DNA of 64,000 nucleotides, from positions 1 through 64,000 of the forward strand of contig NZ_JAAAMU010000006.1 in NCBI RefSeq assembly GCF_009909195.1, read 5' to 3'. The DNA is from Paenibacillus sacheonensis. Lineage in GTDB: Bacteria; Bacillota; Bacilli; Paenibacillales; Paenibacillaceae. Numbering within the stretch: position 1 is the stretch's first letter; every line of letters begins with the position of its first letter. Both the position numbers and the translations under genes were made by a program. The notes below the pieces were generated by a model. That model searched no databases and was not told the origin of the DNA. It saw nothing but the letters and a program-made list of their open reading frames with translations. Shown piece by piece: positions 1 through 64,000 of this stretch.

Positions 1-145
1 TTATCCCGGTCTTCCAGGCAGGTTGCCTACGTGTTACTCACCCGTCCGCCGCTAAGCCATCCCCGAAGGAATGACTCCGCTCGACTTGCATGTATTAGGC
101 ACGCCGCCAGCGTTCGTCCTGAGCCAGGATCAAACTCTCCATAAA
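1..145 (-). rRNA. rrs: 16S ribosomal RNA, 5' end only (gene continues past the left edge)
   Basis: On the minus strand this reads GAGAGTTTGATCCTGGCTCAG, then the conserved GACGAACGCTGGCGGCGTGCCTAA block and the GACGGGTGAGTAACACGTAGG block, all diagnostic of the first 150 bases of bacterial 16S. The 5' end is placed eight bases before GAGTTTGATC by analogy with E. coli numbering. The sequence style fits Paenibacillaceae. The rest of the gene lies outside the window. Confidence 0.97.
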
Positions 146-353
146 AGTCGGATTGGTTTGCGTTCAAAGCCAAAGCTTTGAATGCAGCATTCCAACTGAA
201 GGATGTGCTTGTTAGCTCATCGCTGACTTACATTTAATGACCTTTTGACAGGTCGCTCATTGTTCAGTTTTCAAGGAACAAATTCGTGTGTCGTTCGCCC
301 AATGTCTCAGCGGCGACTTGATTAATATATCACATCCGGTCATTCACTTGCAA
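146..353 (-). promoter_or_regulatory. rRNA operon promoter and 16S leader
   Basis: Reading toward the 16S gene there is TTGCAA (348-353), an 18-base spacer and TATATT (324-329), a credible sigma-A promoter that would start transcription near 317. The leader then carries TTCCTTGAAAACTGAACA (about 264-281), a sequence commonly found in Bacillota rRNA leaders, and a small inverted repeat GACCT/AGGTC. The stretch between this promoter and the terminator at 471 holds no gene that I can support. Confidence 0.7.
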
Positions 354-470
354 GCTTTTTTTGAAATCTTTTTCTTGCTTGCTTACAAGCTTCTCACCCA
401 TATGGGTTTTCCCGAAGGCGGTAATAAATAATTTATCACATCCTCCGCATACACGTCAAGCACTTCATAA

Positions 471-503
471 AATAAATAACGCATGCTTGGGAGCATGCGT
501 TAT
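471..503 (-). terminator. Intrinsic terminator of ygxA
   Basis: A perfect 12-bp stem (ATAACGCATGCT at 476-487 with its complement at 492-503), a 4-base loop and a TTATT tail on the minus strand, lying directly after the ygxA stop codon. It separates ygxA from the downstream rRNA promoter. Confidence 0.85.
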
Positions 504-506
504 ACC

Positions 507-1397
507 TTAATGATACCGGAGTTCCAGCACTTCCATGTCGCCGGCCGTAGGCATGTAGGCCACTTCTCGCACATATCCGCGTTTGACCAGCTTTTGCAGC
601 AGAAGCGACAAATCCATATGCAGCTCTGAGAGCATGGAATGCTGTTGAAGCTCCATTATGCTCCATGGTTCTTCCCTGCTCTCCAAGATCGAAAGCAGCA
701 GCCCGCAAGAGGATTTCATTTTACTCATGACGGAGAACTCACAGGCGAGCAGTACGAGCTGCACCCGCTTCTCCAGCGTTTCCGGCGAAACCGTCAGCTC
801 TTCGTAGAGTTTATAGATGCCTGGATTAAACCGTCGCATTTGACGCCAGATGCCGAGCTCGGGATGTACGCCCTTCTCGATAAAAGCAATATGGGCCCAA
901 TGGTTAAGCGCTGCTAGTATGTTGCTATACGCATCGAGCAGGTTATTGTCCTGAAGATCCTGTTTGGCCTGCAGATACGTACGAATGAATCCCCCGAACT
1001 CCACCAATTCCTTCTGACTGCGCAGTACCGGTGGAAACGAAAGCAAGCCGTCGCGCAAATTCGCCAAATAATTGTCTCGGTCCAACAGGATATCCCCCCG
1101 AGCAAGCCATTGTATGATACTCCGGTTCTCGCCGCCTCGTGTCCATTGTTCCAACGTCGCGGGCGTGACCGTTCTAATCTGAACGCGTTCTCCGTCAAAG
1201 CTAATGTGCTCGGTTCCTTTGGCCGGGTTCTCGCGTTCGGTAACGATAATTATAAGCAGGTCCAGACCGTCGATCAGCGGATTATAAGGAAACGGGTTGT
1301 CGATGGCCGCCAGGCTGACGAGCCCTTCTTGATGCTCATATGCGGCTTTGAAATGTGATTTTATATGCTCCACGTCAATCCCCCGTATAGCTTTCAT
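507..1397 (-). CDS. ygxA: Nucleotidyltransferase-like protein (YgxA family)
   Basis: Cytoplasmic protein of about 296 residues that I assign to the YgxA family of nucleotidyltransferase-like proteins. The N-terminal half contains the strand-rich part (GLDLLIIIVTER, IQWLARGDILLDRD), and the C-terminal third looks like a winged helix (MLSELHMDLSLLLQKLVKRGYVREV). Its molecular role is not known to me. Position supports the call: in B. subtilis ygxA lies next to an rRNA operon and close to ygzB and perR, as here. The ATG at 1397 has no clear ribosome binding site. A GTG at 1373, preceded by GGGGGATTGAC, is a plausible alternative start. Confidence 0.78.
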   Translation of the reverse strand: MKAIRGIDVEHIKSHFKAAYEHQEGLVSLAAIDNPFPYNPLIDGLDLLIIIVTERENPAKGTEHISFDGERVQIRTVTPATLEQWTRGGENRSIIQWLARGDILLDRDNYLANLRDGLLSFPPVLRSQKELVEFGGFIRTYLQAKQDLQDNNLLDAYSNILAALNHWAHIAFIEKGVHPELGIWRQMRRFNPGIYKLYEELTVSPETLEKRVQLVLLACEFSVMSKMKSSCGLLLSILESREEPWSIMELQQHSMLSELHMDLSLLLQKLVKRGYVREVAYMPTAGDMEVLELRYH

Positions 1398-1513
1398 GCT
1401 TACATTTAGCTATAATTATTTCGCAGTTGTTATTCTCTTGTTCGACAATGTCCGTCCGTTTTCCTGCCTAAAGTCTTAGAAACAACTGGGAACTGCCAGA
1501 AAGGATTGAAATT

Positions 1514-1888
1514 ATGTTTGGAAAATCGAGTAAAATCAATGAATTCCGGTTATGGGGACTGCTCTTCACCCTATTCGGAATGGGTCTAATGATATTGGGA
1601 ACAGCCGGTATCGTCTTCTGGGGACAAGCCGGTAAAGTATTTGCTGCCATCTTTATGGTTATTGGCATGATCGCGATGCTGCTCAGCGTCGGTGTTTACT
1701 TCTGGGCAGGCATGCTCTCCACCAGCGCCACGATCCTCGTGTGCCCGGAGTGCAACCGCCATACGAAGCTGCTCGGCAAAACGGACCGATGCATGTACTG
1801 CAAAACGAAAATGACGCTCGATCCAAAGCAAGCGACCGATCTCGACGAAACCGAGTCGGTTGAAGAGAACATACAACCGCAGGCTTAG
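1514..1888 (+). CDS. ygzB: YgzB family membrane protein (UPF0295)
   Basis: A 124-residue protein with two closely spaced transmembrane segments (about residues 13-35 and 42-65), then a small cytosolic part with four cysteines in two CxxC pairs (CPEC, CMYC), which looks like a zinc ribbon, and an acidic tail. This is the layout of the UPF0295/YgzB family, whose function is unknown. The start has a GAAAGG site seven bases upstream. It is the only plus-strand gene in this part and sits between ygxA and perR, as in B. subtilis. Confidence 0.85.
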   Translation: MFGKSSKINEFRLWGLLFTLFGMGLMILGTAGIVFWGQAGKVFAAIFMVIGMIAMLLSVGVYFWAGMLSTSATILVCPECNRHTKLLGKTDRCMYCKTKMTLDPKQATDLDETESVEENIQPQA

Positions 1889-1938
1889 TGTTTGCAGTGG
1901 GTAAGCATGTAATTACAATCTATTGATTTTAACGCCAA

Positions 1939-1975
1939 AACGCCCTGCAGGCGGCATATCCGCCTGCAGGGCGTT
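1939..1975. terminator. Bidirectional terminator between ygzB and the GH18 gene
   Basis: A perfect 16-bp inverted repeat (1939-1954 and 1960-1975) around a CATAT loop, with TTGTTTGT on the plus side and an A/T-rich flank on the minus side. It lies 50 bases after ygzB and 11 bases after the converging GH18 gene, so it can serve both. Confidence 0.88.
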
Positions 1976-1986
1976 TGTTTGTGGTA

Positions 1987-3714
1987 TTAAGGAAGCTTCG
2001 TCAGGGATTGATGTATGATGCCCCAAATGTCATCGGATTGGAATTGGCGCTGCCAGGTTGCCGCGCCGGCCAAGTTGTACTTCTTCACTAAGGCGACTCT
2101 CGCCTTCATCGATAAGGAATCCTCGATCCATATCCGCTGCAGAGCGCCGTCCGCGGTATACTCCACATACCTTTGTCCGGATTCCGCATCGATTACCTGC
2201 TTCAGCCCTCGTTGCGCGATAAGCTTCTGGACGGCTTCCATGCCAAGCGTCTTGGAGGTGACGACGGTCTTGCCTTCTTTATCCTTCTTCTCCGTCCATT
2301 GACGCGTATACAGTGGCATGCCGAGTACGAGCTTGCCCGGCGGTACGCCGTCTTCCGTCAGAATTTTCTTGATCGACTGCTCCGTCCATGGCAGCGAAGC
2401 AACGGAACCCGAAATCGGGCTTGCCGCCCAATGCTCATCGTATGCCATGACCATCATATAGTCGACGACCTTGCCGAGTGCAGCACGGTCCAAGAACAAG
2501 GACCACATCTCGCTGTTCGACTTCGGCGTCACGTCGATCGATACGACGACGCCCATCTCATGCATGTAAGGCGTCAACTCGCGAACAAACTGCACGAGGT
2601 TGGCTTTGTCTGCCGTATACACATTTTCAAAATCAAGATTGATGCCTTGAAGCTTGTACATTTGCGCAAGCGCAGCCAACTGCTGAATCATCTTCAATCG
2701 GGATTCTGCGCTGGCCAATGCTTTCGTAGTGAGATCGGGGTCGAAGCTGTTGCTGAACACCGCCCACACTTGCATGTTAAGCTTATGCGCCCGGTCGACG
2801 TACGCCTTATCCGCTTTGCTCTGGATGCTGCCGTTGCCGTCAACCAACGCGAACCAGGTTGGAGATACAACGTTGACGCCGGTTAAGTTATTGATTACGT
2901 CCGGATTCGGCGCTTTCATATAGACGGCTTCCCAAGTCAGATTGATTTTGGATCCGACCGCCTTCCAAGCCGGATAGACCGGTGCATCCTTCAACGGCTT
3001 GATCTGTTCCATCTTCGTTAAGGCGACGGAGGACTTGTCCGCGTAACCTACAATCCCGTCCGCGCTTTGAACAACATACCATTTCTCTTGTTCGCCCCAA
3101 ATCCTGACTTCCTTGGACGCGGCGATGCGTTCGTATATCGGCTCCTTCATCGACGGACCGCGCCGAATCGTCAGCTCCCCCTTCTTCTTGGCTCCGAGCT
3201 GAATCGCATCGCCCGCGGAGAGCACCGTAACTATATGGTTGGAGGGATTGTAAGACACCTGGAGACCAAACAATTCTTGCAAAGGCTGCGTTGGGATATA
3301 GGCGGTCTTATCGACGACTTCAGCAGCAATCCGAAGCTGGTACGGCGATTTATTGAGCTTTGCCGTGAGCGTATTGGTCTGCATGCGAAGAACTTTGTTG
3401 GATGTCGTAAGCACGATCGAGCCTGTTTTGCTTTCGTAATAAACTTCTTCCTTCAACCCGAGCTGATCCTGTATGAACGATATCGGAATCCTCACCTGTT
3501 CACCGTCGACTAAAGCGCCTTTCGGTATGACTTGTCCATGATATAGCAACGGATAGTCTTCGCCATAATCCGGTTCAACAATCGTATTGTTCGGCTCAAA
3601 CCGCTGCCAGCCGAACCAAATCACCGCTAACATAGCGGACAACCCGCATGCGATCACGAGCCATTTCAGCCATCCGCCGCTGCGGCGTCTAGGTCGGTAT
3701 CGAACCGTTTCCAC
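1987..3714 (-). CDS. Membrane-anchored GH18 glycosidase with stalk and SH3 domains
   Basis: Probably a cell-wall or spore-cortex hydrolase. The order is: basic N-terminus (RYRPRRR), one transmembrane segment (about residues 16-38), a copper-amine-oxidase-N-like stalk domain (about 60-150), a bacterial SH3 domain (about 160-220, ITIRRGPSMKEPIYERI), and a C-terminal GH18 barrel resembling YaaH/YdhD. The GH18 signature is GINLDFENV, with Asp and the catalytic Glu present. The first in-frame ATG (3735) has no binding site. AAAGGAG lies inside that extension and positions a GTG start at 3714, which I chose. It sits between ygzB and perR, where B. subtilis has no such gene. Substrate is inferred from family only. 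Confidence 0.82.
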   Translation of the reverse strand: METVRYRPRRRSGGWLKWLVIACGLSAMLAVIWFGWQRFEPNNTIVEPDYGEDYPLLYHGQVIPKGALVDGEQVRIPISFIQDQLGLKEEVYYESKTGSIVLTTSNKVLRMQTNTLTAKLNKSPYQLRIAAEVVDKTAYIPTQPLQELFGLQVSYNPSNHIVTVLSAGDAIQLGAKKKGELTIRRGPSMKEPIYERIAASKEVRIWGEQEKWYVVQSADGIVGYADKSSVALTKMEQIKPLKDAPVYPAWKAVGSKINLTWEAVYMKAPNPDVINNLTGVNVVSPTWFALVDGNGSIQSKADKAYVDRAHKLNMQVWAVFSNSFDPDLTTKALASAESRLKMIQQLAALAQMYKLQGINLDFENVYTADKANLVQFVRELTPYMHEMGVVVSIDVTPKSNSEMWSLFLDRAALGKVVDYMMVMAYDEHWAASPISGSVASLPWTEQSIKKILTEDGVPPGKLVLGMPLYTRQWTEKKDKEGKTVVTSKTLGMEAVQKLIAQRGLKQVIDAESGQRYVEYTADGALQRIWIEDSLSMKARVALVKKYNLAGAATWQRQFQSDDIWGIIHQSLTKLP

Positions 3715-3843
3715 GTTGTAAATCGCTCCTTTCATATAGACATGCTATTCCCGAAACAGAAAAAACATGCAGCTTAAGCTCTCCTCGCAGCCGTACCGTA
3801 CGGCTGGTCAGCGACTCGGGCCTCTAAAGTACGGCAAATAAAA

Positions 3844-3881
3844 AACGCGCATATGGCGAGCTTCCTCAACCCTTGCGCGTT
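3844..3881 (-). terminator. Intrinsic terminator of perR
   Basis: On the minus strand AACGCGCA (3874-3881) pairs with TGCGCGTT (3844-3851), followed by TTTTATT. The loop is about 22 bases. It is about 60 bases after the perR stop. Confidence 0.65.
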
Positions 3882-3885
3882 CATT

Positions 3886-3923
3886 CGATTCATTATCGAT
3901 CGATCGATTCATTATCGATCGAT
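3886..3923. repeat. Two tandem copies of a 19-bp AT-rich unit
   Basis: CGATTCATTATCGATCGAT occurs twice head to tail (3886-3904, 3905-3923), followed by a degenerate partial copy (CGAAGTCGTTATCG). Each unit contains overlapping self-complementary ATCGAT. It lies between the perR stop and its terminator, so it would be in the perR 3' untranslated RNA. No function is evident. Confidence 0.8.
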
Positions 3924-3938
3924 CGAAGTCGTTATCGT

Positions 3939-4376
3939 TTAGTTTGCCTTATGCCTCGATGCGCAGCTTGCGCATTGTCCGTAGATTTCCATGCGATGTC
4001 CCTCGACTCGAAAACCCGTTTCCTTGGAAGCGGCGATCTCCACTTCCGTCAAAGGAGGATAGTCGAAGTCGACGATCGTGCCGCAAGTTCGGCAAATCGC
4101 ATGATAATGCTCGGATAAGTCGGCATCGAATCGGCTGGAATCATCGCCGTAGGTGAGTTCCCGGATTAATCCCGCCTCGACAAACAGCCGCAGGTTGTTG
4201 TATATGGTCGCCACGCTCATGCTCGGAAACGAAGGCGAGAGCGATTTATAAATTTCATCTGCAGTCGGATGAGTCATGGAGTGCATGAGAAAACTTAAAA
4301 TAGCGTGACGCTGCGGGGTCATACGAACGCCGGTACTTTTCAATTGCTCCAAAGCTTGTTCCACGGTCGCACCCAT
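3939..4376 (-). CDS. perR: Peroxide-responsive repressor PerR (Fur family)
   Basis: Metal-dependent repressor of peroxide-stress genes. It senses H2O2 by iron-catalysed histidine oxidation in the characterised B. subtilis protein. The 145-residue protein has the winged helix (TPQRHAILSFL to LRLFVEAGLIREL) and all five regulatory-metal ligands in register with B. subtilis PerR: H36, D84, H90, H92 and D103. The Asp at the last site is the feature that separates PerR from Fur. Two CxxC pairs (C95/C98 and near the C-terminus) form the structural zinc site. The ATG at 4376 is preferred over an upstream GTG because AAAGGAC is then correctly spaced. The promoter carries a perfect inverted repeat, suggesting autoregulation. 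Confidence 0.92.
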   Translation of the reverse strand: MGATVEQALEQLKSTGVRMTPQRHAILSFLMHSMTHPTADEIYKSLSPSFPSMSVATIYNNLRLFVEAGLIRELTYGDDSSRFDADLSEHYHAICRTCGTIVDFDYPPLTEVEIAASKETGFRVEGHRMEIYGQCASCASRHKAN

Positions 4377-4395
4377 GCCCAACACGTCCTTTCTG

Positions 4396-4440
4396 CAATA
4401 GTTTAGAACTATTGTACGTGCATCGTTTTCGATTTGTCAA
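4396..4440 (-). promoter_or_regulatory. perR promoter with overlapping operator
   Basis: TTGACA (4435-4440), 18 bases and TACAAT (4411-4416) form a near-consensus promoter reading into perR. A perfect 8-3-8 inverted repeat, CAATAGTT-CTA-AACTATTG (4396-4414), overlaps the -10 box. This is where a self-repressing PerR box would be expected, although it departs from the B. subtilis TTATAAT-N-ATTATAA consensus. Confidence 0.75.
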
Positions 4441-4457
4441 TGAAAGCGGAAATCATT

Positions 4458-6389
4458 TTATGCCTTGTAACGATTTACCGCGATGCTGCTATTGGCGTCA
4501 ATGTTGATCCGGTAAGTGCCCATGCCGATGCTGCCACGGATCGTTTTCTTATTCACCGCGATCGGCAAATCGCTTGATATGTCTCCGAACGTCACGGACC
4601 CATTCACCGAATAGTCGCCCGCTTCGGGAATCCAAACGTGAATTTCGCCGATGGAACTGTCGATGTCCCAGTCGCCGCCAACGAGGCTGCTCGATACATT
4701 GATATCTCCGTTCAGCGTGTCGGCCCTCACGGTTCCTTGCGCTTCTTTAATTCCGATCTGGCCATTCTTCGTATCCGCATCCGTACCCTTGGACACGCGC
4801 TGCAAATCGATGTTCCCGCTTAACGTGGATCCGTCGAAGCTGCCGTCAATGTCCGATGCTTTTATATCGCCGTTGTACGTATTGAAGGTTACGTTTCCTT
4901 GCATCGCGGATGCCGTTATGCTGCCGTTCTTCGTTTCCGCATCGACGGGTCCTTCAATGTCATGAACCGCAATCTCGCCTGACGTCACTTTAATGGTCAA
5001 TCCGCCGGACAAATGAAGATTCGCCATATCAACGGAGCCATTCACGGTGCCAATATAGAGCTCGGTCTTCGGTGCTTCTACTTCATTAGACGTATCTTCA
5101 TCCTCGGAGGTTTCAGTTTTTTTTCCGTTCATGCCCGAATCTGCCGAATCGGATGAATCGGATGAATCGGATGAATCGGATGAATCTAAGTCAGCATTAC
5201 TTACGTTTGGTGTCGAGTCAGCTCCTATTCCCATATTGGATGAAGGAGGCTGTGCTTCCATGCCGAATGCGGAATTAGCCGGGATGGTGACTATCATATT
5301 CATACGCGGCTTGCGTTCCCCGTTAGTACCATATGGATGGCCTTGCGCCTTGATTTCGATTTTTTCTCCGCCGTTCACGTCTACCGTGGACTTCTCGGCC
5401 GTTTCGTCGGCTTCCGTTTTGTCGGCTGAATCGACCCACATGACCGTCTCCACAACGACGCTGTCGACCTCGCCTTTCTTGATGGTCACGTCGCCGTTGG
5501 TATTGTTGATCGAAATAGCCGTCGTCTCCGGGAGCAGCGGCTGATGTATCGTATCCTTCACGTAGCGAAAACCCTTTTCTTCGCCAAATCCGCTCGTGCC
5601 GGTTAAATTGACTTTGAATTCGTCCAGCCACCGGAATGGCATGGCAGCGTATTGCGTCACGGCAAAAGCCGTAATCGCGACGAGCGCTGCCAAGAAAGCG
5701 CCGCCGATATCGAAAGACGGACGTTTGGCCGCTTGTCGGTAAACGACGCTGGAGATGACGATCTCGAAGCCTAACAGCACGAACGCCGCAGGCCACCATT
5801 GCCCCAGAAGCGCGATATCGTTGAGGCCTTTTATTTGATCCCACAGCAGCAGTCCGCCTACTGCGACGAGCACGGCCGCAGCCGTGAAGCGTCCCATTTT
5901 GAACATCGCATTCTTCCTCCTCCCCAGGATGACAAGCGCGAGCGCAATAGGCAGCAGCCCTGGCGCATACGCGGCGAAGTTCTCGATCACCGGCGAGAAA
6001 TCCAACGATGTCTGCACCAGAACAAGCAGCACGCAGCTCATGGCAATGGCGCCTATTCCTTGCAAAATCCCTATCCATCCCGTGCTATGCCCGCCTTCGC
6101 CCGTTTCGGCCAACTGTGCTTCCCGACGAAGTTTCGCGGCCAGCTGGAGCGTGCCGAACACGCTGTAAAACCAAAAACAAGGCACGCCTAGCCCGAGAAA
6201 AATAATGACCAGCGCAAATCGTCCGCCGCTTTCATCGGCCAATCGAATGATGGCCGCGATATCGGTCAACGTTCCGAGAAGGAGAAGCAGCCCTGCCGCA
6301 GGCCGACCCAACAGCATATGCCCGCCGCCGGGAATGAGAAACGCGATCAAGGGCGCTAAGGATGTTTTGATGCTTGACTGCCCGCGCAT
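4458..6389 (-). CDS. DUF4097-type beta-repeat protein with N-terminal membrane domain
   Basis: A 643-residue membrane protein. The first 260 residues hold about seven hydrophobic segments in a DUF5668/LiaI-like arrangement. Then come a region of short beta strands, an acidic Ser-Asp tract, and a C-terminal run of repeats such as GSITASAMQGNVTFNTYNG and NGDIKASDIDGS, typical of the DUF4097 beta-solenoid. Such proteins often belong to cell-envelope stress modules, but no role can be read here. The start has GGAGGGGGCTT directly upstream. It lies 68 bases upstream of the perR promoter, has its own TACAAT-like -10, and is not clearly co-transcribed with perR. Confidence 0.75.
   Translation of the reverse strand: MRGQSSIKTSLAPLIAFLIPGGGHMLLGRPAAGLLLLLGTLTDIAAIIRLADESGGRFALVIIFLGLGVPCFWFYSVFGTLQLAAKLRREAQLAETGEGGHSTGWIGILQGIGAIAMSCVLLVLVQTSLDFSPVIENFAAYAPGLLPIALALVILGRRKNAMFKMGRFTAAAVLVAVGGLLLWDQIKGLNDIALLGQWWPAAFVLLGFEIVISSVVYRQAAKRPSFDIGGAFLAALVAITAFAVTQYAAMPFRWLDEFKVNLTGTSGFGEEKGFRYVKDTIHQPLLPETTAISINNTNGDVTIKKGEVDSVVVETVMWVDSADKTEADETAEKSTVDVNGGEKIEIKAQGHPYGTNGERKPRMNMIVTIPANSAFGMEAQPPSSNMGIGADSTPNVSNADLDSSDSSDSSDSSDSADSGMNGKKTETSEDEDTSNEVEAPKTELYIGTVNGSVDMANLHLSGGLTIKVTSGEIAVHDIEGPVDAETKNGSITASAMQGNVTFNTYNGDIKASDIDGSFDGSTLSGNIDLQRVSKGTDADTKNGQIGIKEAQGTVRADTLNGDINVSSSLVGGDWDIDSSIGEIHVWIPEAGDYSVNGSVTFGDISSDLPIAVNKKTIRGSIGMGTYRINIDANSSIAVNRYKA
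5146..5186. repeat. 9-bp tandem repeat encoding a Ser-Ser-Asp tract
   Basis: GAATCGGAT is repeated four times without change (5146-5181), with a partial fifth copy, and encodes an SSD-type tract in the minus-strand DUF4097 protein. Because the unit is a multiple of three, copy-number change would alter tract length without shifting the frame. Confidence 0.9.
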
Positions 6390-6450
6390 AAGCCCCCTCC
6401 AGTCGTAAATCAGTCTTTATCGGTATTGTAACATATTCCCTATGCAGCAA

Positions 6451-6484
6451 AGAGGCATGACCGCCTATCGACGGACATGCCTCT
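6451..6484 (-). terminator. Terminator of the gatCAB operon
   Basis: AGAGGCATG (6451-6459) pairs with CATGCCTCT (6476-6484), with a further CCG/CGG pairing inside. It lies 24 bases after the gatB stop and is followed by TTTGCTGC on the minus strand. The T-run is short. Confidence 0.7.
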
Positions 6485-6507
6485 CTCCTCTTCGCTTAGA
6501 AAAGCGG

Positions 6508-7950
6508 TTATTGGTTCAGACGCGCGAGCAGCAGCTTGTTAACCAGCGCCGGATTCGCTTTGCCCTTCGTTTCTTTCATGACTTGGCCGACGAGGAAACC
6601 GATGGCTTTCTCTTTGCCGGCTTTGAAATCTTCCACGGACTGCGGATTCGCGCTGACGATCCGATCGACGACTTCGGCAATCGCGCCTTCGTCGCTGATT
6701 TGGACCAGTCCCTGCTCCTCGACGATTTGCTGCGGACGCTTGCCGGTCTCCAGCATCTCCTTGAAGACGGTCTTCGCGATCTTGCTGCTGATCGTCCCCT
6801 TCTCCATGAGACCGATCATCTCGCCAAGCCCCTGGCCCGTCAGCTTGATGTCCTCCAGCTCCAGACCGCCGGCATTCAGATAGCCGAGCAAATCGCCCAT
6901 GATCCAGTTGGACACGGATTTGGCATCCTTGGTGTATTGCAGGCTCTCTTCGAAGAAATCGGCCAGCTTCTTGGAAGCCGTGATGACTTCCGCGTCGTAG
7001 GAAGGCAGGCCGAACTCGGCCGTATACCGGGCTTTACGGGCATCCGGCAGCTCCGGAATGGACGCGCGAACGCGGGCCTTCCACTCGTCGTCGATGTGAA
7101 TTTGTACGAGATCCGGATCCGGGAAGTAACGGTAATCATGCGCTTCTTCCTTGCTGCGCATCGTGAACGTCTTGCCTTGCGTCTCATCCCAGCGGCGCGT
7201 CTCCTGGACGACCTTGCCGCCGCTGTCGAGAATATCGGCTTGGCGCATCTCTTCGTATTCCAAGCCGCGCTGCACGCCGCGGAAGGAGTTCATGTTCTTG
7301 AGCTCCGCGCGGGTACCGAACTGTTCCTGATCGTACGGACGGATACTGATGTTGGCGTCGCAGCGCAGCGAACCCTCTTCCATCTTAACGTCCGACACGT
7401 CGCAGTAGAGCATGATGGCTTTTAATTTCTCGAGGTAAGCTTTCGCTTCCTCCGGGGAACGGATGTCCGGCTCCGAAACTATCTCCACGAGCGGCGTTCC
7501 GACGCGGTTGAAGTCGACGAGGGAACCGAATCCGCCGTCGATGTGCGTAAGCTTGCCGGCATCCTCTTCCAAATGAAGGCGCGTGATGCCGATGCGCTTC
7601 GTCCGGCCGTTCACTTCGATGTCGATCCAGCCGTGTTCGCCGACCGGCTTATCGAATTGGGAAATTTGATAGGCTTTCGGCGAATCCGGATAGAAGTAAT
7701 TTTTGCGGTCGAATTTGCTGACGTCCGCGATTTGGCAGTTGAGCGCCATTGCGGCTTTCATCGCGAATTCAAGCGCCTGGCGGTTCAAGACCGGCAGCAC
7801 GCCGGGGTGTCCGAGACAGACCGGACATGTATGGGAGTTCGGCGGCGCGCCGAAGGAGGTCGAGCAGCCGCAGAAGATTTTGCTCTTCGTGTGAAGCTCG
7901 ACGTGCACCTCCAGACCGACGACCGTTTCGTATTTGTTCGGTTCAAACAT
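6508..7950 (-). CDS. gatB: Asp-tRNA(Asn)/Glu-tRNA(Gln) amidotransferase subunit B
   Basis: GatB binds the misacylated tRNA and activates the glutamate or aspartate side chain for amidation. The 480-residue protein has the usual N-terminal signature [20 protein letters not shown], the cysteine-bearing [20 protein letters not shown] segment, and the helical C-terminal YqeY-like tail ([17 protein letters not shown]). I place the start at the ATG at 7950, preceded by AGGAGGGCGAAACC. A longer reading frame upstream adds 27 unconserved residues. It is the last gene of gatC-gatA-gatB. Confidence 0.97.
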
Positions 7951-7981
7951 GGTTTCGCCCTCCTGCTTCCTAAACGTCCCG

Positions 7982-9439
7982 CTACAGCCGCGGACGCTGT
8001 TTGTGATGCTCGGTATGCTGCTCGTACGCATGCGCGGCGCGAAGCACCGTGCGCTCGTCGAACGCTTTGCCGATGATTTGCAGACCGACCGGCAGTCCGT
8101 CCGCGAAGCCGCAAGGCACGCTGATGGCAGGCACGCCCGCCAAGCTGACCGGAATCGTGCAAATATCGTTCAAATACATCGTGAGCGGGTCGCCGACCTG
8201 CTCGCCGATCGGGAAAGCCGTCGTCGGCGCCGTCGGCCCGATGATGAGATCGAAGTTTTGGAACACGTTGTCGAAATCCTGCTTGATCAGCGTGCGCACC
8301 TTCTGAGCCTTCAAATAATAAGCGTCGTAGTAGCCCGAGCTGAGCGCGTACGTGCCGAGCATGATGCGCCGTTTCACTTCAGGGCCGAAGCCTTGGCTGC
8401 GCGATTTGCGGTAGAGATCCAGCAAGTTGTCCGGATTGTCCGCGCGAACGCCGTAACGAACGCCGTCAAAACGGGCAAGGTTAGAGGAAGCTTCCGAGGA
8501 CGCCAGCAGATAGTACGTCGCCACCGCGTATTCCGTATGCGGCAGGGATACTTCTTCCCAGGTCGCGCCGAGGCTCTCGAATTGTTTGAGGGCGGCCAGA
8601 ACCGCCTCTTTCACTTTCGGGTCGATGCCTTGTCCCAAATATTCCTTCGGCACGCCAATGCGCAGACCCTTCACGTCGCCGGTAAGCGCGCTGACGTAAT
8701 CGGGAATCTCCACGTTCGCCGACGTGGAATCATTCGGATCGTAGCCGGCGATCGATTGGAGCACGTACGCCGAGTCCTCGACGTTCTTCGTCAGCGGACC
8801 GATCTGGTCGAGCGACGAGGCAAACGCCACGAGGCCAAAGCGCGATACGAGGCCGTAGGTCGGCTTCAGGCCGACGATGCCGCAATACGCTGCAGGTTGG
8901 CGGATCGAACCGCCGGTATCGGAGCCGAGCGCGAAGTAAACTTGTCCGGCCGCCACGGAAGCCGCGGAACCGCCGCTCGAGCCGCCCGGCACGTAATCCG
9001 TATTCCAAGGGTTGCGCGTCGGATAGAAGCTCGAATTCTCGTTGGAGCCGCCCATGGCAAACTCGTCCATGTTCAGTTTGCCGATCGTGACCGATTGCGC
9101 GGCCTTGAGCTTCTTCGTAACCGTCGCGTCGTAGATCGGATCGTAATTGCGCAGGAATTGGCTGGCGCATGTCGTGAGCAGGCCTTCGGTAACGATATTA
9201 TCCTTGATTCCGGCAGGCAAGCCGAACAGCAGACCCTGTTCGCCGTCCTCGGCCAGCGCCTTGTCCAGATCGGCAGCCGCAGCACGGGCCCCCTCCTCGT
9301 TCAAGGTCAAAAACGCTTTGATGGAATCATCCGTCGCGGCGATGCGCGAATAGGAAGCGTCCACCAAATCGGCGACCGACAATTCTTTCTTCTTCAATTG
9401 ATTATGTACTTCCTGAAGGCGTAAATCGAATAGAGCCAA
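7982..9439 (-). CDS. gatA: Asp-tRNA(Asn)/Glu-tRNA(Gln) amidotransferase subunit A
   Basis: GatA is the glutaminase subunit that supplies ammonia to GatB. It belongs to the amidase-signature family. The 485-residue protein has the catalytic Lys in GIKDNIV and the Ser-rich signature [15 protein letters not shown] with the cis-Ser and nucleophile Ser of [12 protein letters not shown]. The start codon is TTG at 9439, not ATG. It is supported by AGGGAGG eight bases upstream and by the conserved N-terminal reading. It lies between gatC and gatB with short gaps. Confidence 0.97.
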
Positions 9440-9474
9440 CAGCCGTTCCTCCCTTCATTTCCTTGCGAGCGAAT

Positions 9475-9762
9475 TTATTCCAATACGGCCGGCACTTTGA
9501 ACTGGCCGTCTTCGTCTTCGGGCGCATTGCGCAGCGCGGTCTCGTTCGAAACGGACTCGCGGATCGCGTCATCCCGCATGACATTGTAGACCGGCAGCAC
9601 ATGGGTTGTCGGTTCAACGTCGTCGGTTTGCAGCTCGTTCAGCTTCTCCGCGTATTTCAAGATCGCGTTCAGCTGACCTTCGAACTGCTCCTTCTCTTGC
9701 TCGGAAAGCTCCAGCCGGGCCAGGTTGGCCACGTGCTCAACATCCGTTCTCGTGATGCTCAT
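9475..9762 (-). CDS. gatC: Asp-tRNA(Asn)/Glu-tRNA(Gln) amidotransferase subunit C
   Basis: A small 95-residue subunit that wraps around GatA and stabilises the complex with GatB. It shows the family start (ITRTDVEHVANLARLELSEQE), a coiled middle, and the terminal PEDEDGQFKVPAVLE motif. The ATG at 9762 follows AAAGGAC. The in-frame extension to 9828 is not conserved and overlaps the promoter region. It is the first gene of the gatCAB operon. Confidence 0.95.
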   Translation of the reverse strand: MSITRTDVEHVANLARLELSEQEKEQFEGQLNAILKYAEKLNELQTDDVEPTTHVLPVYNVMRDDAIRESVSNETALRNAPEDEDGQFKVPAVLE

Positions 9763-9808
9763 CGTATCATGTCCCGTCCTTTCCAACCAATTTGCACACA
9801 TTCTACCC

Positions 9809-9838
9809 ATTATAACGCAAGGATCCAAGCAAACTCAA
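9809..9838 (-). promoter_or_regulatory. gatCAB promoter
   Basis: TTGAGT (9833-9838), an 18-base spacer and a perfect TATAAT (9809-9814) read into gatC, giving an untranslated leader of about 40 bases. No T-box or other leader structure is visible. Confidence 0.8.
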
Positions 9839-9886
9839 TGCAATTCAGCAGTACGCAGCACTGTGCTTCTCGCGGGAAAGAAAAGA

Positions 9887-9908
9887 ACCTGCCGATTGTT
9901 CGACAGGT
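9887..9908 (-). terminator. Terminator of the SLH protein gene
   Basis: ACCTGTCG and CGGCAGGT pair around an AACAAT loop on the minus strand, followed by TCTTTTCTTT. It lies 40 bases after the SLH gene stop. Confidence 0.8.
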
Positions 9909-9948
9909 CCAATGCATGGCATGATTTCTTTTTTTAGTCCGTATAGGC

Positions 9949-11991
9949 TTAAGGCAAGAACGGTGTTGGAATTTCTCCCCCCTGCCACGGACCTCCTCCT
10001 ACATTGCCATCGATGTCGATCGAGACCACGTTCGAGCGCTGCACGTCTTCGACAATGACGCCGTATACGCGGGTAGGTCCCGTCACTCCACTAATTGTGA
10101 CGGACGGGTGCGATTCGTCGATAAAGTGCGGCATCGATTTGCTAATCACGTAATCCGCGCTTGGCGCGATCGCGCCATCGCTGACATCGTTCAAGGTCCA
10201 ATAATAGAACTGGTAGTCCGCCGAGTCATAGTTAGGCGTCAATTGTCCGTCCGCGTAACTGAATTCTTCGAAAGTCAGTATGCCGTCAGTCCGATAGAAC
10301 GTATACGGCGCGGATTCGCTGTCGTATTCAGCGTTCGAACCGACCGTATATAGAATGTATGTCGAATCCTTCAACAAGCCTTCCAGTGAAATATCCACTG
10401 CGCGATTGGTAACCTGCACTTCGCCGTGCGAGTAGGCATCATTGCTGAAATTCTTGATCTCATCCGTCGTTAAAGGATTTTGTCCTTGCGGCAGCAAAAC
10501 ATAATAGACTTTATTCGCATGCTGGACGTCCAAGGCAAGATGAATGGAGTCGGTCTCCTCACCTGACTCGCGACTCGTACCGGAGGTTAGCGCAATGAGT
10601 GACGGAATATCGGGCAAACCCTCCTCGGTCGTAAACGTGTAGCTGGCAACTGCCGAGTTCATGCCTTCCGACCTGGCAATCATGTATATGGTGTACTCCG
10701 TGGAGGGGTCAAGATACATGTCGTAATTATCGCCGATTTCGATCTCCATCGTCGGTTCCGTGTAACTCTGGGATCCGGATTGTACGTAGTCCGAAAGGCT
10801 AACAGGCGGCACGAGCTCCGCTGCGTCCACGTCCTTGGCGGCACCTGGAACGATGGCATAATATACGGTATCCGATGACTTTGAGAGATTGGTCGTAACG
10901 TTGAACGTAACGCCGGTCGCACTCGCAACCGCATGCTCCTTGTCGATCGTCAGCGTCGGCGTGTTCGACGACGGCGGAGGCGTGTTCGTATTCGAATTCG
11001 AGCCCGTGTTCACAGGCGGCGCCGGCGGGGCGGGCGGCGCCTCGGTCACTTTAACCGGAACCGGCTTGTCCGCGTCTTTCTTGATTTCGTTGCCGTACAA
11101 CGACTTCAAGCCCGTCGCTTCGATTACTGGAGTCTTGGTATTGTCCAGCGTAAAGCCGTCGTGCAGCGTGATGATGATCGTCTTCTTGTCGTCGGAAAGC
11201 TTGAAGCTGTCCTTCTTCGGATCCAACGCGACGCCGTTGACCGTAATCTTGGACAGGTCGATCGAAGATTCGTCGAGCGCCGTCGTCGACGTCAGCTCCA
11301 GTTTGTTGCCGGCCGCGAATTCCGCTCCGGATACCGCGAGCGGTTTTTTTACTTCCAGCGTCTGCGCGCTCTCGTACGATCCCGTGACGAGCAGATCGCG
11401 CGTCGCGTTCGATTTGCCGCCGAAGGTTCCGTCCGTGCCTCCGCCCATCAGCTTCAGATCGAGCGCGAGCGCCACATACCCTTTCGCCCAATCTGAAACA
11501 GACTGATCGTTGACTGGCGCAGTAGACTTCGCATCTTTATCCATGCCCAGGGTGCGAACAAGGAAGGTCGCCAGTTGTTCCTTGGTCACCTTGCCGGCCG
11601 GGTTGTACGTGCCTTCCCCGTAGCCGTCCGTAATTCCCGCTGCCTTCAGGGCTTCGATGTAAGGAAGCGCGTAACCGTTCGCGATATCATCCGCCTTTAC
11701 GTCCGTGAAGCTGGAGGTTTTCAAATCCTTGTTTACCTCGAGTCCCGTAATCAGAGCGGCGACCTTGGCGAATTGCGCCCGGTTCATTTCGTCCTTTAGT
11801 CCGAACGTCGTGTCCGAGACCCCGTCGAAAATGCCGGCGTTGATCATCGCATCGAATTTGGCTTTCGTTGCCGCGTCCAAGTCTTTCAAATCCGTGAAAT
11901 CCGCAGACGTCTTCGCGCTGGCCTCGGCCGCGAACGAAGCTCCGACGGTCAGCCCAAGCAGCAGCGCGCCCGTCCATTTTAACGTTTTCAT
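9949..11991 (-). CDS. S-layer homology (SLH) domain surface protein
   Basis: An exported 680-residue protein that should be held to the wall through three N-terminal SLH domains, which bind pyruvylated secondary wall polymer in characterised proteins. After the signal peptide (about residues 1-26, ending AEASA), the SLH repeats read FTDLKDLD...NRAQFAKV, FTDVKADD...TKEQLATFLVRTLG and a weaker third ending NATRDLLV. A beta-rich Ig-like domain follows (about 220-320), then a Pro/Asn/Ser linker (about 325-350) and more beta-rich sequence without a recognised catalytic domain. The start at 11991 is set by GGGGGAGTAAGGAC. The longer frame adds unconserved residues. Its ligand or enzymatic role cannot be read. 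Confidence 0.85.
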   Translation of the reverse strand: MKTLKWTGALLLGLTVGASFAAEASAKTSADFTDLKDLDAATKAKFDAMINAGIFDGVSDTTFGLKDEMNRAQFAKVAALITGLEVNKDLKTSSFTDVKADDIANGYALPYIEALKAAGITDGYGEGTYNPAGKVTKEQLATFLVRTLGMDKDAKSTAPVNDQSVSDWAKGYVALALDLKLMGGGTDGTFGGKSNATRDLLVTGSYESAQTLEVKKPLAVSGAEFAAGNKLELTSTTALDESSIDLSKITVNGVALDPKKDSFKLSDDKKTIIITLHDGFTLDNTKTPVIEATGLKSLYGNEIKKDADKPVPVKVTEAPPAPPAPPVNTGSNSNTNTPPPSSNTPTLTIDKEHAVASATGVTFNVTTNLSKSSDTVYYAIVPGAAKDVDAAELVPPVSLSDYVQSGSQSYTEPTMEIEIGDNYDMYLDPSTEYTIYMIARSEGMNSAVASYTFTTEEGLPDIPSLIALTSGTSRESGEETDSIHLALDVQHANKVYYVLLPQGQNPLTTDEIKNFSNDAYSHGEVQVTNRAVDISLEGLLKDSTYILYTVGSNAEYDSESAPYTFYRTDGILTFEEFSYADGQLTPNYDSADYQFYYWTLNDVSDGAIAPSADYVISKSMPHFIDESHPSVTISGVTGPTRVYGVIVEDVQRSNVVSIDIDGNVGGGPWQGGEIPTPFLP

Positions 11992-12283
11992 GTCCTTACT
12001 CCCCCTCGTTTCGATAGTTCCACATAATAAAACCCATTCGGCACGATAGCGCACGCAAGGTAGTCATGCTTTATATCGGATTTTCCCCAGGGAGACTAAA
12101 GAACTAATTCAAATAACAATCCATGGAAATACATAGACTTCTGCCGGCAAGCTTCAATGTGAAGAGAAATTTCATACGGACCTAATGGAACGCTTAAACC
12201 AATTTAAGCTTGATTTAAGGTTGGCTGTACATACTGGGACATGTAACCAGTTTCAACGAATCCAACCACTGGAGGTAATAAGC

Positions 12284-13147
12284 ATGAACATGAGCAAAAC
12301 GATGAAGACGCTGACGATCGGGGCGGCGCTTGCCGTCATGATACCAATCAGCGCATACGCGGCAGCGAGCTCGACGGCAGCGGGCGAAAAGAGTAGCTCG
12401 GTAACGACCGAGAAAGGAACGGCGGACGCACCGAAAAAGATTCAGCGGGAAGGCATGAGAGGCAACCCGGTCAGTCAAGAGGTGCTGGACCTGTTGAAGC
12501 TCGACGCGGCAGCCTTGAAGGAAAAACTGGCTGCGGGTAAAACGCTGGCGCAAATAGCGGAAGAGCAAGGCGTCACGCGCGACGCGCTGAAAGCCGCCAT
12601 GACGGACGCGTTCGCCAAGCGGCAAGCCGAAGAGAAGCAAGCCTTCGCCGATAATCTGGACAAAACGGTCGACGGCCAAATGAAATTCGACCAAGGTCCC
12701 GGAAAAGGCAAAGGCTTCGAGGGCAAGAGAGGCTTCTTTCTCTCCTCCGGCAGCCTGGACCTGACGGCAACGGCCAAACTGCTCGGCCTTAGCGCGGATG
12801 AGCTGAGAACGCAGCAGGCTGCGGGCAAGTCGATCGCGGACATCGCCAAAGAAAAAGGCGTAGATGCGCAGACTATCATCGATTCCGTCAAGCAGGCAAT
12901 CGCAGACAGCCAAGCCGCGGCTGTCAAGGCAGGCAAATTGACGCAGGAGCAGGCGGATAAATTGACCGCGGACGCGTCAAGCATCGCAGAAAAACTCGTT
13001 AACGGCAAAGGGCCGATGGGCGTAGGCGGCAAAGGGCCGGAAGGACGCAAAGGCGGACACATGCGCATCCAAGAAGGCGCATCTGGAGCTTCCTCCGAAG
13101 CCGGGGCGGCTTCGAACGCCGGAAGTGCCGACGGCAGCGGCGTATAG
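12284..13147 (+). CDS. Secreted helical repeat protein of unknown function
   Basis: A 287-residue exported protein. The signal peptide (MKTLTIGAALAVMIPISAYA) is followed by two related helical repeats, LLKLDAAALKEKLAAGKTLAQIAEEQGV and LLGLSADELRTQQAAGKSIADIAKEKGV, each followed by a helix (ALKAAMTDAFAKRQ, TIIDSVKQAIADSQ). The C-terminus is a Gly/Ser/Ala-rich tail. I do not recognise a biochemical function; similar repeats occur in many Gram-positive secreted proteins. The start at 12284 has CTGGAGG upstream. The longer frame from 12185 would place the signal peptide internally. The gene is transcribed away from the SLH protein gene across a 292-base region without other genes. Confidence 0.75.
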   Translation: MNMSKTMKTLTIGAALAVMIPISAYAAASSTAAGEKSSSVTTEKGTADAPKKIQREGMRGNPVSQEVLDLLKLDAAALKEKLAAGKTLAQIAEEQGVTRDALKAAMTDAFAKRQAEEKQAFADNLDKTVDGQMKFDQGPGKGKGFEGKRGFFLSSGSLDLTATAKLLGLSADELRTQQAAGKSIADIAKEKGVDAQTIIDSVKQAIADSQAAAVKAGKLTQEQADKLTADASSIAEKLVNGKGPMGVGGKGPEGRKGGHMRIQEGASGASSEAGAASNAGSADGSGV

Positions 13148-13217
13148 GCGCTCGAAGTCGGCACATTATCTTAAGCGAGGTTTACGCAAAGTCCCTCTAG
13201 GATCTCATGAGCAGCAA

Positions 13218-13252
13218 AGAAGCCTCCTTCCCGATTCGGGGAGGAGGCTTCT
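13218..13252. terminator. Terminator, probably bidirectional
   Basis: A 15-bp inverted repeat with one mismatch (AGAAGCCTCC... and ...GGAGGCTTCT) around GATTC. It is 70 bases after the secreted repeat protein and 70 bases after the converging IDEAL-type gene. Confidence 0.82.
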
Positions 13253-13322
13253 GCTTGCCCAATGAATGATAGCTAGTCGTCCTGTCGGTACGAGGCACAA
13301 TGCAGCCCATGCTGCGCTGCGG

Positions 13323-13703
13323 TCAGATCCATGCCTTCAAGCGCACTTGGCGCATGAAGTCCTCTTGCGACTGCGGCTCGCTGCTGCCGCTCTCTTCTTC
13401 CGTCGATTCCTGCTCCCCGTTCATGATCCGGAGAAACAGTTCCTCATTATGCGTAGCGAGCGCGAAATCGATCAGCGCTTCGCGTTCCAGCTTGTCGACT
13501 TCCAGCTTGATCAGCACTTCCTCCAGCTCGACGTCGACGGAAGGCACGTAGAAATTCCGATTCGCCTTCGGCACGCGAATAACGTAATCGAAAGCATTAT
13601 CGGCGTTCCGATCATACGCAATAATATAGCCATACTCCCCGATCGGGAGATTTTGTTCGAATATATCAGACATGATCACGATACGTTGACCTAATTTAAA
13701 CAC
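13323..13703 (-). CDS. IDEAL-type small cytosolic protein
   Basis: A 126-residue protein. The N-terminal half (FKLGQRIVIMSDIFEQNLPIG) looks like a small beta barrel. The segment LEREALIDFALATHNEELFLRI resembles the IDEAL motif seen at the C-terminus of several small Bacillota proteins. The tail is acidic and Ser/Gln-rich. The start is a GTG at 13703 with CAGGAG upstream at a rather long spacing; an internal ATG (13673) would remove the first beta strand. Function unknown. The IDEAL assignment is by eye and only moderately firm. Confidence 0.6.
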   Translation of the reverse strand: MFKLGQRIVIMSDIFEQNLPIGEYGYIIAYDRNADNAFDYVIRVPKANRNFYVPSVDVELEEVLIKLEVDKLEREALIDFALATHNEELFLRIMNGEQESTEEESGSSEPQSQEDFMRQVRLKAWI

Positions 13704-13800
13704 GTTATTTGTCAGCTCCTGTCACGCAATAGCCGTTACTCCGTTGCTCTATAATTCTATCCTACTAAAAAATTAGAAGGAAGTCCAATAGAGCGCCGGG

Positions 13801-14583
13801 CTACGAGGATAGAAGCGTCGGCCGTTTGCGCAGCGCGAAAGCGGCTGTCTCCATCGCTGCCGCCAAGACGCCTAACGTGCTGACCGTAACCGGCCAAAAC
13901 TTGCCCGCCGCGGGATCGAGAAACTGGGCCGAAGCCAGCTTCGGAAGCATGCCGGGACTCGCGGACAGCGCATCCGGAAGCAGCCCCGCCGTTACGGAAA
14001 GCGCCGCGAGCAAAGCAAGCGAACAGACCGCCGCAGCCGCGCCGCTTCGCAGAAGCGCGCTGAACGCGAGCGTCAGCGCTCCCGCCAGGACGAGCCACAG
14101 CCAATAGAGTGCGATAGCAATCAAGCTGCGGTGCCAATCCGGGGTTCGAAACAAGACGCTCGTATAATAATAGGCCGCTCCGAAGCCGCCCGCGAATGCG
14201 ATGGTGACGAGCGTCAACTGCGCTGCCCACTTGGAAGCGACGAAGCCGCGGAAAGAAACCGGCTTCACGAGAATCATAGCCGTCATGCCGCCGGTCCGTT
14301 CGGCAGATATGACGTTCATCGAGGATAAAGCCAGTATCAGCAGCCCAAACACGTTGAGCTGCTGCAGCGTCTGCGCCATCACCTCTTCCGCGGTCGGGAC
14401 GGGGATCGAGATGACCGCTCCTTCCGGCAAATTCCCCGCATGGGCAAGAATGTCGGGCAGAAAATACGTCGACACGGGCTGCATGGCGCTGAGCAAGACG
14501 AACGCAAGCGGTACCCAGAGCAATTTATACGTACGGAGCAGCTCCAGCCACTCCTTCCGGTACATGACCGTCCATTGTCTCAT
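13801..14583 (-). CDS. yxlG: ABC transporter permease YxlG
   Basis: Permease of 260 residues with about six transmembrane segments and the ABC-2 style N-terminus (MYRKEWLELLRTYKLLWVP) followed by a large external loop. It forms a transporter with YxlF, whose gene overlaps its start by the ATGA at 14580-14583. The substrate is unknown. It is the last gene of the sigY operon, in the same position as in B. subtilis. The long upstream extension of this frame lies inside yxlF and is not used. Confidence 0.85.
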   Translation of the reverse strand: MRQWTVMYRKEWLELLRTYKLLWVPLAFVLLSAMQPVSTYFLPDILAHAGNLPEGAVISIPVPTAEEVMAQTLQQLNVFGLLILALSSMNVISAERTGGMTAMILVKPVSFRGFVASKWAAQLTLVTIAFAGGFGAAYYYTSVLFRTPDWHRSLIAIALYWLWLVLAGALTLAFSALLRSGAAAAVCSLALLAALSVTAGLLPDALSASPGMLPKLASAQFLDPAAGKFWPVTVSTLGVLAAAMETAAFALRKRPTLLSS

Positions 14584-15575
14584 GGCGCGTCCACCGCCTT
14601 CAAAAAAATGTCCTCCAGCGAGGCATGGCCGATCTCGAGCTTCGCCAGCGGCAAGCCGCGCTCCAGTACTTGCCGGAGCACGTAGATCCTCGCTTCGTCC
14701 GCGTCGCGCACCTGCAGCTTGACGGCGTATTCGCCGGGGAGCAGCGCCGCAGACGCAATGGAAGGATGCGAGAGCCCGCTCAGCCACTCGCCAAGCTGCA
14801 TCCGCGCCGGGCGATTGTCTTCCACTTCCAACGTCAGGGCAGGCGTACGATGAAGTCCGCGTATGTCGCCGATGGCGCCGCTGATCGAAATTCCGCCTTC
14901 TTGCAGCAGGATGACGTCATCGCACAGTTCCTCCGCGTCATGCAGCACATGCGTCGAAAACAGAATCGTCGTCTCCTGCTTCAGTTCCCGAAGCAGATCC
15001 ATCACGTCGCGTCTGCCGACGGGATCGAGCGCGGACACGGGCTCGTCAAGAACGAGCAGCTTCGGACGGTGCATGAGCGCCTGCGCCAAACCGAGCCGCT
15101 GCTTCATGCCGCCGGAATAGCCGCCAATCCGGCGTTTGCCCGCCGCGGCGCCAAGGCCGACGCGCTCAAGCAGCTCCGTCCCGCGCGCGGCGGCCTCCCG
15201 CTTGGACAATCCGCAAAGCCGGCCGGCATAGCGCACGAACTCGCTGCCGCTCATCCATCCGTAAAAGGCCGGGTGCTGCGGCAAATAACCGATGAGCGCG
15301 CGCGGATCCGCTCCGGGCGCCAAACCTTGGAATCGGACGCTGCCCGATGTCGGCGCGAGCAAGCCGGTCACGATCCGGATCAGCGTCGTCTTGCCCGCCC
15401 CGTTCGGACCGAGCAGCGCGGCGCAGCGGCCTTCGTACAGCGCCAAGTCGATCTGCCGCAGGGACTGCAGCGCGCCGAAGCTTTTGGAGACGCCGCGGAA
15501 GCGGACAAAGGCCTCTTGCGGCTCGGTAGACGTCCTTGCATCTGCAGGCTTAGCCTGCTTAGGGGCGATGCTCAT
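14580..15575 (-). CDS. yxlF: ABC transporter ATP-binding protein YxlF
   Basis: ATPase of 331 residues with Walker A GPNGAGKT, the Q-loop region, signature YSGGMKQR, Walker B LLVLDEP and the H-loop STHVLHDAEEL. The C-terminal extension is typical of ABC-2 drug or bacteriocin-type exporters. It overlaps both neighbours by ATGA, which implies translational coupling with yxlE and yxlG. In B. subtilis this gene is part of the SigY-controlled operon. Confidence 0.9.
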   Translation of the reverse strand: MSIAPKQAKPADARTSTEPQEAFVRFRGVSKSFGALQSLRQIDLALYEGRCAALLGPNGAGKTTLIRIVTGLLAPTSGSVRFQGLAPGADPRALIGYLPQHPAFYGWMSGSEFVRYAGRLCGLSKREAAARGTELLERVGLGAAAGKRRIGGYSGGMKQRLGLAQALMHRPKLLVLDEPVSALDPVGRRDVMDLLRELKQETTILFSTHVLHDAEELCDDVILLQEGGISISGAIGDIRGLHRTPALTLEVEDNRPARMQLGEWLSGLSHPSIASAALLPGEYAVKLQVRDADEARIYVLRQVLERGLPLAKLEIGHASLEDIFLKAVDAP

Positions 15576-15775
15576 GACTGCTTTCTCCCGAATAAGAAAA
15601 ACACGATCGACCCGACGATATTAAAGACGATAATGATTAAAATCCACATCCACTTCGGACCATGGGTCCGCTCCGCCCTCACGCAAGCGACGATCGCCGA
15701 GATGATAAGTGCAAGTTCGATAATAGCAAGCGGCAGGATGATGGAAATCAGCTGCCCTGTCGAAAGTTGATCCAT
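15572..15775 (-). CDS. yxlE: PLDc_N-type small membrane protein YxlE
   Basis: A 67-residue protein with two transmembrane segments and the PLDc_N ending (GPKWMWILIIIVFNIVGSIVFFLFGRK). In B. subtilis, YxlE together with YxlC negatively controls SigY activity. GGGAGG lies ahead of the ATG at 15775, and the stop overlaps the start of yxlF. Confidence 0.85.
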   Translation of the reverse strand: MDQLSTGQLISIILPLAIIELALIISAIVACVRAERTHGPKWMWILIIIVFNIVGSIVFFLFGRKQS

Positions 15776-15793
15776 GCTGCGTACCTCCCTCGT

Positions 15794-16015
15794 TCATTTA
15801 TGTTTACTCTCATCCCCAAGCCCTTTCTTCGCATTCGCCGGGCGCCGCACGATCAGCCAGTAGAACAGCAGGGGCATCGGGCATTGAACAAGGCCCCATA
15901 GTCCCCAAAACCATGGATAGCGGCTGTGCTTGCGGGCATCCGCGAACAACCAATTGGATTGGCAGAGCAAGACGATGGCGGCGCCGATGAGAATCGCTAT
16001 CTCCCCCGCTGTCAT
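15794..16015 (-). CDS. yxlD: Small membrane protein YxlD
   Basis: A 73-residue protein with two hydrophobic segments (AGEIAILIGAAIVLLC and YPWFWGLWGLVQCPMPLLFYWL). Assigned to YxlD by its position between yxlC and yxlE and by its size. The ATG at 16015 overlaps the yxlC stop by four bases and has GAGGAGG upstream. The longer in-frame extension belongs to yxlC read in another frame. Function unknown. Confidence 0.72.
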   Translation of the reverse strand: MTAGEIAILIGAAIVLLCQSNWLFADARKHSRYPWFWGLWGLVQCPMPLLFYWLIVRRPANAKKGLGDESKHK

Positions 16016-16359
16016 CGTTGATGCCTCCTCGCTCTGTTTGACCGGAAGAAGCCGACGATCAGGAAAATGCCTGCTCCGGCGAAGGCGAATGCCTGAAGGA
16101 TGGCGAAGAATACGTAGCTGCTCTGCCATAGCAGCAGCATCCCGCCGAGCACGAACGCACTGACCAGCCAAAATAAATAACGCTCCGCCCGCCGCCGGCC
16201 GCGCAGCTCTTCCTTCCCCTCGCGCACCAGTCGCGCGAAAGCTTCCTCATGCACGGGAGGCGGCACGATAGACGAATCCCATTGTTCCAAATGCCCCTTT
16301 AGTCGATCATTGAAGAATTGCTCCTGCTCCCGTTCGATGTCGCCTTCACGTTTCTTCAT
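16012..16359 (-). CDS. yxlC: Anti-SigY factor candidate YxlC
   Basis: A 115-residue protein with a charged cytosolic N-terminal half (EREQEQFFNDRLKGHLEQW) and two transmembrane segments (about residues 62-80 and 86-105). This matches the size and layout of YxlC, which acts with YxlE as a negative regulator of SigY in B. subtilis. The start at 16359 lies inside the last codons of sigY (overlap of 14 bases), with AGGAGC upstream. Confidence 0.8.
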   Translation of the reverse strand: MKKREGDIEREQEQFFNDRLKGHLEQWDSSIVPPPVHEEAFARLVREGKEELRGRRRAERYLFWLVSAFVLGGMLLLWQSSYVFFAILQAFAFAGAGIFLIVGFFRSNRARRHQR

Positions 16360-16897
16360 CGGTCTTCAGCTCCTTTCTCAGCTTGCCTAATCCGTTGTGC
16401 AGCCTGGATTTTACGGTTCCGACGGGGATGTTCATCCAGTCGGCGATTTCCTCGTACGCGTAGCCGTAATAATATTTCAGGAGGATCGGAACGCGCTGCT
16501 CGTACTGAAGCCCGCCGAGCGCTTCGAGCGCATCCGGCCATTCCTGCTGCTGAAGCGCGGCTTGAAACCGAATCCCCTGAAGCGCCTGTTCCTCCGACTG
16601 CCATCTCCGAGATCGCTGCGCCTTGCGCATCTCATCGATATAGAGCCGCGTGCCGACCGAAATCAGCCACGTCGACAATTTGCTTCTGCTCTCGAAGCCG
16701 CCGATTCGCTCGATCGCCTTCAGCATGGTGTCCTGCACCAAATCTTCCGCCATCGGCTTGTTCATCGTGATTTTCAGCATATACCGATAAAGAAACGCGT
16801 AATGATGCCTAAGCAAGTCCGCCAGTGCCTGATCGTCGCCGCGGACCGCTCGCGCGATTAATCGTTCTTCATCGGGATGAGGTTCAGCGCTGCTCAT
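16346..16897 (-). CDS. sigY: ECF RNA polymerase sigma factor SigY
   Basis: A 183-residue ECF sigma factor. Region 2 reads LLRHHYAFLYRYMLKITMNKPMAEDLVQD and ends in the -10 recognition helix (SRSKLSTWLISVGTRLYIDEMRK). Region 4 carries the helix-turn-helix YAYEEIADWMNIPVGTVKSRLHNG. The start at 16897 has AAAAGGAGCC upstream and gives a length close to the B. subtilis protein (178 residues); the in-frame ATG at 16975 would overlap the promoter. The full downstream set yxlC-D-E-F-G, and the upstream promoter, make the identity firm. Confidence 0.93.
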   Translation of the reverse strand: MSSAEPHPDEERLIARAVRGDDQALADLLRHHYAFLYRYMLKITMNKPMAEDLVQDTMLKAIERIGGFESRSKLSTWLISVGTRLYIDEMRKAQRSRRWQSEEQALQGIRFQAALQQQEWPDALEALGGLQYEQRVPILLKYYYGYAYEEIADWMNIPVGTVKSRLHNGLGKLRKELKTDEET

Positions 16898-16941
16898 GTC
16901 CGGGCTCCTTTTCGCAGGTTTGATGTTGTTATCGGTTGTTT

Positions 16942-16967
16942 GACGGCGGAGATGGCCGTTTTGTTCA
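16942..16967 (-). promoter_or_regulatory. SigY-type autoregulatory promoter
   Basis: TGAACA (16962-16967), exactly 16 bases, then CGTC (16942-16945) on the minus strand. This matches the TGAAC-N16-CGTC form described for SigY and related ECF factors, and lies about 45 bases ahead of the sigY start. It supports positive autoregulation. Confidence 0.8.
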
Positions 16968-17063
16968 TTTTGCAAATGTTGTCATTTAAATTTAGTTTGC
17001 GTATCTTCGGCTAGTGTAATCCTTTTCGCACGCTCGCATAGACGCGCATGCGAGATACACAAA

Positions 17064-17098
17064 AATACGGCCGTTCCTCGACGAGGAACGGCCGTATT
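17064..17098 (-). terminator. Terminator of the hexuronate operon
   Basis: A perfect 17-bp inverted repeat (AATACGGCCGTTCCTCG and its complement, 17064-17098) with a very short loop, followed by TTTTGTGT on the minus strand. It lies 17 bases after the SDR gene. Confidence 0.88.
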
Positions 17099-17115
17099 CG
17101 TGTTATCCATTACAT

Positions 17116-17889
17116 CTAGATCGTCATGGCTCCGAAGCCGCCGTCCACGCGAATCAACGAGCCGGTCACGTAACCGGAAGCGGCTTCCGAAGCCAGCCAC
17201 ACGACCGCGCCTTGCAGCTCCTTCGGATCGCCGAACCGCTTCATCGGCGTGTGGCCCATGATGCTAGCCACACGCTCTTCCGATAGAATCGCGCGGTTCT
17301 GCTCCGCCGGGAAGAAGCCCGGCACGATGCCGTTCACGCGGATGCCGTGCGGCGCGAATTCCCTGGCCAGAAACTGCGTCATGCTGTTGACCGCATGCTT
17401 CGAGGCCGAGTACGTGAATACGCGCGACAGCGGCGGACCCGCGGAGACCGAGCTGATGGTAATGATGCTTCCGCCATGTCCGGCGTCGATCATCGACCTG
17501 CCGAACACTTGGCAGGCCAGCATGACGCTCTTGGCGTTCACGTCCATGATGGCATCCCATTCGTCCTCCGTGATGTCGAAGAACGGCGTGGCGCTGTTCG
17601 TGCCTGCCGTATGCAGTAAAATATCGCTTCTGCCGTTCGGCGACCACGCGTCGATCTCGCCCTGCACGCGGATGAGATCGGCCTTGGATGCCGCGTCGGC
17701 CCGGAAGATGGCCGCGCGGCCGGAAGCGAGCAGCTGCGCCAGCTTCGGCTCCGCCTTCTCCGGATTGCGGACGACGAGCGCCGCGTGGGCGCCGTGATCG
17801 ATCAGCGCTTCCGCCATCACGATGCCGAGCGTGCTGCCCGCCCCGATAACGACCGCCGTACGGCCCGTTAAATCGAATAACGTACTCAT
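17116..17889 (-). CDS. SDR oxidoreductase, probable D-mannonate oxidoreductase (UxuB-like)
   Basis: A 257-residue short-chain dehydrogenase. The nucleotide loop is GAGSTLG, the catalytic Ser is in ITISSVS, and the YSASK motif supplies Tyr and Lys. The stretch PGFFPAEQNRAIL, followed by HTPMKRFGDPKEL and the VDGGF end, closely resembles SDR-type D-mannonate oxidoreductases, which interconvert fructuronate and mannonate. It shares an operon with uxuA, whose substrate is mannonate. The ATG overlaps the araC stop by four bases. Another 2-keto-sugar acid substrate cannot be excluded. Last gene of the operon. Confidence 0.72.
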   Translation of the reverse strand: MSTLFDLTGRTAVVIGAGSTLGIVMAEALIDHGAHAALVVRNPEKAEPKLAQLLASGRAAIFRADAASKADLIRVQGEIDAWSPNGRSDILLHTAGTNSATPFFDITEDEWDAIMDVNAKSVMLACQVFGRSMIDAGHGGSIITISSVSAGPPLSRVFTYSASKHAVNSMTQFLAREFAPHGIRVNGIVPGFFPAEQNRAILSEERVASIMGHTPMKRFGDPKELQGAVVWLASEAASGYVTGSLIRVDGGFGAMTI

Positions 17890-18800
17890 GAATTCACTTC
17901 TCCTCCAAGGGCGGCGGATGAGGCCGGGCTCCCGCCTTCGGTCGCGAGCTGCAGCATGCGCCGCCGGTACGCCTCCGGGCTTTCGCCGACGGTCGTCTTG
18001 AACAGCCGGCTGAAATGGGGCAGCTGATGAAAGCCGACGGCACGGCAGACATCGGACACCGACTGGCGGGGCTCCAGCCGAAACATCATTTTAGCTTGAT
18101 TGATGCGCCGGTTGTATAAGTATTTGAACACGGTCGTGCCGGTAACGTCTTTGAATAAATTCGATAAATAAGGCTTCGTTAAATGAAGCGCGCCCGCAAT
18201 GTCGTCCAGCGTGATTTCCAGGGCGTAATGATCCTCCAGGTAAGAGATGACGCTCTGGACATGCTGTTCCTTCAAGGAACGGTGTTCCCGCTCGTTTACC
18301 GGCGCGATGCACCAGTCCCGAATAAGATGGAGCAGCTCGATGACGCGGATGACGAATCGATCGTACGATGTCCGTACGCCCGCTTCGTTCGTGCGCAGAT
18401 ACAGGCGGTTCATCTCGTTCAGCAGCGACTCCAGCTCCTCCTGCTCCTCGGGAGGAAGCGAGATCCGGATGTTGCGCAGATTCTCGAACGGCTTCAGCAG
18501 CATCGCAGCCGTGTCGGGTTGAAGGATGCGATGCACGTATGCAGGGTCCATATGGATAATCGTGCGGACGTACGGCGTCGAAGGCGACGGATTCGGACAA
18601 TGCAGGGTCATGCCGTGCATCAGAATCAAATCCCCGGGCTGCAGCGTAATCAGCTTATCGCCGATCAGGTAATTGCACTCGCCCTCCTGAAAATAATACA
18701 GCTCATAGAAGGCGTGCGAATGAAACTGCGCTCCGGGCATGGGCGCGGCGTTGCGGTAATTAAGTTCAATCGGCTGCTGCCATTGCATCGTGACCGGCAT
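17886..18800 (-). CDS. AraC-family regulator with N-terminal cupin
   Basis: A 304-residue regulator. The N-terminal cupin (FHSHAFYELYYFQEGECNYLIG, LQPGDLILMHG) should bind a sugar ligand. The C-terminal pair of helix-turn-helix motifs (ITLDDIAGALHLTKPYLSNLFKDVTG and SVSDVCRAVGFHQLPHFSRLFK) binds DNA. I prefer the ATG at 18800, with GGAGGGATCGGAA upstream, over the one at 18851, which sits beside a TACAAT box (18850-18855). It is the likely local regulator of the uronate cluster in which it is embedded. Confidence 0.87.
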   Translation of the reverse strand: MPVTMQWQQPIELNYRNAAPMPGAQFHSHAFYELYYFQEGECNYLIGDKLITLQPGDLILMHGMTLHCPNPSPSTPYVRTIIHMDPAYVHRILQPDTAAMLLKPFENLRNIRISLPPEEQEELESLLNEMNRLYLRTNEAGVRTSYDRFVIRVIELLHLIRDWCIAPVNEREHRSLKEQHVQSVISYLEDHYALEITLDDIAGALHLTKPYLSNLFKDVTGTTVFKYLYNRRINQAKMMFRLEPRQSVSDVCRAVGFHQLPHFSRLFKTTVGESPEAYRRRMLQLATEGGSPASSAALGGEVNS

Positions 18801-18886
18801 TTCCGATCCCTCCAAATGGATGCCCGTATCCGGGCGAGCTATTGAACTCATTGTACCATGACGCCCCCTTCAAGGATCATATCCGC

Positions 18887-19972
18887 CTACAACCGGACCG
18901 CTTTATTTTGGGCCGCGATGCATAGCTCGGCCGCCTTGAACGCATGAGCCTGCGTCATGGCGTTCTCCGTGCGGTTCAAACAATCCAGGATCAGCTCGCC
19001 GAAGTACGGGAAGCCGACCTGACCGCCGACGGCCAGATGATGCTCGCCCTCGTGGTTGACCAGATAGACATGATCGCCGCTGCGGTCGCGGCCGATGTCG
19101 ATGTATTTGCGCAGCTCGATGAAGCCGTCCGTGCCGAGAATGATCGTCCGTCCGTCGCCCCAAGTGCCAAGACCGTTCGGCGTCAGCCAATCCACGCGGA
19201 AATAGTTCGTCGCGCCGTTATCGCCGATCAGGGTCGCATCCCCGAAGTCTTCGAGCTCCGGCACGTCGGGATTGTTGTAGTTCGCTACCTTGCTGCTGGC
19301 GACCGTCGCGTCCTTGCAGCCCGCAAAGTACAGGAACTGCTCGATCTGATGGCTGCCGATATCCGTCAGGATGCCTCCGTACTGCTCCTTGCGGAAGAAC
19401 CAGTCCGGGCGCGAAGGCTTGTTCAGCCGATGCGGTCCCGTTCCGATCACCTGCACGACGCGGCCGATCGCTCCTTCTTGAATGAGCCGTCCGGAATAAA
19501 TAGCGCTCTCCACGTGCAAACGCTCGCTGTAATAAACCATATACTTGCGCCCCGTCGCTTCGGCCGCCGCTTTCGCTTCCGCGAGCTGCTCCATCGTCGT
19601 GAACGGCGTCTTATCCGTAAAATAGTCCTTGCCGTGCTTCATGACCCGGACGCCAAGCGGTCCGCGGTCGGACGGGATCGCCGCCGCCGCCACCAATCCG
19701 ACTTCGCTGTCCTCGAGAATAACTTCCGGCGCGGAAGCGGCTTGAGCCTGCGGATACGTCTTCAGAAACTGCTCGACCTTCGCGGGGTCCGGATCGTACA
19801 CCCACTTGAGCGTCGCTCCCGCTTCCAGCAGCCCGTTCGTCATGCCGTATATATGGCCATGATCCAGCGCCATCGCCGCGAAGACGAACTCGCCCGGCCC
19901 GCAGACCGGCTCCGGCTTCGCGACGGATACCGGCGCGTAGTTCATGCCGTCCGTACGATTGAACGCCGCCAT
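18887..19972 (-). CDS. Gfo/Idh/MocA family oxidoreductase, atypical N-terminus
   Basis: A 361-residue putative NAD(P)-dependent sugar dehydrogenase. The C-terminal half has the family substrate-side motif GGILTDIGSHQIEQF, with the conserved D and H. The N-terminal half has DKTPFTT in place of the usual EKP motif. The expected GxGxxG nucleotide loop is replaced by AMALDHGHIYG, so cofactor binding may be altered. The start at 19972 overlaps the stop of the upstream dehydrogenase (ATGA). Substrate unknown; a uronate-related sugar is inferred from the operon. Confidence 0.78.
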   Translation of the reverse strand: MAAFNRTDGMNYAPVSVAKPEPVCGPGEFVFAAMALDHGHIYGMTNGLLEAGATLKWVYDPDPAKVEQFLKTYPQAQAASAPEVILEDSEVGLVAAAAIPSDRGPLGVRVMKHGKDYFTDKTPFTTMEQLAEAKAAAEATGRKYMVYYSERLHVESAIYSGRLIQEGAIGRVVQVIGTGPHRLNKPSRPDWFFRKEQYGGILTDIGSHQIEQFLYFAGCKDATVASSKVANYNNPDVPELEDFGDATLIGDNGATNYFRVDWLTPNGLGTWGDGRTIILGTDGFIELRKYIDIGRDRSGDHVYLVNHEGEHHLAVGGQVGFPYFGELILDCLNRTENAMTQAHAFKAAELCIAAQNKAVRL

Positions 19973-21135
19973 CAGTTCTTCGCCTCCGCCGGCTGCGCCC
20001 GCTTGAACTTGGACGTCGCGATCCGTTTGTTCAGCTCCGCTTCGTGCAGGGCCTCGTCGAACGGCAGGTCGACCCAATCGTCCAGCCACGTGGACAGATG
20101 CATGGCGTTGGACAGCGTCAGCCCGAGGATGCCTTCTTCGCCCGGCGCCACCAGCGGCGCGCCGTGCAGCACGGCATCGGTGAAGTTCTGCAGAATGCCC
20201 ACGTGCTCGGGGCTCGGTCCTGCCGCGGGCAGATCGATCTTCCACACTTCCGGGGAAGCGAACGGAGCCTTATTGCGCGCGTTGAACTCCGCTTCGTCCT
20301 CGCGCAGGCGGTACATCGTCATGCGGTCGTCCTCGATGACGATTTTGCCGCGGCTGCCCGACACTTCCAATCGGTTGGTGCCCGGAGCGTCGGACGTCGA
20401 CGTGATAAACACCGCCGTAGCGCCGTTCGCGTACTCCGCATAGGCCGTCACGTCGTTCTCGACTTCGATGTCGCGGTTCTTGCCGAATTGGCAGAAGGCG
20501 CGCATGCGCGTCGGCATCATGCCCGTCGTCCACTGCCACAGGTCGAGGTTATGCGGACATTGGTTGATCAGCACGCCGCCGCCTTCGCCGCCCCACGTCG
20601 CGCGCCAAGTGCCGGAGTCGTAGTATGCCTGCGTCCGGTACCAGTTGGTGATAATCCAGTTGATGCGTCTGATTTCGCCGATCTCGCCGGAAGCGACCAG
20701 CTCGCGCAGCTTCTGATAGAGCGGGTTCATGCGCTGGTTATAGACAATGCCGAACTTGCGGCCGCTGGCGGCTGCCGCGTCGTTCATCTCGCGGACCTGC
20801 TTCGCGTAAACGCCGGCCGGCTTCTCGATCAGCACGTGCATTCCTTTGCCTAAGGCGTTGATCGCTTCGGCGGGATGGTCGTAATGCGGCGTCGCCACGA
20901 CTACCGCGTCGACGAGGCCGGAAGCGATCATCGCCGAGGCGTTCTCGAACACGGCGACCTTGCCTCCGTACTGCTCCTCCGCCCATTGGCGCTTGCTTTC
21001 GAATTCATCGCAGACCGCGGTAAGAACCGCCCCTTTGATCGTGCCCGACGTCAAAATTCCCGCGTGTCCGGAGCCCATGTTCCCGATGCCGATAATGCCG
21101 TATCTCAGTTGCTTCGCTTGATTGACCTGATTCAT
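19972..21135 (-). CDS. Gfo/Idh/MocA family oxidoreductase
   Basis: A 387-residue NAD(P)-dependent oxidoreductase with a normal dinucleotide loop (YGIIGIGNMGSGHA), the EKPAGVYAKQ motif with the conserved Lys, and the NQCPHNLDLWQW segment with the conserved His. GGAGGAGATCGA precedes the ATG at 21135. It overlaps the upstream isomerase gene and the downstream dehydrogenase gene by ATGA at each end, so the three are translationally coupled. Such pairs often epimerise or oxidise inositols or uronates; the exact substrate cannot be read. Confidence 0.85.
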   Translation of the reverse strand: MNQVNQAKQLRYGIIGIGNMGSGHAGILTSGTIKGAVLTAVCDEFESKRQWAEEQYGGKVAVFENASAMIASGLVDAVVVATPHYDHPAEAINALGKGMHVLIEKPAGVYAKQVREMNDAAAASGRKFGIVYNQRMNPLYQKLRELVASGEIGEIRRINWIITNWYRTQAYYDSGTWRATWGGEGGGVLINQCPHNLDLWQWTTGMMPTRMRAFCQFGKNRDIEVENDVTAYAEYANGATAVFITSTSDAPGTNRLEVSGSRGKIVIEDDRMTMYRLREDEAEFNARNKAPFASPEVWKIDLPAAGPSPEHVGILQNFTDAVLHGAPLVAPGEEGILGLTLSNAMHLSTWLDDWVDLPFDEALHEAELNKRIATSKFKRAQPAEAKN

Positions 21136-22007
21136 TCGATCTCCTCCATCCATGTATTCATTTGATCCGCATACGCCTGCAGCATCGTCCGCGTATCGAA
21201 CGTTCCGCTGAAATCCTCCACGCCGAACCATCCATCATAACCGACGGCCCGCAAATCGCGAAGCACCTGCTTCCACGGCACGATGCCGTTCGCGATCGGC
21301 GCCCAGCCGCTGTTCCACTGCACGGGATTCAAATGATCGGCCGTTGTGCCCGGAGATACGGACTGCCAGCCCGCGTTCTTCACGTGCACGTGGGCCAAAT
21401 AAGGTCCGAGCAGCTCCATGCCCATGCGATAATTCTCGAAACCTTCGTGCACCATATTGCCCGGATCATAAAGGACGCCGACGGCATCCGGATTGAACGC
21501 CGATACGAGGCGATGGGCGAGCGAGGCGCTCGGCGCAATCGTCTGATGATGCGTCTCGACCAGCGCCTTCACGCCGTATTCCAGCGCCAGACGCTCCACT
21601 TCCTTCAGATAGCGCACGGCTTGCCCGAACAGCTCGCCGTACGGCTTGCTTCGGTCGTAACCGGGCACGCCTACCCGTACCATCGACGCGTCAAGGCGCT
21701 TCGCGAGCCGCAGCACCTGTTCGGTTCCTTCGATATCGCCGCAGGCCAAGTATGGCGTGACGGCAATGGTTTGGCGGTTATAGCCGGCCGCCGCATGGCG
21801 GAATCGGCTGATCTCTGCGTCGCCCGCATTCGGCGAGATCGTGCACTGATTATTGCCCCAAAAGGAAGGCTTCTCCTGCAGCAGCTCGGCCGGCGTCTCC
21901 TTGCAGCGCCATTCCAGTCCCGCAATGCCTGCGGCAGCGGCCGCTTCACACAGTTCTTCCGGCGTCAGATCCGGTGCGGCAACAGTAAAAATCGAAAGTT
22001 TCAACAT
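21132..22007 (-). CDS. Sugar phosphate isomerase/epimerase-like TIM-barrel protein
   Basis: A 291-residue protein of the xylose-isomerase-like AP-endonuclease-2 barrel family. Metal-site-like motifs are visible: KALVETHHQTIAPS (Glu), VLYDPGNMVHEG (Asp), AHVHVKNAGW (His) and GWFGVEDFSG (Glu). It could interconvert keto sugars or act as a dehydratase. It starts nine bases after uxuA ends and overlaps the downstream dehydrogenase gene by ATGA. Specific reaction unknown. Confidence 0.8.
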   Translation of the reverse strand: MLKLSIFTVAAPDLTPEELCEAAAAAGIAGLEWRCKETPAELLQEKPSFWGNNQCTISPNAGDAEISRFRHAAAGYNRQTIAVTPYLACGDIEGTEQVLRLAKRLDASMVRVGVPGYDRSKPYGELFGQAVRYLKEVERLALEYGVKALVETHHQTIAPSASLAHRLVSAFNPDAVGVLYDPGNMVHEGFENYRMGMELLGPYLAHVHVKNAGWQSVSPGTTADHLNPVQWNSGWAPIANGIVPWKQVLRDLRAVGYDGWFGVEDFSGTFDTRTMLQAYADQMNTWMEEIE

Positions 22008-22017
22008 GGTGCTCGGT

Positions 22018-23064
22018 TCAGTCCCTTCGTTTGGATATGGCTTCCCAGATGCCGTTCAAGTACGTCGCGCCCAGCGCGCGGTCGAACAATCCGTAACCCG
22101 GACGGCCCTGCTCGCCCCAAATCATTCTGCCGTGATCGGGCCGAAGCGGACCGGAGAATCCGGTTTCGTGCAGCGCCTCGAGCACGCGCGTCATATCGAT
22201 GGAACCGTCCGCGGACAGATGCGCCGACTCCTGGAAGGAGCGCGGTCCCGTGCGCAGAATGTTGCGCGTATGCGCAAAATGCAGCTTACCCAACGAACCG
22301 AAATGGCGAATGATGGCCAGCAGGTCGTTATCCTCGTTCGCGCCGAGCGAGCCCGAGCAGAACGTGATGCCGTTAGCCGGGCTGTCGACATGCTCCGTCA
22401 GCCGGCGCAGCTGCTCCATGCTGCTGACGATGCGGGGCAGCCCGAAGATCGGCCAAGGCGGATCGTCGGGATGGATCGCCATGACGACGCCGGCTTCTTC
22501 CGCTACCGGAATAATGCGCTCGAGGAAATAGGCCAGGTTGGCGAAAAGCGCGTCCTCCGTCACGTCGGCATACGCCTCGATGAGCTGGCCCATTTCTTCC
22601 TTCGTATAGCTGGAATCCCAGCCCGGCAGCGACAAATCGCCGAGCACCGGGTCCATCCGGGAAATCGTCGCGTCCTCGAAAGTCAGCGTCGTCGAGCCGT
22701 CCGGCAGCACATGCGCCAAGCTCGAGCGGGTCCAGTCGAAGACGGGCATGAAATTATAGCAAATGACAGGTACGCCTACCGCGCCAAGCCGGCGGATGGT
22801 TTGACTGTAATTTTCAATCAATCGGTCGCGCGTCGGTCGTCCAAGCTTAATATCTTCGTGAACGGGAACGCTCTCGATGACGGCGATGCGCAAGCCCGAG
22901 GCTTCGATCGTTTCTTTCAGCGCCAGAATCGATTCCGTCGGCCACGCCTCGCCGACCGGCACGTCGTACAGCGCCGTTACGATACCGTGCATGCCAGGGA
23001 TTTGGCGGATATTTTGCAGCGTGACGGGGTCGTCTTGGCCAAACCACCTGAACGTCATTTTCAT
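22018..23064 (-). CDS. uxuA: D-mannonate dehydratase
   Basis: UxuA converts D-mannonate to 2-keto-3-deoxy-D-gluconate in hexuronate catabolism. The 348-residue protein shows the family start ([22 protein letters not shown]), [26 protein letters not shown], and the C-terminal [11 protein letters not shown], all characteristic of UxuA. It is the first gene of a probable six-gene operon that ends with a UxuB-like SDR. The upstream region has a -10 box and a palindromic operator candidate. No kdgK or kdgA is in the window, so the pathway would be completed elsewhere. Confidence 0.95.
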
Positions 23065-23090
23065 GGAAAACGCACCTCTTCGATCAGAAT

Positions 23091-23138
23091 TGTGAAGGCT
23101 TACATCATTCAGGTACCGAATAGTCCTGCCTCATTGTA
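23091..23138 (-). promoter_or_regulatory. uxuA promoter (-10) and palindromic operator, possibly cre-like
   Basis: A TACAAT box reads toward uxuA (23133-23138). Downstream, TGTAAGCCTTCACA (23091-23104 on the minus strand) is a near-palindrome 27 bases ahead of the ATG. It differs from the cre consensus at the central G and one arm base. It could be a weak CcpA site or a site for the local AraC or another uronate regulator. No convincing -35 box is visible. Confidence 0.45.
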
Positions 23139-23283
23139 GCATAGCGATAAGGGAATAAAGCCGCCTGCCCCAATGAGATTAACCACAGTTAAATGAATGG
23201 GCGAATTCGGTTGTTTGAATCAAGGCGCCTGTTTCAGAAGCACGGAAAGAGACGTTAACGACGATGAAGAAGAAAAGAAAAAA

Positions 23284-23322
23284 CTGCCCGCGGAATCCAT
23301 TGGAAATGAACTCCTTGGGCAG
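23284..23322 (-). terminator. Terminator of the M24 peptidase gene
   Basis: CTGCCC and GGGCAG (23317-23322 and 23284-23289) close a 27-base loop that contains a further weak GGA/TCC pairing, followed by TTTTTTCTTTTC on the minus strand. It is 24 bases after the stop codon. Confidence 0.7.
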
Positions 23323-23345
23323 CTATTCTGGTTGCATGCGATTCA

Positions 23346-24629
23346 CTAAAGGATGATTAACCCTTCCGGCGACTTCGTCAGCTGCCGGCAGCCGGCGTCC
23401 GTGATCAGATAGCTGTTCTCGATCCCGACGACGCCGCGTCCGGGGAAGGTGAATTTCGGCTCTACCGCGAGCACCATTCCCGGCTCCAGCGGATTGCCGA
23501 AGCCGCGCGCCAGCACCGGCCATTCGTCGACCTCCAGCCCGATGCCGTGGCCGAGGAATTTGACTTGGTTGCGGCCGAACCCCATGAAGTGTTCCCCCAG
23601 TCCGGCCGCCGCGGCATCCTCGAGCGAGGCTGCGTAGACGGCATCGCAGGCCGTGCCGGGACGCATAAGCGCTTCGGCATGCCGGATGATCCGCTCCGAA
23701 TGGGCATACGCATCGGCAAGGTCGTCCGGCAGGGCGCCGATCACCGCCGTCCGCGTCTGATCGATGACGTAGCCGTCGATGCAGCAGCCGATATCGATGA
23801 GAATCGGCTCATTGCGCAGGATAAGCTTGCGGCTCGTGCTCTGCGGAGCTGCCGGACCGAGCCCAAGCCCGCCGGCCGGACCGTCGAAAGCGCTCGGCAC
23901 CGCCGCGGCGGCACCGGAACCGAGCATGCCCGTCATGATTTCCATGTTGTAGCTGCGCGTCCGCATGGCGCCGATATGGCCGCGGATGCGCATTTCATAC
24001 TCGAGACGCGCCATCAGTTCCAGCTCCTGCAAGCCTTCCTTGATCATAGGAAGGGCAGCCTCCAGCGCTTCGGCCACGACTGCCGCAGCCGCTTCGATAC
24101 GGCCGACTTCCCAGTCCGATTTGATCATGCGGACAGTGCGAACGAGCGAAGAGCCGTCGATTAGCGAGCATGAGGTATTTCCGCCCGACACGGCCTCAGC
24201 CAGCTTTGCATAGGTCGCGGCCGGCAGCACATCCATCTCCGTCCCGATTCGAATCCCCTTCGCAGCGGCATTGCCCTCGTCGCCCCCGAATACGGACGGA
24301 TACCCGCCGGCCAGCTGCGCGCGAAAGCCCCGAAGCGACGTCAAGGCCTCCACTTTGACCGCCGATTCCCTCTCCGCCCGCTCGAGGCTGCGTCTGACAT
24401 AGAACACGGGCTCGCCTTCAACCGGAATAAACGCATAGCCCGCCTGCATCGAGCCCGTGAAATAAACCAAATCCACATGCTGCGTCACTAGAAATGCGTC
24501 CATCCCGACCGCGGACATGCGTGCCTGCAGCCTTCTTACCCGCTCCATGATTTCTTCCCGACCTGCCGCTTCCGTCTCGATCCCATTGCCCTGCACGTCT
24601 TTCCGCTCCTCGCTGCACGTAGATTCCAT
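23346..24629 (-). CDS. M24 family Xaa-Pro peptidase
   Basis: A 427-residue metallopeptidase of the aminopeptidase P/prolidase group. The N-terminal creatinase-like domain (LVTQHVDLVYFTGSMQAGYAFIPVEG) is followed by the pita-bread catalytic domain. The five metal ligands are in place: Asp in LIDIGCCIDG, Asp in YVIDQTRT, His in LGHGIGLEVDEWP, Glu in AVEPKF and Glu in GIENSYLIT. I chose the ATG at 24629, preceded by GAGGGGAG; the frame is open further upstream without conservation. It is monocistronic, with its own terminator, and lies divergent to the uracil permease gene. Confidence 0.85.
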   Translation of the reverse strand: MESTCSEERKDVQGNGIETEAAGREEIMERVRRLQARMSAVGMDAFLVTQHVDLVYFTGSMQAGYAFIPVEGEPVFYVRRSLERAERESAVKVEALTSLRGFRAQLAGGYPSVFGGDEGNAAAKGIRIGTEMDVLPAATYAKLAEAVSGGNTSCSLIDGSSLVRTVRMIKSDWEVGRIEAAAAVVAEALEAALPMIKEGLQELELMARLEYEMRIRGHIGAMRTRSYNMEIMTGMLGSGAAAAVPSAFDGPAGGLGLGPAAPQSTSRKLILRNEPILIDIGCCIDGYVIDQTRTAVIGALPDDLADAYAHSERIIRHAEALMRPGTACDAVYAASLEDAAAAGLGEHFMGFGRNQVKFLGHGIGLEVDEWPVLARGFGNPLEPGMVLAVEPKFTFPGRGVVGIENSYLITDAGCRQLTKSPEGLIIL

Positions 24630-24732
24630 GATTCTCCCCTCATTAGAACAAAAGACCGGCAAGGGCGTCAACTCGAGCCGCATTCGATTCCCGTCCGGAC
24701 GGCCGGCGCTTCGCGTCAGTTTGAGAAAGCGC

Positions 24733-24761
24733 TTGTCAACCAACACTAGTCTATGTAGAAT
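24733..24761 (+). promoter_or_regulatory. Uracil permease promoter
   Basis: TTGTCA (24733-24738), 17 bases, TAGAAT (24756-24761): a good sigma-A promoter about 57 bases ahead of the permease ATG. AGAAAGCGCTTGTC overlaps the -35 box and resembles a cre site (10 of 14 positions to TGAAAGCGCTTTCA), so CcpA control is possible but weakly supported. No PyrR-type attenuator is visible in the short leader. Confidence 0.7.
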
Positions 24762-24818
24762 CGATAAAGTTGCGCCGTCATACAAGATCATAATGACTAA
24801 TGGAGGATTCGTAGCCTA

Positions 24819-26126
24819 ATGAAACAACAAGAAATCGGCATTCTCGACAGACCGCCGCTCGCGCAGAGCCTCATGCTCAGCCTACAGCATTTGTTCGCCA
24901 TGTTCGGCTCGACCGTACTCGTTCCTAACCTGCTCGGCGTGGACCCTGCCATCTGCCTGCTGATGAACGGAATCGGCACGCTGCTCTACATCTTCATCGT
25001 CAAAGGTAAAATTCCCGCCTATCTCGGCTCAAGCTTCGCCTTCATCGCGCCGGCAGGCGCGGTCATCGGCAACCATGCCTCGCATGCCGACGGCTATGCG
25101 GCGGCGCTCGGCGGCTTCATCGCGTCAGGCATCGTGTTCGCCGTCATCGCCCTCATCATTCAGGCGGCAGGCACCGGCTGGATCCATGTGCTGTTCCCGC
25201 CCGCGGCCATGGGCGCAATCGTTGCCGTCATCGGGCTCGAGCTTATTCCGGTCGCGGCCGGCATGGCAGGCTGGATCAAAGCCCCAAGCGCGGCGGCCGA
25301 CGCCGTATGGTCGCCCGATGCGACCACGATAACCATCTCGATCGTTACGCTGCTGATCACGGTGCTCGGCTCCGTCCTGTTCCGCGGCTTCATGCGCATC
25401 ATTCCGATTCTCGTCGGCATCGTCTGCGGCTACTTGCTCGCGTATGCGCTGGACGCCACCTCCTTCAAAGGCGTCGCGGAGAGCGGCTGGCTCCGGTCCC
25501 CGGACTTCACGATGCCGTCCTTCGAATGGGCGGCGATCTTGACGATCGTGCCCGCCTCGCTCGTCGTAGTGGCCGAGCATATCGGCCATCTTATCGTGAC
25601 GGGCAATATCGTGCATAAGGACTTGTCCAAGGATCCCGGCTTGCATCGTTCGATGCTCGGCAACGGCGTATCCACGATCCTGTCGGGCTTCCTCGGCTCG
25701 ACGCCGAACACGACCTACGGAGAGAACATTGGCGTACTTGCGATTACGCGCGTATATTCGACGTTCGTCATCGGCGGGGCGGCGGTCTTCGCCATCCTGC
25801 TCTCGTTCCTCGGCAAATTCTCCGCGCTCATCTCGGGCATCCCCGATCCGGTCATGGGCGGCGTCTCGCTGCTGCTGTTCGGCGTCATCGCCGCTTCGGG
25901 GCTGCGCATGCTCGTGGAATCCAAGATCGATTACAGCAAGCCGACGAACCTGTATCTGACCACGATCGTCCTCGTGACCGGGCTGAGCGGCGCCAAGATC
26001 ACGATCGGCGACTTCACGCTGTCGGGCATGGCGCTCGCGACGATCACGGCGATCGTGCTCAGCCTGCTCTTCAAGCTGTTCGAAGTCACCCGTTGGTCTA
26101 ATGACGCGGATGCATCGGAGCATTAA
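24819..26126 (+). CDS. uraA: NCS2 family uracil/xanthine permease (UraA-like)
   Basis: A 435-residue nucleobase:cation symporter with about 12-14 transmembrane segments. Features are the start LMLSLQHLFAMFGSTVLVPNLLG, the AEHIGH motif and the NCS2 signature TPNTTYGENIGVLAITRV. The length and the absence of a long N-terminal extension favour uracil over purines. GGAGG is twelve bases ahead of the ATG, somewhat far. The gene has its own promoter and terminator and is not near pyrimidine synthesis genes in this window. Confidence 0.88.
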   Translation: MKQQEIGILDRPPLAQSLMLSLQHLFAMFGSTVLVPNLLGVDPAICLLMNGIGTLLYIFIVKGKIPAYLGSSFAFIAPAGAVIGNHASHADGYAAALGGFIASGIVFAVIALIIQAAGTGWIHVLFPPAAMGAIVAVIGLELIPVAAGMAGWIKAPSAAADAVWSPDATTITISIVTLLITVLGSVLFRGFMRIIPILVGIVCGYLLAYALDATSFKGVAESGWLRSPDFTMPSFEWAAILTIVPASLVVVAEHIGHLIVTGNIVHKDLSKDPGLHRSMLGNGVSTILSGFLGSTPNTTYGENIGVLAITRVYSTFVIGGAAVFAILLSFLGKFSALISGIPDPVMGGVSLLLFGVIAASGLRMLVESKIDYSKPTNLYLTTIVLVTGLSGAKITIGDFTLSGMALATITAIVLSLLFKLFEVTRWSNDADASEH

Positions 26127-26207
26127 GCATGATGCCTCGCAAACTCGCAAGGTTGGAATGAATAGGATTATCGCGCACCTGCGCAGTCGAATCATGAACG
26201 GCAAATG

Positions 26208-26234
26208 GCGTCACGGGATCTGGCCCCGTGACGC
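26208..26234 (+). terminator. Terminator of the uracil permease gene, possibly bidirectional
   Basis: GCGTCACGGG (26208-26217) pairs perfectly with CCCGTGACGC (26225-26234), followed by TATTTTCG. It lies 80 bases after the permease and 34 bases after the converging ferritin-like gene. Confidence 0.88.
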
Positions 26235-26268
26235 TATTTTCGTTCCCTGGATCGACCTCACAACCGAT

Positions 26269-27549
26269 TTAGTATCCGCCCGCCCCGCCCCCGGAACCGC
26301 CGCCATCCTGGGAGCGCGCCATGAAGGCCGCGCGCTTGGCGACCGTGGCGTCGGCGGCCGCTTGGGCTTGGCGAGGATCGCCACCGAAGACGCTATCGAC
26401 GATCCATCGCTGACCGAAGCCGGCATGCGTCACTTCGTCCGCCCAGTCGAAGTCCTGGAACGTCGTCATGAGCGGGTCTTGAACGATGTCCCGGCAAAAC
26501 TCCCACTCTTCCCGCTTGCCCGGCGGATACTTCATGCCCGCCTTCTCGATGGCGATCGTGAGGTGCGTGTACGCCTCCTCCCCTTCGAACAGCTGGCTCG
26601 TCATGTCGTACCAGCCGGTCCAATTCTCGAAGCCGTACACGTCGTAGCCCTTCGCGCGAAGCGCTGCTTCCCCGAACCAGCAGTGCCGCACCTCGTCCCA
26701 GATGTGGCGCGCGGTATCGCGATAGAAACCCCACGGCTTATCCTCGGCCGCGAAGTGCACGTAAGCGATCGCTTCCGCCGGCGACATCTCGAAATAGCGA
26801 TGCAGCATCATCTGGAGGAGCCGCCCTTGCGCGTCGTCCTCGAACGCCATGCCCCGCATCTTGACGACCGAGGTCGCGAAGCGGCCGTCGCGCGTGCTCT
26901 TATCCGGCAGCGCGAACGGTTCGGCCGGCACGGCCAGCGACGCGTCGGCCGGCTTGCGCTCGCCGCTGCCGTCCGGGCCTCCGGCTGCAGCCAGCAGCGC
27001 AAGCAGCCAGCTTCTCCACCGGGCGGCCAGCTCGCGTTCGGCCTCGTCCGCCAGCCCGGAGATATGGGCGATCGCCTCGCGGCCCCATGCCAGCTGCGCT
27101 TCCCGATCCATCAGCTGATGACCCAGCAGGCGCCTCGTCGGTTCGTCGACGAGCGGCTGCGCCTTGTTCAAGTATATGCCGATCGCCTCCAGCTGCGCCG
27201 GCTTGACGACCTCGAAGAGAGCGACGAGCAGGCAGAGCGTCGTCGGCGATCGCAGCGACTGCTCCGTCAGTTCCGCGAGATCGTTGTCCGGACATTTGTC
27301 GAAAGCGGACGGACTCGTCCGGAGCTGCTTGCCGCGGCTCCGAAGCTGATCGTAATGGTCGGCGTCCTGCCAGGTCAGACGGCCCAGCGCGCCTTTGATT
27401 TCGTACTCGGGCCGGGCCGTCATATGGCCGGCTTCGATGCGCATCAGCTGCCGGTCCAGCCAGGCGATCCGCCGCAGCCGCTTGGCCGATTCCTCCACCG
27501 ACATGCCGACGACGTCCCAGCGTTCGATTTCCATGAAAGGACGCAGCAT
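26269..27549 (-). CDS. Large ferritin-like (possible di-iron) protein of unknown function
   Basis: A 426-residue, mostly helical cytosolic protein. Two DExxH motifs (HIWDEVRHCWFGEAAL and DWADEVTHAGFGQRWI), together with earlier acidic helices (RIEAGHMT), suggest a ferritin-like four-helix bundle with a di-iron or related metal site, somewhat like DUF455 proteins. No signal peptide is present. The C-terminus is Gly/Ser-rich. The second ATG (27549) is preferred because AAGGAGG is then seven bases away; the first ATG touches the binding site. It is the last gene of the polysaccharide locus, 109 bases after the heparinase gene. Its link to sugar degradation is not obvious. Confidence 0.55.
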   Translation of the reverse strand: MLRPFMEIERWDVVGMSVEESAKRLRRIAWLDRQLMRIEAGHMTARPEYEIKGALGRLTWQDADHYDQLRSRGKQLRTSPSAFDKCPDNDLAELTEQSLRSPTTLCLLVALFEVVKPAQLEAIGIYLNKAQPLVDEPTRRLLGHQLMDREAQLAWGREAIAHISGLADEAERELAARWRSWLLALLAAAGGPDGSGERKPADASLAVPAEPFALPDKSTRDGRFATSVVKMRGMAFEDDAQGRLLQMMLHRYFEMSPAEAIAYVHFAAEDKPWGFYRDTARHIWDEVRHCWFGEAALRAKGYDVYGFENWTGWYDMTSQLFEGEEAYTHLTIAIEKAGMKYPPGKREEWEFCRDIVQDPLMTTFQDFDWADEVTHAGFGQRWIVDSVFGGDPRQAQAAADATVAKRAAFMARSQDGGGSGGGAGGY

Positions 27550-27658
27550 GGTCATTCCTCCTTCTTGCGGAGCACGGAACTCAAAAGCTGCCGTCCCATG
27601 CCCTCCACTTATGATCCTTCGTCATGAACGACGAGGTGTCGAACTGATACGCGGACAT

Positions 27659-29764
27659 TTACGGCGTACGGAACAGCGATGCGCCGTCCAGTTCGAGCCC
27701 GCATCCGTTCACGAAGCCATAACGTCCTGCTTCTCCGCCGCCCCTGCAAACGAAGGCGAAGTCGGCATCCGTCGTTACCGCGCCGTATGCCAGCCGGCTG
27801 GCATCCCAGCCGTACTTCGGAATCGCGGCCGTCGCGAGCAGCCCGGCATCCAGGTCGAGCTTGTAGCACAGCTCGATCTCCCTCGACCCGGACGCGAATC
27901 GCAGTCCGAGTCTGCCGTTGTCCTGCGGCTGCCCGACGATCGAGACGCGCCCGAGCGGAAGCGGACTGCCGCCGCCGGCAGGGACCGGCGTCAGCACGGT
28001 AACGAAGACGTTCATCGTCCCGGCCTCCACGGCGCGGGTGTCCGTCTCGTACACCATGTCGCTGTCGGCATAGCACCGCCGGATCTTTTCCCGTCCGATC
28101 GTCCGGCCGCTCTCGGGGAATTCGATCAGCAAGGCCAGTTCCTTGCGATTCTCGATTGGCCGCGGATCGTCCGGCTGCTGATAGATCTGCCGCACTTGAC
28201 CGACGAAGTGCCGATCTCCCGCCTCCAGCACCGACGACGGATGCCATAAATTCGCGGTCGTCAGCAGCCCCTCGGACTGCGAAACGGTCCAATCGACGAG
28301 GATATAGACGCCTTCCTGCTTCAAATACGTCACGCAGCGATCCCAGACGACGGCCCGCAGCGGATCGATCATCCGCGTCCGGCTGTAGTCCAGCTCGGCG
28401 AAGGTGTGAAAATGCAGCTTCTCGGTCTTCGCTTGTTTATACGAGCCGTCGTCATGAATGAAGTCGTACAACGGTCCTTCCGGCGCGCCGTACCGGAATA
28501 CAAGCCGGTTATGGTAGATATCGGCGCGGTACCTGCCGTTCGGCGCCCCGTCGCGGTAGCCGCCGTCATGCAGCAGCACGTTCTGCTCCTGCACGAGATA
28601 ACAGACCGCATTCTCGTCGGCATGGCCATGATGGGCCTTCTCCGCGGGAGCCAATATCGTCCGGCGCAAATATTCCCGCGGCACCGCCGCGTAGCCGCCT
28701 TCGTCGCGGTAATTGAGCAGCAGGTAAGAAGCATCTTCGTCCCAGCCGCTGCGGAACGCGATTTTCTTGCCGACGAGGTCATCGAGCAGCAGCTCGCTCT
28801 TGCCGTCCGGGCGCTTGGGCGCCACCGTCTCGTCGCACCAGTCGTAGGCATTGGCGAAGTAGGCGGCCAGGTAGATGGACGGAGGCCCCTGCTGCAGCGC
28901 CATCGCATATTCGTATATCCGGCCCGCCGCGTATTTCATATGCCCGCAGCCGTATCGTGCTGCGCCTTTCTCCAAACAAGCCAGCCACAGATACCAGAAC
29001 GAATTGAAATTCGCGTCGCCGAAATCGGGAATTTGCCCGTTCGGCGCGATCAGACGCGCGATAAAATCGAAATAATACTTCGTCTGCGGCTTGGCGAAAT
29101 ATTCATCCTCCCGTTCGGTCAACTGCGCGTACATGATCGTCGAACCGAGCCACAGCGGCAAGTAAAGCTCGGCATCCTCGATCGACCAGCCGCCGAACGA
29201 TTCTTCGGCCAAATAATCGCGCAGCTTCGCCCATTCGCGCGTCTCGCCCGTGTCGCCGAGCGCCTTCACGGCCATCGACAGGTTGAAGACGCGGAGCATG
29301 GAGCGGTTATGCGCGCCCCATTCCGGATAATGCAGCACCGCCTGCATGGCGCTTCGGATCGAGCCTTCGATCTGCCGTTTTTCTTCCGCCGAGAGCAGCG
29401 CCGAATCTTTCATAGCCAGATAGCCCTGCAGGTAATGCGTCCCCTGGAACATCGGCTCGAAGGAGGTAATGCCCCGTTCGTATTCCGGATGGCGCCGGCG
29501 AATCGAATCCGGCACGATTTCCTTGAATGCTTCGATATCGAGCAGCGCCCGTTTCGCCCACCGGCCGTACTCCTCCTCGCCCGTGATGCGGTACAGGAAA
29601 GCCTCCGTCTGCGCCTGCAGTCCGAGATTGCCCGGCGGGCTGTACATGCCGAGGAACTTGTCGGGCTTGTAAGATTCGCGCCAGCCCTCGATGGCGGCCT
29701 CGTATTGCTTGCGACCTTCGATCACGGCCGCCTTGACGTAGTCGAGATAGATCTGCTTGTTCAT
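27659..29764 (-). CDS. Heparinase II/III-type polysaccharide lyase
   Basis: A 701-residue protein without signal peptide, therefore probably cytosolic and acting on imported oligosaccharides. The N-terminal two thirds form an alpha/alpha toroid (YPEWGAHNRSMLRVFNLSMAVKALG, APNGQIPDFGDANFNSFWYLW). The C-terminal part is the beta-sandwich heparinase II/III domain with the signature HHGHADENAVCYLVQEQNVLLHDGGY. Such enzymes cleave uronic-acid glycosidic bonds by beta-elimination and leave an unsaturated uronyl end, which is the substrate of the GH105 enzymes encoded upstream. GGAGGATCCG precedes the ATG. The exact lyase family and substrate are not determined. Confidence 0.82.
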   Translation of the reverse strand: MNKQIYLDYVKAAVIEGRKQYEAAIEGWRESYKPDKFLGMYSPPGNLGLQAQTEAFLYRITGEEEYGRWAKRALLDIEAFKEIVPDSIRRRHPEYERGITSFEPMFQGTHYLQGYLAMKDSALLSAEEKRQIEGSIRSAMQAVLHYPEWGAHNRSMLRVFNLSMAVKALGDTGETREWAKLRDYLAEESFGGWSIEDAELYLPLWLGSTIMYAQLTEREDEYFAKPQTKYYFDFIARLIAPNGQIPDFGDANFNSFWYLWLACLEKGAARYGCGHMKYAAGRIYEYAMALQQGPPSIYLAAYFANAYDWCDETVAPKRPDGKSELLLDDLVGKKIAFRSGWDEDASYLLLNYRDEGGYAAVPREYLRRTILAPAEKAHHGHADENAVCYLVQEQNVLLHDGGYRDGAPNGRYRADIYHNRLVFRYGAPEGPLYDFIHDDGSYKQAKTEKLHFHTFAELDYSRTRMIDPLRAVVWDRCVTYLKQEGVYILVDWTVSQSEGLLTTANLWHPSSVLEAGDRHFVGQVRQIYQQPDDPRPIENRKELALLIEFPESGRTIGREKIRRCYADSDMVYETDTRAVEAGTMNVFVTVLTPVPAGGGSPLPLGRVSIVGQPQDNGRLGLRFASGSREIELCYKLDLDAGLLATAAIPKYGWDASRLAYGAVTTDADFAFVCRGGGEAGRYGFVNGCGLELDGASLFRTP

Positions 29765-29809
29765 CGGATCCTCCAGCTTCGCCCGCCCCTACGGGACGGA
29801 TCGTATTTT

Positions 29810-32155
29810 CTATCTGCCGATGCCGTCGGCGTCGAACGCCTTCGGCAGGCCGGCGATCGCCTTCAGCCAACCGTTATAGCGCTCCAGGGAGAATCCCGGA
29901 CTGCCGAGCAAATAATGATTTCCGTACGATACGCCGCCGCATTCCCACTCTATCAACAGCATCCGCTGCGCGCTGCGCGGCGCGCGAATGGCGCCGAGTT
30001 CCGCCAGTCCGTTCGCTTCCACGTCGTAGACGCCCGAGAGCAGCGTCTCCCCGGAGTCCGCATCCCACACCCGGAATTTGCCCCGGGCCGGCCGGAGCGA
30101 ATCGTTGCCCGCCTTGACTTTCACCGCCCAATTCTCGGGTTCGTCGACCATGATGCAGACGGGCTGCTGCACGCGTCGGATATAGTGATAGGCCAGCTTG
30201 CGAACGCCGTAATAGTCGACGACCGCGTCGGAGAATTGCGGCCAGCCGTCGAGCAGATTCCACCAGAGGACGCCGGTTCGCTCCCATTTGCGCAGGCGCA
30301 CCCGTTCGATAAAATATTTCTTCGCCTCGGCCTGCGAAATTTGCGAAGCGAGAATGAACGGCAGCGGCTCGTCAGGATACTCCCCGAACAGCTCGTTGAT
30401 CTGGTCCGCCATCAGCTGCACGCGGAACCGGTACATGGATTCCGGCGTGCTTACCGGATCGGTGGCATGGGCGATCCACTGCGGATTGTCCTTCCACGGC
30501 CAGACGAACGGCGCATCCAGAAACCGCTCCATCGACGACAGCCCCGGGCAGCCGTGATAGCCCATTTCCCCGGCGAACGGCGCTTTCGCTTCCGTGTAGA
30601 AGACGCTTTTGAAATAATCCCGCACGCCCCACAGATGCCGCTCCGGCAGCGCATCCGCCGATTTCATCGCGTACGCCTCCGGCGAAATGTACGGGGAACT
30701 CGGCACGTACGGCCGATACGGATCGCACTGGAAGACAACCTCCTTCAGCACCTTGCGGGTCAGCACGTTCCGGTTGGGATCCAGCCCGCGCAGCGCGTAC
30801 ATCTCGTCGCATTCGTTATCGCCGCACCAGACCGCCAGGGACGGATGGCGCCGCAGCTTGCGCACGACGGAGGTCGCCTCCCGGCGGATCGTATCCTGAA
30901 ACTCCTGATCCTGCGGATACATCGCGCAGGCCATGGCGAAATCCTGCCACACCAGGATGCCCTCGCGGTCGCAGAGATCGAAGAACGCATGATCCTCGTA
31001 GACGCCGCCGCCCCAGCTGCGCAGCATGTTGCAGTTCAGATCGGCGGCAAGCGCGATGGCCCGGTCGTAATTGCCCGCGCCCCGGCTGTGGAACTGATCG
31101 GTCGGCACCCAATTCGTTCCCTTGATCAAGATCGGCACGCCGTTCGCCTTGAACAGAAATTGCCCGGGCCGCTCCAGCGTCGCCACATCGGTTCGAACAA
31201 GCTCCAGCGTGCGTATGCCGACCTGCTGGCGGTGCACGGCGAGCACCTTCCCGTCATGAAGAAGCTCTGCGGTCATATCGTACAGATGAGGCTCTCCGTA
31301 GCCCCGCGGCCACCACAGCTTCGGATCGTCGACGACGAATTCCGCCCAGCCGGCCGCAAACCGCACGGGAAGCGTATGCGCGAATATCGAATTGCCGCAC
31401 GCCCCGCGAAACCGCAGCTGAAGACCCCCGCCGCCGGAGGCAGCGGACGGCAGCAGCAGCGACGGACGGATTCGCAGATTGTAGAACAGCCTTAGCTCCG
31501 CCTGACGTTCCCCAGCCGAGACGGTAACGGGATAGATGTCCACGAACTCGTTCGGGTCGGAGACGACGATCTCCACCGAACGCCACAAGCCTGCGGTCAC
31601 TGCCCGGCCGAAGATATCCCAGCCGAAGCTGTGCGCCGCTTTGCGCACCCTTAGCTGCTCGTAATTGACCGGCAGCGCGAAGCTGGACGGATCTACCGTC
31701 TGCGAGAGCGCCTCGGCGACCGCCGGCTTAAGCCGCACGGTCAGCACATGCTCGCGCCCCGGCTCCAGCATGCCGGTAATGTCGAAGCGGTGCTCGATGA
31801 ACTGGTTCTCGGAACGGCCCAGCTCGTTGCCGTCCAGCCAGTAGGTGGCGAAGCAGTCCACGCCGTGGAACAACAGCTCCGTCTTGGCCCCTGCCGCCGC
31901 CTCTTCGTCGCCGGTAAAGCGGCGTTGATACCACCATTCATGCGTTTCGTACCGGCGCAGCAGTCCGATATTGCCGCCGATGCGCGGATCGGGCAGTTCG
32001 CCCGCGGCCTGCAGGTCCAGCTCCACGTTGCCGGGAACAGAGCAGGCGATCGGCTGCAGTCCCGAGACCGCCAGTTCGTTGGGATGCTGGATGCGCCTCT
32101 CCTCTTGCGGATAATAGAACAATGACCATTCGCCGTTTAATCCGATCGTTCTCAA
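29810..32155 (-). CDS. GH2 family glycosidase, beta-mannosidase-like
   Basis: A 781-residue cytosolic glycosidase with the GH2 domain order: jelly-roll N-terminus (GLNGEWSLFYYPQEE, SVPGNVELDLQAAGELPDP), immunoglobulin-like domain, TIM barrel. The acid/base Glu lies in WCGDNECDEMY and the nucleophile Glu in APFAGEMGYHGCPG. The overall layout is nearest to beta-mannosidases (SVPG and NMLRSWGGGVYE). The start must be TTG at 32155: AAGGGAG lies nine bases upstream and the conserved N-terminus begins there. The frame stays open to 33247 but that part overlaps the GH78 gene and is not conserved. It would trim non-reducing mannose or related sugars. Confidence 0.83.
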   Translation of the reverse strand: MRTIGLNGEWSLFYYPQEERRIQHPNELAVSGLQPIACSVPGNVELDLQAAGELPDPRIGGNIGLLRRYETHEWWYQRRFTGDEEAAAGAKTELLFHGVDCFATYWLDGNELGRSENQFIEHRFDITGMLEPGREHVLTVRLKPAVAEALSQTVDPSSFALPVNYEQLRVRKAAHSFGWDIFGRAVTAGLWRSVEIVVSDPNEFVDIYPVTVSAGERQAELRLFYNLRIRPSLLLPSAASGGGGLQLRFRGACGNSIFAHTLPVRFAAGWAEFVVDDPKLWWPRGYGEPHLYDMTAELLHDGKVLAVHRQQVGIRTLELVRTDVATLERPGQFLFKANGVPILIKGTNWVPTDQFHSRGAGNYDRAIALAADLNCNMLRSWGGGVYEDHAFFDLCDREGILVWQDFAMACAMYPQDQEFQDTIRREATSVVRKLRRHPSLAVWCGDNECDEMYALRGLDPNRNVLTRKVLKEVVFQCDPYRPYVPSSPYISPEAYAMKSADALPERHLWGVRDYFKSVFYTEAKAPFAGEMGYHGCPGLSSMERFLDAPFVWPWKDNPQWIAHATDPVSTPESMYRFRVQLMADQINELFGEYPDEPLPFILASQISQAEAKKYFIERVRLRKWERTGVLWWNLLDGWPQFSDAVVDYYGVRKLAYHYIRRVQQPVCIMVDEPENWAVKVKAGNDSLRPARGKFRVWDADSGETLLSGVYDVEANGLAELGAIRAPRSAQRMLLIEWECGGVSYGNHYLLGSPGFSLERYNGWLKAIAGLPKAFDADGIGR

Positions 32156-32244
32156 ACCGAGCAGCTCCCTTCGCCGCGGTATATCGCCGCAGCCATCAAC
32201 TAACGATTCAGGATATAGATTCAAGGCCGGGTGCGCGTGTCCTT

Positions 32245-34962
32245 CTATTCCACGACGAATCGATAGACGCCTGAGCCGATGGATAGCAGCAGCGCGGCAT
32301 CCGTCTCCTCCGCGGCCGTTACGCCCGGAGCCTTCGCCGCGTCGACGCCCGATTCGATAACCCTCTGACCTTCGCCGCGCGGGATGCGCACCGAGGCGGT
32401 CGAGCCTGCGGGCACGCCGATCTCCAGCTCCAGTCTGCCATCCGTCAAACGCCAGCTGCACCGGATCGGTCCCGCGATCGAATCGTAGCGGCATTCGACG
32501 CGGTCCAGGCCCCCGCCGATGCGGGGTCGAATGCGAATATGCCGAAAGCCGGGCCGTTCCTCGTCGAGATCGATCCCGCCGACGTAACGGTACAGCCATT
32601 CGCCGACGGCTCCGAGCGCGTAATGGTTGAACGAATTCATGCCGGGCCGCTGAAAGCCCCGCTCCTCGGTCCAACCATCCCAGCGCTCCCAGATCGTGGT
32701 CGCTCCCTGAAGCACCGAGTAGAACCAGGACGGATACTCCTGCTGGTTGAGCAGCCGGTAGGCGGCATCCTCGCGGCCGGCTTCCGCGAGCTCGGCCAAG
32801 AGATGCTTGGTGCCGTGAATGCCGGTCGTCATATGCCAGCCGTTCTCTTCCAGCAGCTCGAGAATCCGCCGTACCGCGTATTCCCGTCTGCGCTCCGGCA
32901 GCAGCTTCATCGCCAGCGCGAGGGCGTAAGCCGATTGCGTATCGCCTTTGATCCGGCCGATTTCGTCCACGAACGCCGCTTTGAACGCCGCTTTGATCTC
33001 CCCGAACAAGTCCGCGTACCGTTCGGCATCCTCCGTCCTGCCGATAACCGCCGCCATCCGCGACAGCAGGTCGGCCGAATGCGCGTAATACGCCGTGCCG
33101 AACACGTCGTACGGCGTCGTCGAGAACTTCGCCGTGTTGGGCAGGCCGCTCCTCCCGTGCGCCTCGGCGAGCGACAGCCAATCGCCGAACTGCGGCAGGT
33201 CCTCCCGCAGGTGGCCCGGATGCCGCTCGCTCAGGAAGGCGATCCAACGCGCCATCGCGTCATAATGCCGCTCGATGACCGTCGTGTCCCCATAGACTTG
33301 GTACATCATCCAAGGGACGAGAATGCCCGCGTCGCCCCAGCCCGCGGATGCGGTGTGGTCGTACGTCATGTCTCCGCCGTGCTCCGTCTTGCCGCCCGCG
33401 ATGAACGGCGCGAAGTCCGTGAAAGCGCCAGTCGGGCGCTGGGCGTCGGTCAAGTCGGTCAGCCATTTCGTGAAGAAGGGAGCCGCATCCATGCAATAAC
33501 AGGCCGTACGGAAAAACACCTGGGCGTCGCCGCTCCATCCCAGCCGCTCGTCCCGCTGCGGGCAATCCGTCGGCACGCTGACGAAATTGCCGCGCTGCGT
33601 CCATTCGATGTTCCGCAGCAGCCGGTTGAGCAGCGGGTTCGAGGTTGTCATGAAGCCCGCGGCCGTGAGCGCGGTGGAATAGACGACGCCGATCGCGTCC
33701 GAAGCATCGAAATCGTCGCCGCAGCCGGAGATTTCCGCATATCGGAAACCATGCAGCGTAAAATGCGGCTCGAATTGCTCCCGTTCCCCGCCCCCCAGAA
33801 TAAACGTGTCGGTTTGCCGCGTCAGCCGCAAGTTGTCCGTGTACAGCTCGCCGTTCGCGTCCAGCATCTCGCCGTGCCGCACCGTCACGATGCTGCCCGC
33901 GGGTCCCGCGAGGCGGAGCCGAAGACGGCCGACCATGTTCTGTCCCATGTCGACGATATAGCGCCCGGCTTCCCTGCGCGTCGCCGCGGCGGGCGCAAGC
34001 GTCATGACCGAGCGGATCGGCGGCATGACCGCGCCGTTCAGACTGCCCTTGTAATCGTAGAATCGCTGCGCCGGCTGCCACTCGCCATCGTCGAAGCCGG
34101 CCTCGGTCCATCCTTCCTGCTCCAGCCGGGCGTCGTAGGTTTCTCCCATATGGAAATCGGTCGCGAGCAGCGCCCCGAACGACGCCTTCCAGTCCGTTCC
34201 GGATACGACGGATTGCAGGGAGCCGTCCTCGTACTCGATATTGAGCTGCAGCAAGGCGCGCGGATCCTGCCCGTAGCGCTGATAGCCGAACATGCCGATG
34301 TAACCCGAATACCATCCGTGTCCGAGAAGCAGCGCGAGCGCGTTATCGCCGTCCCCCAGCGAATCGGTCACGTCGAATGCCTGATACTGCAAACGGATGC
34401 CGTAATCCGTCCATTCGGGGAGCAGCGTGCCGTCCGCGATGCGCTTTCCGTTCGCGTACAGCTCGTAAGCGCCGAGCACGGCGCAGTAAACGACGGCCCT
34501 CCGAATCCGTCCGGAGGTCCGAAAGGTTCCGCGCAAGCAGACAGCCGGCTTCGGCTGTTCGCGCGTCGGCTTATGGCTGCTCTTCAGCCCGATCCACCGG
34601 CCCTTCCAATCGCCGCGCGACAGCATTCCCATGCTCCAGCTCGCCGGCTCGCTCCACTGCGATTCGCAGTCGTCTTGATCCCATGCCTTCGCCTTCCAGA
34701 CGTAACGGCGCCCCGATTGCAGCCGCGGACCGCCATAAGCGGCGCAGCCGGGACGATCCGAGCGTACCTTGCCGGAATCCCAGACGTCCGCGCTGCCTTC
34801 CTCCAGCAGCGCCGGCTCGCTTGCGACCAGCACGCGGAAGGCCGATTGGGCCGCGCCCCGCGCATCCGAATCCAGCAGCCAGCCCAGTCTCGGCCGCAAC
34901 GCGTCGATTCCGGACGGATCATGCATGTATTCCGTTCTTAAGCCCACCACACGCAGCGTCAT
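32245..34962 (-). CDS. GH78 alpha-L-rhamnosidase
   Basis: A 905-residue enzyme that removes terminal alpha-L-rhamnose. Domains in order: N-terminal beta sandwiches (VGLRTEYMHDPSGIDALRPRLGW, typical of GH78), a Bac_rhamnosid_N-like carbohydrate-binding region, the (alpha/alpha)6 barrel with the signature TDCPQRDERLGWSGDAQVFF near residue 465, and a C-terminal beta sandwich. No signal peptide, so intracellular. The start at 34962 has AAGGAGGATTACAAG upstream; the ATG six codons earlier overlaps that site. It lies between the importer genes and the GH2 gene in one orientation. Confidence 0.93.
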   Translation of the reverse strand: MTLRVVGLRTEYMHDPSGIDALRPRLGWLLDSDARGAAQSAFRVLVASEPALLEEGSADVWDSGKVRSDRPGCAAYGGPRLQSGRRYVWKAKAWDQDDCESQWSEPASWSMGMLSRGDWKGRWIGLKSSHKPTREQPKPAVCLRGTFRTSGRIRRAVVYCAVLGAYELYANGKRIADGTLLPEWTDYGIRLQYQAFDVTDSLGDGDNALALLLGHGWYSGYIGMFGYQRYGQDPRALLQLNIEYEDGSLQSVVSGTDWKASFGALLATDFHMGETYDARLEQEGWTEAGFDDGEWQPAQRFYDYKGSLNGAVMPPIRSVMTLAPAAATRREAGRYIVDMGQNMVGRLRLRLAGPAGSIVTVRHGEMLDANGELYTDNLRLTRQTDTFILGGGEREQFEPHFTLHGFRYAEISGCGDDFDASDAIGVVYSTALTAAGFMTTSNPLLNRLLRNIEWTQRGNFVSVPTDCPQRDERLGWSGDAQVFFRTACYCMDAAPFFTKWLTDLTDAQRPTGAFTDFAPFIAGGKTEHGGDMTYDHTASAGWGDAGILVPWMMYQVYGDTTVIERHYDAMARWIAFLSERHPGHLREDLPQFGDWLSLAEAHGRSGLPNTAKFSTTPYDVFGTAYYAHSADLLSRMAAVIGRTEDAERYADLFGEIKAAFKAAFVDEIGRIKGDTQSAYALALAMKLLPERRREYAVRRILELLEENGWHMTTGIHGTKHLLAELAEAGREDAAYRLLNQQEYPSWFYSVLQGATTIWERWDGWTEERGFQRPGMNSFNHYALGAVGEWLYRYVGGIDLDEERPGFRHIRIRPRIGGGLDRVECRYDSIAGPIRCSWRLTDGRLELEIGVPAGSTASVRIPRGEGQRVIESGVDAAKAPGVTAAEETDAALLLSIGSGVYRFVVE

Positions 34963-35109
34963 CTTGTAATCCTCCTTCACCTAATACCGGCGTTAGGCTT
35001 GGCGCATCAGGGATCTCCCGTTTCGCAAGCCTGTGCCTCGATTATCGCGCGGCCAACTCGGGTTCGGGCTCCAGCCTTGGCCACGGCTCGGGTTCTCCGC
35101 ATTCAAGGA

Positions 35110-35136
35110 AAGGCCGCTGATCGCGTCAGCGGCCTT
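35110..35136 (-). terminator. Hairpin between the binding-protein gene and the GH78 gene
   Basis: A perfect 11-bp stem (AAGGCCGCTGA/TCAGCGGCCTT) with a 5-base loop, 32 bases after the solute-binding-protein stop. The following sequence, TCCTTGAATGC, has no strong T-run. It may act as a partial terminator or protect the importer mRNA while lowering expression of the downstream hydrolases. Confidence 0.7.
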
Positions 35137-35167
35137 ATCCCTTGCTGCCGGCCGGGTTGCGGCTCGG

Positions 35168-36883
35168 TTACGGCGTGTACGCGATCTTTGTGTACGCGTC
35201 GGTCAGCTCTTGGTCGTATTTCTCTCCGCCGAGCTTCTTCCAGCCCGCGATCATCGTGTTGTATTCCTTCTCGGGATCGTCGGCGACGATGACTTTCGTA
35301 ATCGATTCGTTCAGGAATTTCTTGATCGTCTCCTGATTCTTCTGCGCGAACGGACGCGGATCGGTCAGAATGACGGAAGCCGGCGTAAAGTTCGCGAAGA
35401 CGGAATCGTATTTCGTCGTCACGGCGACGTAATAATCGACGTCGAACAGCTTGGCGTTCTCCCCGGCGATTTTCAGCTGCTCCGGCGTGCTCATCGGCTG
35501 GCCTTGCTGAATGATCTCGAGGTCGCCGGGACCTGCATACCAGTCGACTTCCTTCGCGTTCTTCGCGGGATCGATGACCTCGTGCGTACCGTCGGCGTTA
35601 ACCTTGTAGTGCACGCCCTCGATACCGGATTGCAGCGTCATGATCGTGGCCGGGTCGGCCATCCAGTTCAAATATTTGACGGCGGCGATCGCCTGTTCTT
35701 CCTTGCTTGCCTTCGGAACCATGATGGACATGCCGTAATCCGGGGCGCCGCCGGCATATTGCTTGCCGTCCGCCGTCTTGAGCGGATCGATCGGCATCCA
35801 TCTCGCGTCCGGAACCGCTTTGCGCGTGGAATCGGTCAGCCCCCAGCCGGAATCGTTGTTTTCCACGAATCCGGTGACGCCTTGGGCGACGTATTGGTTG
35901 AACTGCTGGTTGTTGACGTCGGTGCCGAATTCCTTCGGAATGAGGCCTTCCTTGTACAGCTTGTTCAGGAACTTGAACATCTCGAGCGCGTTCGGCGTGG
36001 CGACGTTGGAGACGAATTTGCCGTCCTTCCAAATGCCGCCGAACATGTCGGTGCCGTTGTTCATCAGCTGCGGGTTGACGCCGAAGGCGCCGGACAGCGC
36101 GTACATGAACGCCTTGCCGATTGCCGGGAACGCGAACGGTACGACATTATCCTTGCCGACGCCGCCCGGATCCTTCTCCTTGAACGCCTTCAGCACGTTA
36201 TACAGCTCGTCGACCGTCGTCGGCGCCTGCATGCCGAGCTTGTCGAGCCAGTCCTGCCGGATCTTCATCGCCGGTCCGACATGCGGGTTGGCCCGAAGCG
36301 CCGGAATGGCGTAACGTTTGCCCAAGTACATGCCCGATTCGTCCAAGGCTTTCTGGTTGTTCTTCTGAATCTGCGGGCCGTACTCAGCGAGCAGATCGTC
36401 CAGCTGCCAGATGCCGCCCTGCTCGGCGTACTTGAACAGCGTATTGACGTCGTAGGTGAAAATAATGTCCGGCGCCTGGCCCGATGCCAGCCATACGTTC
36501 AGCTTGTCTTCCGCTTCCGCGCGGGGGACGGCCACGTATTCGAGATCGATGCCGAGCGGCTTCACCTGCTCCTGCGCCCATTTGATCAGCGGCGCTTCCG
36601 TCAGCTTCATGCCTTCCGGCGCATTGCCCCGGTCGTAGATCATGACGCGCAGCTTCGTCATTTTGGCCGGCGTTTCGGTCTTCGGCTCGTTCGCCGCCTT
36701 CGTTCCTTCGTCGTCGGCCGGTGCCGCATCGCCGCTGCCCGTGCCGTCGTTCGTGCCGGCTGCCGCGCCGTTAGCGCCTCCGTTGCCGTTGCCGTTATTG
36801 GAATTCGAACAGCCTGCCAGCAGCATGGTGAACGCAAAGATGAGCGCAAGGATGAACGTAACCCCCGGTTTGAGTTTGACCAC
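35168..36883 (-). CDS. Extracellular solute-binding lipoprotein of an oligosaccharide ABC importer
   Basis: A 571-residue lipoprotein. The signal peptide ends in a lipobox (LLAGC, Cys25), followed by a Gly/Asn/Ala-rich linker to about residue 70 and the large two-lobed binding fold of the LplA/YtcQ type. The length is normal for this group, which binds oligosaccharides for LplB/LplC permeases. The start codon is GTG at 36883, with GAGGAGG upstream. It is the third gene after lplB and lplC and is followed by a hairpin. The ligand is probably an unsaturated oligouronide released by a lyase outside the cell, which is inference from the gene neighbourhood. Confidence 0.9.
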   Translation of the reverse strand: MVKLKPGVTFILALIFAFTMLLAGCSNSNNGNGNGGANGAAAGTNDGTGSGDAAPADDEGTKAANEPKTETPAKMTKLRVMIYDRGNAPEGMKLTEAPLIKWAQEQVKPLGIDLEYVAVPRAEAEDKLNVWLASGQAPDIIFTYDVNTLFKYAEQGGIWQLDDLLAEYGPQIQKNNQKALDESGMYLGKRYAIPALRANPHVGPAMKIRQDWLDKLGMQAPTTVDELYNVLKAFKEKDPGGVGKDNVVPFAFPAIGKAFMYALSGAFGVNPQLMNNGTDMFGGIWKDGKFVSNVATPNALEMFKFLNKLYKEGLIPKEFGTDVNNQQFNQYVAQGVTGFVENNDSGWGLTDSTRKAVPDARWMPIDPLKTADGKQYAGGAPDYGMSIMVPKASKEEQAIAAVKYLNWMADPATIMTLQSGIEGVHYKVNADGTHEVIDPAKNAKEVDWYAGPGDLEIIQQGQPMSTPEQLKIAGENAKLFDVDYYVAVTTKYDSVFANFTPASVILTDPRPFAQKNQETIKKFLNESITKVIVADDPEKEYNTMIAGWKKLGGEKYDQELTDAYTKIAYTP

Positions 36884-37034
36884 CGTATTTCCTCCTCTTA
36901 ATGATTTACAGGAATGGTTGCCGTCGGTCCGGCATACGCCGCGCCTTGTACTGCTTCCTTCCCCGGCGGCCGGGCCTTTATATCTAGGAGAGCCGCGAAA
37001 TCCGCTCCCGTTCCTGTCGCGCGTTAGCGGACCG

Positions 37035-37958
37035 TCAGCCTTTGACGGACCCTAGGAAAGAACCTTTGACGAAATACTTTTGCAGAAACGGGTATACGAT
37101 GAGGATCGGCACGGTGGCGAACACGGCGGTTGCCGCCTTGAGCGACTCCTCGATGACCTGAAGCTTGCCCTGCTGCTGCATGACCTCCAGCGACGTGTCC
37201 ATCTGCGAGAGGAGCAGGATGTTCCGCAGCCGCACCTGAAGCGTATACAGATCGGGATTGTCGATCATGATGACCGCCCCCATGTAGCTGTTCCAATGGC
37301 CGACGGCGTAGAACAGTCCGATCGTCGCCATGACCGCGCCGGAGAGCGGAAGCACGATGCGCAGCAGGTAGCGGATATTGCCGCAGCCGTCCATGATGGC
37401 CGCCTCGCGAAGCTCCTCGGGCATGTTTTGGAAGAACGACTTCATGATGATGACGTTGAACGCGCTGACGGCGCCGGGAATCATGATGGACCACAGCGTA
37501 TTGAGCAGTCCCAGCTCCTTGTTCAGCAGATAGCTCGGAATGAGCCCGCCGCCGAACATCATGGTGAAGATCATATAGTTCATGAAATATTTGCGGCCGG
37601 CCAAATCCCTCCTCGAGAGAGGGTACGCCGTTAGAATCGTCATCACCATATTGATCGCGGTGCCGACGACCGTGACGTAGATCGTAACGAGCATGGCCCG
37701 GATGACGTTATCGTCCCAGAACACCGACTTCATCGCGTCGAACTGAATGCCGACGGGCCACAGGAAGACCTTGCCGGATTGAATCGCATGGCTGCTGCTG
37801 AACGCGTTCGCGATCGTGTTGACGAACGGGAAGATGCAGATGAAGGCAATCAGGCTGATGATCGCGTAATTGAAGATGTTGAAGCTTACGTCCCACATGG
37901 AATACCGCCGTCTGACGGGCTGCATGGGCCGGTTCGCCGTTTCCGCTTGCTGCGCCAT
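37035..37958 (-). CDS. Oligosaccharide ABC importer permease (LplC/YtcP type)
   Basis: A 307-residue permease with six transmembrane segments and the EAA loop (ELREAAIMDGCGNIRYLLRIVLPLS) that contacts the ATPase. It resembles YtcP/LplC. The ATG at 37958 is preferred because AAAGGGG is spaced properly; a GTG 21 bases upstream overlaps that site. No ATPase gene is nearby. In related systems a shared MsmX-type ATPase serves several importers. It pairs with the LplB-type gene just upstream. Confidence 0.92.
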   Translation of the reverse strand: MAQQAETANRPMQPVRRRYSMWDVSFNIFNYAIISLIAFICIFPFVNTIANAFSSSHAIQSGKVFLWPVGIQFDAMKSVFWDDNVIRAMLVTIYVTVVGTAINMVMTILTAYPLSRRDLAGRKYFMNYMIFTMMFGGGLIPSYLLNKELGLLNTLWSIMIPGAVSAFNVIIMKSFFQNMPEELREAAIMDGCGNIRYLLRIVLPLSGAVMATIGLFYAVGHWNSYMGAVIMIDNPDLYTLQVRLRNILLLSQMDTSLEVMQQQGKLQVIEESLKAATAVFATVPILIVYPFLQKYFVKGSFLGSVKG

Positions 37959-38003
37959 GGAAGCGTTCCCCTTTCTCACCGAAGAATGAACTGCCGGATG
38001 CCG

Positions 38004-38981
38004 TTACCAGATTCCTTCGCGGCCCATTTTGTTGGCGGCGTAGTTGGCGCCGAGGATGAGCCCGAGATTGATCAGCGACTGGATCATGCCGATCGCGGTC
38101 GTCAGCCCGAATCCGCCCTGCCGGATGCCGAGATCGTAAATGTAGGTGCTGAGCACGTCCGCCACGTCCATGACGAGCGGATTCATCAGCGCGTACGGCT
38201 GTTCGAATCCGATCGATACCATATGCCCGAGGTTCAGAATCAATAAAATGACGATCGTGGGCATGATGCCGGGAATGGTGATATGCATGATCTTCTTCCA
38301 GCGTCCCGCGCCGTCCATCGAAGCCGCCTCGTACAAATGGGGATCGAGCGTCGTCATCGCCGCCAAATAAATGATCGTCCCCCAGCCGACGCCGGCCCAG
38401 ATGCCCGACCCGATAAAGACGGTCACCCACCAGGAATTCTCGCCCATGAAGTAGACCGGCTGCAGGCCGATCCATTGCAGTGCCTGGTTGATGATGCCGT
38501 ACTTCGGCGACAGCAGCGCGTAGATCATGCCGCCCATGAGAACCCACGACATGAAGTGCGGCAAATAGAGCAGGGATTGCGTGATCCGCTTGAAATACTT
38601 GCTGCGCACTTCGTTCAGCAGGATGGCCAGAATGATCGGCGCGGGAAAGCCGAATACGAGCCCGAGCACGTTGAGCATCAGCGTATTGCGAATGATTTTG
38701 TGCAGGTCCGGCAGATGGATCATTTCCTTGAAGTAGGCGAAATGATTCCACGGGCTCTTGAGGACGCCCTCGAACATGTTGTAGTCCTTGAAGGCGATCA
38801 GAAGTCCGAACATCGGAATGTAGCAGAAGATAAAGAAGTAGACGAGTCCCGGTGCAAGGCAGAGATACAAATCGAGGTTTTTGCGGATTCGTTTCCACAG
38901 CGCGCTCCTGCTTTTGGCCGCGCCTGCGTCGATGTCCGCCTTGTAGGGAAGAGCGGGACTTTTATTGGTTTGCGCTTCCAC
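38004..38981 (-). CDS. Oligosaccharide ABC importer permease (LplB type)
   Basis: A 325-residue permease with a charged N-terminus and six transmembrane segments, starting NLDLYLCLAPGLVYFFIFCYIPMFGLLIAFKDYN, which is a hallmark of the LplB group. The EAA loop reads HLYEAASMDGAGRWKKIMHITIPG. The start codon is GTG at 38981, preceded by AGAGGGGAGCC. It is the first gene of the importer set and has a cre-like site 48 bases upstream. Confidence 0.93.
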   Translation of the reverse strand: MEAQTNKSPALPYKADIDAGAAKSRSALWKRIRKNLDLYLCLAPGLVYFFIFCYIPMFGLLIAFKDYNMFEGVLKSPWNHFAYFKEMIHLPDLHKIIRNTLMLNVLGLVFGFPAPIILAILLNEVRSKYFKRITQSLLYLPHFMSWVLMGGMIYALLSPKYGIINQALQWIGLQPVYFMGENSWWVTVFIGSGIWAGVGWGTIIYLAAMTTLDPHLYEAASMDGAGRWKKIMHITIPGIMPTIVILLILNLGHMVSIGFEQPYALMNPLVMDVADVLSTYIYDLGIRQGGFGLTTAIGMIQSLINLGLILGANYAANKMGREGIW

Positions 38982-39028
38982 TTGGCTCCCCTCTTTCCGT
39001 TTGGAATAGTCTAAGTTTACCTAGGAAT

Positions 39029-39042
39029 GAAAGCGTTTTACA
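39029..39042. promoter_or_regulatory. Cre-like site ahead of the importer genes
   Basis: TGAAAGCGTTTTAC on the plus strand (GTAAAACGCTTTCA reading toward lplB) matches 12 of 14 positions of the TGNAARCGNWWWCA consensus. It lies 48 bases before the lplB start, where CcpA could block transcription of the importer and the downstream hydrolases. A clear -35/-10 pair next to it was not found. Confidence 0.5.
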
Positions 39043-39109
39043 TATATGGATTTTTACTTTTTATTAGGTTTCTTGACGTCGGCCGAATGAATTGTATCCA
39101 GCGGGTCTG

Positions 39110-40264
39110 TTACGCCCGCTTCATCCCGGCAAGCGCCGCGTCGATATCCTCGATCAAGGAGTCGGCATGCTCGAGTCCGATGGAGACGCGCAGCAGGCCC
39201 TGCGGAATGCCGGTCCGCCGCGAGGCCTCCTCGTCCAGCCAGAGGCCCGGCGAGTTGACGAGGCTCTCGAAGCCGCCCCAGCTCGGCCCTTCCTGAAAGA
39301 GGCGGAGCGACTTCATGAAGCTTGCGATCGCCTCGCGGCTTCCCTTCGGAACGAAGCCGATCAGGCCGGAATAACCGCTCATTTGGCTGCGTCCCAGCTC
39401 GTACTGCGGGTGGCTCGGCAGCCCGGGGTAGAGTACCCGGTCCACAAGCGGATGCGCCTCCAGAAAAGCCGCTATGCGCAGGGCGCTCTCTTGATGCTGG
39501 CGCATCCGCACGGGCAGCGTGCGCAGGCCGCGAATGAGCAGCCACGCTTGATGGGGGTCCATCGACGCGCCGAACATGCCCCGCTCGCGGTGGGTGACCG
39601 GCTCCATGCGCGCCTTGGTGCCGACCATGACGCCGGCGATAATATCGCTGTGGCCGCCCATGTACTTGGACGCCGAGTGCACGACGATGTCGATGCCGCA
39701 GCCGATCGGATTCTGGTAGAGCGGCGTCGCCCACGAGTTGTCGGCGATCGTCGTGATTCCCCTCGACTTGGCGAGCGCCGCTATGGCACGCAAATCTTGC
39801 AGCGTAAATACATTCGACAAAGGCGTCTCGAGGTAGATCGCCTTCGTGTTCGGACGCAGCGCCCGCTCGAACTCCGCCAGGCTTTCGCCCGACACGAACG
39901 TCGTCTCCACGCCGAACTTCGCCATGTAGCTCTCCAGGAACGCCTTGGTCGGCGGATAGACGTTAGACGGGCAGACGATGTGGCAGTCCTTCTCCATGAC
40001 GCTCATGAGCGCGGCCGTAATCGCCGCCATCCCGGACGAGAAGCAGCGCGCATCCTCGGCTTCCTCGAGCGCGGCGATCTTCCGCTCGGCGATTTCGATC
40101 GTCGGATTGGATGCCCGGGTATAGCTGTAGCCGTGATCCTGCGTCTTGCGGGTAAACAGCGAGTTTTGAAAAATCGGCGGCACGATCGCGCCCAGATAGC
40201 GGTCGTAATCGTCGCCCAAATGCATGCAAATCTCTTCTTTGCTCCTGCTTCCGTGCACGTCCAT
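39110..40264 (-). CDS. PLP-dependent trans-sulfuration family enzyme (cystathionine lyase/synthase-like)
   Basis: A 384-residue fold-type I PLP enzyme of the Cys/Met metabolism family. Visible motifs are YSYTRASNPT, EDARCFSSGMAAITA, ETPLSN, ADNSWATPLYQNP, and the Schiff-base lysine in HSASKYMGGHSD. The ending GLLRVSIGLEHADSLIEDIDAAL is typical. It could be a gamma- or beta-lyase, or a C-S/C-O bond enzyme with another substrate. The ATG at 40264 is used because GGAGGAATGGTC precedes it; the two earlier starts overlap the site. Its place between a lyase gene and importer genes is unusual. Confidence 0.85.
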   Translation of the reverse strand: MDVHGSRSKEEICMHLGDDYDRYLGAIVPPIFQNSLFTRKTQDHGYSYTRASNPTIEIAERKIAALEEAEDARCFSSGMAAITAALMSVMEKDCHIVCPSNVYPPTKAFLESYMAKFGVETTFVSGESLAEFERALRPNTKAIYLETPLSNVFTLQDLRAIAALAKSRGITTIADNSWATPLYQNPIGCGIDIVVHSASKYMGGHSDIIAGVMVGTKARMEPVTHRERGMFGASMDPHQAWLLIRGLRTLPVRMRQHQESALRIAAFLEAHPLVDRVLYPGLPSHPQYELGRSQMSGYSGLIGFVPKGSREAIASFMKSLRLFQEGPSWGGFESLVNSPGLWLDEEASRRTGIPQGLLRVSIGLEHADSLIEDIDAALAGMKRA

Positions 40265-40324
40265 GACCATTCCTCCACGTTCTACGGCCGCCGTAAGGCC
40301 GGCGGCTCGCCTAATATGCAATGG

Positions 40325-40375
40325 CCCCGGAACAGGAGAGGCGCCTGTTCAAAGGCGGCTTCTCTCCTGCCGGGG
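40325..40375 (-). promoter_or_regulatory. Long nested hairpin between the lyase and PLP-enzyme genes
   Basis: Three nested pairings lie in 51 bases: CCCCGG/CCGGGG, CAGGAGAG/CTCTCCTG, and CGCCT/AGGCG around TTCAAA. A second smaller hairpin (GGGGAC-GGTT-GTCCCC, about 40400-40416) lies closer to the lyase stop. Neither is followed by a T-run on the minus strand, so an RNA processing or stability element is as likely as termination. Confidence 0.6.
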
Positions 40376-40446
40376 CGATTGGCCTGCTGCTGATCGTTCG
40401 GGGACGGTTGTCCCCCAGCTTTTCTTTCGGGGTGGTTGTCCCGCCG

Positions 40447-42345
40447 CTATTCGTTCGTTTCTTCCCAGCTGTACTCGGCCTTGAACGCCGCCGAGCCGGC
40501 GACCCGGCGCGCCATCACGCCCCAGCGGACGAGATCGAGCCGGTGCTCATAGCCTTTGAAAATATACACGCTCGTGCCGGGGCAGCCCTGCATGCGGAGC
40601 GTCACCCGCTTGTCGTCCAGCTCCCACCGGACCTCCCAATCCGCGTCGGTCCCGCAGACGGCCGTCTCCAGCATCAACTGGTAGCCGTCTTCGCTGCCCG
40701 GCCGCTCGCACGGCGCGAACGGAAGATTCGAGCTCAGCTCGCCGGCGCAATGGAAGAACCAGTCGATCGTATGCGCTTCCGACTCGTCCGTCCCTGCGGC
40801 CGGCATTACCTCGAACAGATCTTCCAGCCGGTTCGGATGAAGCCGCATGCTGCGAACGAAGCCGTAGCCCGGATAAACCTCGTCCGCGGCGACGCTGCAG
40901 GCGCTGCCGCCTTCGTCGAACGCGAGCATGCGGCCGGTCGGCCGGTTCGGCTGCGTCTGCCGGTCGATCATGACGGAATTGTGGGCGATCGTCTTGCGCT
41001 GCCATTCGCGGAACAGGTCGGAGCCGTATCCGCTGTTGGAAATGTCGCGCGACATGACCTCGTCCTTGAAGAACAGCTCGAAGTTCATGATGTCCGCATG
41101 AGAATGGCCGCGCAGCACGAAGCCGTATTTAAGGAACAGCTCCGACCGGCCGCTTCGCAGCATCGCGAAATAGATCGAAGGATCATGGCGCGAATCCCGC
41201 TCGGGCAATCCGCTGCCGGACGGCAAATGGTCGAACCGCTCGTTCTCCCAATCGCGGCCGAACAGCAGCCGCGCCGAGCCGCCGATGTTGGCGCCCGGCA
41301 GCGCTTCGTCGTGCTTGTCGTAGCAGAACGACAGCGCGTAGCGGAAAGCGGGCTCGTCGTGCACGTTCCGGATCCATTCATACGCCTGCGCGTAGTTGCC
41401 GAACTTGAGCAGCGGCCAGCCGTCGTTCGGATTCGGGAACTCGCCGTTCGCGAACGCGTAGTGAACCGGGTAGCGATACATTCGCAGCAGTCCGTCTTCC
41501 ATCTCCGGAAAATCGTAACCGTAGATTTTGCAGAAGGCGAGATAGTAGGTCATCCCTTCCGCGCAGTAGAAATGATAGTGCATGGAAGCTTCGTACCAGA
41601 AGCCTTCCGGCAGCAAGCCGTCGGCCAGCTTCTTCTTGATGCCGTACTCGCCCTCGGCGGCGCGCTCGCACCAGATCCGCTCGCCGAAGAACAATCCGGT
41701 CATGCCGGCGGCCGCTTTCATCCAGCAGACGATATTCGGCGTGACGCCGACCTTCTCGATCAGAAACTCCGCTTCCGGAATGAAGAACCGGTGCTTGTAA
41801 TGCTCCAGCTCTGACGAGGTGAATTCTTCCTTCACCAGCTCCATCCCGTTCAGCAGCCAGATGACGGCGACGCCGTCGGTCAGATCGCAGCCGGTGAAGC
41901 GCCCCTCTTGACGCGGAGGCGTCCGCACCTCGAAACGGCCGTAGTTGTCGCACAGGAAAGCGAGCGCCCGGCGAATGTACGCCATATACTTCCGGTCTCC
42001 ATAGAGCTTGTGGAGCACGGCTGCATTGAACACCTGGCTGCAGGTCGACATTCTGTACATGTACGACCAGGCATCGTCCGCTTCTTGGGCGATTCGCAGC
42101 TCGCCGCAGCCGCTGCAGCGGTGTTCGCCGGGCTTGTTCGAATCGAAGATCAGCGCCGCGTAACAGCGGTCGCAGAAATAATGATGGCCCCAGCCGGCGA
42201 CGCGCGACGCGTCGTCCGCGTAATTGGCGATCCACCGGTCCGTGTCCGGCCTGAAGGCGTCGACGATCGCCTTCGCCCAGCCGAAGCGCCCGATCTTGTC
42301 GCGCACCGCCTGCCAATTTTCCACCATCCGCATCGTGCCGTTCAT
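40447..42345 (-). CDS. Heparinase II/III family lyase with N-terminal zinc-ribbon-like cysteines
   Basis: A 632-residue protein without signal peptide. An (alpha/alpha) toroid carries the probable catalytic segment EASMHYHFYCAEGM. The C-terminal heparinase II/III sandwich has RGHSHADIMNFELFFKDEV, where His lies beside the metal and catalytic site. Near the N-terminus, C58-x2-C61 and C77-x2-C80 look like a zinc ribbon, which I do not know as a standard part of this family. The ATG at 42345 has GGGGAG nine bases upstream; a GTG at 42354 touches that site. It is a second lyase of the locus, clearly different from the one at 27659. Confidence 0.78.
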   Translation of the reverse strand: MNGTMRMVENWQAVRDKIGRFGWAKAIVDAFRPDTDRWIANYADDASRVAGWGHHYFCDRCYAALIFDSNKPGEHRCSGCGELRIAQEADDAWSYMYRMSTCSQVFNAAVLHKLYGDRKYMAYIRRALAFLCDNYGRFEVRTPPRQEGRFTGCDLTDGVAVIWLLNGMELVKEEFTSSELEHYKHRFFIPEAEFLIEKVGVTPNIVCWMKAAAGMTGLFFGERIWCERAAEGEYGIKKKLADGLLPEGFWYEASMHYHFYCAEGMTYYLAFCKIYGYDFPEMEDGLLRMYRYPVHYAFANGEFPNPNDGWPLLKFGNYAQAYEWIRNVHDEPAFRYALSFCYDKHDEALPGANIGGSARLLFGRDWENERFDHLPSGSGLPERDSRHDPSIYFAMLRSGRSELFLKYGFVLRGHSHADIMNFELFFKDEVMSRDISNSGYGSDLFREWQRKTIAHNSVMIDRQTQPNRPTGRMLAFDEGGSACSVAADEVYPGYGFVRSMRLHPNRLEDLFEVMPAAGTDESEAHTIDWFFHCAGELSSNLPFAPCERPGSEDGYQLMLETAVCGTDADWEVRWELDDKRVTLRMQGCPGTSVYIFKGYEHRLDLVRWGVMARRVAGSAAFKAEYSWEETNE

Positions 42346-42453
42346 CCCGTTCACTCTCCCCGTTTTATGCTCGTTCGGACCGCAAAAATACCCGGTTATC
42401 GGCGTACTGCGGCAGCGACAAACCCAGACCGGCTGGCGCTTGCCGACTTACGC

Positions 42454-43548
42454 TCAAGCTTGCGGCACGACGCCGGCCGTTTCGGGATGCTTCATGCTCT
42501 CCACCAGCATGAGCAGCGTCATCGCCTGGCCGTACGGCATCGGGCAGACCGAGATGCCGCGATAATAATCGAGCTCGTCGCCCACGCAGGTGCCGTAGGA
42601 CACGCCCTGCACGAGTCCGTCCTCGTCGACCCGCGCCATGACGGCCCGCATCGCCTTCCGTCCCGTTTCCAGATAACGTTCGGACAAATACCCTTTGCGT
42701 ACCGCTTTCATAATGCCGTAGGCAAAGCCTGCCGTCGCCGAGCTTTCCGGATAGGAATCCGGCTGATCCAGCAGCGTTCTCCACATGCCTTCTTCCGTCT
42801 GCAGCGGCACGAGCGCCTGCGTCTGGCGTTCCAGCGAGGTGAGCAGGAACTGCGCCACGCCGGGCTGCACCGGCACGATATCGAGATAATCGACGAGCCC
42901 CGCGGCATACCAGGCGTTGCCTCTGCCCCACAGCGCTTCCCCGAAGTGATGGTTGCCGAGGAACGTCCAGCCGTGGAAGAACAGACCCGTGCGTACGTCG
43001 GTCAAATATTTCAGGTGAACGAGAAATTGGCGCACGCTTTCCTGCACGTAATCGTCCCTGCCGAGCAGCACGCCCATCCGGCCCAGGAACAGCACGGTCA
43101 TGTACAGCGTGTCGTCCCACAGCTGCCCCTCGTTATCGGCGGTGACGGTGATGTGGGAGATGCCGCCTTCCGTCGTGCGGGGCATTTCCGTGAAGGCGTA
43201 TTGCGCCCACTCCCGGCAGACGTCCAGGTAATCCTCGCGGCCGAGCTCTTCGCCGAGGTAGCTCATCGTCAGCAGCGGGCACATCGTATTGACGTTCTTG
43301 CCCGGGAGCCCTTTGGCCAGATGCCGGTCGAACCAGGCGACGAGCTCGTCTTGAATATCCTTGCGGCCCGTCTCCTTGTAGTAGAGATACTGCGCGAACA
43401 ACCCTACGCCCTGCGACCAGTCCCAGACGTCCATCGAGACGATGCTGTCCTTGACGTTTTCCTTGAACGCCGGCTTCAGCTTCTTCATGCCCTGCAGCAC
43501 GAGCTCGATCGAACGGCTTGCCTCTTCCTTCGAAAGCATGCGATCCAT
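42454..43548 (-). CDS. GH105 unsaturated uronyl hydrolase, copy A
   Basis: A 364-residue (alpha/alpha)6-barrel enzyme of the YteR/YesR type that removes the unsaturated uronic acid left by lyases. Landmarks are MDVWDWSQGVGLFAQYLYYKET, KNVNTMCPLLTMSYL, the catalytic-site segment QLWDDTLYM (D145, D146), GLFFHGWTF, ALWGRGNAWYAAGLVDYL and SSATAGFAYGIMKAVRKG. No signal peptide, so intracellular. AAGGAGC lies ahead of the ATG. A paralogue (45583) lies on the other side of the sensor-kinase gene. Confidence 0.9.
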   Translation of the reverse strand: MDRMLSKEEASRSIELVLQGMKKLKPAFKENVKDSIVSMDVWDWSQGVGLFAQYLYYKETGRKDIQDELVAWFDRHLAKGLPGKNVNTMCPLLTMSYLGEELGREDYLDVCREWAQYAFTEMPRTTEGGISHITVTADNEGQLWDDTLYMTVLFLGRMGVLLGRDDYVQESVRQFLVHLKYLTDVRTGLFFHGWTFLGNHHFGEALWGRGNAWYAAGLVDYLDIVPVQPGVAQFLLTSLERQTQALVPLQTEEGMWRTLLDQPDSYPESSATAGFAYGIMKAVRKGYLSERYLETGRKAMRAVMARVDEDGLVQGVSYGTCVGDELDYYRGISVCPMPYGQAMTLLMLVESMKHPETAGVVPQA

Positions 43549-43760
43549 ACTGTCAGCTCCTTCGTTCCGAAGAAGCTTGCTCCGCCGGCAGGCGGCGAAG
43601 GCGCTTCTTCTTGGTCGCTTTTATTTTCACAGGTACGGAGGCCGCTTTCCATTGTGGAATCTTGCGGTTATATTAGATTTTTTGTTCTTGGAGGAGCGGT
43701 ATTGCCGACGAGCGCGCGCAGCGGCTTCCCCACCGATATTCAATCCGCGGCCCGCTTCCG

Positions 43761-45551
43761 TCAGTCTTCTATCCCTTCCTCCGCAACGACGGGCAGCCGG
43801 ACGCGCACGGTCGTTCCTTCCCCGACGGCGCTCCCGATCGCGAGGCCGTACCCGTCCCCGTACAGGATTCGGATCCGCTTGTGCACGCTGATAATGCCGA
43901 CATTGGTATGCTTGTTCTCCCCGTCGACGGTGCCGTAACGCTCGGGGCTGAGCAGCCGGTCGACCTTCGCCGCTTCCATGCCGACGCCGTTGTCCGATAC
44001 CTCCAGCAGCAAATCCCCGCCTTCCTCGCGGCAAACGATGCGGATGAGCGCCTTGCCGGGCTTCTCCTCGATGCCGTGCACGATCGCGTTCTCCACGAGC
44101 GGCTGAAGGATGAACTTGGGCACGCGGCAGCCCGTCAACCGTTCGTCAACCGCGTAATTCAACTCGATCCGATCGCCGTAGATGATTTTGTGGATCGACA
44201 AATAGCTTCGGATAAAATCGAGCTCCTCCTCCAGCGGAAGCGTGTCGCCTTTCTTGCCGATGCTCTCGCGCAGCAGCTTGCCCAGCAGATAGATCAGCTC
44301 GCCGATCTCCTCTTCGCCCTTGATCTTGGCCATGCTGTGGATGGCTTCCAGCGTATTGTACAGAAAATGCGGGTTCATCTGCGCCTGCAGCGCCTTGTAT
44401 TCGAACTGAAGCGTGCGGTACTCCGCCTTCTGCTTCAGCATTTTCTCGCGATAGACGGAATTGAACAGATCGTTGATCTTCTCCGCCATGGAATTGAACT
44501 TGGCCGTCAGCAGGCCGACCTCGTCACGGCTCATCGGCTTGATGGCGCTGTGCTGGAAGTCGAGCGAGAAGAGGGTCATGCTCTGCAGCAATCGGCGGAT
44601 GCTCCGTGTAATGTTCTTGGAGATGAGCGCCGCCATCAGGAAAGCGAACAGAAGCGATACGAGAATGGTGCTGATCGTCCAATATTTGATGCTCTCCGTG
44701 CCGCGGGTCAGCTGGCCGACGTCAATGATCTGCACGACTTTCCATTTGTCGTAGTCGGTGGAGAGGACGCTCGAGATGTACCGCCTGCCGCCGAATTTAA
44801 AATCTTCTTTTCCCGTATCCGACAAATAGAGCTTCTCATTCAAGTAATAGGCGCCGGCGCCGCCCTGCACTTCCCCCGGCACGAAGAGCCGATTGTCCCC
44901 GTTCAGGATCAGGACGTCGCCGTCCATCAGGTTATGCACGCCCGTCACGATGGAGCCGATGTAGTCGCTTTCCAGCCCGATCGCGATAATGCCGACGTAT
45001 TTGCTCGTCTCGATGTCGTAGAGCGCCCTTGCCATGTACAGCGTGTCGTTCGCGCCGCGGAACCAGAGCGCCCTGCCCCGCATGTCCTGGATTTGCTTCA
45101 GATCGAGCCGCTCCATCAGCTCCTGGTTGTAGTTCACGACCGCCTTGCGCTGAATCGAGTACCGCTTCGAGCTGCCGTCGATAATGAACACCGACAAGAA
45201 ATAGTCCTCGTTGAAGAGCAGCTCGTTCAGGAAATCGTTAATGTACGTATCGCGGAAATAGACGTCGTTCTCCTTGACCGGCATCTCCTTCAGCTTCTCG
45301 CCGAGACTGGAACTGCGGAATTGCTGGAACGCCATCTGTTCGACGTCGGTGGTCCGCTTGTCCAGGTTGATGCCGATCTGGCTGATCAAATATTGCGAGA
45401 ATTCGGCGGAATTCCGCTTGATCGCCCCGACCGACACCCAATAGTTGATGCCGCTGATCATGAGGACGGTTACGAGAATAATGACGGTGAACGACAGCAG
45501 GAACTTCGTTCTCAGTTTGGCATCCACGAAGAAACGTCTTACCTTGCGCAT
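43761..45551 (-). CDS. YesM-type sensor histidine kinase
   Basis: A 596-residue membrane kinase. The order is: N-terminal transmembrane helix (about 17-39), extracellular Cache-like sensor domain (about 45-290), second transmembrane helix (SIKYWTISTILVSLLFAFLMAALIS), HAMP (MSRDEVGLLTAKFNSMAEKI), His_kinase phosphoacceptor LQAQMNPHFLYNTLEAIHS, and HATPase with N-box LVENAIVHGIEE and G-box DNGVGM. This is the YesM class that pairs with YesN-type AraC response regulators. It is likely to sense an extracellular sugar and to signal to the regulator at 46880. It lies between the two GH105 genes. Confidence 0.93.
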   Translation of the reverse strand: MRKVRRFFVDAKLRTKFLLSFTVIILVTVLMISGINYWVSVGAIKRNSAEFSQYLISQIGINLDKRTTDVEQMAFQQFRSSSLGEKLKEMPVKENDVYFRDTYINDFLNELLFNEDYFLSVFIIDGSSKRYSIQRKAVVNYNQELMERLDLKQIQDMRGRALWFRGANDTLYMARALYDIETSKYVGIIAIGLESDYIGSIVTGVHNLMDGDVLILNGDNRLFVPGEVQGGAGAYYLNEKLYLSDTGKEDFKFGGRRYISSVLSTDYDKWKVVQIIDVGQLTRGTESIKYWTISTILVSLLFAFLMAALISKNITRSIRRLLQSMTLFSLDFQHSAIKPMSRDEVGLLTAKFNSMAEKINDLFNSVYREKMLKQKAEYRTLQFEYKALQAQMNPHFLYNTLEAIHSMAKIKGEEEIGELIYLLGKLLRESIGKKGDTLPLEEELDFIRSYLSIHKIIYGDRIELNYAVDERLTGCRVPKFILQPLVENAIVHGIEEKPGKALIRIVCREEGGDLLLEVSDNGVGMEAAKVDRLLSPERYGTVDGENKHTNVGIISVHKRIRILYGDGYGLAIGSAVGEGTTVRVRLPVVAEEGIED

Positions 45552-45582
45552 GGCATCACCGCGTCCTCCCCTTGCTGGCCGT

Positions 45583-46659
45583 TCATTCGTCGAGATGGTG
45601 CAGGCTCTCCACGAGCATCAGCAACGTCATCGACTGCCCGTAAGGCATCGGGCATTGCGGAATGCGGTTGTAAAATTGGCGGCTGTGCCCCATTCGGGTG
45701 CCGTAGGAGACGCCTTGAACCATGCCGTTGGCGTCGATTTTCCGAATGACCGCCTGCAGCGCGGCAATGCCGGCGCCCAGAAACGTCTCGCTGATGTAGC
45801 CTTTGCGCACCGCCTTCAGGATGCCGTAGGCAAAGCCAGCCGTCGCGGACGTCTCTTCGTAGGCCTCGGGATCGTCCAGCACCGTTCGCCACATGCCGCT
45901 ATCCGCCTGCAGTTCGCCGAGCTTGCGCACCTGCTGCTCGAGCGACGCGACCAGAAACATCTCGAAGCCGAGCGGCAGCTCGACGATGCCGAGATAATCG
46001 ACGAGTCCGGCCGTATACCAGGCATTGCCGCGCCCCCACAGCGCCCGGGCGTAATTGTCCCTTCGGATGAACGACCAGCCGTGGAAGAACAGACCGGTCC
46101 GCGTGTCGGTCAAATATTTGAGATGAATGAGAAATTGCCGGATGCTCTCCTGCACGTAATGTTCTTTCTTCAGCAGGACGCCCATGCGGCCCATGAACAG
46201 CACCGTCATATAGAGCGTGTCGCCGCGCAGCTCGCCCTCGTTCATGCTCTCCGTCGTGACATGCGTGATGCCGAATTCCGGCGTGCGCGGCATATCGTCG
46301 ACCGCATAGCTCGCCCACTCCTCGCAGACGGACAAATATTCCGGACGGCGCGTCTCCTCGTACAAGTAACTGAGCGTCAGCATCGGGCACATCGTATTGA
46401 CGTTCTTCGGCGGGAGTCCTTCGCGCAGCCGGTCGTCGAACCAATCGGTCAGATAAGCGAGGATGCCGCGGTCGCCCGTTTCCTTGTAGTACTGATAGAG
46501 CGAGAACAAGCCGACGCCCTGCGACCAGTCCCACTTGTCCATCGAAATGATGCTGACGGGCGTATCTTCCTCGATCAGCACTTCCAGACGTTGCATGCCG
46601 GAAACCACCTGATCGATCAACGCTTCGACTCGTTCCCGCTGCAGCTGCAAGGTCGCCAT
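45583..46659 (-). CDS. GH105 unsaturated uronyl hydrolase, copy B
   Basis: A 358-residue paralogue of the GH105 enzyme at 42454, conserved over almost its whole length (MDKWDWSQGVGLFSLYQYYKET, KNVNTMCPMLTLSYLYEE, GLFFHGWSF, ALWGRGNAWYTAGLVDYL, SSATAGFAYGILKAVRKG). At the active-site segment it reads LRGDTLYM where copy A has LWDDTLYM: the Asp before Thr (D147) is kept, but the preceding Trp-Asp pair is Arg-Gly. This may change substrate preference. AGGAGG lies eight bases before the ATG. It is the first gene after the response regulator, separated from it by the hairpin repeats. Confidence 0.9.
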   Translation of the reverse strand: MATLQLQRERVEALIDQVVSGMQRLEVLIEEDTPVSIISMDKWDWSQGVGLFSLYQYYKETGDRGILAYLTDWFDDRLREGLPPKNVNTMCPMLTLSYLYEETRRPEYLSVCEEWASYAVDDMPRTPEFGITHVTTESMNEGELRGDTLYMTVLFMGRMGVLLKKEHYVQESIRQFLIHLKYLTDTRTGLFFHGWSFIRRDNYARALWGRGNAWYTAGLVDYLGIVELPLGFEMFLVASLEQQVRKLGELQADSGMWRTVLDDPEAYEETSATAGFAYGILKAVRKGYISETFLGAGIAALQAVIRKIDANGMVQGVSYGTRMGHSRQFYNRIPQCPMPYGQSMTLLMLVESLHHLDE

Positions 46660-46675
46660 GTTTTGTCCTCCTAAA

Positions 46676-46792
46676 AGTTTTGCGCAGCAAAACTCGCTTC
46701 GTAAGCATAAGCTTCATTTTGCGCAGCAAAATTCACTTCGTAAGCATAAGCTTAGTTTTGCACAGCAAAACTGGCTTCGTAAGCACGCGTTG
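46676..46792. repeat. Three tandem 39-bp hairpin-forming units
   Basis: Units begin at 46676, 46715 and 46754. Each contains a short hairpin AGTTTTGC-GCA-GCAAAACT (46676-46694, 46716-46732, 46754-46772) followed by CTTCGTAAGCA, in which GCTT and AAGC can pair in units 1 and 3. Unit 2 replaces a G-C pair of the first stem with A-T, keeping the pairing. The array lies in the 220-base gap between the response-regulator gene and GH105 copy B. It is only three units long, so it is not a CRISPR array. Confidence 0.9.
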
Positions 46793-46879
46793 CACACGCG
46801 ATCATCATTTACAGCCTCGCTGAGTTTTCACTATAACGCATTCGCGCAAAGAGAACTATGCGTGGATTTTATGGTTTTA

Positions 46880-48526
46880 TTAGCTTTCTTTACTTCGGTT
46901 TTTGAACTCTTTCGGCGAAATGCCTTCTGTTTTTTTAAATACTTGGTAGAAATAGGCATATTCCTTGTAGCCGACCATTTCGCCGACCTCGTTCACTTTA
47001 AGCCTCGGATCGCGCAGCAGCCGCTTGGCCGCTTCGATTCTCGCCTTCGCGACCAGATCGACGAAGTTGATGCCGGTCTCCGCGCGCAGAAGCCGGCTCA
47101 GGTAGCTCGGGCTGAGGCCGAAATGCTCGGCCACGGCGGTCAAACTTATATTTTCGGCGAAGCGGCCGTTGATGTAATCGACCGATTCTTTCACGACGAG
47201 ACTGTACTCTTTGTCGTCGCCTGACAGCTTGGTTTTCACGGTCTTGATGAACGCGGCCAAATAATCGGAAGCCTCCCGCATGTCCCGCAGCCGATAGATG
47301 TCCTCCAGCACTTCGTTGATGCTTCGGTCGAAGCCGAATTCGTCGCCGGTCGCGCGATAATAATAGCGGGCCGCGGCGAGGCAGACATCCGAGATCAGCC
47401 CCTTCGCCACGCGAATATTCCCTTCGCTGTAGGCCCGGATATGCGCGATAATCTGCTCCAGGTGGCCGATCATCTCGTCGCTCGACACCTGCTCCAGCAT
47501 CCGGTTGAACTGTTCGAGGTCGCGGATAATGGAAAATTTCCCTCCCTCCCCTGACGGCTCCACCATCTCGGGAAACAGGACTTGTCCCTCCGTATGAAAA
47601 AAGCTCGTGTCCATCAGGGCAGATGCTCCTTCGTACGCCTGCCTAAGGTCCTGCAGCTGCCGATAAACCGGGCTGACGGCGATGCAGATCGTCAAGCCAT
47701 GCCGTTGGCGGACCAGCTCGATGAAGTCGTGGCAGAAGCTCTGCAGCTTCATCTTCAGCTCGCGCGGCGTAAGAGGCTTGGGAAACAGGCACGCAAGCAC
47801 GAGGTCGTCGTGGCGGTACGAGTCGATGATCTCGAATTCCCTGCGTGCCGCCGCTAGCTGGGCCATCTCCGTCATGGCTCCGTGCAGCATCGGGCTGATG
47901 CTCAAGCTGTCGGCGCCTTGAACGGCGGCGAGCGGCCGCTTCGAGCGGACGATCAGAACGGTACAGCGATTCCAGGCCAACCCGAGGCTTGCGGTCGTCT
48001 CGGCCAGCTTATCATCGTGCGGAACGCTCCCGCCGATCAGCTCCGAGACGAATTGGCTGCGCAGCGACGGCAGCGAATTCTGATGGCGCTCCTCCAGCTG
48101 ATTGAACGCCTCGTCGCGTTCCGCCCGCTGCGACAGCTCCTGCCTGGCGCTATCCAGCTCGTGTACCGCCAGTCCGATGATCCGCTGCAGCTCGTCGTTG
48201 CGGACTGGCTTGACGATAATATCGTAGACGCCGAGCTTCACGGCGCGTTTGGCATATTCAAAATCCTGGTAGCCGGTAATGAGGATCGTCTTCGACTGCG
48301 GAAACGCCAGGTGCATGTATTCGGCCAAATCGAGCCCGCTCATGCCGGGCATTTTAATATCCGTGATCAAAATATCGGGCTGCTTGTCATGAATGATCCG
48401 CTTTCCTTCAATGCCGTCCTCCGCTTGTCCGACGACGGTGCAGCCGAGACTGTTCCAGTCGACGGTCTGGACGATGGAACGGAGAATGAGCGGCTTATCG
48501 TCGATGACGACTACAGACTTCTTCAC
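46880..48526 (-). CDS. YesN-type response regulator with AraC DNA-binding domain
   Basis: A 548-residue regulator. The receiver domain has the acidic pair VVVIDDKP, the phospho-acceptor Asp in DILITDIKMPGMSG, the Thr in ILITGYQDF and the Lys in IIVKPVRNDEL. A long linker follows, and the C-terminal AraC domain has two helix-turn-helix motifs (ISLTAVAEHFGLSPSYLSRLLRAETG and KVNEVGEMVGYKEYAYFYQVFKK). It should be phosphorylated by the YesM-type kinase and activate the locus. The start is a GTG at 48526, nine bases after GGGGAGG; the upstream TTG codons overlap that site. A cre site lies 80 bases upstream. Confidence 0.92.
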   Translation of the reverse strand: MKKSVVVIDDKPLILRSIVQTVDWNSLGCTVVGQAEDGIEGKRIIHDKQPDILITDIKMPGMSGLDLAEYMHLAFPQSKTILITGYQDFEYAKRAVKLGVYDIIVKPVRNDELQRIIGLAVHELDSARQELSQRAERDEAFNQLEERHQNSLPSLRSQFVSELIGGSVPHDDKLAETTASLGLAWNRCTVLIVRSKRPLAAVQGADSLSISPMLHGAMTEMAQLAAARREFEIIDSYRHDDLVLACLFPKPLTPRELKMKLQSFCHDFIELVRQRHGLTICIAVSPVYRQLQDLRQAYEGASALMDTSFFHTEGQVLFPEMVEPSGEGGKFSIIRDLEQFNRMLEQVSSDEMIGHLEQIIAHIRAYSEGNIRVAKGLISDVCLAAARYYYRATGDEFGFDRSINEVLEDIYRLRDMREASDYLAAFIKTVKTKLSGDDKEYSLVVKESVDYINGRFAENISLTAVAEHFGLSPSYLSRLLRAETGINFVDLVAKARIEAAKRLLRDPRLKVNEVGEMVGYKEYAYFYQVFKKTEGISPKEFKNRSKES

Positions 48527-48606
48527 GCTGGCCAACCTCCCCAAAGTCGGTCACGGCAGCCGGCTGCCGTGAGCCGGCAACGAACGCCGAGAAATGCATT
48601 TACCAA

Positions 48607-48620
48607 TGATAGCGCTTGCA
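48607..48620. promoter_or_regulatory. Cre site upstream of the yesN-type regulator gene
   Basis: TGCAAGCGCTATCA on the minus strand (TGATAGCGCTTGCA on the plus) fits every position of the TGNAARCGNWWWCA consensus. It lies 80 bases ahead of the regulator start. CcpA binding here would repress the regulator, and through it the whole polysaccharide locus, when preferred sugars are present. Confidence 0.68.
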
Positions 48621-48736
48621 AGAAATGCTGGACACTATGCGCAAAGATGATACCCCGAAAGCGTGCCACTGTAAACTTCAAAATCCCGACACCGGCCGGT
48701 TGCGGGCAAGGGGCTGCCTGCCTCCCCATAAGAAAG

Positions 48737-48767
48737 GCCGCCCCTGTCCTAGTCGGACATGAGCGGC
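48737..48767 (-). terminator. Terminator of the cohesin-SLH gene
   Basis: GCCGCTCATGTCC (48755-48767, minus strand) pairs with GGACAGGGGCGGC (48737-48749) apart from two mismatches, followed by CTTTCTT. It lies 16 bases after the stop codon. Confidence 0.8.
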
Positions 48768-48783
48768 TCTTCGTCGTTTCCAT

Positions 48784-49815
48784 TTACTGCGGCTTCATCA
48801 TCAAGAGACGATACAGGAAAACGGCCGTTTCCGCGCGGTTCGTGCCTTTGGCCGGTTCGATGCCCGCAGTGCCGCCTTTCACGATGCCTGCCTTCACCAG
48901 CTTGGCAACGGACTGCTTCGCGTAGCCGGCGACCTTCCCCTTATCGGCAAAGCCGTCCAGCTGCGTTCCCGCCGCCTCCGGCAATGCGCTCCCGAGCGTC
49001 TTCAGCGTACGGTCGATCAGCACCATCAGATCCTGTCGCGACACCGCAGCTTCGGGCTTAAAGCCTGCGCCGTCTCCCGTGGCGATGCCGAGCGCCTTGG
49101 CCGTCGTGATCGCTTCATAGTAGTATTTGCCTTTCGGGACATCGGCGAAGCCGCTTCCTTCTGCCTGCGCCTTCAGGCCAAAGGCCCGCACGAGCATCAG
49201 CATGAGATCTCCGCGCTTCACCGGCAGGGCGGGTTCGTACTTGCCGTTACCCGTTCCGCCGACGATCCCCTTCGAAGACAAGTAATGGATTGCTTCCGCA
49301 GCCCAGGCCCATTTGGCTCCGAGATCGCTGAACGAGATCGCGGCGCCGATTCGAACCGTCGTCTTCGTATCCGGATGCAGCGTTGTCATCTTCAACTGCG
49401 AATCGACCGTCTTCAGCTCCTTGACAGAGACTTTGGCCTCGCCTGCTCCGATCGCGACGAACGTAAGCGAAGCCAAGGCCGCGCTTCCGCTGACGCCCGC
49501 AATCTTGCCGATCTTCGTATGCGCGAAGCGAACCTGCCCGTCCGTCAGAATCGGGTCTGTCGACATCCCCGCGATGGCGCTTGAAGCCTCTTTGAAGCGA
49601 AGCTTGCCGGCATCGTAATTGAGCGTAACATCGAAAGCATAGACGTCGGCGAGCTGCTTTCCTTGCAGCGTGAACTTCACTTCCTGTCCGGCCGCCGGCG
49701 AAGCCGGGGACGTGGTCAGCTCGAAGACGGGAGCCGTCGCTGCCCGGGCAGGCGCAAGGCTGTTGGCACCGAGCAGCAGGCAGATGAGAAAACCGAGAAT
49801 TAGTTTGCGCGGCAT
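48784..49815 (-). CDS. Cohesin-domain protein with C-terminal SLH repeats
   Basis: An exported 343-residue protein. Signal peptide (about residues 1-25, ending APARA), a type I-like cohesin domain (about 30-155: FELTTSPASPAAGQEVKFTLQG, VYAFDVTLNYDAGKLRFKEAS, VRFAHTKIG, ALASLTFVAIGAGEAKVSVKEL), then three SLH repeats (FSDLGAKWAWAAEAIHYLSSKGIVGG, FADVPKGKYYYEAITTAKALGIATG, LDGFADKGKVAGYAKQSVAKLVKAGIVKG). The cohesin should bind a dockerin and the SLH repeats the cell wall. This is the layout of a minimal anchoring scaffoldin. The ATG at 49815 is preferred to the GTG at 49827. It directly follows the GH16 gene with the dockerin-like end. Confidence 0.87.
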   Translation of the reverse strand: MPRKLILGFLICLLLGANSLAPARAATAPVFELTTSPASPAAGQEVKFTLQGKQLADVYAFDVTLNYDAGKLRFKEASSAIAGMSTDPILTDGQVRFAHTKIGKIAGVSGSAALASLTFVAIGAGEAKVSVKELKTVDSQLKMTTLHPDTKTTVRIGAAISFSDLGAKWAWAAEAIHYLSSKGIVGGTGNGKYEPALPVKRGDLMLMLVRAFGLKAQAEGSGFADVPKGKYYYEAITTAKALGIATGDGAGFKPEAAVSRQDLMVLIDRTLKTLGSALPEAAGTQLDGFADKGKVAGYAKQSVAKLVKAGIVKGGTAGIEPAKGTNRAETAVFLYRLLMMKPQ

Positions 49816-49851
49816 ATGCGGCGGCACTTCCTTTCCGTATCCGTTAACCCA

Positions 49852-49992
49852 AAATGAAACGGCTCTCGCCGCCCGGAAATAGACGGCAGAGCTCGTTTCA
49901 TTGCAGGAAACGCTGAGCTTGGTTCGTAGATGAAGCCAATGAAATCATGCATGTAGAGATCGCGATGTAGAGGAAGGCTCTGAGCCTTCCTC
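49852..49992 (-). terminator. Two hairpins between the GH16 gene and the cohesin-SLH gene
   Basis: First, a perfect 10-bp stem GAGGAAGGCT/AGCCTTCCTC with a 3-base loop (49970-49992), 20 bases after the GH16 gene. Second, a large imperfect hairpin (49852-49902) with AATGAAAC/GTTTCATT at its base, followed by TTGGGTTAACG. Both could end or attenuate the GH16 transcript before the cohesin-SLH gene. The first lacks a T-run. Confidence 0.55.
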
Positions 49993-50011
49993 CGCTGGAT
50001 GGAATGTACTC

Positions 50012-53000
50012 TTATTCCGCAAGCCAGCCATCGAGAATCATGCGGGCAACGGCGGCAAGCGATTGGATCGTGATTTCGCCGTTGTCGAAGATGTCGGCTG
50101 CGGCAATGGCATCCCAGCCTTCGTCCGTCGATTTCTTGCCGAAGTATTTCACGATGAGCGACAGATCCTTGATCGTGATGCTTGTTTGTCCCGGTACGAG
50201 CGTAATCAGCTTCGTCATGAAGGTATGCACCGCAGCGTTCAAGTCGGTTACCGCTTGGTCGACTTGACCTTGCGTCGCCGCAGCGTTGTTCTTCACGCCC
50301 GTTGCGTTGTCGATCGCCGTTTGCAGCGCAGCCTTGGAGCCGACTGCATACTTGCCGAGCTTCGTGCCTTCGACAGCGGCATTGTGCTTGCTTTGCGCGT
50401 TCGTAATCGCCGCGGTCAATGCAGCCTTATCCGCGCTCACGACAACCACTTTGCCTTCAAATGCTGCCACTGCGTCCGCAAGAGCCGTCGCAGCATCATT
50501 CACTTGCGATTGCGAAGCCGAAGCATTGTCTCTGACGGCTGCCGCGGCGTCGATCGCCGTTTGCAGCGCGGCTTTGGCGCCTGCTTGATACTGGCCGGCC
50601 GCCGTGCCTTCAACCGCAGCGTCATGCTTGGCCTGCGCGCTTGCGATCGCCGAGCTCAGAGCTGCCTTGTCGACGTTGCTGATTGCGATGCTGGCGGAAG
50701 CGCCAGCCGTATTGACGTTGACGGTCTCGCCGTCGTCGCCGATCGTCATGTTCGTCAGGCCGACGGAGGTCGATCCGACGGCTGCGTTTCCTTTGACGCC
50801 GCCATGCAGCACCAGCAGATCGCCGTCGGCTGCCACGCCGTTGCCCGCGCCTTCGCTGGCCAGCAGGATACGGATCTGGCCCAGCTCCGACTTGACCGCC
50901 GTGCCAAGGACGACGAAGTGTTCTTTCAGCGATGCGATAGCGCTTTCGGCCAAGCTAAGCTTGCCGTTCTCGTCCGTCACCGTCGCGAATTCCAGCTTGT
51001 TCGGATCGTAGTGCACGGTCAGATCGGCAATCGAGAAGCGATCCGTCACGCCGGCAACGCCGACGTTCAGATCGACCGGTTGGCCGACAAAAGCCGTCGC
51101 CGGAGCATCGATCGTCGCGTGCAGGGAATCCGAAGGTTCCTCCGGCTGCAGCGACGTGCCGGACGAGAGGATCAGATCGCCGAATTTCAATGGATCCTTG
51201 CCGGTCGAGATGCCGTCCATATAGGAAATCCAGCCCTCGCGGCCTGCGCCGTCGTTGTCGTTGACGATGACGGAGATGCCGAGATCGGTCAGATCCGCCG
51301 TCGCCGGCTTGCGCGCATCGGTCAGGATGCTGTTCCATGGGAAGGCGACCACGTAGTTCGTCAAGTGATTCGCTTCGTCACGGGTGAATTTGTACTTGAT
51401 GTCGTTCAGGTTGCCGGTCGTAACCGGTCCCCATGTTTCGTTGCCGAGCGCCGATTCGCCGGTCGTCGCGTTGAGCGACGCGATGAACCGCGGATGGTTG
51501 TCGCTCGATGCCGTTCTGCCCGGACGTTCAGGGTCGAACGACACCTGCAGGCTGTCCGCGCCCCAAGAATCGTATACGTTGGCCGCGGACATGCTGTGCA
51601 CGTCGTCCGTCACTTGCACGGCGAGGTAGAGATAGTCGTCGTCCCACTTGACGTATTGGTCGCCCGAGCGGTCGCCGGCTTGGTCGCCGATCAAGTGAAC
51701 GACTTGCGAACCGGACCACGCGTCCGCGTCGATCGAGCCGTCGAGCGTGCCGCCGCTTAGAATCGGATGTTCCGGATCGACGCGGGTTGCCGTCAAATCG
51801 CTGATGTCTTTATTGAAGGAACGGTCGTAACCGTCCGCGTTCGTAATATGGAACGTGAAATGCGTGCGGTTGTCGGCCGATAGCATCGCGGCCGGAATCG
51901 TAACGTACTGCGTCGTGCCGCCCGCGATGTCTCCGAAGCTGTAGCTGCCTGCTGCAGCCGCCGGCTCCTCGACCTGCACGGTTCCGCCTGCGACGCTGCC
52001 CGAGTCGTGCTTGTTCGTGAGCGCGACTTTGACGTCGTAACCGGTCTTGGCCGCATTCTGCACCGGATAAATCTCGACGCCGATCGAATCGTCCGTGTTC
52101 TTCGTCTGCACGGTGAGCGTCTTGTAGTTCGTGCCGTTCGCCGTCGGCGTAATCTTCAGGTCGTACGTGTATTTCGCGTAGTTATCCGGGACATGCAGCA
52201 CCAGCGTGTCTTTCGAAGAGCCTGCGCTGAACGTGCCGCCCGAGACGATCGACCAGCCTTGCGGCATGTCGACTTGGTATGAACCGCTCAGACCTTTCGC
52301 GCCCTCGGTCACGCGGTTGATGTCCAGGCTCAGGTCTTGGCCGGGCGTTACGCTGACCGGACTGAACGCTGCCGTGTCGAAAATCACGTCGGACGAGTCT
52401 TGCGGTTGTTCGTACACGCGCACCCAGTCGATGTACATATCGGATTGATCGCCGTAGCGGTCGAACCCGTAGCCGGGAGGGAACGCGTCGCTTTGCGTCA
52501 TGGCGTTGTTGATCAGGAAGTAGCTTCCTTTGCGCCACGACAACGGCAGCGTCTTCTGTTTGTAGACTTCCTTGTTATCGAAGTAGTACGTCGTGTAATC
52601 TTCCTGAACCAGCACGCCGTACGTGTGGAAGCCCATCGAGATGTTGCCGGCGTCGCTGCCGATCAGGTCGACCGTATTGACCGCCTTGCCGCCGCCGTCC
52701 AAATTATCGTAGCCCCATGGATGGGTGGCGATGGAATAACCCGACACGTTCGGCGGGTAAGCCTCGATGATATCGAGCTCGTCGGTCGCCTCGTCGTTCA
52801 CGCCGGTCAGCGTCCAGAACGCCGGCCATTGGCCCGGGTTGGCACCGACGAAGAAGCGCGCCTCCAAGTATTGTTCCGTGTAGCCTTTCGTGCGGAAGCC
52901 TGCGCCGTCATCGCCGACGGAGCTGAGGAAGCCCGTCGTATAATTGCGCTGGTAGCCGTCGACACTGGCCGGAAGCTTCTGTTCGTAGTACTTCGTCTTG

Positions 53001-56000
53001 ATCTTCAAGTAATCCTCGACTTGCTCGAACGGGTCGTACGCGCTGCCGCGGTCGGCAAACAAGGCGTTGCCGTAATCCTTATAATCCGGTTTGTGCGAAG
53101 CGTACGTCGTACGTTGACCTTGGCCGTCGATGCCCGTCTTCGAGATCGTCGGCATCGTCTTGTAGTCGTCCTCGAACGTCACGTCCATGTCCAGTCCGTC
53201 CAGCTGCGACGGCATCGGCGCGTTCTCCAGGCCCATGTTCCAATCCGCGCCGCCATTATTATAGAACTGGAAGTAATCCTCGATCGTCTTCGAGCCGTCC
53301 GTCTTCGTCGCCGTCACCTTCACGGCTACCGGGCCGTGCGGGAATTGGTCGGCGTCGAACGTGATCGAGCCTTTGCCATCGCCGTCCAGCGTGACGTCGG
53401 CCAGCTTGACGATATAACCGGAGGCGTCCGCGTGCTGGGCATCCGGCTGATGCAGCATGTAGCCTGCGGCAGCCGTGTAACCGCCCTTCGCCGTGAAGTT
53501 CAGCGTCGTCTCGCCGTCAAGCTCCGCACGGTAGGCCGGCGATTGCAGCGTCACCAGGTCCGGCAGCGCGATCTTCGGCGCCACGACGGATACGGTTTGG
53601 GTTGCATACTTCACGCCATTGACGATCGGCGCGATCTTGATCTGGCCGTTCGGCAGCGCGTAAGCCGCCGGGACGCTGACGACGATCGTGTCGCTCGCGC
53701 TGCCGGCCGCGAAGCTGCCGCCCGATACGACGGACCAGTTCGTGTCCGGGAACGTCACTTCGTACGTGCCGGCCATCTCTTGAGCATTCTCGTCGCGTGT
53801 GATCGCGATGCTGGCGTTCTCGCCCTGCACGACGTTGATCGAGGCAGGCGCCGTGAAGCCGGGAACGACCGCGTTCGGATCGTACACGTATTCGAAGCCG
53901 TCGACGATGGCGGTATCGCGGCCGCTGTTGGCTTCGGTCTTCACTTTCAATTCGAGCTTATGCTGGCCGCCTCGCAGGCCCGTCTTCTCGAATACTTTGG
54001 CGTTCGATACCGTGTCTGCCGTTTTGGAATCGATCGTCGTCTGGAAAACGCCGTCCAGGTAGACGTCCAACAATCCGCCTTTATCGTACGTGCGCATGAA
54101 GACGGATACCGCCGTACCGTCGAACGTGAATGCGTTCACGTCGCCGTTATTGTTGGCGTTATCGTACATGTAACCCCAACCGTCATGCCACCAGCCGCCG
54201 GTCGTGGCGAAATAATCTTTGGATTGCGTCGATTTGTCGAACTGTCCCCAGTTGCCGCCGTCTCCGCCCGAGGTGCTCTTGTACGGATACGTCGTGGAAT
54301 CGACGCGAATCGTTTGAATCTCGTTCGACTTCACGTAATCATACTCGAAGCCCTCCAACACGATCGAACCGCCAGGTCTTGTGACGACCAGCTTAAGCGC
54401 ATGGTTCCCGACGGGAAGACCGCTCTTGCTGAATACCCGTTTCTTGCCGCTGCTGCCGTTCGTGTCGACCGAGCCTTGCTTGACGCCGTCGATATAAACG
54501 TCGAACGCGCTGCCGCCGTCGATGTAGCGGGCGTACAGCCCAACGGCATCGCCCTCGAAGTTGAACGTTACGTCTTGATCCGTGCCTGCCGTGATATACA
54601 TCCACGCCCAGCTGTCTTTCCACCAGTTGCCATGGAACGAGAAGTAGTCGTTCGGCTGCGAGCTGTGGTCGAACGAGGTCCAAGCGCCGTCCGTCCCTCC
54701 GGACGCGGTCACATACGGATAAGTGCTGCCATCTACCGTACGCTTCTCGCCGACGCCCGTAATCGCCGGCGCTTCCGGATCGTCCGGTGCCTGCACGGTC
54801 ACCTTCATCGGCGGGTAGGTTCCGTCGCTGATGGTCGGCGTAATGATCACCTGACCGTTCTTGCTCTTGTAGTTGGAAGGCACTTTAAGTTGAATCGTAT
54901 CCTCGTAATGGTTGGTCGAGAATGACTGGCTCGCTGCCGCCTGCCAATTATCGCCTACCTTCACCTGCCACCCGCTTGTCGGGAACGTCAGGCTGTACGT
55001 GCCGAAGCGGGTTCCCGCCGCGCCGTTGCGGTTAATGTTCACCGAGATTTCATCTCCCGGAGCTGCCTTGAAGAACGTATTTTCCGTCCAGAATTTCGGC
55101 AGGTTCGGATCTTCGAAATGGCGGAACTCGAAGCCCGCGATACGCAGGAAACGCGTAGCTGCGTTGTTCGCGCCCATAATCTTGAGCGTATGGTCGCCAT
55201 CGGAGAGTCCGCTCTTCTCGAACGCCCGGAACGGCTGATCCTGCGTTGCGTTCGTATCGATATGCGTCTGAAGCTGGCCGTCCAAGTAAATGTCGGCTTC
55301 GCCGCACTCGGTGCACTTCGTCATATCGAGGGCAATGGATGTCCCGTTGAAGTTGAACTCCAACGCGGTCGAAGCGTCTTCTCGAACGTACATCCAGCTC
55401 CAGCCGTCGCGCCACCAGCCGCCGTTGATGAAGTTGAAATACGTGCCGAGGTTCGTGCTCGGGTCGTACGTTGCCCATGACCCTTGATCGCCGCCGCCCG
55501 TGTTGCGATATGGATAGGTAGTGGAATCGACGCGAATCAATTCGCCCGTCGCGCCGGTTGCCGTCGCGCTGATCACGATCGGCTCGTAAGATGTACCGCC
55601 GCTCGCCACCGGCGTGATCGTGATATCGGCCGTCTCATCGTAGTCGTTCGGAACCAGGAACGTCAGCGTGTCGCTGCTTGCTCCTGCCGCGAAAGCGGCG
55701 TTGTACGTGCCGGTTATGTCGACGAACTGCTCGCCGTTCATGATCTTCCAGCCTGCCGGCGCTTGTACGTGGTACGAGCCGGACAGCGCTTTCGCTGCAT
55801 CGTTGCGGCTCACGTTGACGCGCACGACGTCGCCGGAGAGCGCCTTGACCGAAGCATCGCTTTCGAAACGAACCGTACCCGGCGCGTCTTGATACACGCG
55901 TACCCAATCCACGTACGTATCGGCCTCGTTGCCATAGCGCGTGAAGCCGCCCGGAACGTCGAAATTCTCGAACGGATCCGCTGCGTTGCCGTTGATGCCG

Positions 56001-57235
56001 TAGTGATCCGACACGGCGGCGTTAATAATGAAATAATTGCCGTATTGCCAACTGAATGGCAATGTTTTGTGGCGCGTTACTTCCACGTTGTCGCAGTAGT
56101 AATACGTCCAGTCTTCCGTAATGTAGACGGCCAGCGTATGGAAGCCCATCGCTAGATTGATATTGCCGAAAGGAGCCGTATCGAGGTTGGCGCTGTAGCC
56201 GCCGCCGAGCTTGCTGGCGTCGTAGCCCGCAGCCGCCGGTTTGTCGTACCCCCACGGATGCCAGGCGATTTGGTAGCCGGTAGGCGTACCCAAGTAGCCC
56301 TCGATGATATCCAGCTCGTCGCTAGGCTGGTTGGCCAGGTCCGGATTCTGAACGTAACCGTTCGCCGTCAACGTCCAGAATGCCGGCCACATGCCGGGGT
56401 TCGGACCGAAGAACATGCGGGCTTCGAAATACTGATTGCGTCCGCCTTCGGTATGGAAGCCGCCGCCCGCCTGGTCCATGGAGGACAGGTAGCCGGTGCT
56501 GACCTTCTGCTTCCAATAGTCGTTGCGGACATAGCCCGTCGGATGATAGATCGTCGACAGCTTCATGTACTCGTTATCGCTGATCGAGAACGGATTATTC
56601 GGGCCGTCGGCATCTTCGAACGCCGCCCAGCCGAACATGCCGCCGCGCGCCTCGTCGACCTTGGCCGATGCGTACGTCGCGCCGATGCCGGTCTTGTTGA
56701 TCGTCGGCATCGTTTTGAAATCGTCCTGGAAGACGGTAGGCATGCCGCTCGTGACCGGATTGACCGGGGCGTTATCTAGTCCTGCCCGCCACGCCACGCC
56801 GACCTTGTTGTTGAGCTGCAGGTAGGCATTGTCGATTTCTGTGCTGCCCTGGAACACTTGGATGCGCACGGAAATCGGGCCTTTCGGATATTCGGAAGCC
56901 GGGAATTGCACGCTTCCGTCTCCGCCCGCCAGCGTAACCTCGCCGACGAGATCCTTCGTGCCGTTGCTGTTATGATTCAAATCGCTTGGCTGCTTCTGCG
57001 AGTAGACCTTAGCGGTTGTACCGAGCGTATTGTGGAACGAGATGGTAATGGTATTGTCGTTAATGTCCGAGCGATACGCCGGAGACGTCACCGTCGTAAT
57101 GCGATCGGCATCGCCGGCCGCAGCCTGGACCTTACTTGAGAAGCCGAAACCGACAAAGCTCGATAGGATCATCGAAAACGTCATCAATAACGCCATGGAA
57201 CGATTAAACCGTCGCCATTCGCGCTTCATTCCCAT
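50012..57235 (-). CDS. Giant secreted protein with two GH16 glucanase modules, a cohesin and a dockerin-like C-terminus
   Basis: Exported 2407-residue protein. Approximate order: signal peptide 1-39; Ig-like 46-140; GH16 165-450 with ELDIIE (E307, E312); NEW3-like 450-555; carbohydrate-binding module 565-700 (VDSTTYPY start); NEW3-like 700-820; second module 830-965; third module 975-1115; NEW3-like; Ig-like 1220-1340; second GH16 1345-1610 with ELDIIE (E1486, E1491); NEW3-like; CBM9-like 1815-2020; cohesin 2035-2185; two FIVAR-like helical repeats; dockerin-like 2345-2404. GH16 enzymes cut beta-1,3- or beta-1,3/1,4-glucans and some galactans; which one is not readable. The Ig-GH16 cassette is duplicated. 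GGGAGG precedes the ATG. The dockerin-like end has degenerate calcium loops. The next gene encodes a cohesin-SLH protein. Confidence 0.88.
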   Translation of the reverse strand: MGMKREWRRFNRSMALLMTFSMILSSFVGFGFSSKVQAAAGDADRITTVTSPAYRSDINDNTITISFHNTLGTTAKVYSQKQPSDLNHNSNGTKDLVGEVTLAGGDGSVQFPASEYPKGPISVRIQVFQGSTEIDNAYLQLNNKVGVAWRAGLDNAPVNPVTSGMPTVFQDDFKTMPTINKTGIGATYASAKVDEARGGMFGWAAFEDADGPNNPFSISDNEYMKLSTIYHPTGYVRNDYWKQKVSTGYLSSMDQAGGGFHTEGGRNQYFEARMFFGPNPGMWPAFWTLTANGYVQNPDLANQPSDELDIIEGYLGTPTGYQIAWHPWGYDKPAAAGYDASKLGGGYSANLDTAPFGNINLAMGFHTLAVYITEDWTYYYCDNVEVTRHKTLPFSWQYGNYFIINAAVSDHYGINGNAADPFENFDVPGGFTRYGNEADTYVDWVRVYQDAPGTVRFESDASVKALSGDVVRVNVSRNDAAKALSGSYHVQAPAGWKIMNGEQFVDITGTYNAAFAAGASSDTLTFLVPNDYDETADITITPVASGGTSYEPIVISATATGATGELIRVDSTTYPYRNTGGGDQGSWATYDPSTNLGTYFNFINGGWWRDGWSWMYVREDASTALEFNFNGTSIALDMTKCTECGEADIYLDGQLQTHIDTNATQDQPFRAFEKSGLSDGDHTLKIMGANNAATRFLRIAGFEFRHFEDPNLPKFWTENTFFKAAPGDEISVNINRNGAAGTRFGTYSLTFPTSGWQVKVGDNWQAAASQSFSTNHYEDTIQLKVPSNYKSKNGQVIITPTISDGTYPPMKVTVQAPDDPEAPAITGVGEKRTVDGSTYPYVTASGGTDGAWTSFDHSSQPNDYFSFHGNWWKDSWAWMYITAGTDQDVTFNFEGDAVGLYARYIDGGSAFDVYIDGVKQGSVDTNGSSGKKRVFSKSGLPVGNHALKLVVTRPGGSIVLEGFEYDYVKSNEIQTIRVDSTTYPYKSTSGGDGGNWGQFDKSTQSKDYFATTGGWWHDGWGYMYDNANNNGDVNAFTFDGTAVSVFMRTYDKGGLLDVYLDGVFQTTIDSKTADTVSNAKVFEKTGLRGGQHKLELKVKTEANSGRDTAIVDGFEYVYDPNAVVPGFTAPASINVVQGENASIAITRDENAQEMAGTYEVTFPDTNWSVVSGGSFAAGSASDTIVVSVPAAYALPNGQIKIAPIVNGVKYATQTVSVVAPKIALPDLVTLQSPAYRAELDGETTLNFTAKGGYTAAAGYMLHQPDAQHADASGYIVKLADVTLDGDGKGSITFDADQFPHGPVAVKVTATKTDGSKTIEDYFQFYNNGGADWNMGLENAPMPSQLDGLDMDVTFEDDYKTMPTISKTGIDGQGQRTTYASHKPDYKDYGNALFADRGSAYDPFEQVEDYLKIKTKYYEQKLPASVDGYQRNYTTGFLSSVGDDGAGFRTKGYTEQYLEARFFVGANPGQWPAFWTLTGVNDEATDELDIIEAYPPNVSGYSIATHPWGYDNLDGGGKAVNTVDLIGSDAGNISMGFHTYGVLVQEDYTTYYFDNKEVYKQKTLPLSWRKGSYFLINNAMTQSDAFPPGYGFDRYGDQSDMYIDWVRVYEQPQDSSDVIFDTAAFSPVSVTPGQDLSLDINRVTEGAKGLSGSYQVDMPQGWSIVSGGTFSAGSSKDTLVLHVPDNYAKYTYDLKITPTANGTNYKTLTVQTKNTDDSIGVEIYPVQNAAKTGYDVKVALTNKHDSGSVAGGTVQVEEPAAAAGSYSFGDIAGGTTQYVTIPAAMLSADNRTHFTFHITNADGYDRSFNKDISDLTATRVDPEHPILSGGTLDGSIDADAWSGSQVVHLIGDQAGDRSGDQYVKWDDDYLYLAVQVTDDVHSMSAANVYDSWGADSLQVSFDPERPGRTASSDNHPRFIASLNATTGESALGNETWGPVTTGNLNDIKYKFTRDEANHLTNYVVAFPWNSILTDARKPATADLTDLGISVIVNDNDGAGREGWISYMDGISTGKDPLKFGDLILSSGTSLQPEEPSDSLHATIDAPATAFVGQPVDLNVGVAGVTDRFSIADLTVHYDPNKLEFATVTDENGKLSLAESAIASLKEHFVVLGTAVKSELGQIRILLASEGAGNGVAADGDLLVLHGGVKGNAAVGSTSVGLTNMTIGDDGETVNVNTAGASASIAISNVDKAALSSAIASAQAKHDAAVEGTAAGQYQAGAKAALQTAIDAAAAVRDNASASQSQVNDAATALADAVAAFEGKVVVVSADKAALTAAITNAQSKHNAAVEGTKLGKYAVGSKAALQTAIDNATGVKNNAAATQGQVDQAVTDLNAAVHTFMTKLITLVPGQTSITIKDLSLIVKYFGKKSTDEGWDAIAAADIFDNGEITIQSLAAVARMILDGWLAE

Positions 57236-57383
57236 TTTGCTACCTCCCTGTTTCGATCTGTTTGTCTTCCATGCGAATTGACTCCTTGCAGCGTCTTCCG
57301 CTCGCCCCGAATGCTGCGGCGATTATACCGGAAACCTCTCCCTTCGCGACCTTATCTGACATCCACAACGTCTGTCCCCATTT

Positions 57384-57412
57384 ATTATAGAAAAAGAATG
57401 AAAACACTTACA
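57384..57412 (-). promoter_or_regulatory. GH16 gene promoter with overlapping cre-like site
   Basis: TATAAT (57384-57389, minus strand) lies 17 bases after TGTAAG. TGTAAGTGTTTTCA, read on the other strand as TGAAAACACTTACA (57399-57412), differs from the cre consensus at one central base and covers the -35 position. The leader would be about 140 bases. The remainder of the 57236-57634 gap holds only this promoter region and the terminator of the pilus operon. Confidence 0.55.
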
Positions 57413-57556
57413 TACGGTAATATTCTAGTTTCTATGGTAAAAAAACAAAGTCGTCCCAGCGGTTTGTCGAGCGTTGGCGCTTATCGCCGCAATCTTGTCG
57501 CTGCCTGTCGAAACCCGGTACGGAACCTTTGAGACAGGATTCCAGCCGTACAAAAA

Positions 57557-57588
57557 GGCCCTGCTGCATGACGGAATGCCGCAGGACC
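57557..57588 (-). terminator. Terminator of the Tad pilus operon
   Basis: CCTGC/GCAGG and GCAT/ATGC pairings form a stem of about 10 bp with one mismatch, followed on the minus strand by CCTTTTTGTAC. It lies 46 bases after the last pilus-locus gene. Confidence 0.75.
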
Positions 57589-57634
57589 TGCTATTCGTAT
57601 GTTTATATGCCGATATGCGAGCCGCACGAACGAC

Positions 57635-58114
57635 TTACGTCAGCTCGGCGGCCCCCTTGATCATCCATTCGATCGGATCGATGACGTTGAACACTCTCGG
57701 ATAGACCATTCGGGCAATAAGCACGACCCCCGGCCGATGCAAGGTGACTTCATAATCGTATCGCTCGTTGCGGTACGTGTAGGGAAACAAGCGGTCGTCG
57801 TTGATTACCTGGAAGTCGACGATGTCCACCCGCTCCTGCAGATACGCATCCGGCAGCGGGAAACCGGCTTCGTCCAGCTGCAAATTGCGCTGCAAGTACG
57901 CGTCCGCTTCCGCGCGGGCGATCGCCTCGTCGATATGAAGCCGCCCGTCCGCCAGCGCGGCCGCATCGATCTGCTGGGCGGCGGCATGGGCAGCCCGGTT
58001 CACCGCATGCTTGCCTTGGAACAATGCGGCGACGGCCATCTCCTCATCCGTCTGCAGCGCATGCAGCAGCATCCAGATGACCGCCATCAGCATCACGAGC
58101 ACCAGCTTGTACAT
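57635..58114 (-). CDS. Tad-locus membrane protein of unknown function
   Basis: A 159-residue protein with one N-terminal transmembrane helix (YKLVLVMLMAVIWMLLHAL) and an extracytoplasmic remainder with AVNRAAHAAAQQIDAAALADG and a beta-rich C-terminus (YEVTLHRPGVVLIARMVYPRVF). This is the general layout of TadE/TadF-like pseudopilins and of Gram-positive pilus-locus accessory proteins, but I cannot name the family. The ATG at 58114 with AAAGGGGG upstream is preferred to the start at 58180. Last gene of the locus. Confidence 0.68.
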   Translation of the reverse strand: MYKLVLVMLMAVIWMLLHALQTDEEMAVAALFQGKHAVNRAAHAAAQQIDAAALADGRLHIDEAIARAEADAYLQRNLQLDEAGFPLPDAYLQERVDIVDFQVINDDRLFPYTYRNERYDYEVTLHRPGVVLIARMVYPRVFNVIDPIEWMIKGAAELT

Positions 58115-58209
58115 GAACGGCCCCCTTTCCTTTTCCGATGCGATGCGATGCGAGACGAGTATCCTATTCTGCTCGCTCATTCGATCCCCCGCTGCAACGC
58201 GTCAGTAGA

Positions 58210-58635
58210 TTATGGCACATACTCGCTCATTTTCGTTCCCGAAGCCTTAAGTCTCGCATCGGCCGGCGGCGGCCCCACGCCGATCAAACGGTCGATATTG
58301 AACAGCCCTTCGACGGGATAGCTGGCGCTGACCGACAATGGAGCGCCGCGAGGCAGCGGCTGCGAGGGATTCGTCGCATCCGCCCCGTTGTCCGAGACGA
58401 CCTCGAACGCGATGCGTGCCGGATCAAGGCCATAACCCGCCAAACGCTCCTTCGCGTCCTGAAGCATCGCCGCATCGACGAAGCCGTAATCGCCGCTCGC
58501 GCCGACCTCCAGCAAGTAATCGACTTCCTGCTGAAGCACCGCCTGCCTTACGATGAGCACATGCTTATATATGGGCGAGAACATGAACCAGCACATCATC
58601 GCTGCAAGCAGCACGAACACCAGCAAGCTCTTCAA
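58210..58635 (-). CDS. Tad-locus TadE-like membrane protein of unknown function
   Basis: A 141-residue protein with an N-terminal transmembrane helix (SLLVFVLLAAMMCWFMF), a short helical stretch (VLQQEVDYLLEVGASGDYG) and a beta-rich C-terminal part ending KMSEYVP. Layout resembles pseudopilins of the TadE/TadF type. Its start overlaps the stop of the upstream 48-residue gene by four bases (ATGA), which supports translation of both. Function inferred from location only. Confidence 0.68.
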   Translation of the reverse strand: MKSLLVFVLLAAMMCWFMFSPIYKHVLIVRQAVLQQEVDYLLEVGASGDYGFVDAAMLQDAKERLAGYGLDPARIAFEVVSDNGADATNPSQPLPRGAPLSVSASYPVEGLFNIDRLIGVGPPPADARLKASGTKMSEYVP

Positions 58636-58778
58636 GGGCTCATCCTCCGTATGCCGTCGCCCATATGATGGCCGGATTGTTCCAATTGACGGTTCATGCC
58701 GTCCTCGCCGCCCGTTACTTCGCTATAGATCATGACGGCGACGATGATCAGCAGCAGCGTCATGAGCAGAGAACGCAT
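58632..58778 (-). CDS. Tad-locus microprotein 2 (pilin-like, 48 residues)
   Basis: Reads MRSLLMTLLLIIVAVMIYS, then EVTGGEDGMNRQLEQSGHHM. One hydrophobic helix at the N-terminus and a short polar tail. GAAGGAGGCGACGCCG precedes the ATG, and the stop overlaps the next start, so it is very likely translated. Its layout parallels the 53-residue protein encoded just upstream (MR-x-x-L-x-T start, QSG in the tail). It might be a minor pilin or an assembly factor. Confidence 0.7.
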   Translation of the reverse strand: MRSLLMTLLLIIVAVMIYSEVTGGEDGMNRQLEQSGHHMGDGIRRMSP

Positions 58779-58809
58779 CGGCGTCGCCTCCTTCTTCGCA
58801 TCGTATTCC

Positions 58810-58971
58810 TTACGGCGTAGTCGTCGTAAGCAGAGCGCCGATCTTCGTATTCGCGGAATCTCCCTGCGATTGAATCTGCGCTTTCGTACCGGTCGTATCC
58901 TTGGAGACGATGGCATTGAACAGCAGAACCACGACGACCAGCATCATGACCGTAATCAAAATATTACGCAT
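58810..58971 (-). CDS. Tad-locus microprotein 1, candidate Flp-type pilin (53 residues)
   Basis: Reads MRNILITVMMLVVVVLLFN, then AIVSKDTTGTKAQIQSQGDS, ending LLTTTTP. One N-terminal hydrophobic helix with a polar Gln/Ser/Thr-rich tail is the general shape of small Flp/type IVb pilins, though a clear prepilin cleavage motif is not visible. AAGGAGGTGAGTAAGC precedes the ATG, the strongest binding site in the locus, as expected for an abundant structural subunit. It lies directly after tadC. Confidence 0.7.
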   Translation of the reverse strand: MRNILITVMMLVVVVLLFNAIVSKDTTGTKAQIQSQGDSANTKIGALLTTTTP

Positions 58972-58988
58972 GCTTACTCACCTCCTTC

Positions 58989-59879
58989 TTAGTTCAGGGA
59001 TTGGAACAGCAGCTGGCCTTCCTTGACCCACGGATAGATAAAAATCTGAAACGTGTACATGATGGGAATGCCCGCGAGGACGAAAAGCAGGTACGACGTC
59101 GATTCCTTGCGGCTGTCCTTCGCCAGCTCCAGCTTCTCCTTATAATCCTGGATCCGCTCGCGCAGCAGCTCATAATACCGCTCGCTCTCGTGCAGGCGCA
59201 GCGAATCGATCGTCTCGACGAAGCTCAGCCCTTCTTCCGTGCCGAGCCGAAGCTTGAGGCGCCGCAGCGCGCTTTCCGCATCGTGGTACCACTCTCCGAG
59301 CAGCGTCTGGAGATCCCCGCGCATCGTGCGCGTGTAAGGCAGGCATCGCATCAGCTTCGTATGGATATGAAGCGAGGAGCCTGCGAGGTAGAGGAGCTGG
59401 TTGCTGACGATGTGAATTTCTTTGGTCATGCGCACCGCGCGCGTCCGGCGTACGGCTTCCAGCCAAGGCAAATCCCACAGCAGCAGGAGCAAGACGGCAG
59501 CCAGCGCCAATGGTGCCGACACCGCAGGCAGCACGGCGATCAAAATCTTCGTCATGCCGTAAGCCAATATAGTCCACAGCGGCGTTCCTGCCAGAATCGC
59601 CCGGCGAAGCAGTACGTACAGCGCCGCATCGCCCGTATAGCCGCAGCCCGCCAGCAAGCGCTCCCTTTCTTTGAATGTCTGCGAGACGCGGCTCACTCTC
59701 GCCATTCGCAGCCAGCGGTCGTCCACCGTATGGGTCTTCCATTTCAATAATGCCAAATGGGCGAACCGCGGCTTCTTGAACGAAGCGGCCTTCAACAAGG
59801 AGACCACGAGCACGAAGCCAAGCGCGTATTGAATGACGAGGGCAGCCCACATGAGGACGATAGTGATTTCATTGCTCAT
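58989..59879 (-). CDS. tadC: Tad pilus inner-membrane platform protein TadC
   Basis: A protein of about 296 residues of the type II secretion F family, with N-terminal and central transmembrane segments (ITIVLMWAALVIQYALGFVLVV, ILIAVLPAVSAPLALAAVLLLLLW), a cytosolic helical T2SF domain (RMTKEIHIVSNQLLYLAGSSLHIHTKLMRCLPYT) and a C-terminal membrane helix. With TadB it forms the membrane platform through which the TadA ATPase drives pilin assembly. Two ATGs are possible: 59891 lies too close to AAAGGAG, 59879 rather far; I use the latter with low certainty. Confidence 0.85.
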   Translation of the reverse strand: MSNEITIVLMWAALVIQYALGFVLVVSLLKAASFKKPRFAHLALLKWKTHTVDDRWLRMARVSRVSQTFKERERLLAGCGYTGDAALYVLLRRAILAGTPLWTILAYGMTKILIAVLPAVSAPLALAAVLLLLLWDLPWLEAVRRTRAVRMTKEIHIVSNQLLYLAGSSLHIHTKLMRCLPYTRTMRGDLQTLLGEWYHDAESALRRLKLRLGTEEGLSFVETIDSLRLHESERYYELLRERIQDYKEKLELAKDSRKESTSYLLFVLAGIPIMYTFQIFIYPWVKEGQLLFQSLN

Positions 59880-59898
59880 CGGAGCGCTCATGCTCCTT

Positions 59899-60834
59899 TC
59901 ACATTTTTTTGCGCGACAGCCACAGGCCCATCACGAAGGACAGGAAAATCATAATGGCGGCGTTGAGGAGCATGTTCCGCCCCCCGGGATCCAGCACGTA
60001 ATACCGATATGCATTCTCGGGACTGTAATGGAAGTTAATGCCCATGAACAGCAGCAGAAACAAGATTGGCGAGAAGCTCGCCAGCCGGATCTCCAGCAGC
60101 TTGTTGCGCTCCTGCTGATTAGCCCGGCGCGCCTTGCGCATGTCCGTGATGAGATCCTTCAAATTCCCTGCGATCGGATGCCCCTCGGCCAGGCCGGCGC
60201 GTACGATATTGATAAAATAATCCGCCCATACATGGCCGAGCGACGCCGCGAATATTCGCAGGCTGGCTTCATCGTCTCCGCGAACGGAGACATTCCGGTA
60301 CAATTGCTCGAATACGGCCTGCATCGGCCCGAGCATCCGTTTCTCCTCTACCGTTCGCTGCAGCGCGGTGCGGATCTGCCGTCCGCCGCTGACCAGGCAG
60401 CATTGGTAGAAGAGCTCGATCGCGGGCAGGAAATCGATGCGCGTCTTCATTTGCCGATGAACCTGCATCGTCCGAAGCAGCAGATAGGGCAGCAAACCCA
60501 GCACGCCGCCCAGGAGAACCAGCCCCTTCAAGCTCTTGAAAAACAGGACGCCGAAAGCGGCGCCCGCAAGCAGCAGAAGCAAGCTAAGCAGCACGACCGA
60601 GCCTGGGCGCAAGCCGGACTGCAGCGACTCCAGCAGCTCGGACAAATGACGGTAGCCTCTGTCGAAGCGCTGCAAGTATCTGGCCAGCCGCTCGCCGAAT
60701 CGCTGCTCCCTCCGGTAATTCAATCGGCCGACGATCTGCTGACGCTGGAACCAAGCGCCGAGCAGAGCCCGGACCGCAACAAACAGCGTGCAAAACAAGG
60801 CGGCGCCAACGAGAATCAACCCCAGCTTCATCAT
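59899..60834 (-). CDS. tadB: Tad pilus inner-membrane platform protein TadB
   Basis: A 311-residue T2SF-family protein: N-terminal transmembrane helix (LGLILVGAALFCTLFVAVRALL), cytosolic linker, two central membrane helices (VLLSLLLLLAGAAFGVLFF, GLVLLGGVLGLLPYLLL), the T2SF domain (IDFLPAIELFYQCCLVSGGRQIRTALQ) and a C-terminal membrane helix. Partner of TadC. The ATG at 60834 overlaps the tadA stop (ATGA), implying translational coupling, and is preferred over a GTG at 60846. Confidence 0.88.
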   Translation of the reverse strand: MMKLGLILVGAALFCTLFVAVRALLGAWFQRQQIVGRLNYRREQRFGERLARYLQRFDRGYRHLSELLESLQSGLRPGSVVLLSLLLLLAGAAFGVLFFKSLKGLVLLGGVLGLLPYLLLRTMQVHRQMKTRIDFLPAIELFYQCCLVSGGRQIRTALQRTVEEKRMLGPMQAVFEQLYRNVSVRGDDEASLRIFAASLGHVWADYFINIVRAGLAEGHPIAGNLKDLITDMRKARRANQQERNKLLEIRLASFSPILFLLLFMGINFHYSPENAYRYYVLDPGGRNMLLNAAIMIFLSFVMGLWLSRKKM

Positions 60835-61943
60835 GTGGCAGCCCACGTCCCTGCTTCATGAACCTGAAGAACGACACGGGCGGCATTGGCTGTCGGTCCG
60901 GCGCTCTCGCGAGGATCCGGCCATGCTGCCTTCCTCTCCGAATCAGCTCCCAGCCTCAGCTTGGCCAATGCGCCGGCCGATGGCAGCTGCGGATACCGCC
61001 ATTCCCCGCTTCCTTCATCGTATACCGCCCATTCCCTCACGGCGGTCTCCCCGTTCTCCCAGCCGAGCTCCCCAAGGCGGACCAGCCTCCGCCGCCCGGC
61101 TACCAGCCGCATCTCGATACCGAGCTGGGTCACGTATTCGGCAATTCGTTTGGTCAGACGTTCGGGGCTCATGGCTCTTCCGTCCAGCAGGCACATATCC
61201 GCGATCGCTTCCGGAACGTCTTCAAGCGCGCTGGCATGCAGCGTCGTCATGCTTCCCGCATGCCCTCGGGTGCAGGCGCGCACGTAGATGTTCGCATCCT
61301 CGTCCCGGATCTCGGCATGAACGATGCGCTGCGGCGACTGCCTGAGCGCGAGCTTGAACGCCTGCGCCGATCGATGAAGCGGATCCTCTTCGTCCACCTC
61401 GTATTCAATGACGTTCTTCGCCGGAAAGTCCCGCTGCAGCATCAGCTCATGCCTGCCTTCGATCGTCACGAGCCGCTCCTCGTCGGGCAGCTCGCCGATC
61501 AGCGCCTTGATGAGATTCGTCTTGCCCGAGTTGGTCGGACCGATAACGACGATATTGAATCTGGCTTGCAGCGCGGCGAGCAGCATGAACCGAATCCTGT
61601 CGCTGAGCGTGCCGTAGTCCGGCTCGCTCAGCTGCGCCAGCTCGAATCTACGAACCGTATAGAACCGCAGGGTCAGCGTCGGCTTCGCCGTAAATCCGAA
61701 CCCCGTCATCGTGACCCGCGTGCCGTCCCGAAGCATGACCTCGGCCCAGCGCTTGCGCGGATTGATGCGATCGTTATTGTACAGCACGAGGTTTTGCTGG
61801 ATCCGCTCCACCTCGCGCAGCGATGCGAAAGCGAACGGGGATGGCAGGGCTGCCCCGTCCCGAACCTCGAAGATCGAGGTCCCGACGACTTGGATCTCCT
61901 CCAGCCCTTCCCGCTCCCGAAGCACAAGCTCCAGCACGTTCAT
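60831..61943 (-). CDS. tadA: Tad pilus assembly ATPase TadA/CpaF, 5'-truncated at a mobile-element junction
   Basis: VirB11-like ATPase that powers Tad pilus assembly. The fragment from the ATG at 61943 codes 370 residues with Walker A GPTNSGKT (135-142), the Asp box (RLVTIEGRHEL), and HAEIRDEDANIYVRACTRGHAGSMTTLHAS. The frame stays open upstream to 61991 (reading ...HSVFAIDEVIGMNVLE...), then meets a TAA at 61992-61994, just where the serine-recombinase gene begins. Full-length TadA proteins have roughly 80-120 more N-terminal residues. The missing part is therefore probably beyond the mobile element. No ribosome binding site is evident for an internal start, so the gene is probably non-functional in the integrated state. 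Confidence 0.85.
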   Translation of the reverse strand: MNVLELVLREREGLEEIQVVGTSIFEVRDGAALPSPFAFASLREVERIQQNLVLYNNDRINPRKRWAEVMLRDGTRVTMTGFGFTAKPTLTLRFYTVRRFELAQLSEPDYGTLSDRIRFMLLAALQARFNIVVIGPTNSGKTNLIKALIGELPDEERLVTIEGRHELMLQRDFPAKNVIEYEVDEEDPLHRSAQAFKLALRQSPQRIVHAEIRDEDANIYVRACTRGHAGSMTTLHASALEDVPEAIADMCLLDGRAMSPERLTKRIAEYVTQLGIEMRLVAGRRRLVRLGELGWENGETAVREWAVYDEGSGEWRYPQLPSAGALAKLRLGADSERKAAWPDPRESAGPTANAARVVLQVHEAGTWAAT

Positions 61944-62008
61944 GCCGATGACCTCATCAATAGCAAATACAGAATGTTCATGGTATAATCGTTAGGAGGT
62001 GGTACATA

Positions 62009-63442
62009 ATGAGCAAACACGTAGCGATATTCAATAGAAAGTCCCGATCAGAAGGCGATACAGATGAGACAATGCAAAACCATAGGCAAATAACAAGAAG
62101 GTTGTGCGAGGAACGGGGATTCACTTATATAGAATATGAAGAGGTCATTTCTGGTGCAAGCGCATTAGAAGAAAGGACAGAGCTTATAAGGATGCTCCAG
62201 GACGTTGAAAAGGGCTTGTTTCAAGCCGTTGTCACGGTCGAGTTAAGCCGCTTATCCCGTAGCGGTCACTATTCGCACATAATCGCTGACACGCTCGCTG
62301 AACATAATGTTCTTATCATCACACCACGTGAAACGATCGACTTAAACATTGATTCACAGCGGTTTTTATACGACATTGGGTCTGCTGTCAACTCGAATGA
62401 ATACCGAACAATTAAGCGTAGGATGCGGCAGGGGATTATTGAGAAGGCAAAACGCGGTGAGTACGTCGCTGGTAAGGTGCCGTTCGGGTACGATGCAGTT
62501 ATTATTGGAAAGAAGCGGACGCTTGTACCTAACGATGATGCCGATATAGTTCGGGTTATCTACAACCTTGCTGAGAACGGGTACGGAAACAAAGAGATAG
62601 CCAAAAGGATGGGCAAAGCTCATAAATCGATTGAGAACATTCTCCGAAACAAACAATATACAGGTACCCTAGTCTATCAATTGTACAATAAGCCAAGAAC
62701 CAAAGGTGGTATTATCACTGACGTAATAGAGGTACCTAATGCTTTTGAAGCTATTGTCCCAATGGAGACGCACTTCCGAGTTCAAGCTGCCATGAAAGGG
62801 CGTTTGCGAGGGGACATTGATGTAAAGGCGCGATCTCGTGGTGAAGTCAGGACAATCCTAAAAGATCTCCTATATTGTAATGTTTGTAATATTAAGACCG
62901 GTTTTAATTTGGATCGTGGACGTATGTATATCAAGGCGTGCCCTAAGTGTAGAGCAAAAGGAGCTCAAGAGTCTGTTGTTCTAGAGGCTTTTTACAGTCA
63001 ATTGGAATTTGTGGAGAAGCACTGGAGAGAGTTATGGGAGAAGGCGTTGGACAAAAGCTCATCAGCTATAGGAGACGATTTGACCGTTCAAATGGAGACC
63101 TTAGAGCAATCCCGCTCCAAGCTCACTAACAAGCTCAAGAAGGCGCGAGAAGCCTATACGGAAGGGATCTTTACTAAGGAGGAATATCTGACTGATAAAG
63201 CTGCAATTGACAAAGAATTGATTAGCATAGATCAAACGTTGAAACAGGTTAAAGACGAAATAGAGAAACGCGACTTGTTTACTGACTCTGATATGTTGGA
63301 ACATAGGTTGACAGTCTTGGAGAAGGTTAAGAAGTTAACAAATTTAACAGAGATAAATCGACTTCTGAAACTAATCATTGCATTAGTGTACTACCAAAGA
63401 AATGAAGATGATTCTATCGAATTAATGATTGCTCCAAAGTGA
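62009..63442 (+). CDS. Large serine recombinase (site-specific integrase)
   Basis: A 477-residue recombinase. N-terminal resolvase domain with the nucleophile Ser12 in IFNRKSRSEGD and the arginine-bearing VTVELSRLSRSG; recombinase domain (VAGKVPFGYDAVIIG, RMGKAHKSIENILRNKQYTG); a zinc ribbon with CxxC pairs (CNVC, CPKC; about residues 290-316); then a coiled coil (about 360-435) typical of phage integrases that control synapsis direction. AGGAGGTGG lies ahead of the ATG. A TGGTATAAT extended -10 element (61981-61989) is close upstream but would start transcription within the binding site, so the true promoter is uncertain. It should integrate and excise the element at tadA. Confidence 0.93.
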   Translation: MSKHVAIFNRKSRSEGDTDETMQNHRQITRRLCEERGFTYIEYEEVISGASALEERTELIRMLQDVEKGLFQAVVTVELSRLSRSGHYSHIIADTLAEHNVLIITPRETIDLNIDSQRFLYDIGSAVNSNEYRTIKRRMRQGIIEKAKRGEYVAGKVPFGYDAVIIGKKRTLVPNDDADIVRVIYNLAENGYGNKEIAKRMGKAHKSIENILRNKQYTGTLVYQLYNKPRTKGGIITDVIEVPNAFEAIVPMETHFRVQAAMKGRLRGDIDVKARSRGEVRTILKDLLYCNVCNIKTGFNLDRGRMYIKACPKCRAKGAQESVVLEAFYSQLEFVEKHWRELWEKALDKSSSAIGDDLTVQMETLEQSRSKLTNKLKKAREAYTEGIFTKEEYLTDKAAIDKELISIDQTLKQVKDEIEKRDLFTDSDMLEHRLTVLEKVKKLTNLTEINRLLKLIIALVYYQRNEDDSIELMIAPK

Positions 63443-63452
63443 TTTTGCGGAA

Positions 63453-63478
63453 GAAGCCTATTCCGATTTGGATTAGGC
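63453..63478. terminator. Terminator after the recombinase gene
   Basis: AGCCTA...TAGGCT with an inner TCC/GGA pairing around GATTT, followed by GTTTTCTTTGGTTTC on the plus strand. It also covers the end of the converging small gene. Confidence 0.82.
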
Positions 63479-63652
63479 TGTTTTCTTTGGTTTCAGGGAA
63501 TTGATTTTTATTAGTATACGTTTGGCTTCAGCAGAATGGTACCCGAATAGTTTTACGACTTCCTTATAATCTTGCCATAATAATTGAAGGATTGCGTCGT
63601 TCGCTTGTATGTGCTGCTCTTGTATCAGATTAGAAAATCCGTCAAGGTTCAT
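63473..63652 (-). CDS. Small protein of unknown function on the mobile element (59 residues)
   Basis: Reads MNLDGFSNLIQEQHIQANDA, with a middle part LWQDYKEVVKLFGYHSAEAK and the basic end KINSLKPKKTA. Predominantly helical and soluble. AGAGGA lies eight bases before the ATG. The size and place next to the integrase fit a small regulator such as a recombination directionality factor, or an unrelated phage protein; neither can be shown. Its stop codon lies inside the recombinase terminator hairpin. Confidence 0.55.
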   Translation of the reverse strand: MNLDGFSNLIQEQHIQANDAILQLLWQDYKEVVKLFGYHSAEAKRILIKINSLKPKKTA

Positions 63653-63894
63653 TGTTCCATCCTCTCAGAGGTATATTGGGCTTGCATTTAAACTAAGGAG
63701 GACAAAGGCTCAAATTCACAACAGCATGTCAAAAGATCGAGAAAAAATTATCTGTTGCAATTCCTAACCCCCCGCCCCTTTTTACATCGATTTCCAGCCT
63801 TCAACCCGCCACCCCACGTTGATAGCAAGACAAAAAAATTTCCCTTAATCACACATTTTCGCTCTGGTCCAATAGTGGAAACCCAGTTATCGCA

Positions 63895-64000
63895 TCAGGA
63901 TTGCACTCTCGATGGACGTTTCTTGATACTCTTTTGTGATACGTTGTAAAACTCGTTGATTCCATTAGAATATCGATCAACCATCTTGAAGCCCAATTCC
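63895..64000 (-). CDS. Possible C-terminal end of a gene running past the right edge
   Basis: On the minus strand one frame is open from the window edge to a TGA at 63895-63897 and reads ...GFKMVDRYSNGINEFYNVSQ and ends KKRPSRVQS. Thirty-four codons without a stop in A/T-rich DNA is only weak evidence for a gene. No family is recognised. Confidence 0.3.
   Translation of the reverse strand, partial: ELGFKMVDRYSNGINEFYNVSQKSIKKRPSRVQS

Follow-up and report, generated by a model that had tools for sequence, protein, structure and literature searches.

Paenibacillus sacheonensis, a soil bacterium, carries a 16-kb island of mobile DNA cleanly inside tadA, a gene resembling those of pilus motors. 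By far the most probable explanation is that a 15.9-kb mobile island integrated site-specifically in tadA by means of its own SprA-type recombinase, a disruption by a mobile element that is reversible in principle. The junctions of the integrated island are precise, both halves of the gene and the recombinase gene are open, the att arms are inverted, and other elements have repeatedly and independently inserted in the tadA of related species. The window analysed is a stretch of 64,000 nucleotides; positions beyond it are those of contig C43. The features are as follows.

58989..59891, minus strand: open frame of a tadC-like gene, so named for its position; Pfam and NCBIfam gave no match
59899..60846, minus strand: tadB-like gene; T2SSF match, open frame
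60831..61955, minus strand: tadA 3' part, host DNA; corresponds to an intact relative from near its residue 116 up to the stop, with the first ATG at 61943
61951..61955: left core copy, GAGGT on the coding strand, common to both breaks
61956..64000 (on to C43:77842): element, part in the window; 15,892 bp, GC 0.381 against 0.606 in the flanks
61959..61976: left attP-like arm, score 12; related in inverted orientation to its partner at the far end
62009..63442, plus strand: large serine recombinase of the SprA-sister clade, 477 aa; Resolvase and Recombinase domains
63473..63652, minus strand: 59-aa ORF directly behind the recombinase; directionality-factor candidate by position alone
63895..64000 (on to C43:64236), minus strand: phrog_9576 protein, 113 aa; PHROGs match
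C43:64541-66709, beyond the window: primase, element cargo
C43:69965-71095, beyond the window: DUF3800 protein, element cargo
C43:72532-77486, beyond the window: McrBC-like gene set, element cargo
C43:77843-77847 (L002:17843-17847), outside the window: right core copy GAGGT, common to both breaks

The split gene and its junctions

The catalytic part of tadA, which the original prediction held to be intact, is indeed an uninterrupted frame on the minus strand (60831-61943, counted from the first ATG) that matches the T2SSE Pfam profile at 1.2e-20. The 3' part also matched the VirB11 profile at 9.4e-29 and the TadA profile at 3e-27, both under the curated cut-offs, and was 74-84% identical to the best match per genome in 21 genomes of the same genus. 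The prediction placed the loss of the N-terminal end at 61992. A stop does end the frame there (61992-61994), but homology to relatives ceases earlier, at the core GAGGT (ACCTC on the plus strand; 61951-61955), which is the real break; the 36 bases of open frame past it are element DNA, read by chance. A large serine recombinase gene was correctly noted 15-20 bases past the end of the frame (it starts at 62009, and both domains were matched), as was the lower GC content of the DNA that follows (insert 38.1%, flanks 60.6%).

The N-terminal part of tadA, which the prediction expected past the right edge of the window, is present: the 5' fragment starts at C43:77843, 15,892 bp away and in the same orientation, shares the short core, and the contig (516 kb) runs on. 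When the halves were rejoined in silico and compared with the uninterrupted gene of a relative, they aligned to residues 1-491 with 0 stops, and the core GAGGT fell in the codons of 'AEVIG'. On paper, precise excision would thus restore the tadA frame, as had been proposed. The structural hallmark of gene-intervening elements, of which skin, SP-beta in spsM and gin in gerE are examples, is present: same-strand halves, a short shared core and a frame restored on rejoining.

The rejoined frame and five further genomes with a split tadA argue against both chance and an isolated assembly error. That assembly or binning falsely linked the element to tadA is extremely unlikely: the genome is a draft of 46 contigs, but both junctions lie well within one 516-kb contig, share the core and rejoin in frame, and two of the other five cases (G004 and G507) are in single-contig genomes. 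The dN/dS of the C-terminal part of tadA was 0.054-0.161 against 6 relatives and 0.072-0.158 in 15 pairs among the relatives, which indicates no decay, a result with little power to tell a recent insertion from upkeep by frequent excision. Values for the N-terminal part were noisy, with upstream frame included in the relatives and no value for three pairs, and were set aside.

The recombinase, the island and the host locus

The recombinase has a Resolvase domain (PF00239, 1.9e-20) followed by a Recombinase domain (PF07508, 9.4e-10). Residues S12, R13, R81 and R84, which we take to be catalytic, are invariant in 18 sequences; the zinc ribbon profile PF13408 gave no match at 0.001, yet cysteines C290, C293, C311 and C314 are likewise invariant. 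SP-beta-group phages lead the matches (28-30% identity over 97%, among the best 20 of 248 phage records), and in a 32-row tree the recombinase grouped with SprA (with which we equate YokA) at 97/88, apart from six other recombinases, in keeping with the predicted likeness to SP-beta. The clade without SprA had values of 94/85, and SprA itself is on a long branch. A back-translated pattern search of genome_contigs and viral_contigs returned no close relatives of the recombinase. An alignment-based search found relatives of 44-45% on two IMG/VR contigs (166,580 and 174,510 bases), and tadA was absent by tblastn from both loci taken from these contigs. In G226 a related recombinase seems, by eye, to be placed in a gene other than tadA.

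Of 2000 pairs drawn at random within the element, 2 reached the score of the att arm pair; in another run 6 of 1000 did. The 59-aa ORF beside the recombinase, the sole candidate tried for a directionality factor, matched none of 50,697 phage records (E 0.1); with no factor found from this one ORF, the insertion can be called reversible in principle only. Comparison of 10 element proteins with PHROGs returned the classes primase, integrase/invertase, ATPase and unknown families. No terminase, portal, capsid or tail gene was recognised among these 10 ORFs, the recombinase included, and a prophage was rejected on these grounds; the element appears to be a genomic island without a recognised phage structural gene. 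It has an integrase and a P4-family-like primase (97.1 bits, below the cut-off of 108.7), as a phage satellite (PICI-like) might, and no hijack gene was recognised in the proteins searched.

P. sacheonensis has two tad-like clusters; the ATPase split by the island belongs to one of them and is, by its sequence, a divergent TadA. The interrupted fragment scored 95.7 bits to TIGR03819 (TadA; cut-off 373.15) and its intact relative L008 108.8, both below the cut-off, as was the ATPase of the second cluster at 314.4 bits. The best solved relatives of the ATPase alignment were CpaF (3.5e-33). The neighbourhood matched T2SSF and SAF (8.3e-5); the tadC-like and CpaE-like products had no Pfam match and owe their names to position and eye, and no pilin was identified. 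As the ATPase frame of the second cluster is unbroken, excision need not turn on piliation as such. The original proposal is thus supported in part: for a site-specific serine-recombinase element interrupting tadA, but not for a switch that turns on piliation.

In the mechanism we propose, the SprA-type large serine recombinase integrated the island at the GAGGT core of tadA. The insertion cuts the catalytic part of the ATPase off from the N-terminal quarter, and the tad-like machine would lose its motor while the island sits there. We infer that the island can excise: the recombinase with a directionality factor would remove it and restore tadA exactly. The island may gain from silencing a dispensable machine, or at least be tolerated through it, rather than act as a programmed switch of the host.

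Insertions in tadA of related genomes

tadA is a recurrent integration target. It is split by an element in 6 of the 198 genomes with a tadA match (P. sacheonensis included; the 198 also include G036, a distant ATPase of 32% identity), each time by a different element and at six positions between residues 116 and 386. The query covered residues 39-451 of a relative's 491, and insertions nearer the gene ends escape it. Four of the elements carry serine recombinases (three of these are prophages), one is a tyrosine-integrase prophage and one a TniQ/TniB-type transposon. The recombinases of G004 and G465 are sisters (43% identical), yet they lie at different sites in tadA. Inverted arms were found in all four serine elements, matched by 2, 5, 1 and 0 of 2000 random pairs (the test for G066 was run one base off); among the non-serine cases, the transposon ends in G507 were matched by 14 of 2000 pairs, and the element ends in G081, where the core has 8-9 bases and the insertion residue is approximate (368-371), by 426 of 2000. 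Two apparent splits were rejected, G360 with two adjacent pieces and G515 with two adjacent frames, neither with an element. The tadA of G031 had one in-frame TGA in one search and none in another.

Of the 139 family genomes that matched, 134 have tadA in a single uninterrupted segment. In GTDB 220, the 80 best of 169 tadA loci were all matched over residues 1 to at least 427 (of 484), in a list that favours intact genes and does not give a rate. A pattern search of IMG/VR returned one tadA locus, an intact copy, and no prophage flanked by a tadA part; among 50,697 phage records there were 14 matches to tadA, all below 60% identity.

As controls, tadB was split by an element in 0 of 80 genomes and fliI, above cut-off in 390 of 394 family genomes, in 0 of 392 judged. 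The 80 were drawn from the 139 tadA-bearing family genomes and contain all four family cases of split tadA, so the comparison is 4/80 against 0/80 (p 0.12, not significant). Apparent splits of tadB in G080 (two overlapping adjacent pieces) and of fliI in G272 and G064 (adjacent pieces) were rejected. The fliI of G252, whose first part is cut by the contig start, was left out, as was that of G173, where only ATPases (~2e-64) like those beside fliI elsewhere were found; 393 in place of 392 gave nearly equal statistics. For tadA against fliI, 4/139 versus 0/392 gave p 0.0045, and 3/138 versus 0/391, with the P. sacheonensis genome left out, p 0.017, both post hoc because the window itself picked tadA. 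An estimate from uniform insertion was set aside, its element numbers per genome being assumed, not measured.

Competing explanations and known systems

A regulated pilus switch is possible; the recurrent insertions point at least as much to elements that disable the machine or merely tolerate its loss. A programmed switch would be a domesticated element of the gene-intervening kind, as are skin, SP-beta in spsM and gin in gerE, excised at a given stage or condition so that some cells build the machine, and we consider it improbable here. The recombinase is sister to SprA, the core is precise with open tadA halves, the C-terminal part bears no sign of relaxed selection, and gin, which is non-phage and restriction-carrying, is a close architectural precedent (PMC5595907). 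The insertion, however, is found in 1 of 139 tadA-bearing family genomes and is not conserved, the related recombinase of G226 apparently lies in another gene, and the one ORF tried gave no directionality factor. To our knowledge, tadA has no role in sporulation. The Bacillus cases restore sporulation genes (PMC5595907). A reading to which we give slightly less than an even chance is that tadA is both conserved and dispensable, so that integrases needing a conserved target settle there at little cost. Its mean column identity is 71% (12 sequences), and 255 of 394 family genomes lack it or fall below the threshold, which makes it probably dispensable. fliI, however, likewise conserved and probably dispensable, was split in none of the 392 genomes judged (a thin comparison with a single control gene), and the related recombinases at different tadA sites do not reflect one inherited site.

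Alternatively, silencing the machine may favour the elements, through blocked uptake of DNA that would cure them or loss of a pilus for competing phages, a reading that we hold less likely than not. We know of no role in DNA uptake or as a phage receptor for this tad-like locus. The six splits by elements with serine recombinases, a tyrosine integrase and a transposase, the sister recombinases at different sites and the unbroken fliI argue for such an advantage, as do ComGA, above cut-off in 0 of 14 genomes with no match at 1e-30 in P. sacheonensis, and the literature: tad genes are required for transformation in Micrococcus (PMC4322843, PMC6668835), a Tad pilus is reported to serve DNA uptake in Liberibacter (PMC8513845), and competence genes are enriched among the targets of serine recombinases (PMC10083194) and disrupted in many species (PMC4774983). 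However, matches to the ComGA profile at 1e-30 occur in 7 of the 14 genomes, and G004, G066 and G465, half of the six split genomes, hold such other pilus ATPases and so have a pilus motor besides tadA; the ComGA cut-off, passed in only 2 of 14 control genomes, may be too strict here, the difference from tadB is not significant, and P. sacheonensis has its second tad cluster. Insertions in tadA that bring such an advantage would parallel, for Tad, those known from comK, comYC, comM and comFA. It is doubtful that tadA is, more broadly, a battleground in Paenibacillales, split independently as a machine turned off shields integrated elements, with excision returning it as a phase-variable pilus run by mobile DNA. 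The elements would be shielded against rival phages or against DNA uptake that cures them. The splitting would be the work of a non-phage defence island of SprA type, of prophages with serine recombinases or a tyrosine integrase, and of a Tn7-like transposon.

If function drives the recurrence, tad-type pili would be a target of the host-element conflict alongside competence genes, and the uncharacterised tad-like machine would be predicted to serve DNA uptake or phages. Even site-specific integration alone defines an attB/attP pair, adds a recombinase from the sister clade of SprA and would correct an annotation of tadA as a simple pseudogene.

SCC elements carry primase/helicase-type and restriction genes and target rlmH. 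The best NCBIfam profiles of the recombinase are CcrB and CcrC, but at 56.4 bits against a cut-off of 900; with tadA and not rlmH as target, an SCC element was rejected. By their titles and abstract openings, none of the papers listed from the open-licence literature describes elements in tadA or cpaF. The gin island in gerE of Bacillus cereus (PMC5595907) is, like that in tadA, a non-phage low-GC island with a serine recombinase and restriction-type cargo; each split gene shares a short core (9 bp in gin, 5 bp in tadA), and rejoining restores the frame. gin has three recombinase genes and proven excision in sporulation with GirC and GirX, whereas here one recombinase was recognised and excision is a prediction; gerE is a sporulation gene, and the target here is a tad-like ATPase. 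SP-beta in spsM of B. subtilis (SprA/SprB, PMC4191935), with a recombinase of the sister clade, also splits a host gene that is reconstituted on excision, but is a phage whose 58-aa factor, SprB, is known, whereas the one small ORF tried in the tadA island had no match. A survey of large-serine-recombinase targets (PMC10083194) found coding genes often targeted, as here, and competence genes enriched; in its main text the words pilus and secretion are absent. Insertions in comK, comYC, comM and comFA (PMC4774983) are likewise the work of unrelated integrating elements that disrupt genes for DNA uptake or of pilus type across many species, although for the tad-like locus a role in DNA uptake is hypothetical; comFA, like tadA, holds elements at different sites of one gene.

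The interrupted tadA gene and its predicted rejoining

We found that tadA is split at residue 116 (numbering of a relative's TadA) by a 15,892-bp element. By comparison with relatives, homology to tadA ends at 61951-61955, and the 5′ part, anticipated by the original prediction beyond the far end of the element, lies on the same contig, C43 (516,047 b, of which the window is bases 1-64000; the genome is 7.44 Mb in 46 contigs), within the next 20 kb (locus L002). It is directly downstream of genes for CpaE-like and CpaB-like (SAF) proteins, the former read as such by us without a Pfam match.

Features of the tadA locus and the element
In window, minus: tadC-like gene, tadB-like gene, tadA 3′ part
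50012-57235, minus: 2407-aa protein, probably secreted; by eye, resembles a repeated carbohydrate-active enzyme
From 62009, plus: large serine recombinase, 477 aa
Element: 59-aa ORF
Element: 113-aa protein, phrog_9576
Element: 722-aa primase, D5_N and DUF5906 (97.1 bits to the P4-family primase profile, whose cut-off is 108.7)
Element: 266-aa protein, weak JetD match (2e-5)
Element: DUF3800 protein
L002:12532-17486 (C43:72532-77486), minus: coiled-coil protein, AAA_5 ATPase (PDC-M26A 7e-45), DUF2357-PDDEXK nuclease
L002:18189 to core at 17843-17847, minus: TadA N-terminus frame

GAGGT is present at both junctions and, when the halves are joined there, the frame is open with 0 stops and aligns to residues 1-491 of a relative's TadA. 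The N-terminal product ends ...YATLAEALFAEV at the core; intact relatives read ...ALFAEVIGMNVLEL, or near it, at the same stretch. In a survey of 394 family genomes (query residues 39-451, threshold 1e-45), tadA was matched in one segment in 134 of the 139 genomes with a match. The dN/dS of the C-terminal part was 0.054-0.161 against six relatives and 0.072-0.158 between those relatives; selection on this part thus looks normal, which is compatible alike with a young insertion and with periodic restoration.

The element and its recombinase

The GC content of the element is 0.381 versus 0.606 in the flanks. Imperfect inverted arms of 18 bp adjoin the core at both ends, their likeness being equalled by 2/2000 random pairs in one test and 6/1000 in another. 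Such arms are expected wherever a serine integrase has divided its attP on integration. The discussion in PMC5595907 holds the same expectation. None of the 10 element proteins searched matched terminase, portal, capsid or tail families. The three-gene set, at the end adjoining the tadA 5′ part, is McrBC-like in our reading of its architecture and a candidate defence system.

SP-beta-group phages ranked best among 248 phage records matching the recombinase (28-30% identity, E ~1e-47). In a 32-row tree its clade, with named members from Bacillus, Neobacillus, Peribacillus and Paenibacillus, was sister to SprA (97/88 with SprA, 94/85 without), itself on a long branch. A match at 1e-60 occurs in just 2 of 394 family genomes, the window's own counted. 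The known relatives include P0002 (60% identical) and the recombinase of genome G226 (49% identical, L146:1-1295), which starts beside an apparent broken end of a PhnB/VOC-like gene, labelled by eye without a family search; the clade is therefore probably independent of tadA as a target. Relatives (44-45%) were also seen on large IMG/VR contigs, L150 (174,510 bases) and L151 (166,580 bases).

Other elements in tadA

In the family survey tadA was split in the window's genome, G004, G066 and G081; in the order survey (tadA match in 119/392 genomes, 59 outside the family) it was split in G465 and G507. Across all 198 genomes with a match, 189 had one segment and 6 were split by elements, the remainder being one distant match (G036) and two cases of adjacent pieces without an element (G360, G515).

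Elements splitting tadA in relatives
G004: 40,855 bp; serine recombinase, terminase, portal; core TC; residue 386
G066: 42,531 bp; serine recombinase, portal, major head; core CGG; residue 253, which falls within the Walker A stretch
G465: 40,630 bp; serine recombinase, terminase, portal, major head; core CAGAAA; residue 329
G081: ~40.4 kb; tyrosine integrase, terminase, tail sheath; core 8-9 bases; residue ~368
G507: 50,093 bp (L053-L055, G507:C1:2959510-3009602); TniQ, TniB, Mu-type transposase; residue 381

In 6/6 split genomes, joining the two tadA sequences kept the reading frame, and the stretch that aligned contained no stops. Inverted arms were clear in all four elements with a serine recombinase (2, 5, 1 and 0 of 2000 random pairs as good), weaker for the ends of the G507 transposon (14/2000) and did not stand out in the tyrosine element of G081 (426/2000). 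The transposon, of a kind named Tn7-like, has TGT...ACA ends and a 5-bp duplication, GCTGG; its cargo includes a group II intron reverse transcriptase alongside an endonuclease of the Mrr type and a protein with a DnaJ domain. The recombinases of G004, G465 and G066 fall outside the clade of the window's recombinase in the 32-row tree. Those of G004 (L045:6553-7971) and G465 (L056:17149-18597) are sisters with 43% identity, at differing residues (386 vs 329). L063, a 73,952-base IMG/VR contig classified as viral, carries an intact tadA homologue (59%) in its middle and therefore probably contains some host DNA.

As controls, fliI was over the cut-off in 390/394 family genomes (of the other four, two had adjacent pieces, one was cut by a contig start and one lacked fliI), and tadB, matched in all 80 genomes searched, was split by an element in none. 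In post hoc Fisher comparisons with few cases, p was 0.0045 for tadA (4/139) versus fliI (0/392), 0.017 without the window's own case, and 0.12 for tadA (4/80) versus tadB (0/80). These counts suggest that tadA is a recurrent integration target, and are silent on cause.

The interrupted machine and possible readings

Against the curated TadA profile the protein of an intact relative scored 108.8 bits, far short of the 373-bit cut-off, but among solved structures CpaF gave the best matches to the alignment (3.5e-33). The window's genome also carries a second tad-type cluster (L152, C4:142001-156000; 224-8984, minus) with a CpaF-like ATPase of unbroken frame, likewise under the cut-off (314 bits), two T2SSF genes, a prepilin peptidase and a weak TadE match. 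No ComGA was over the cut-off in 14 genomes searched, and the window's genome gave nothing against the profile at 1e-30; pilus-ATPase matches at 1e-30 occurred in 7/14, including split G004, G066 and G465.

Recombinase-driven integration most likely split tadA, which should leave the machine without its motor for as long as the element remains; excision, given an acting directionality factor, would restore the gene. The original prediction envisaged a reversible pilus switch. A switch programmed by the host is precedented, similar ones being described in PMC4191935 and PMC5595907, but the present results do not show regulation, and we weigh two readings over it: that tadA is a dispensable, conserved target offering a safe harbour, and that elements gain from silencing the machine. 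Each of the three is in part compatible with the others, as it is with the leading explanation; their odds therefore do not sum to one.

Parallels appear in several papers. Transformation of Micrococcus luteus requires tad genes (PMC4322843, PMC6668835), Liberibacter offers a tad parallel for DNA uptake (PMC8513845), and Caulobacter has phages that depend on a pilus (PMC13170226). Insertions in competence genes are a further parallel (PMC4774983), and serine-recombinase targets are enriched in such genes (PMC10083194).
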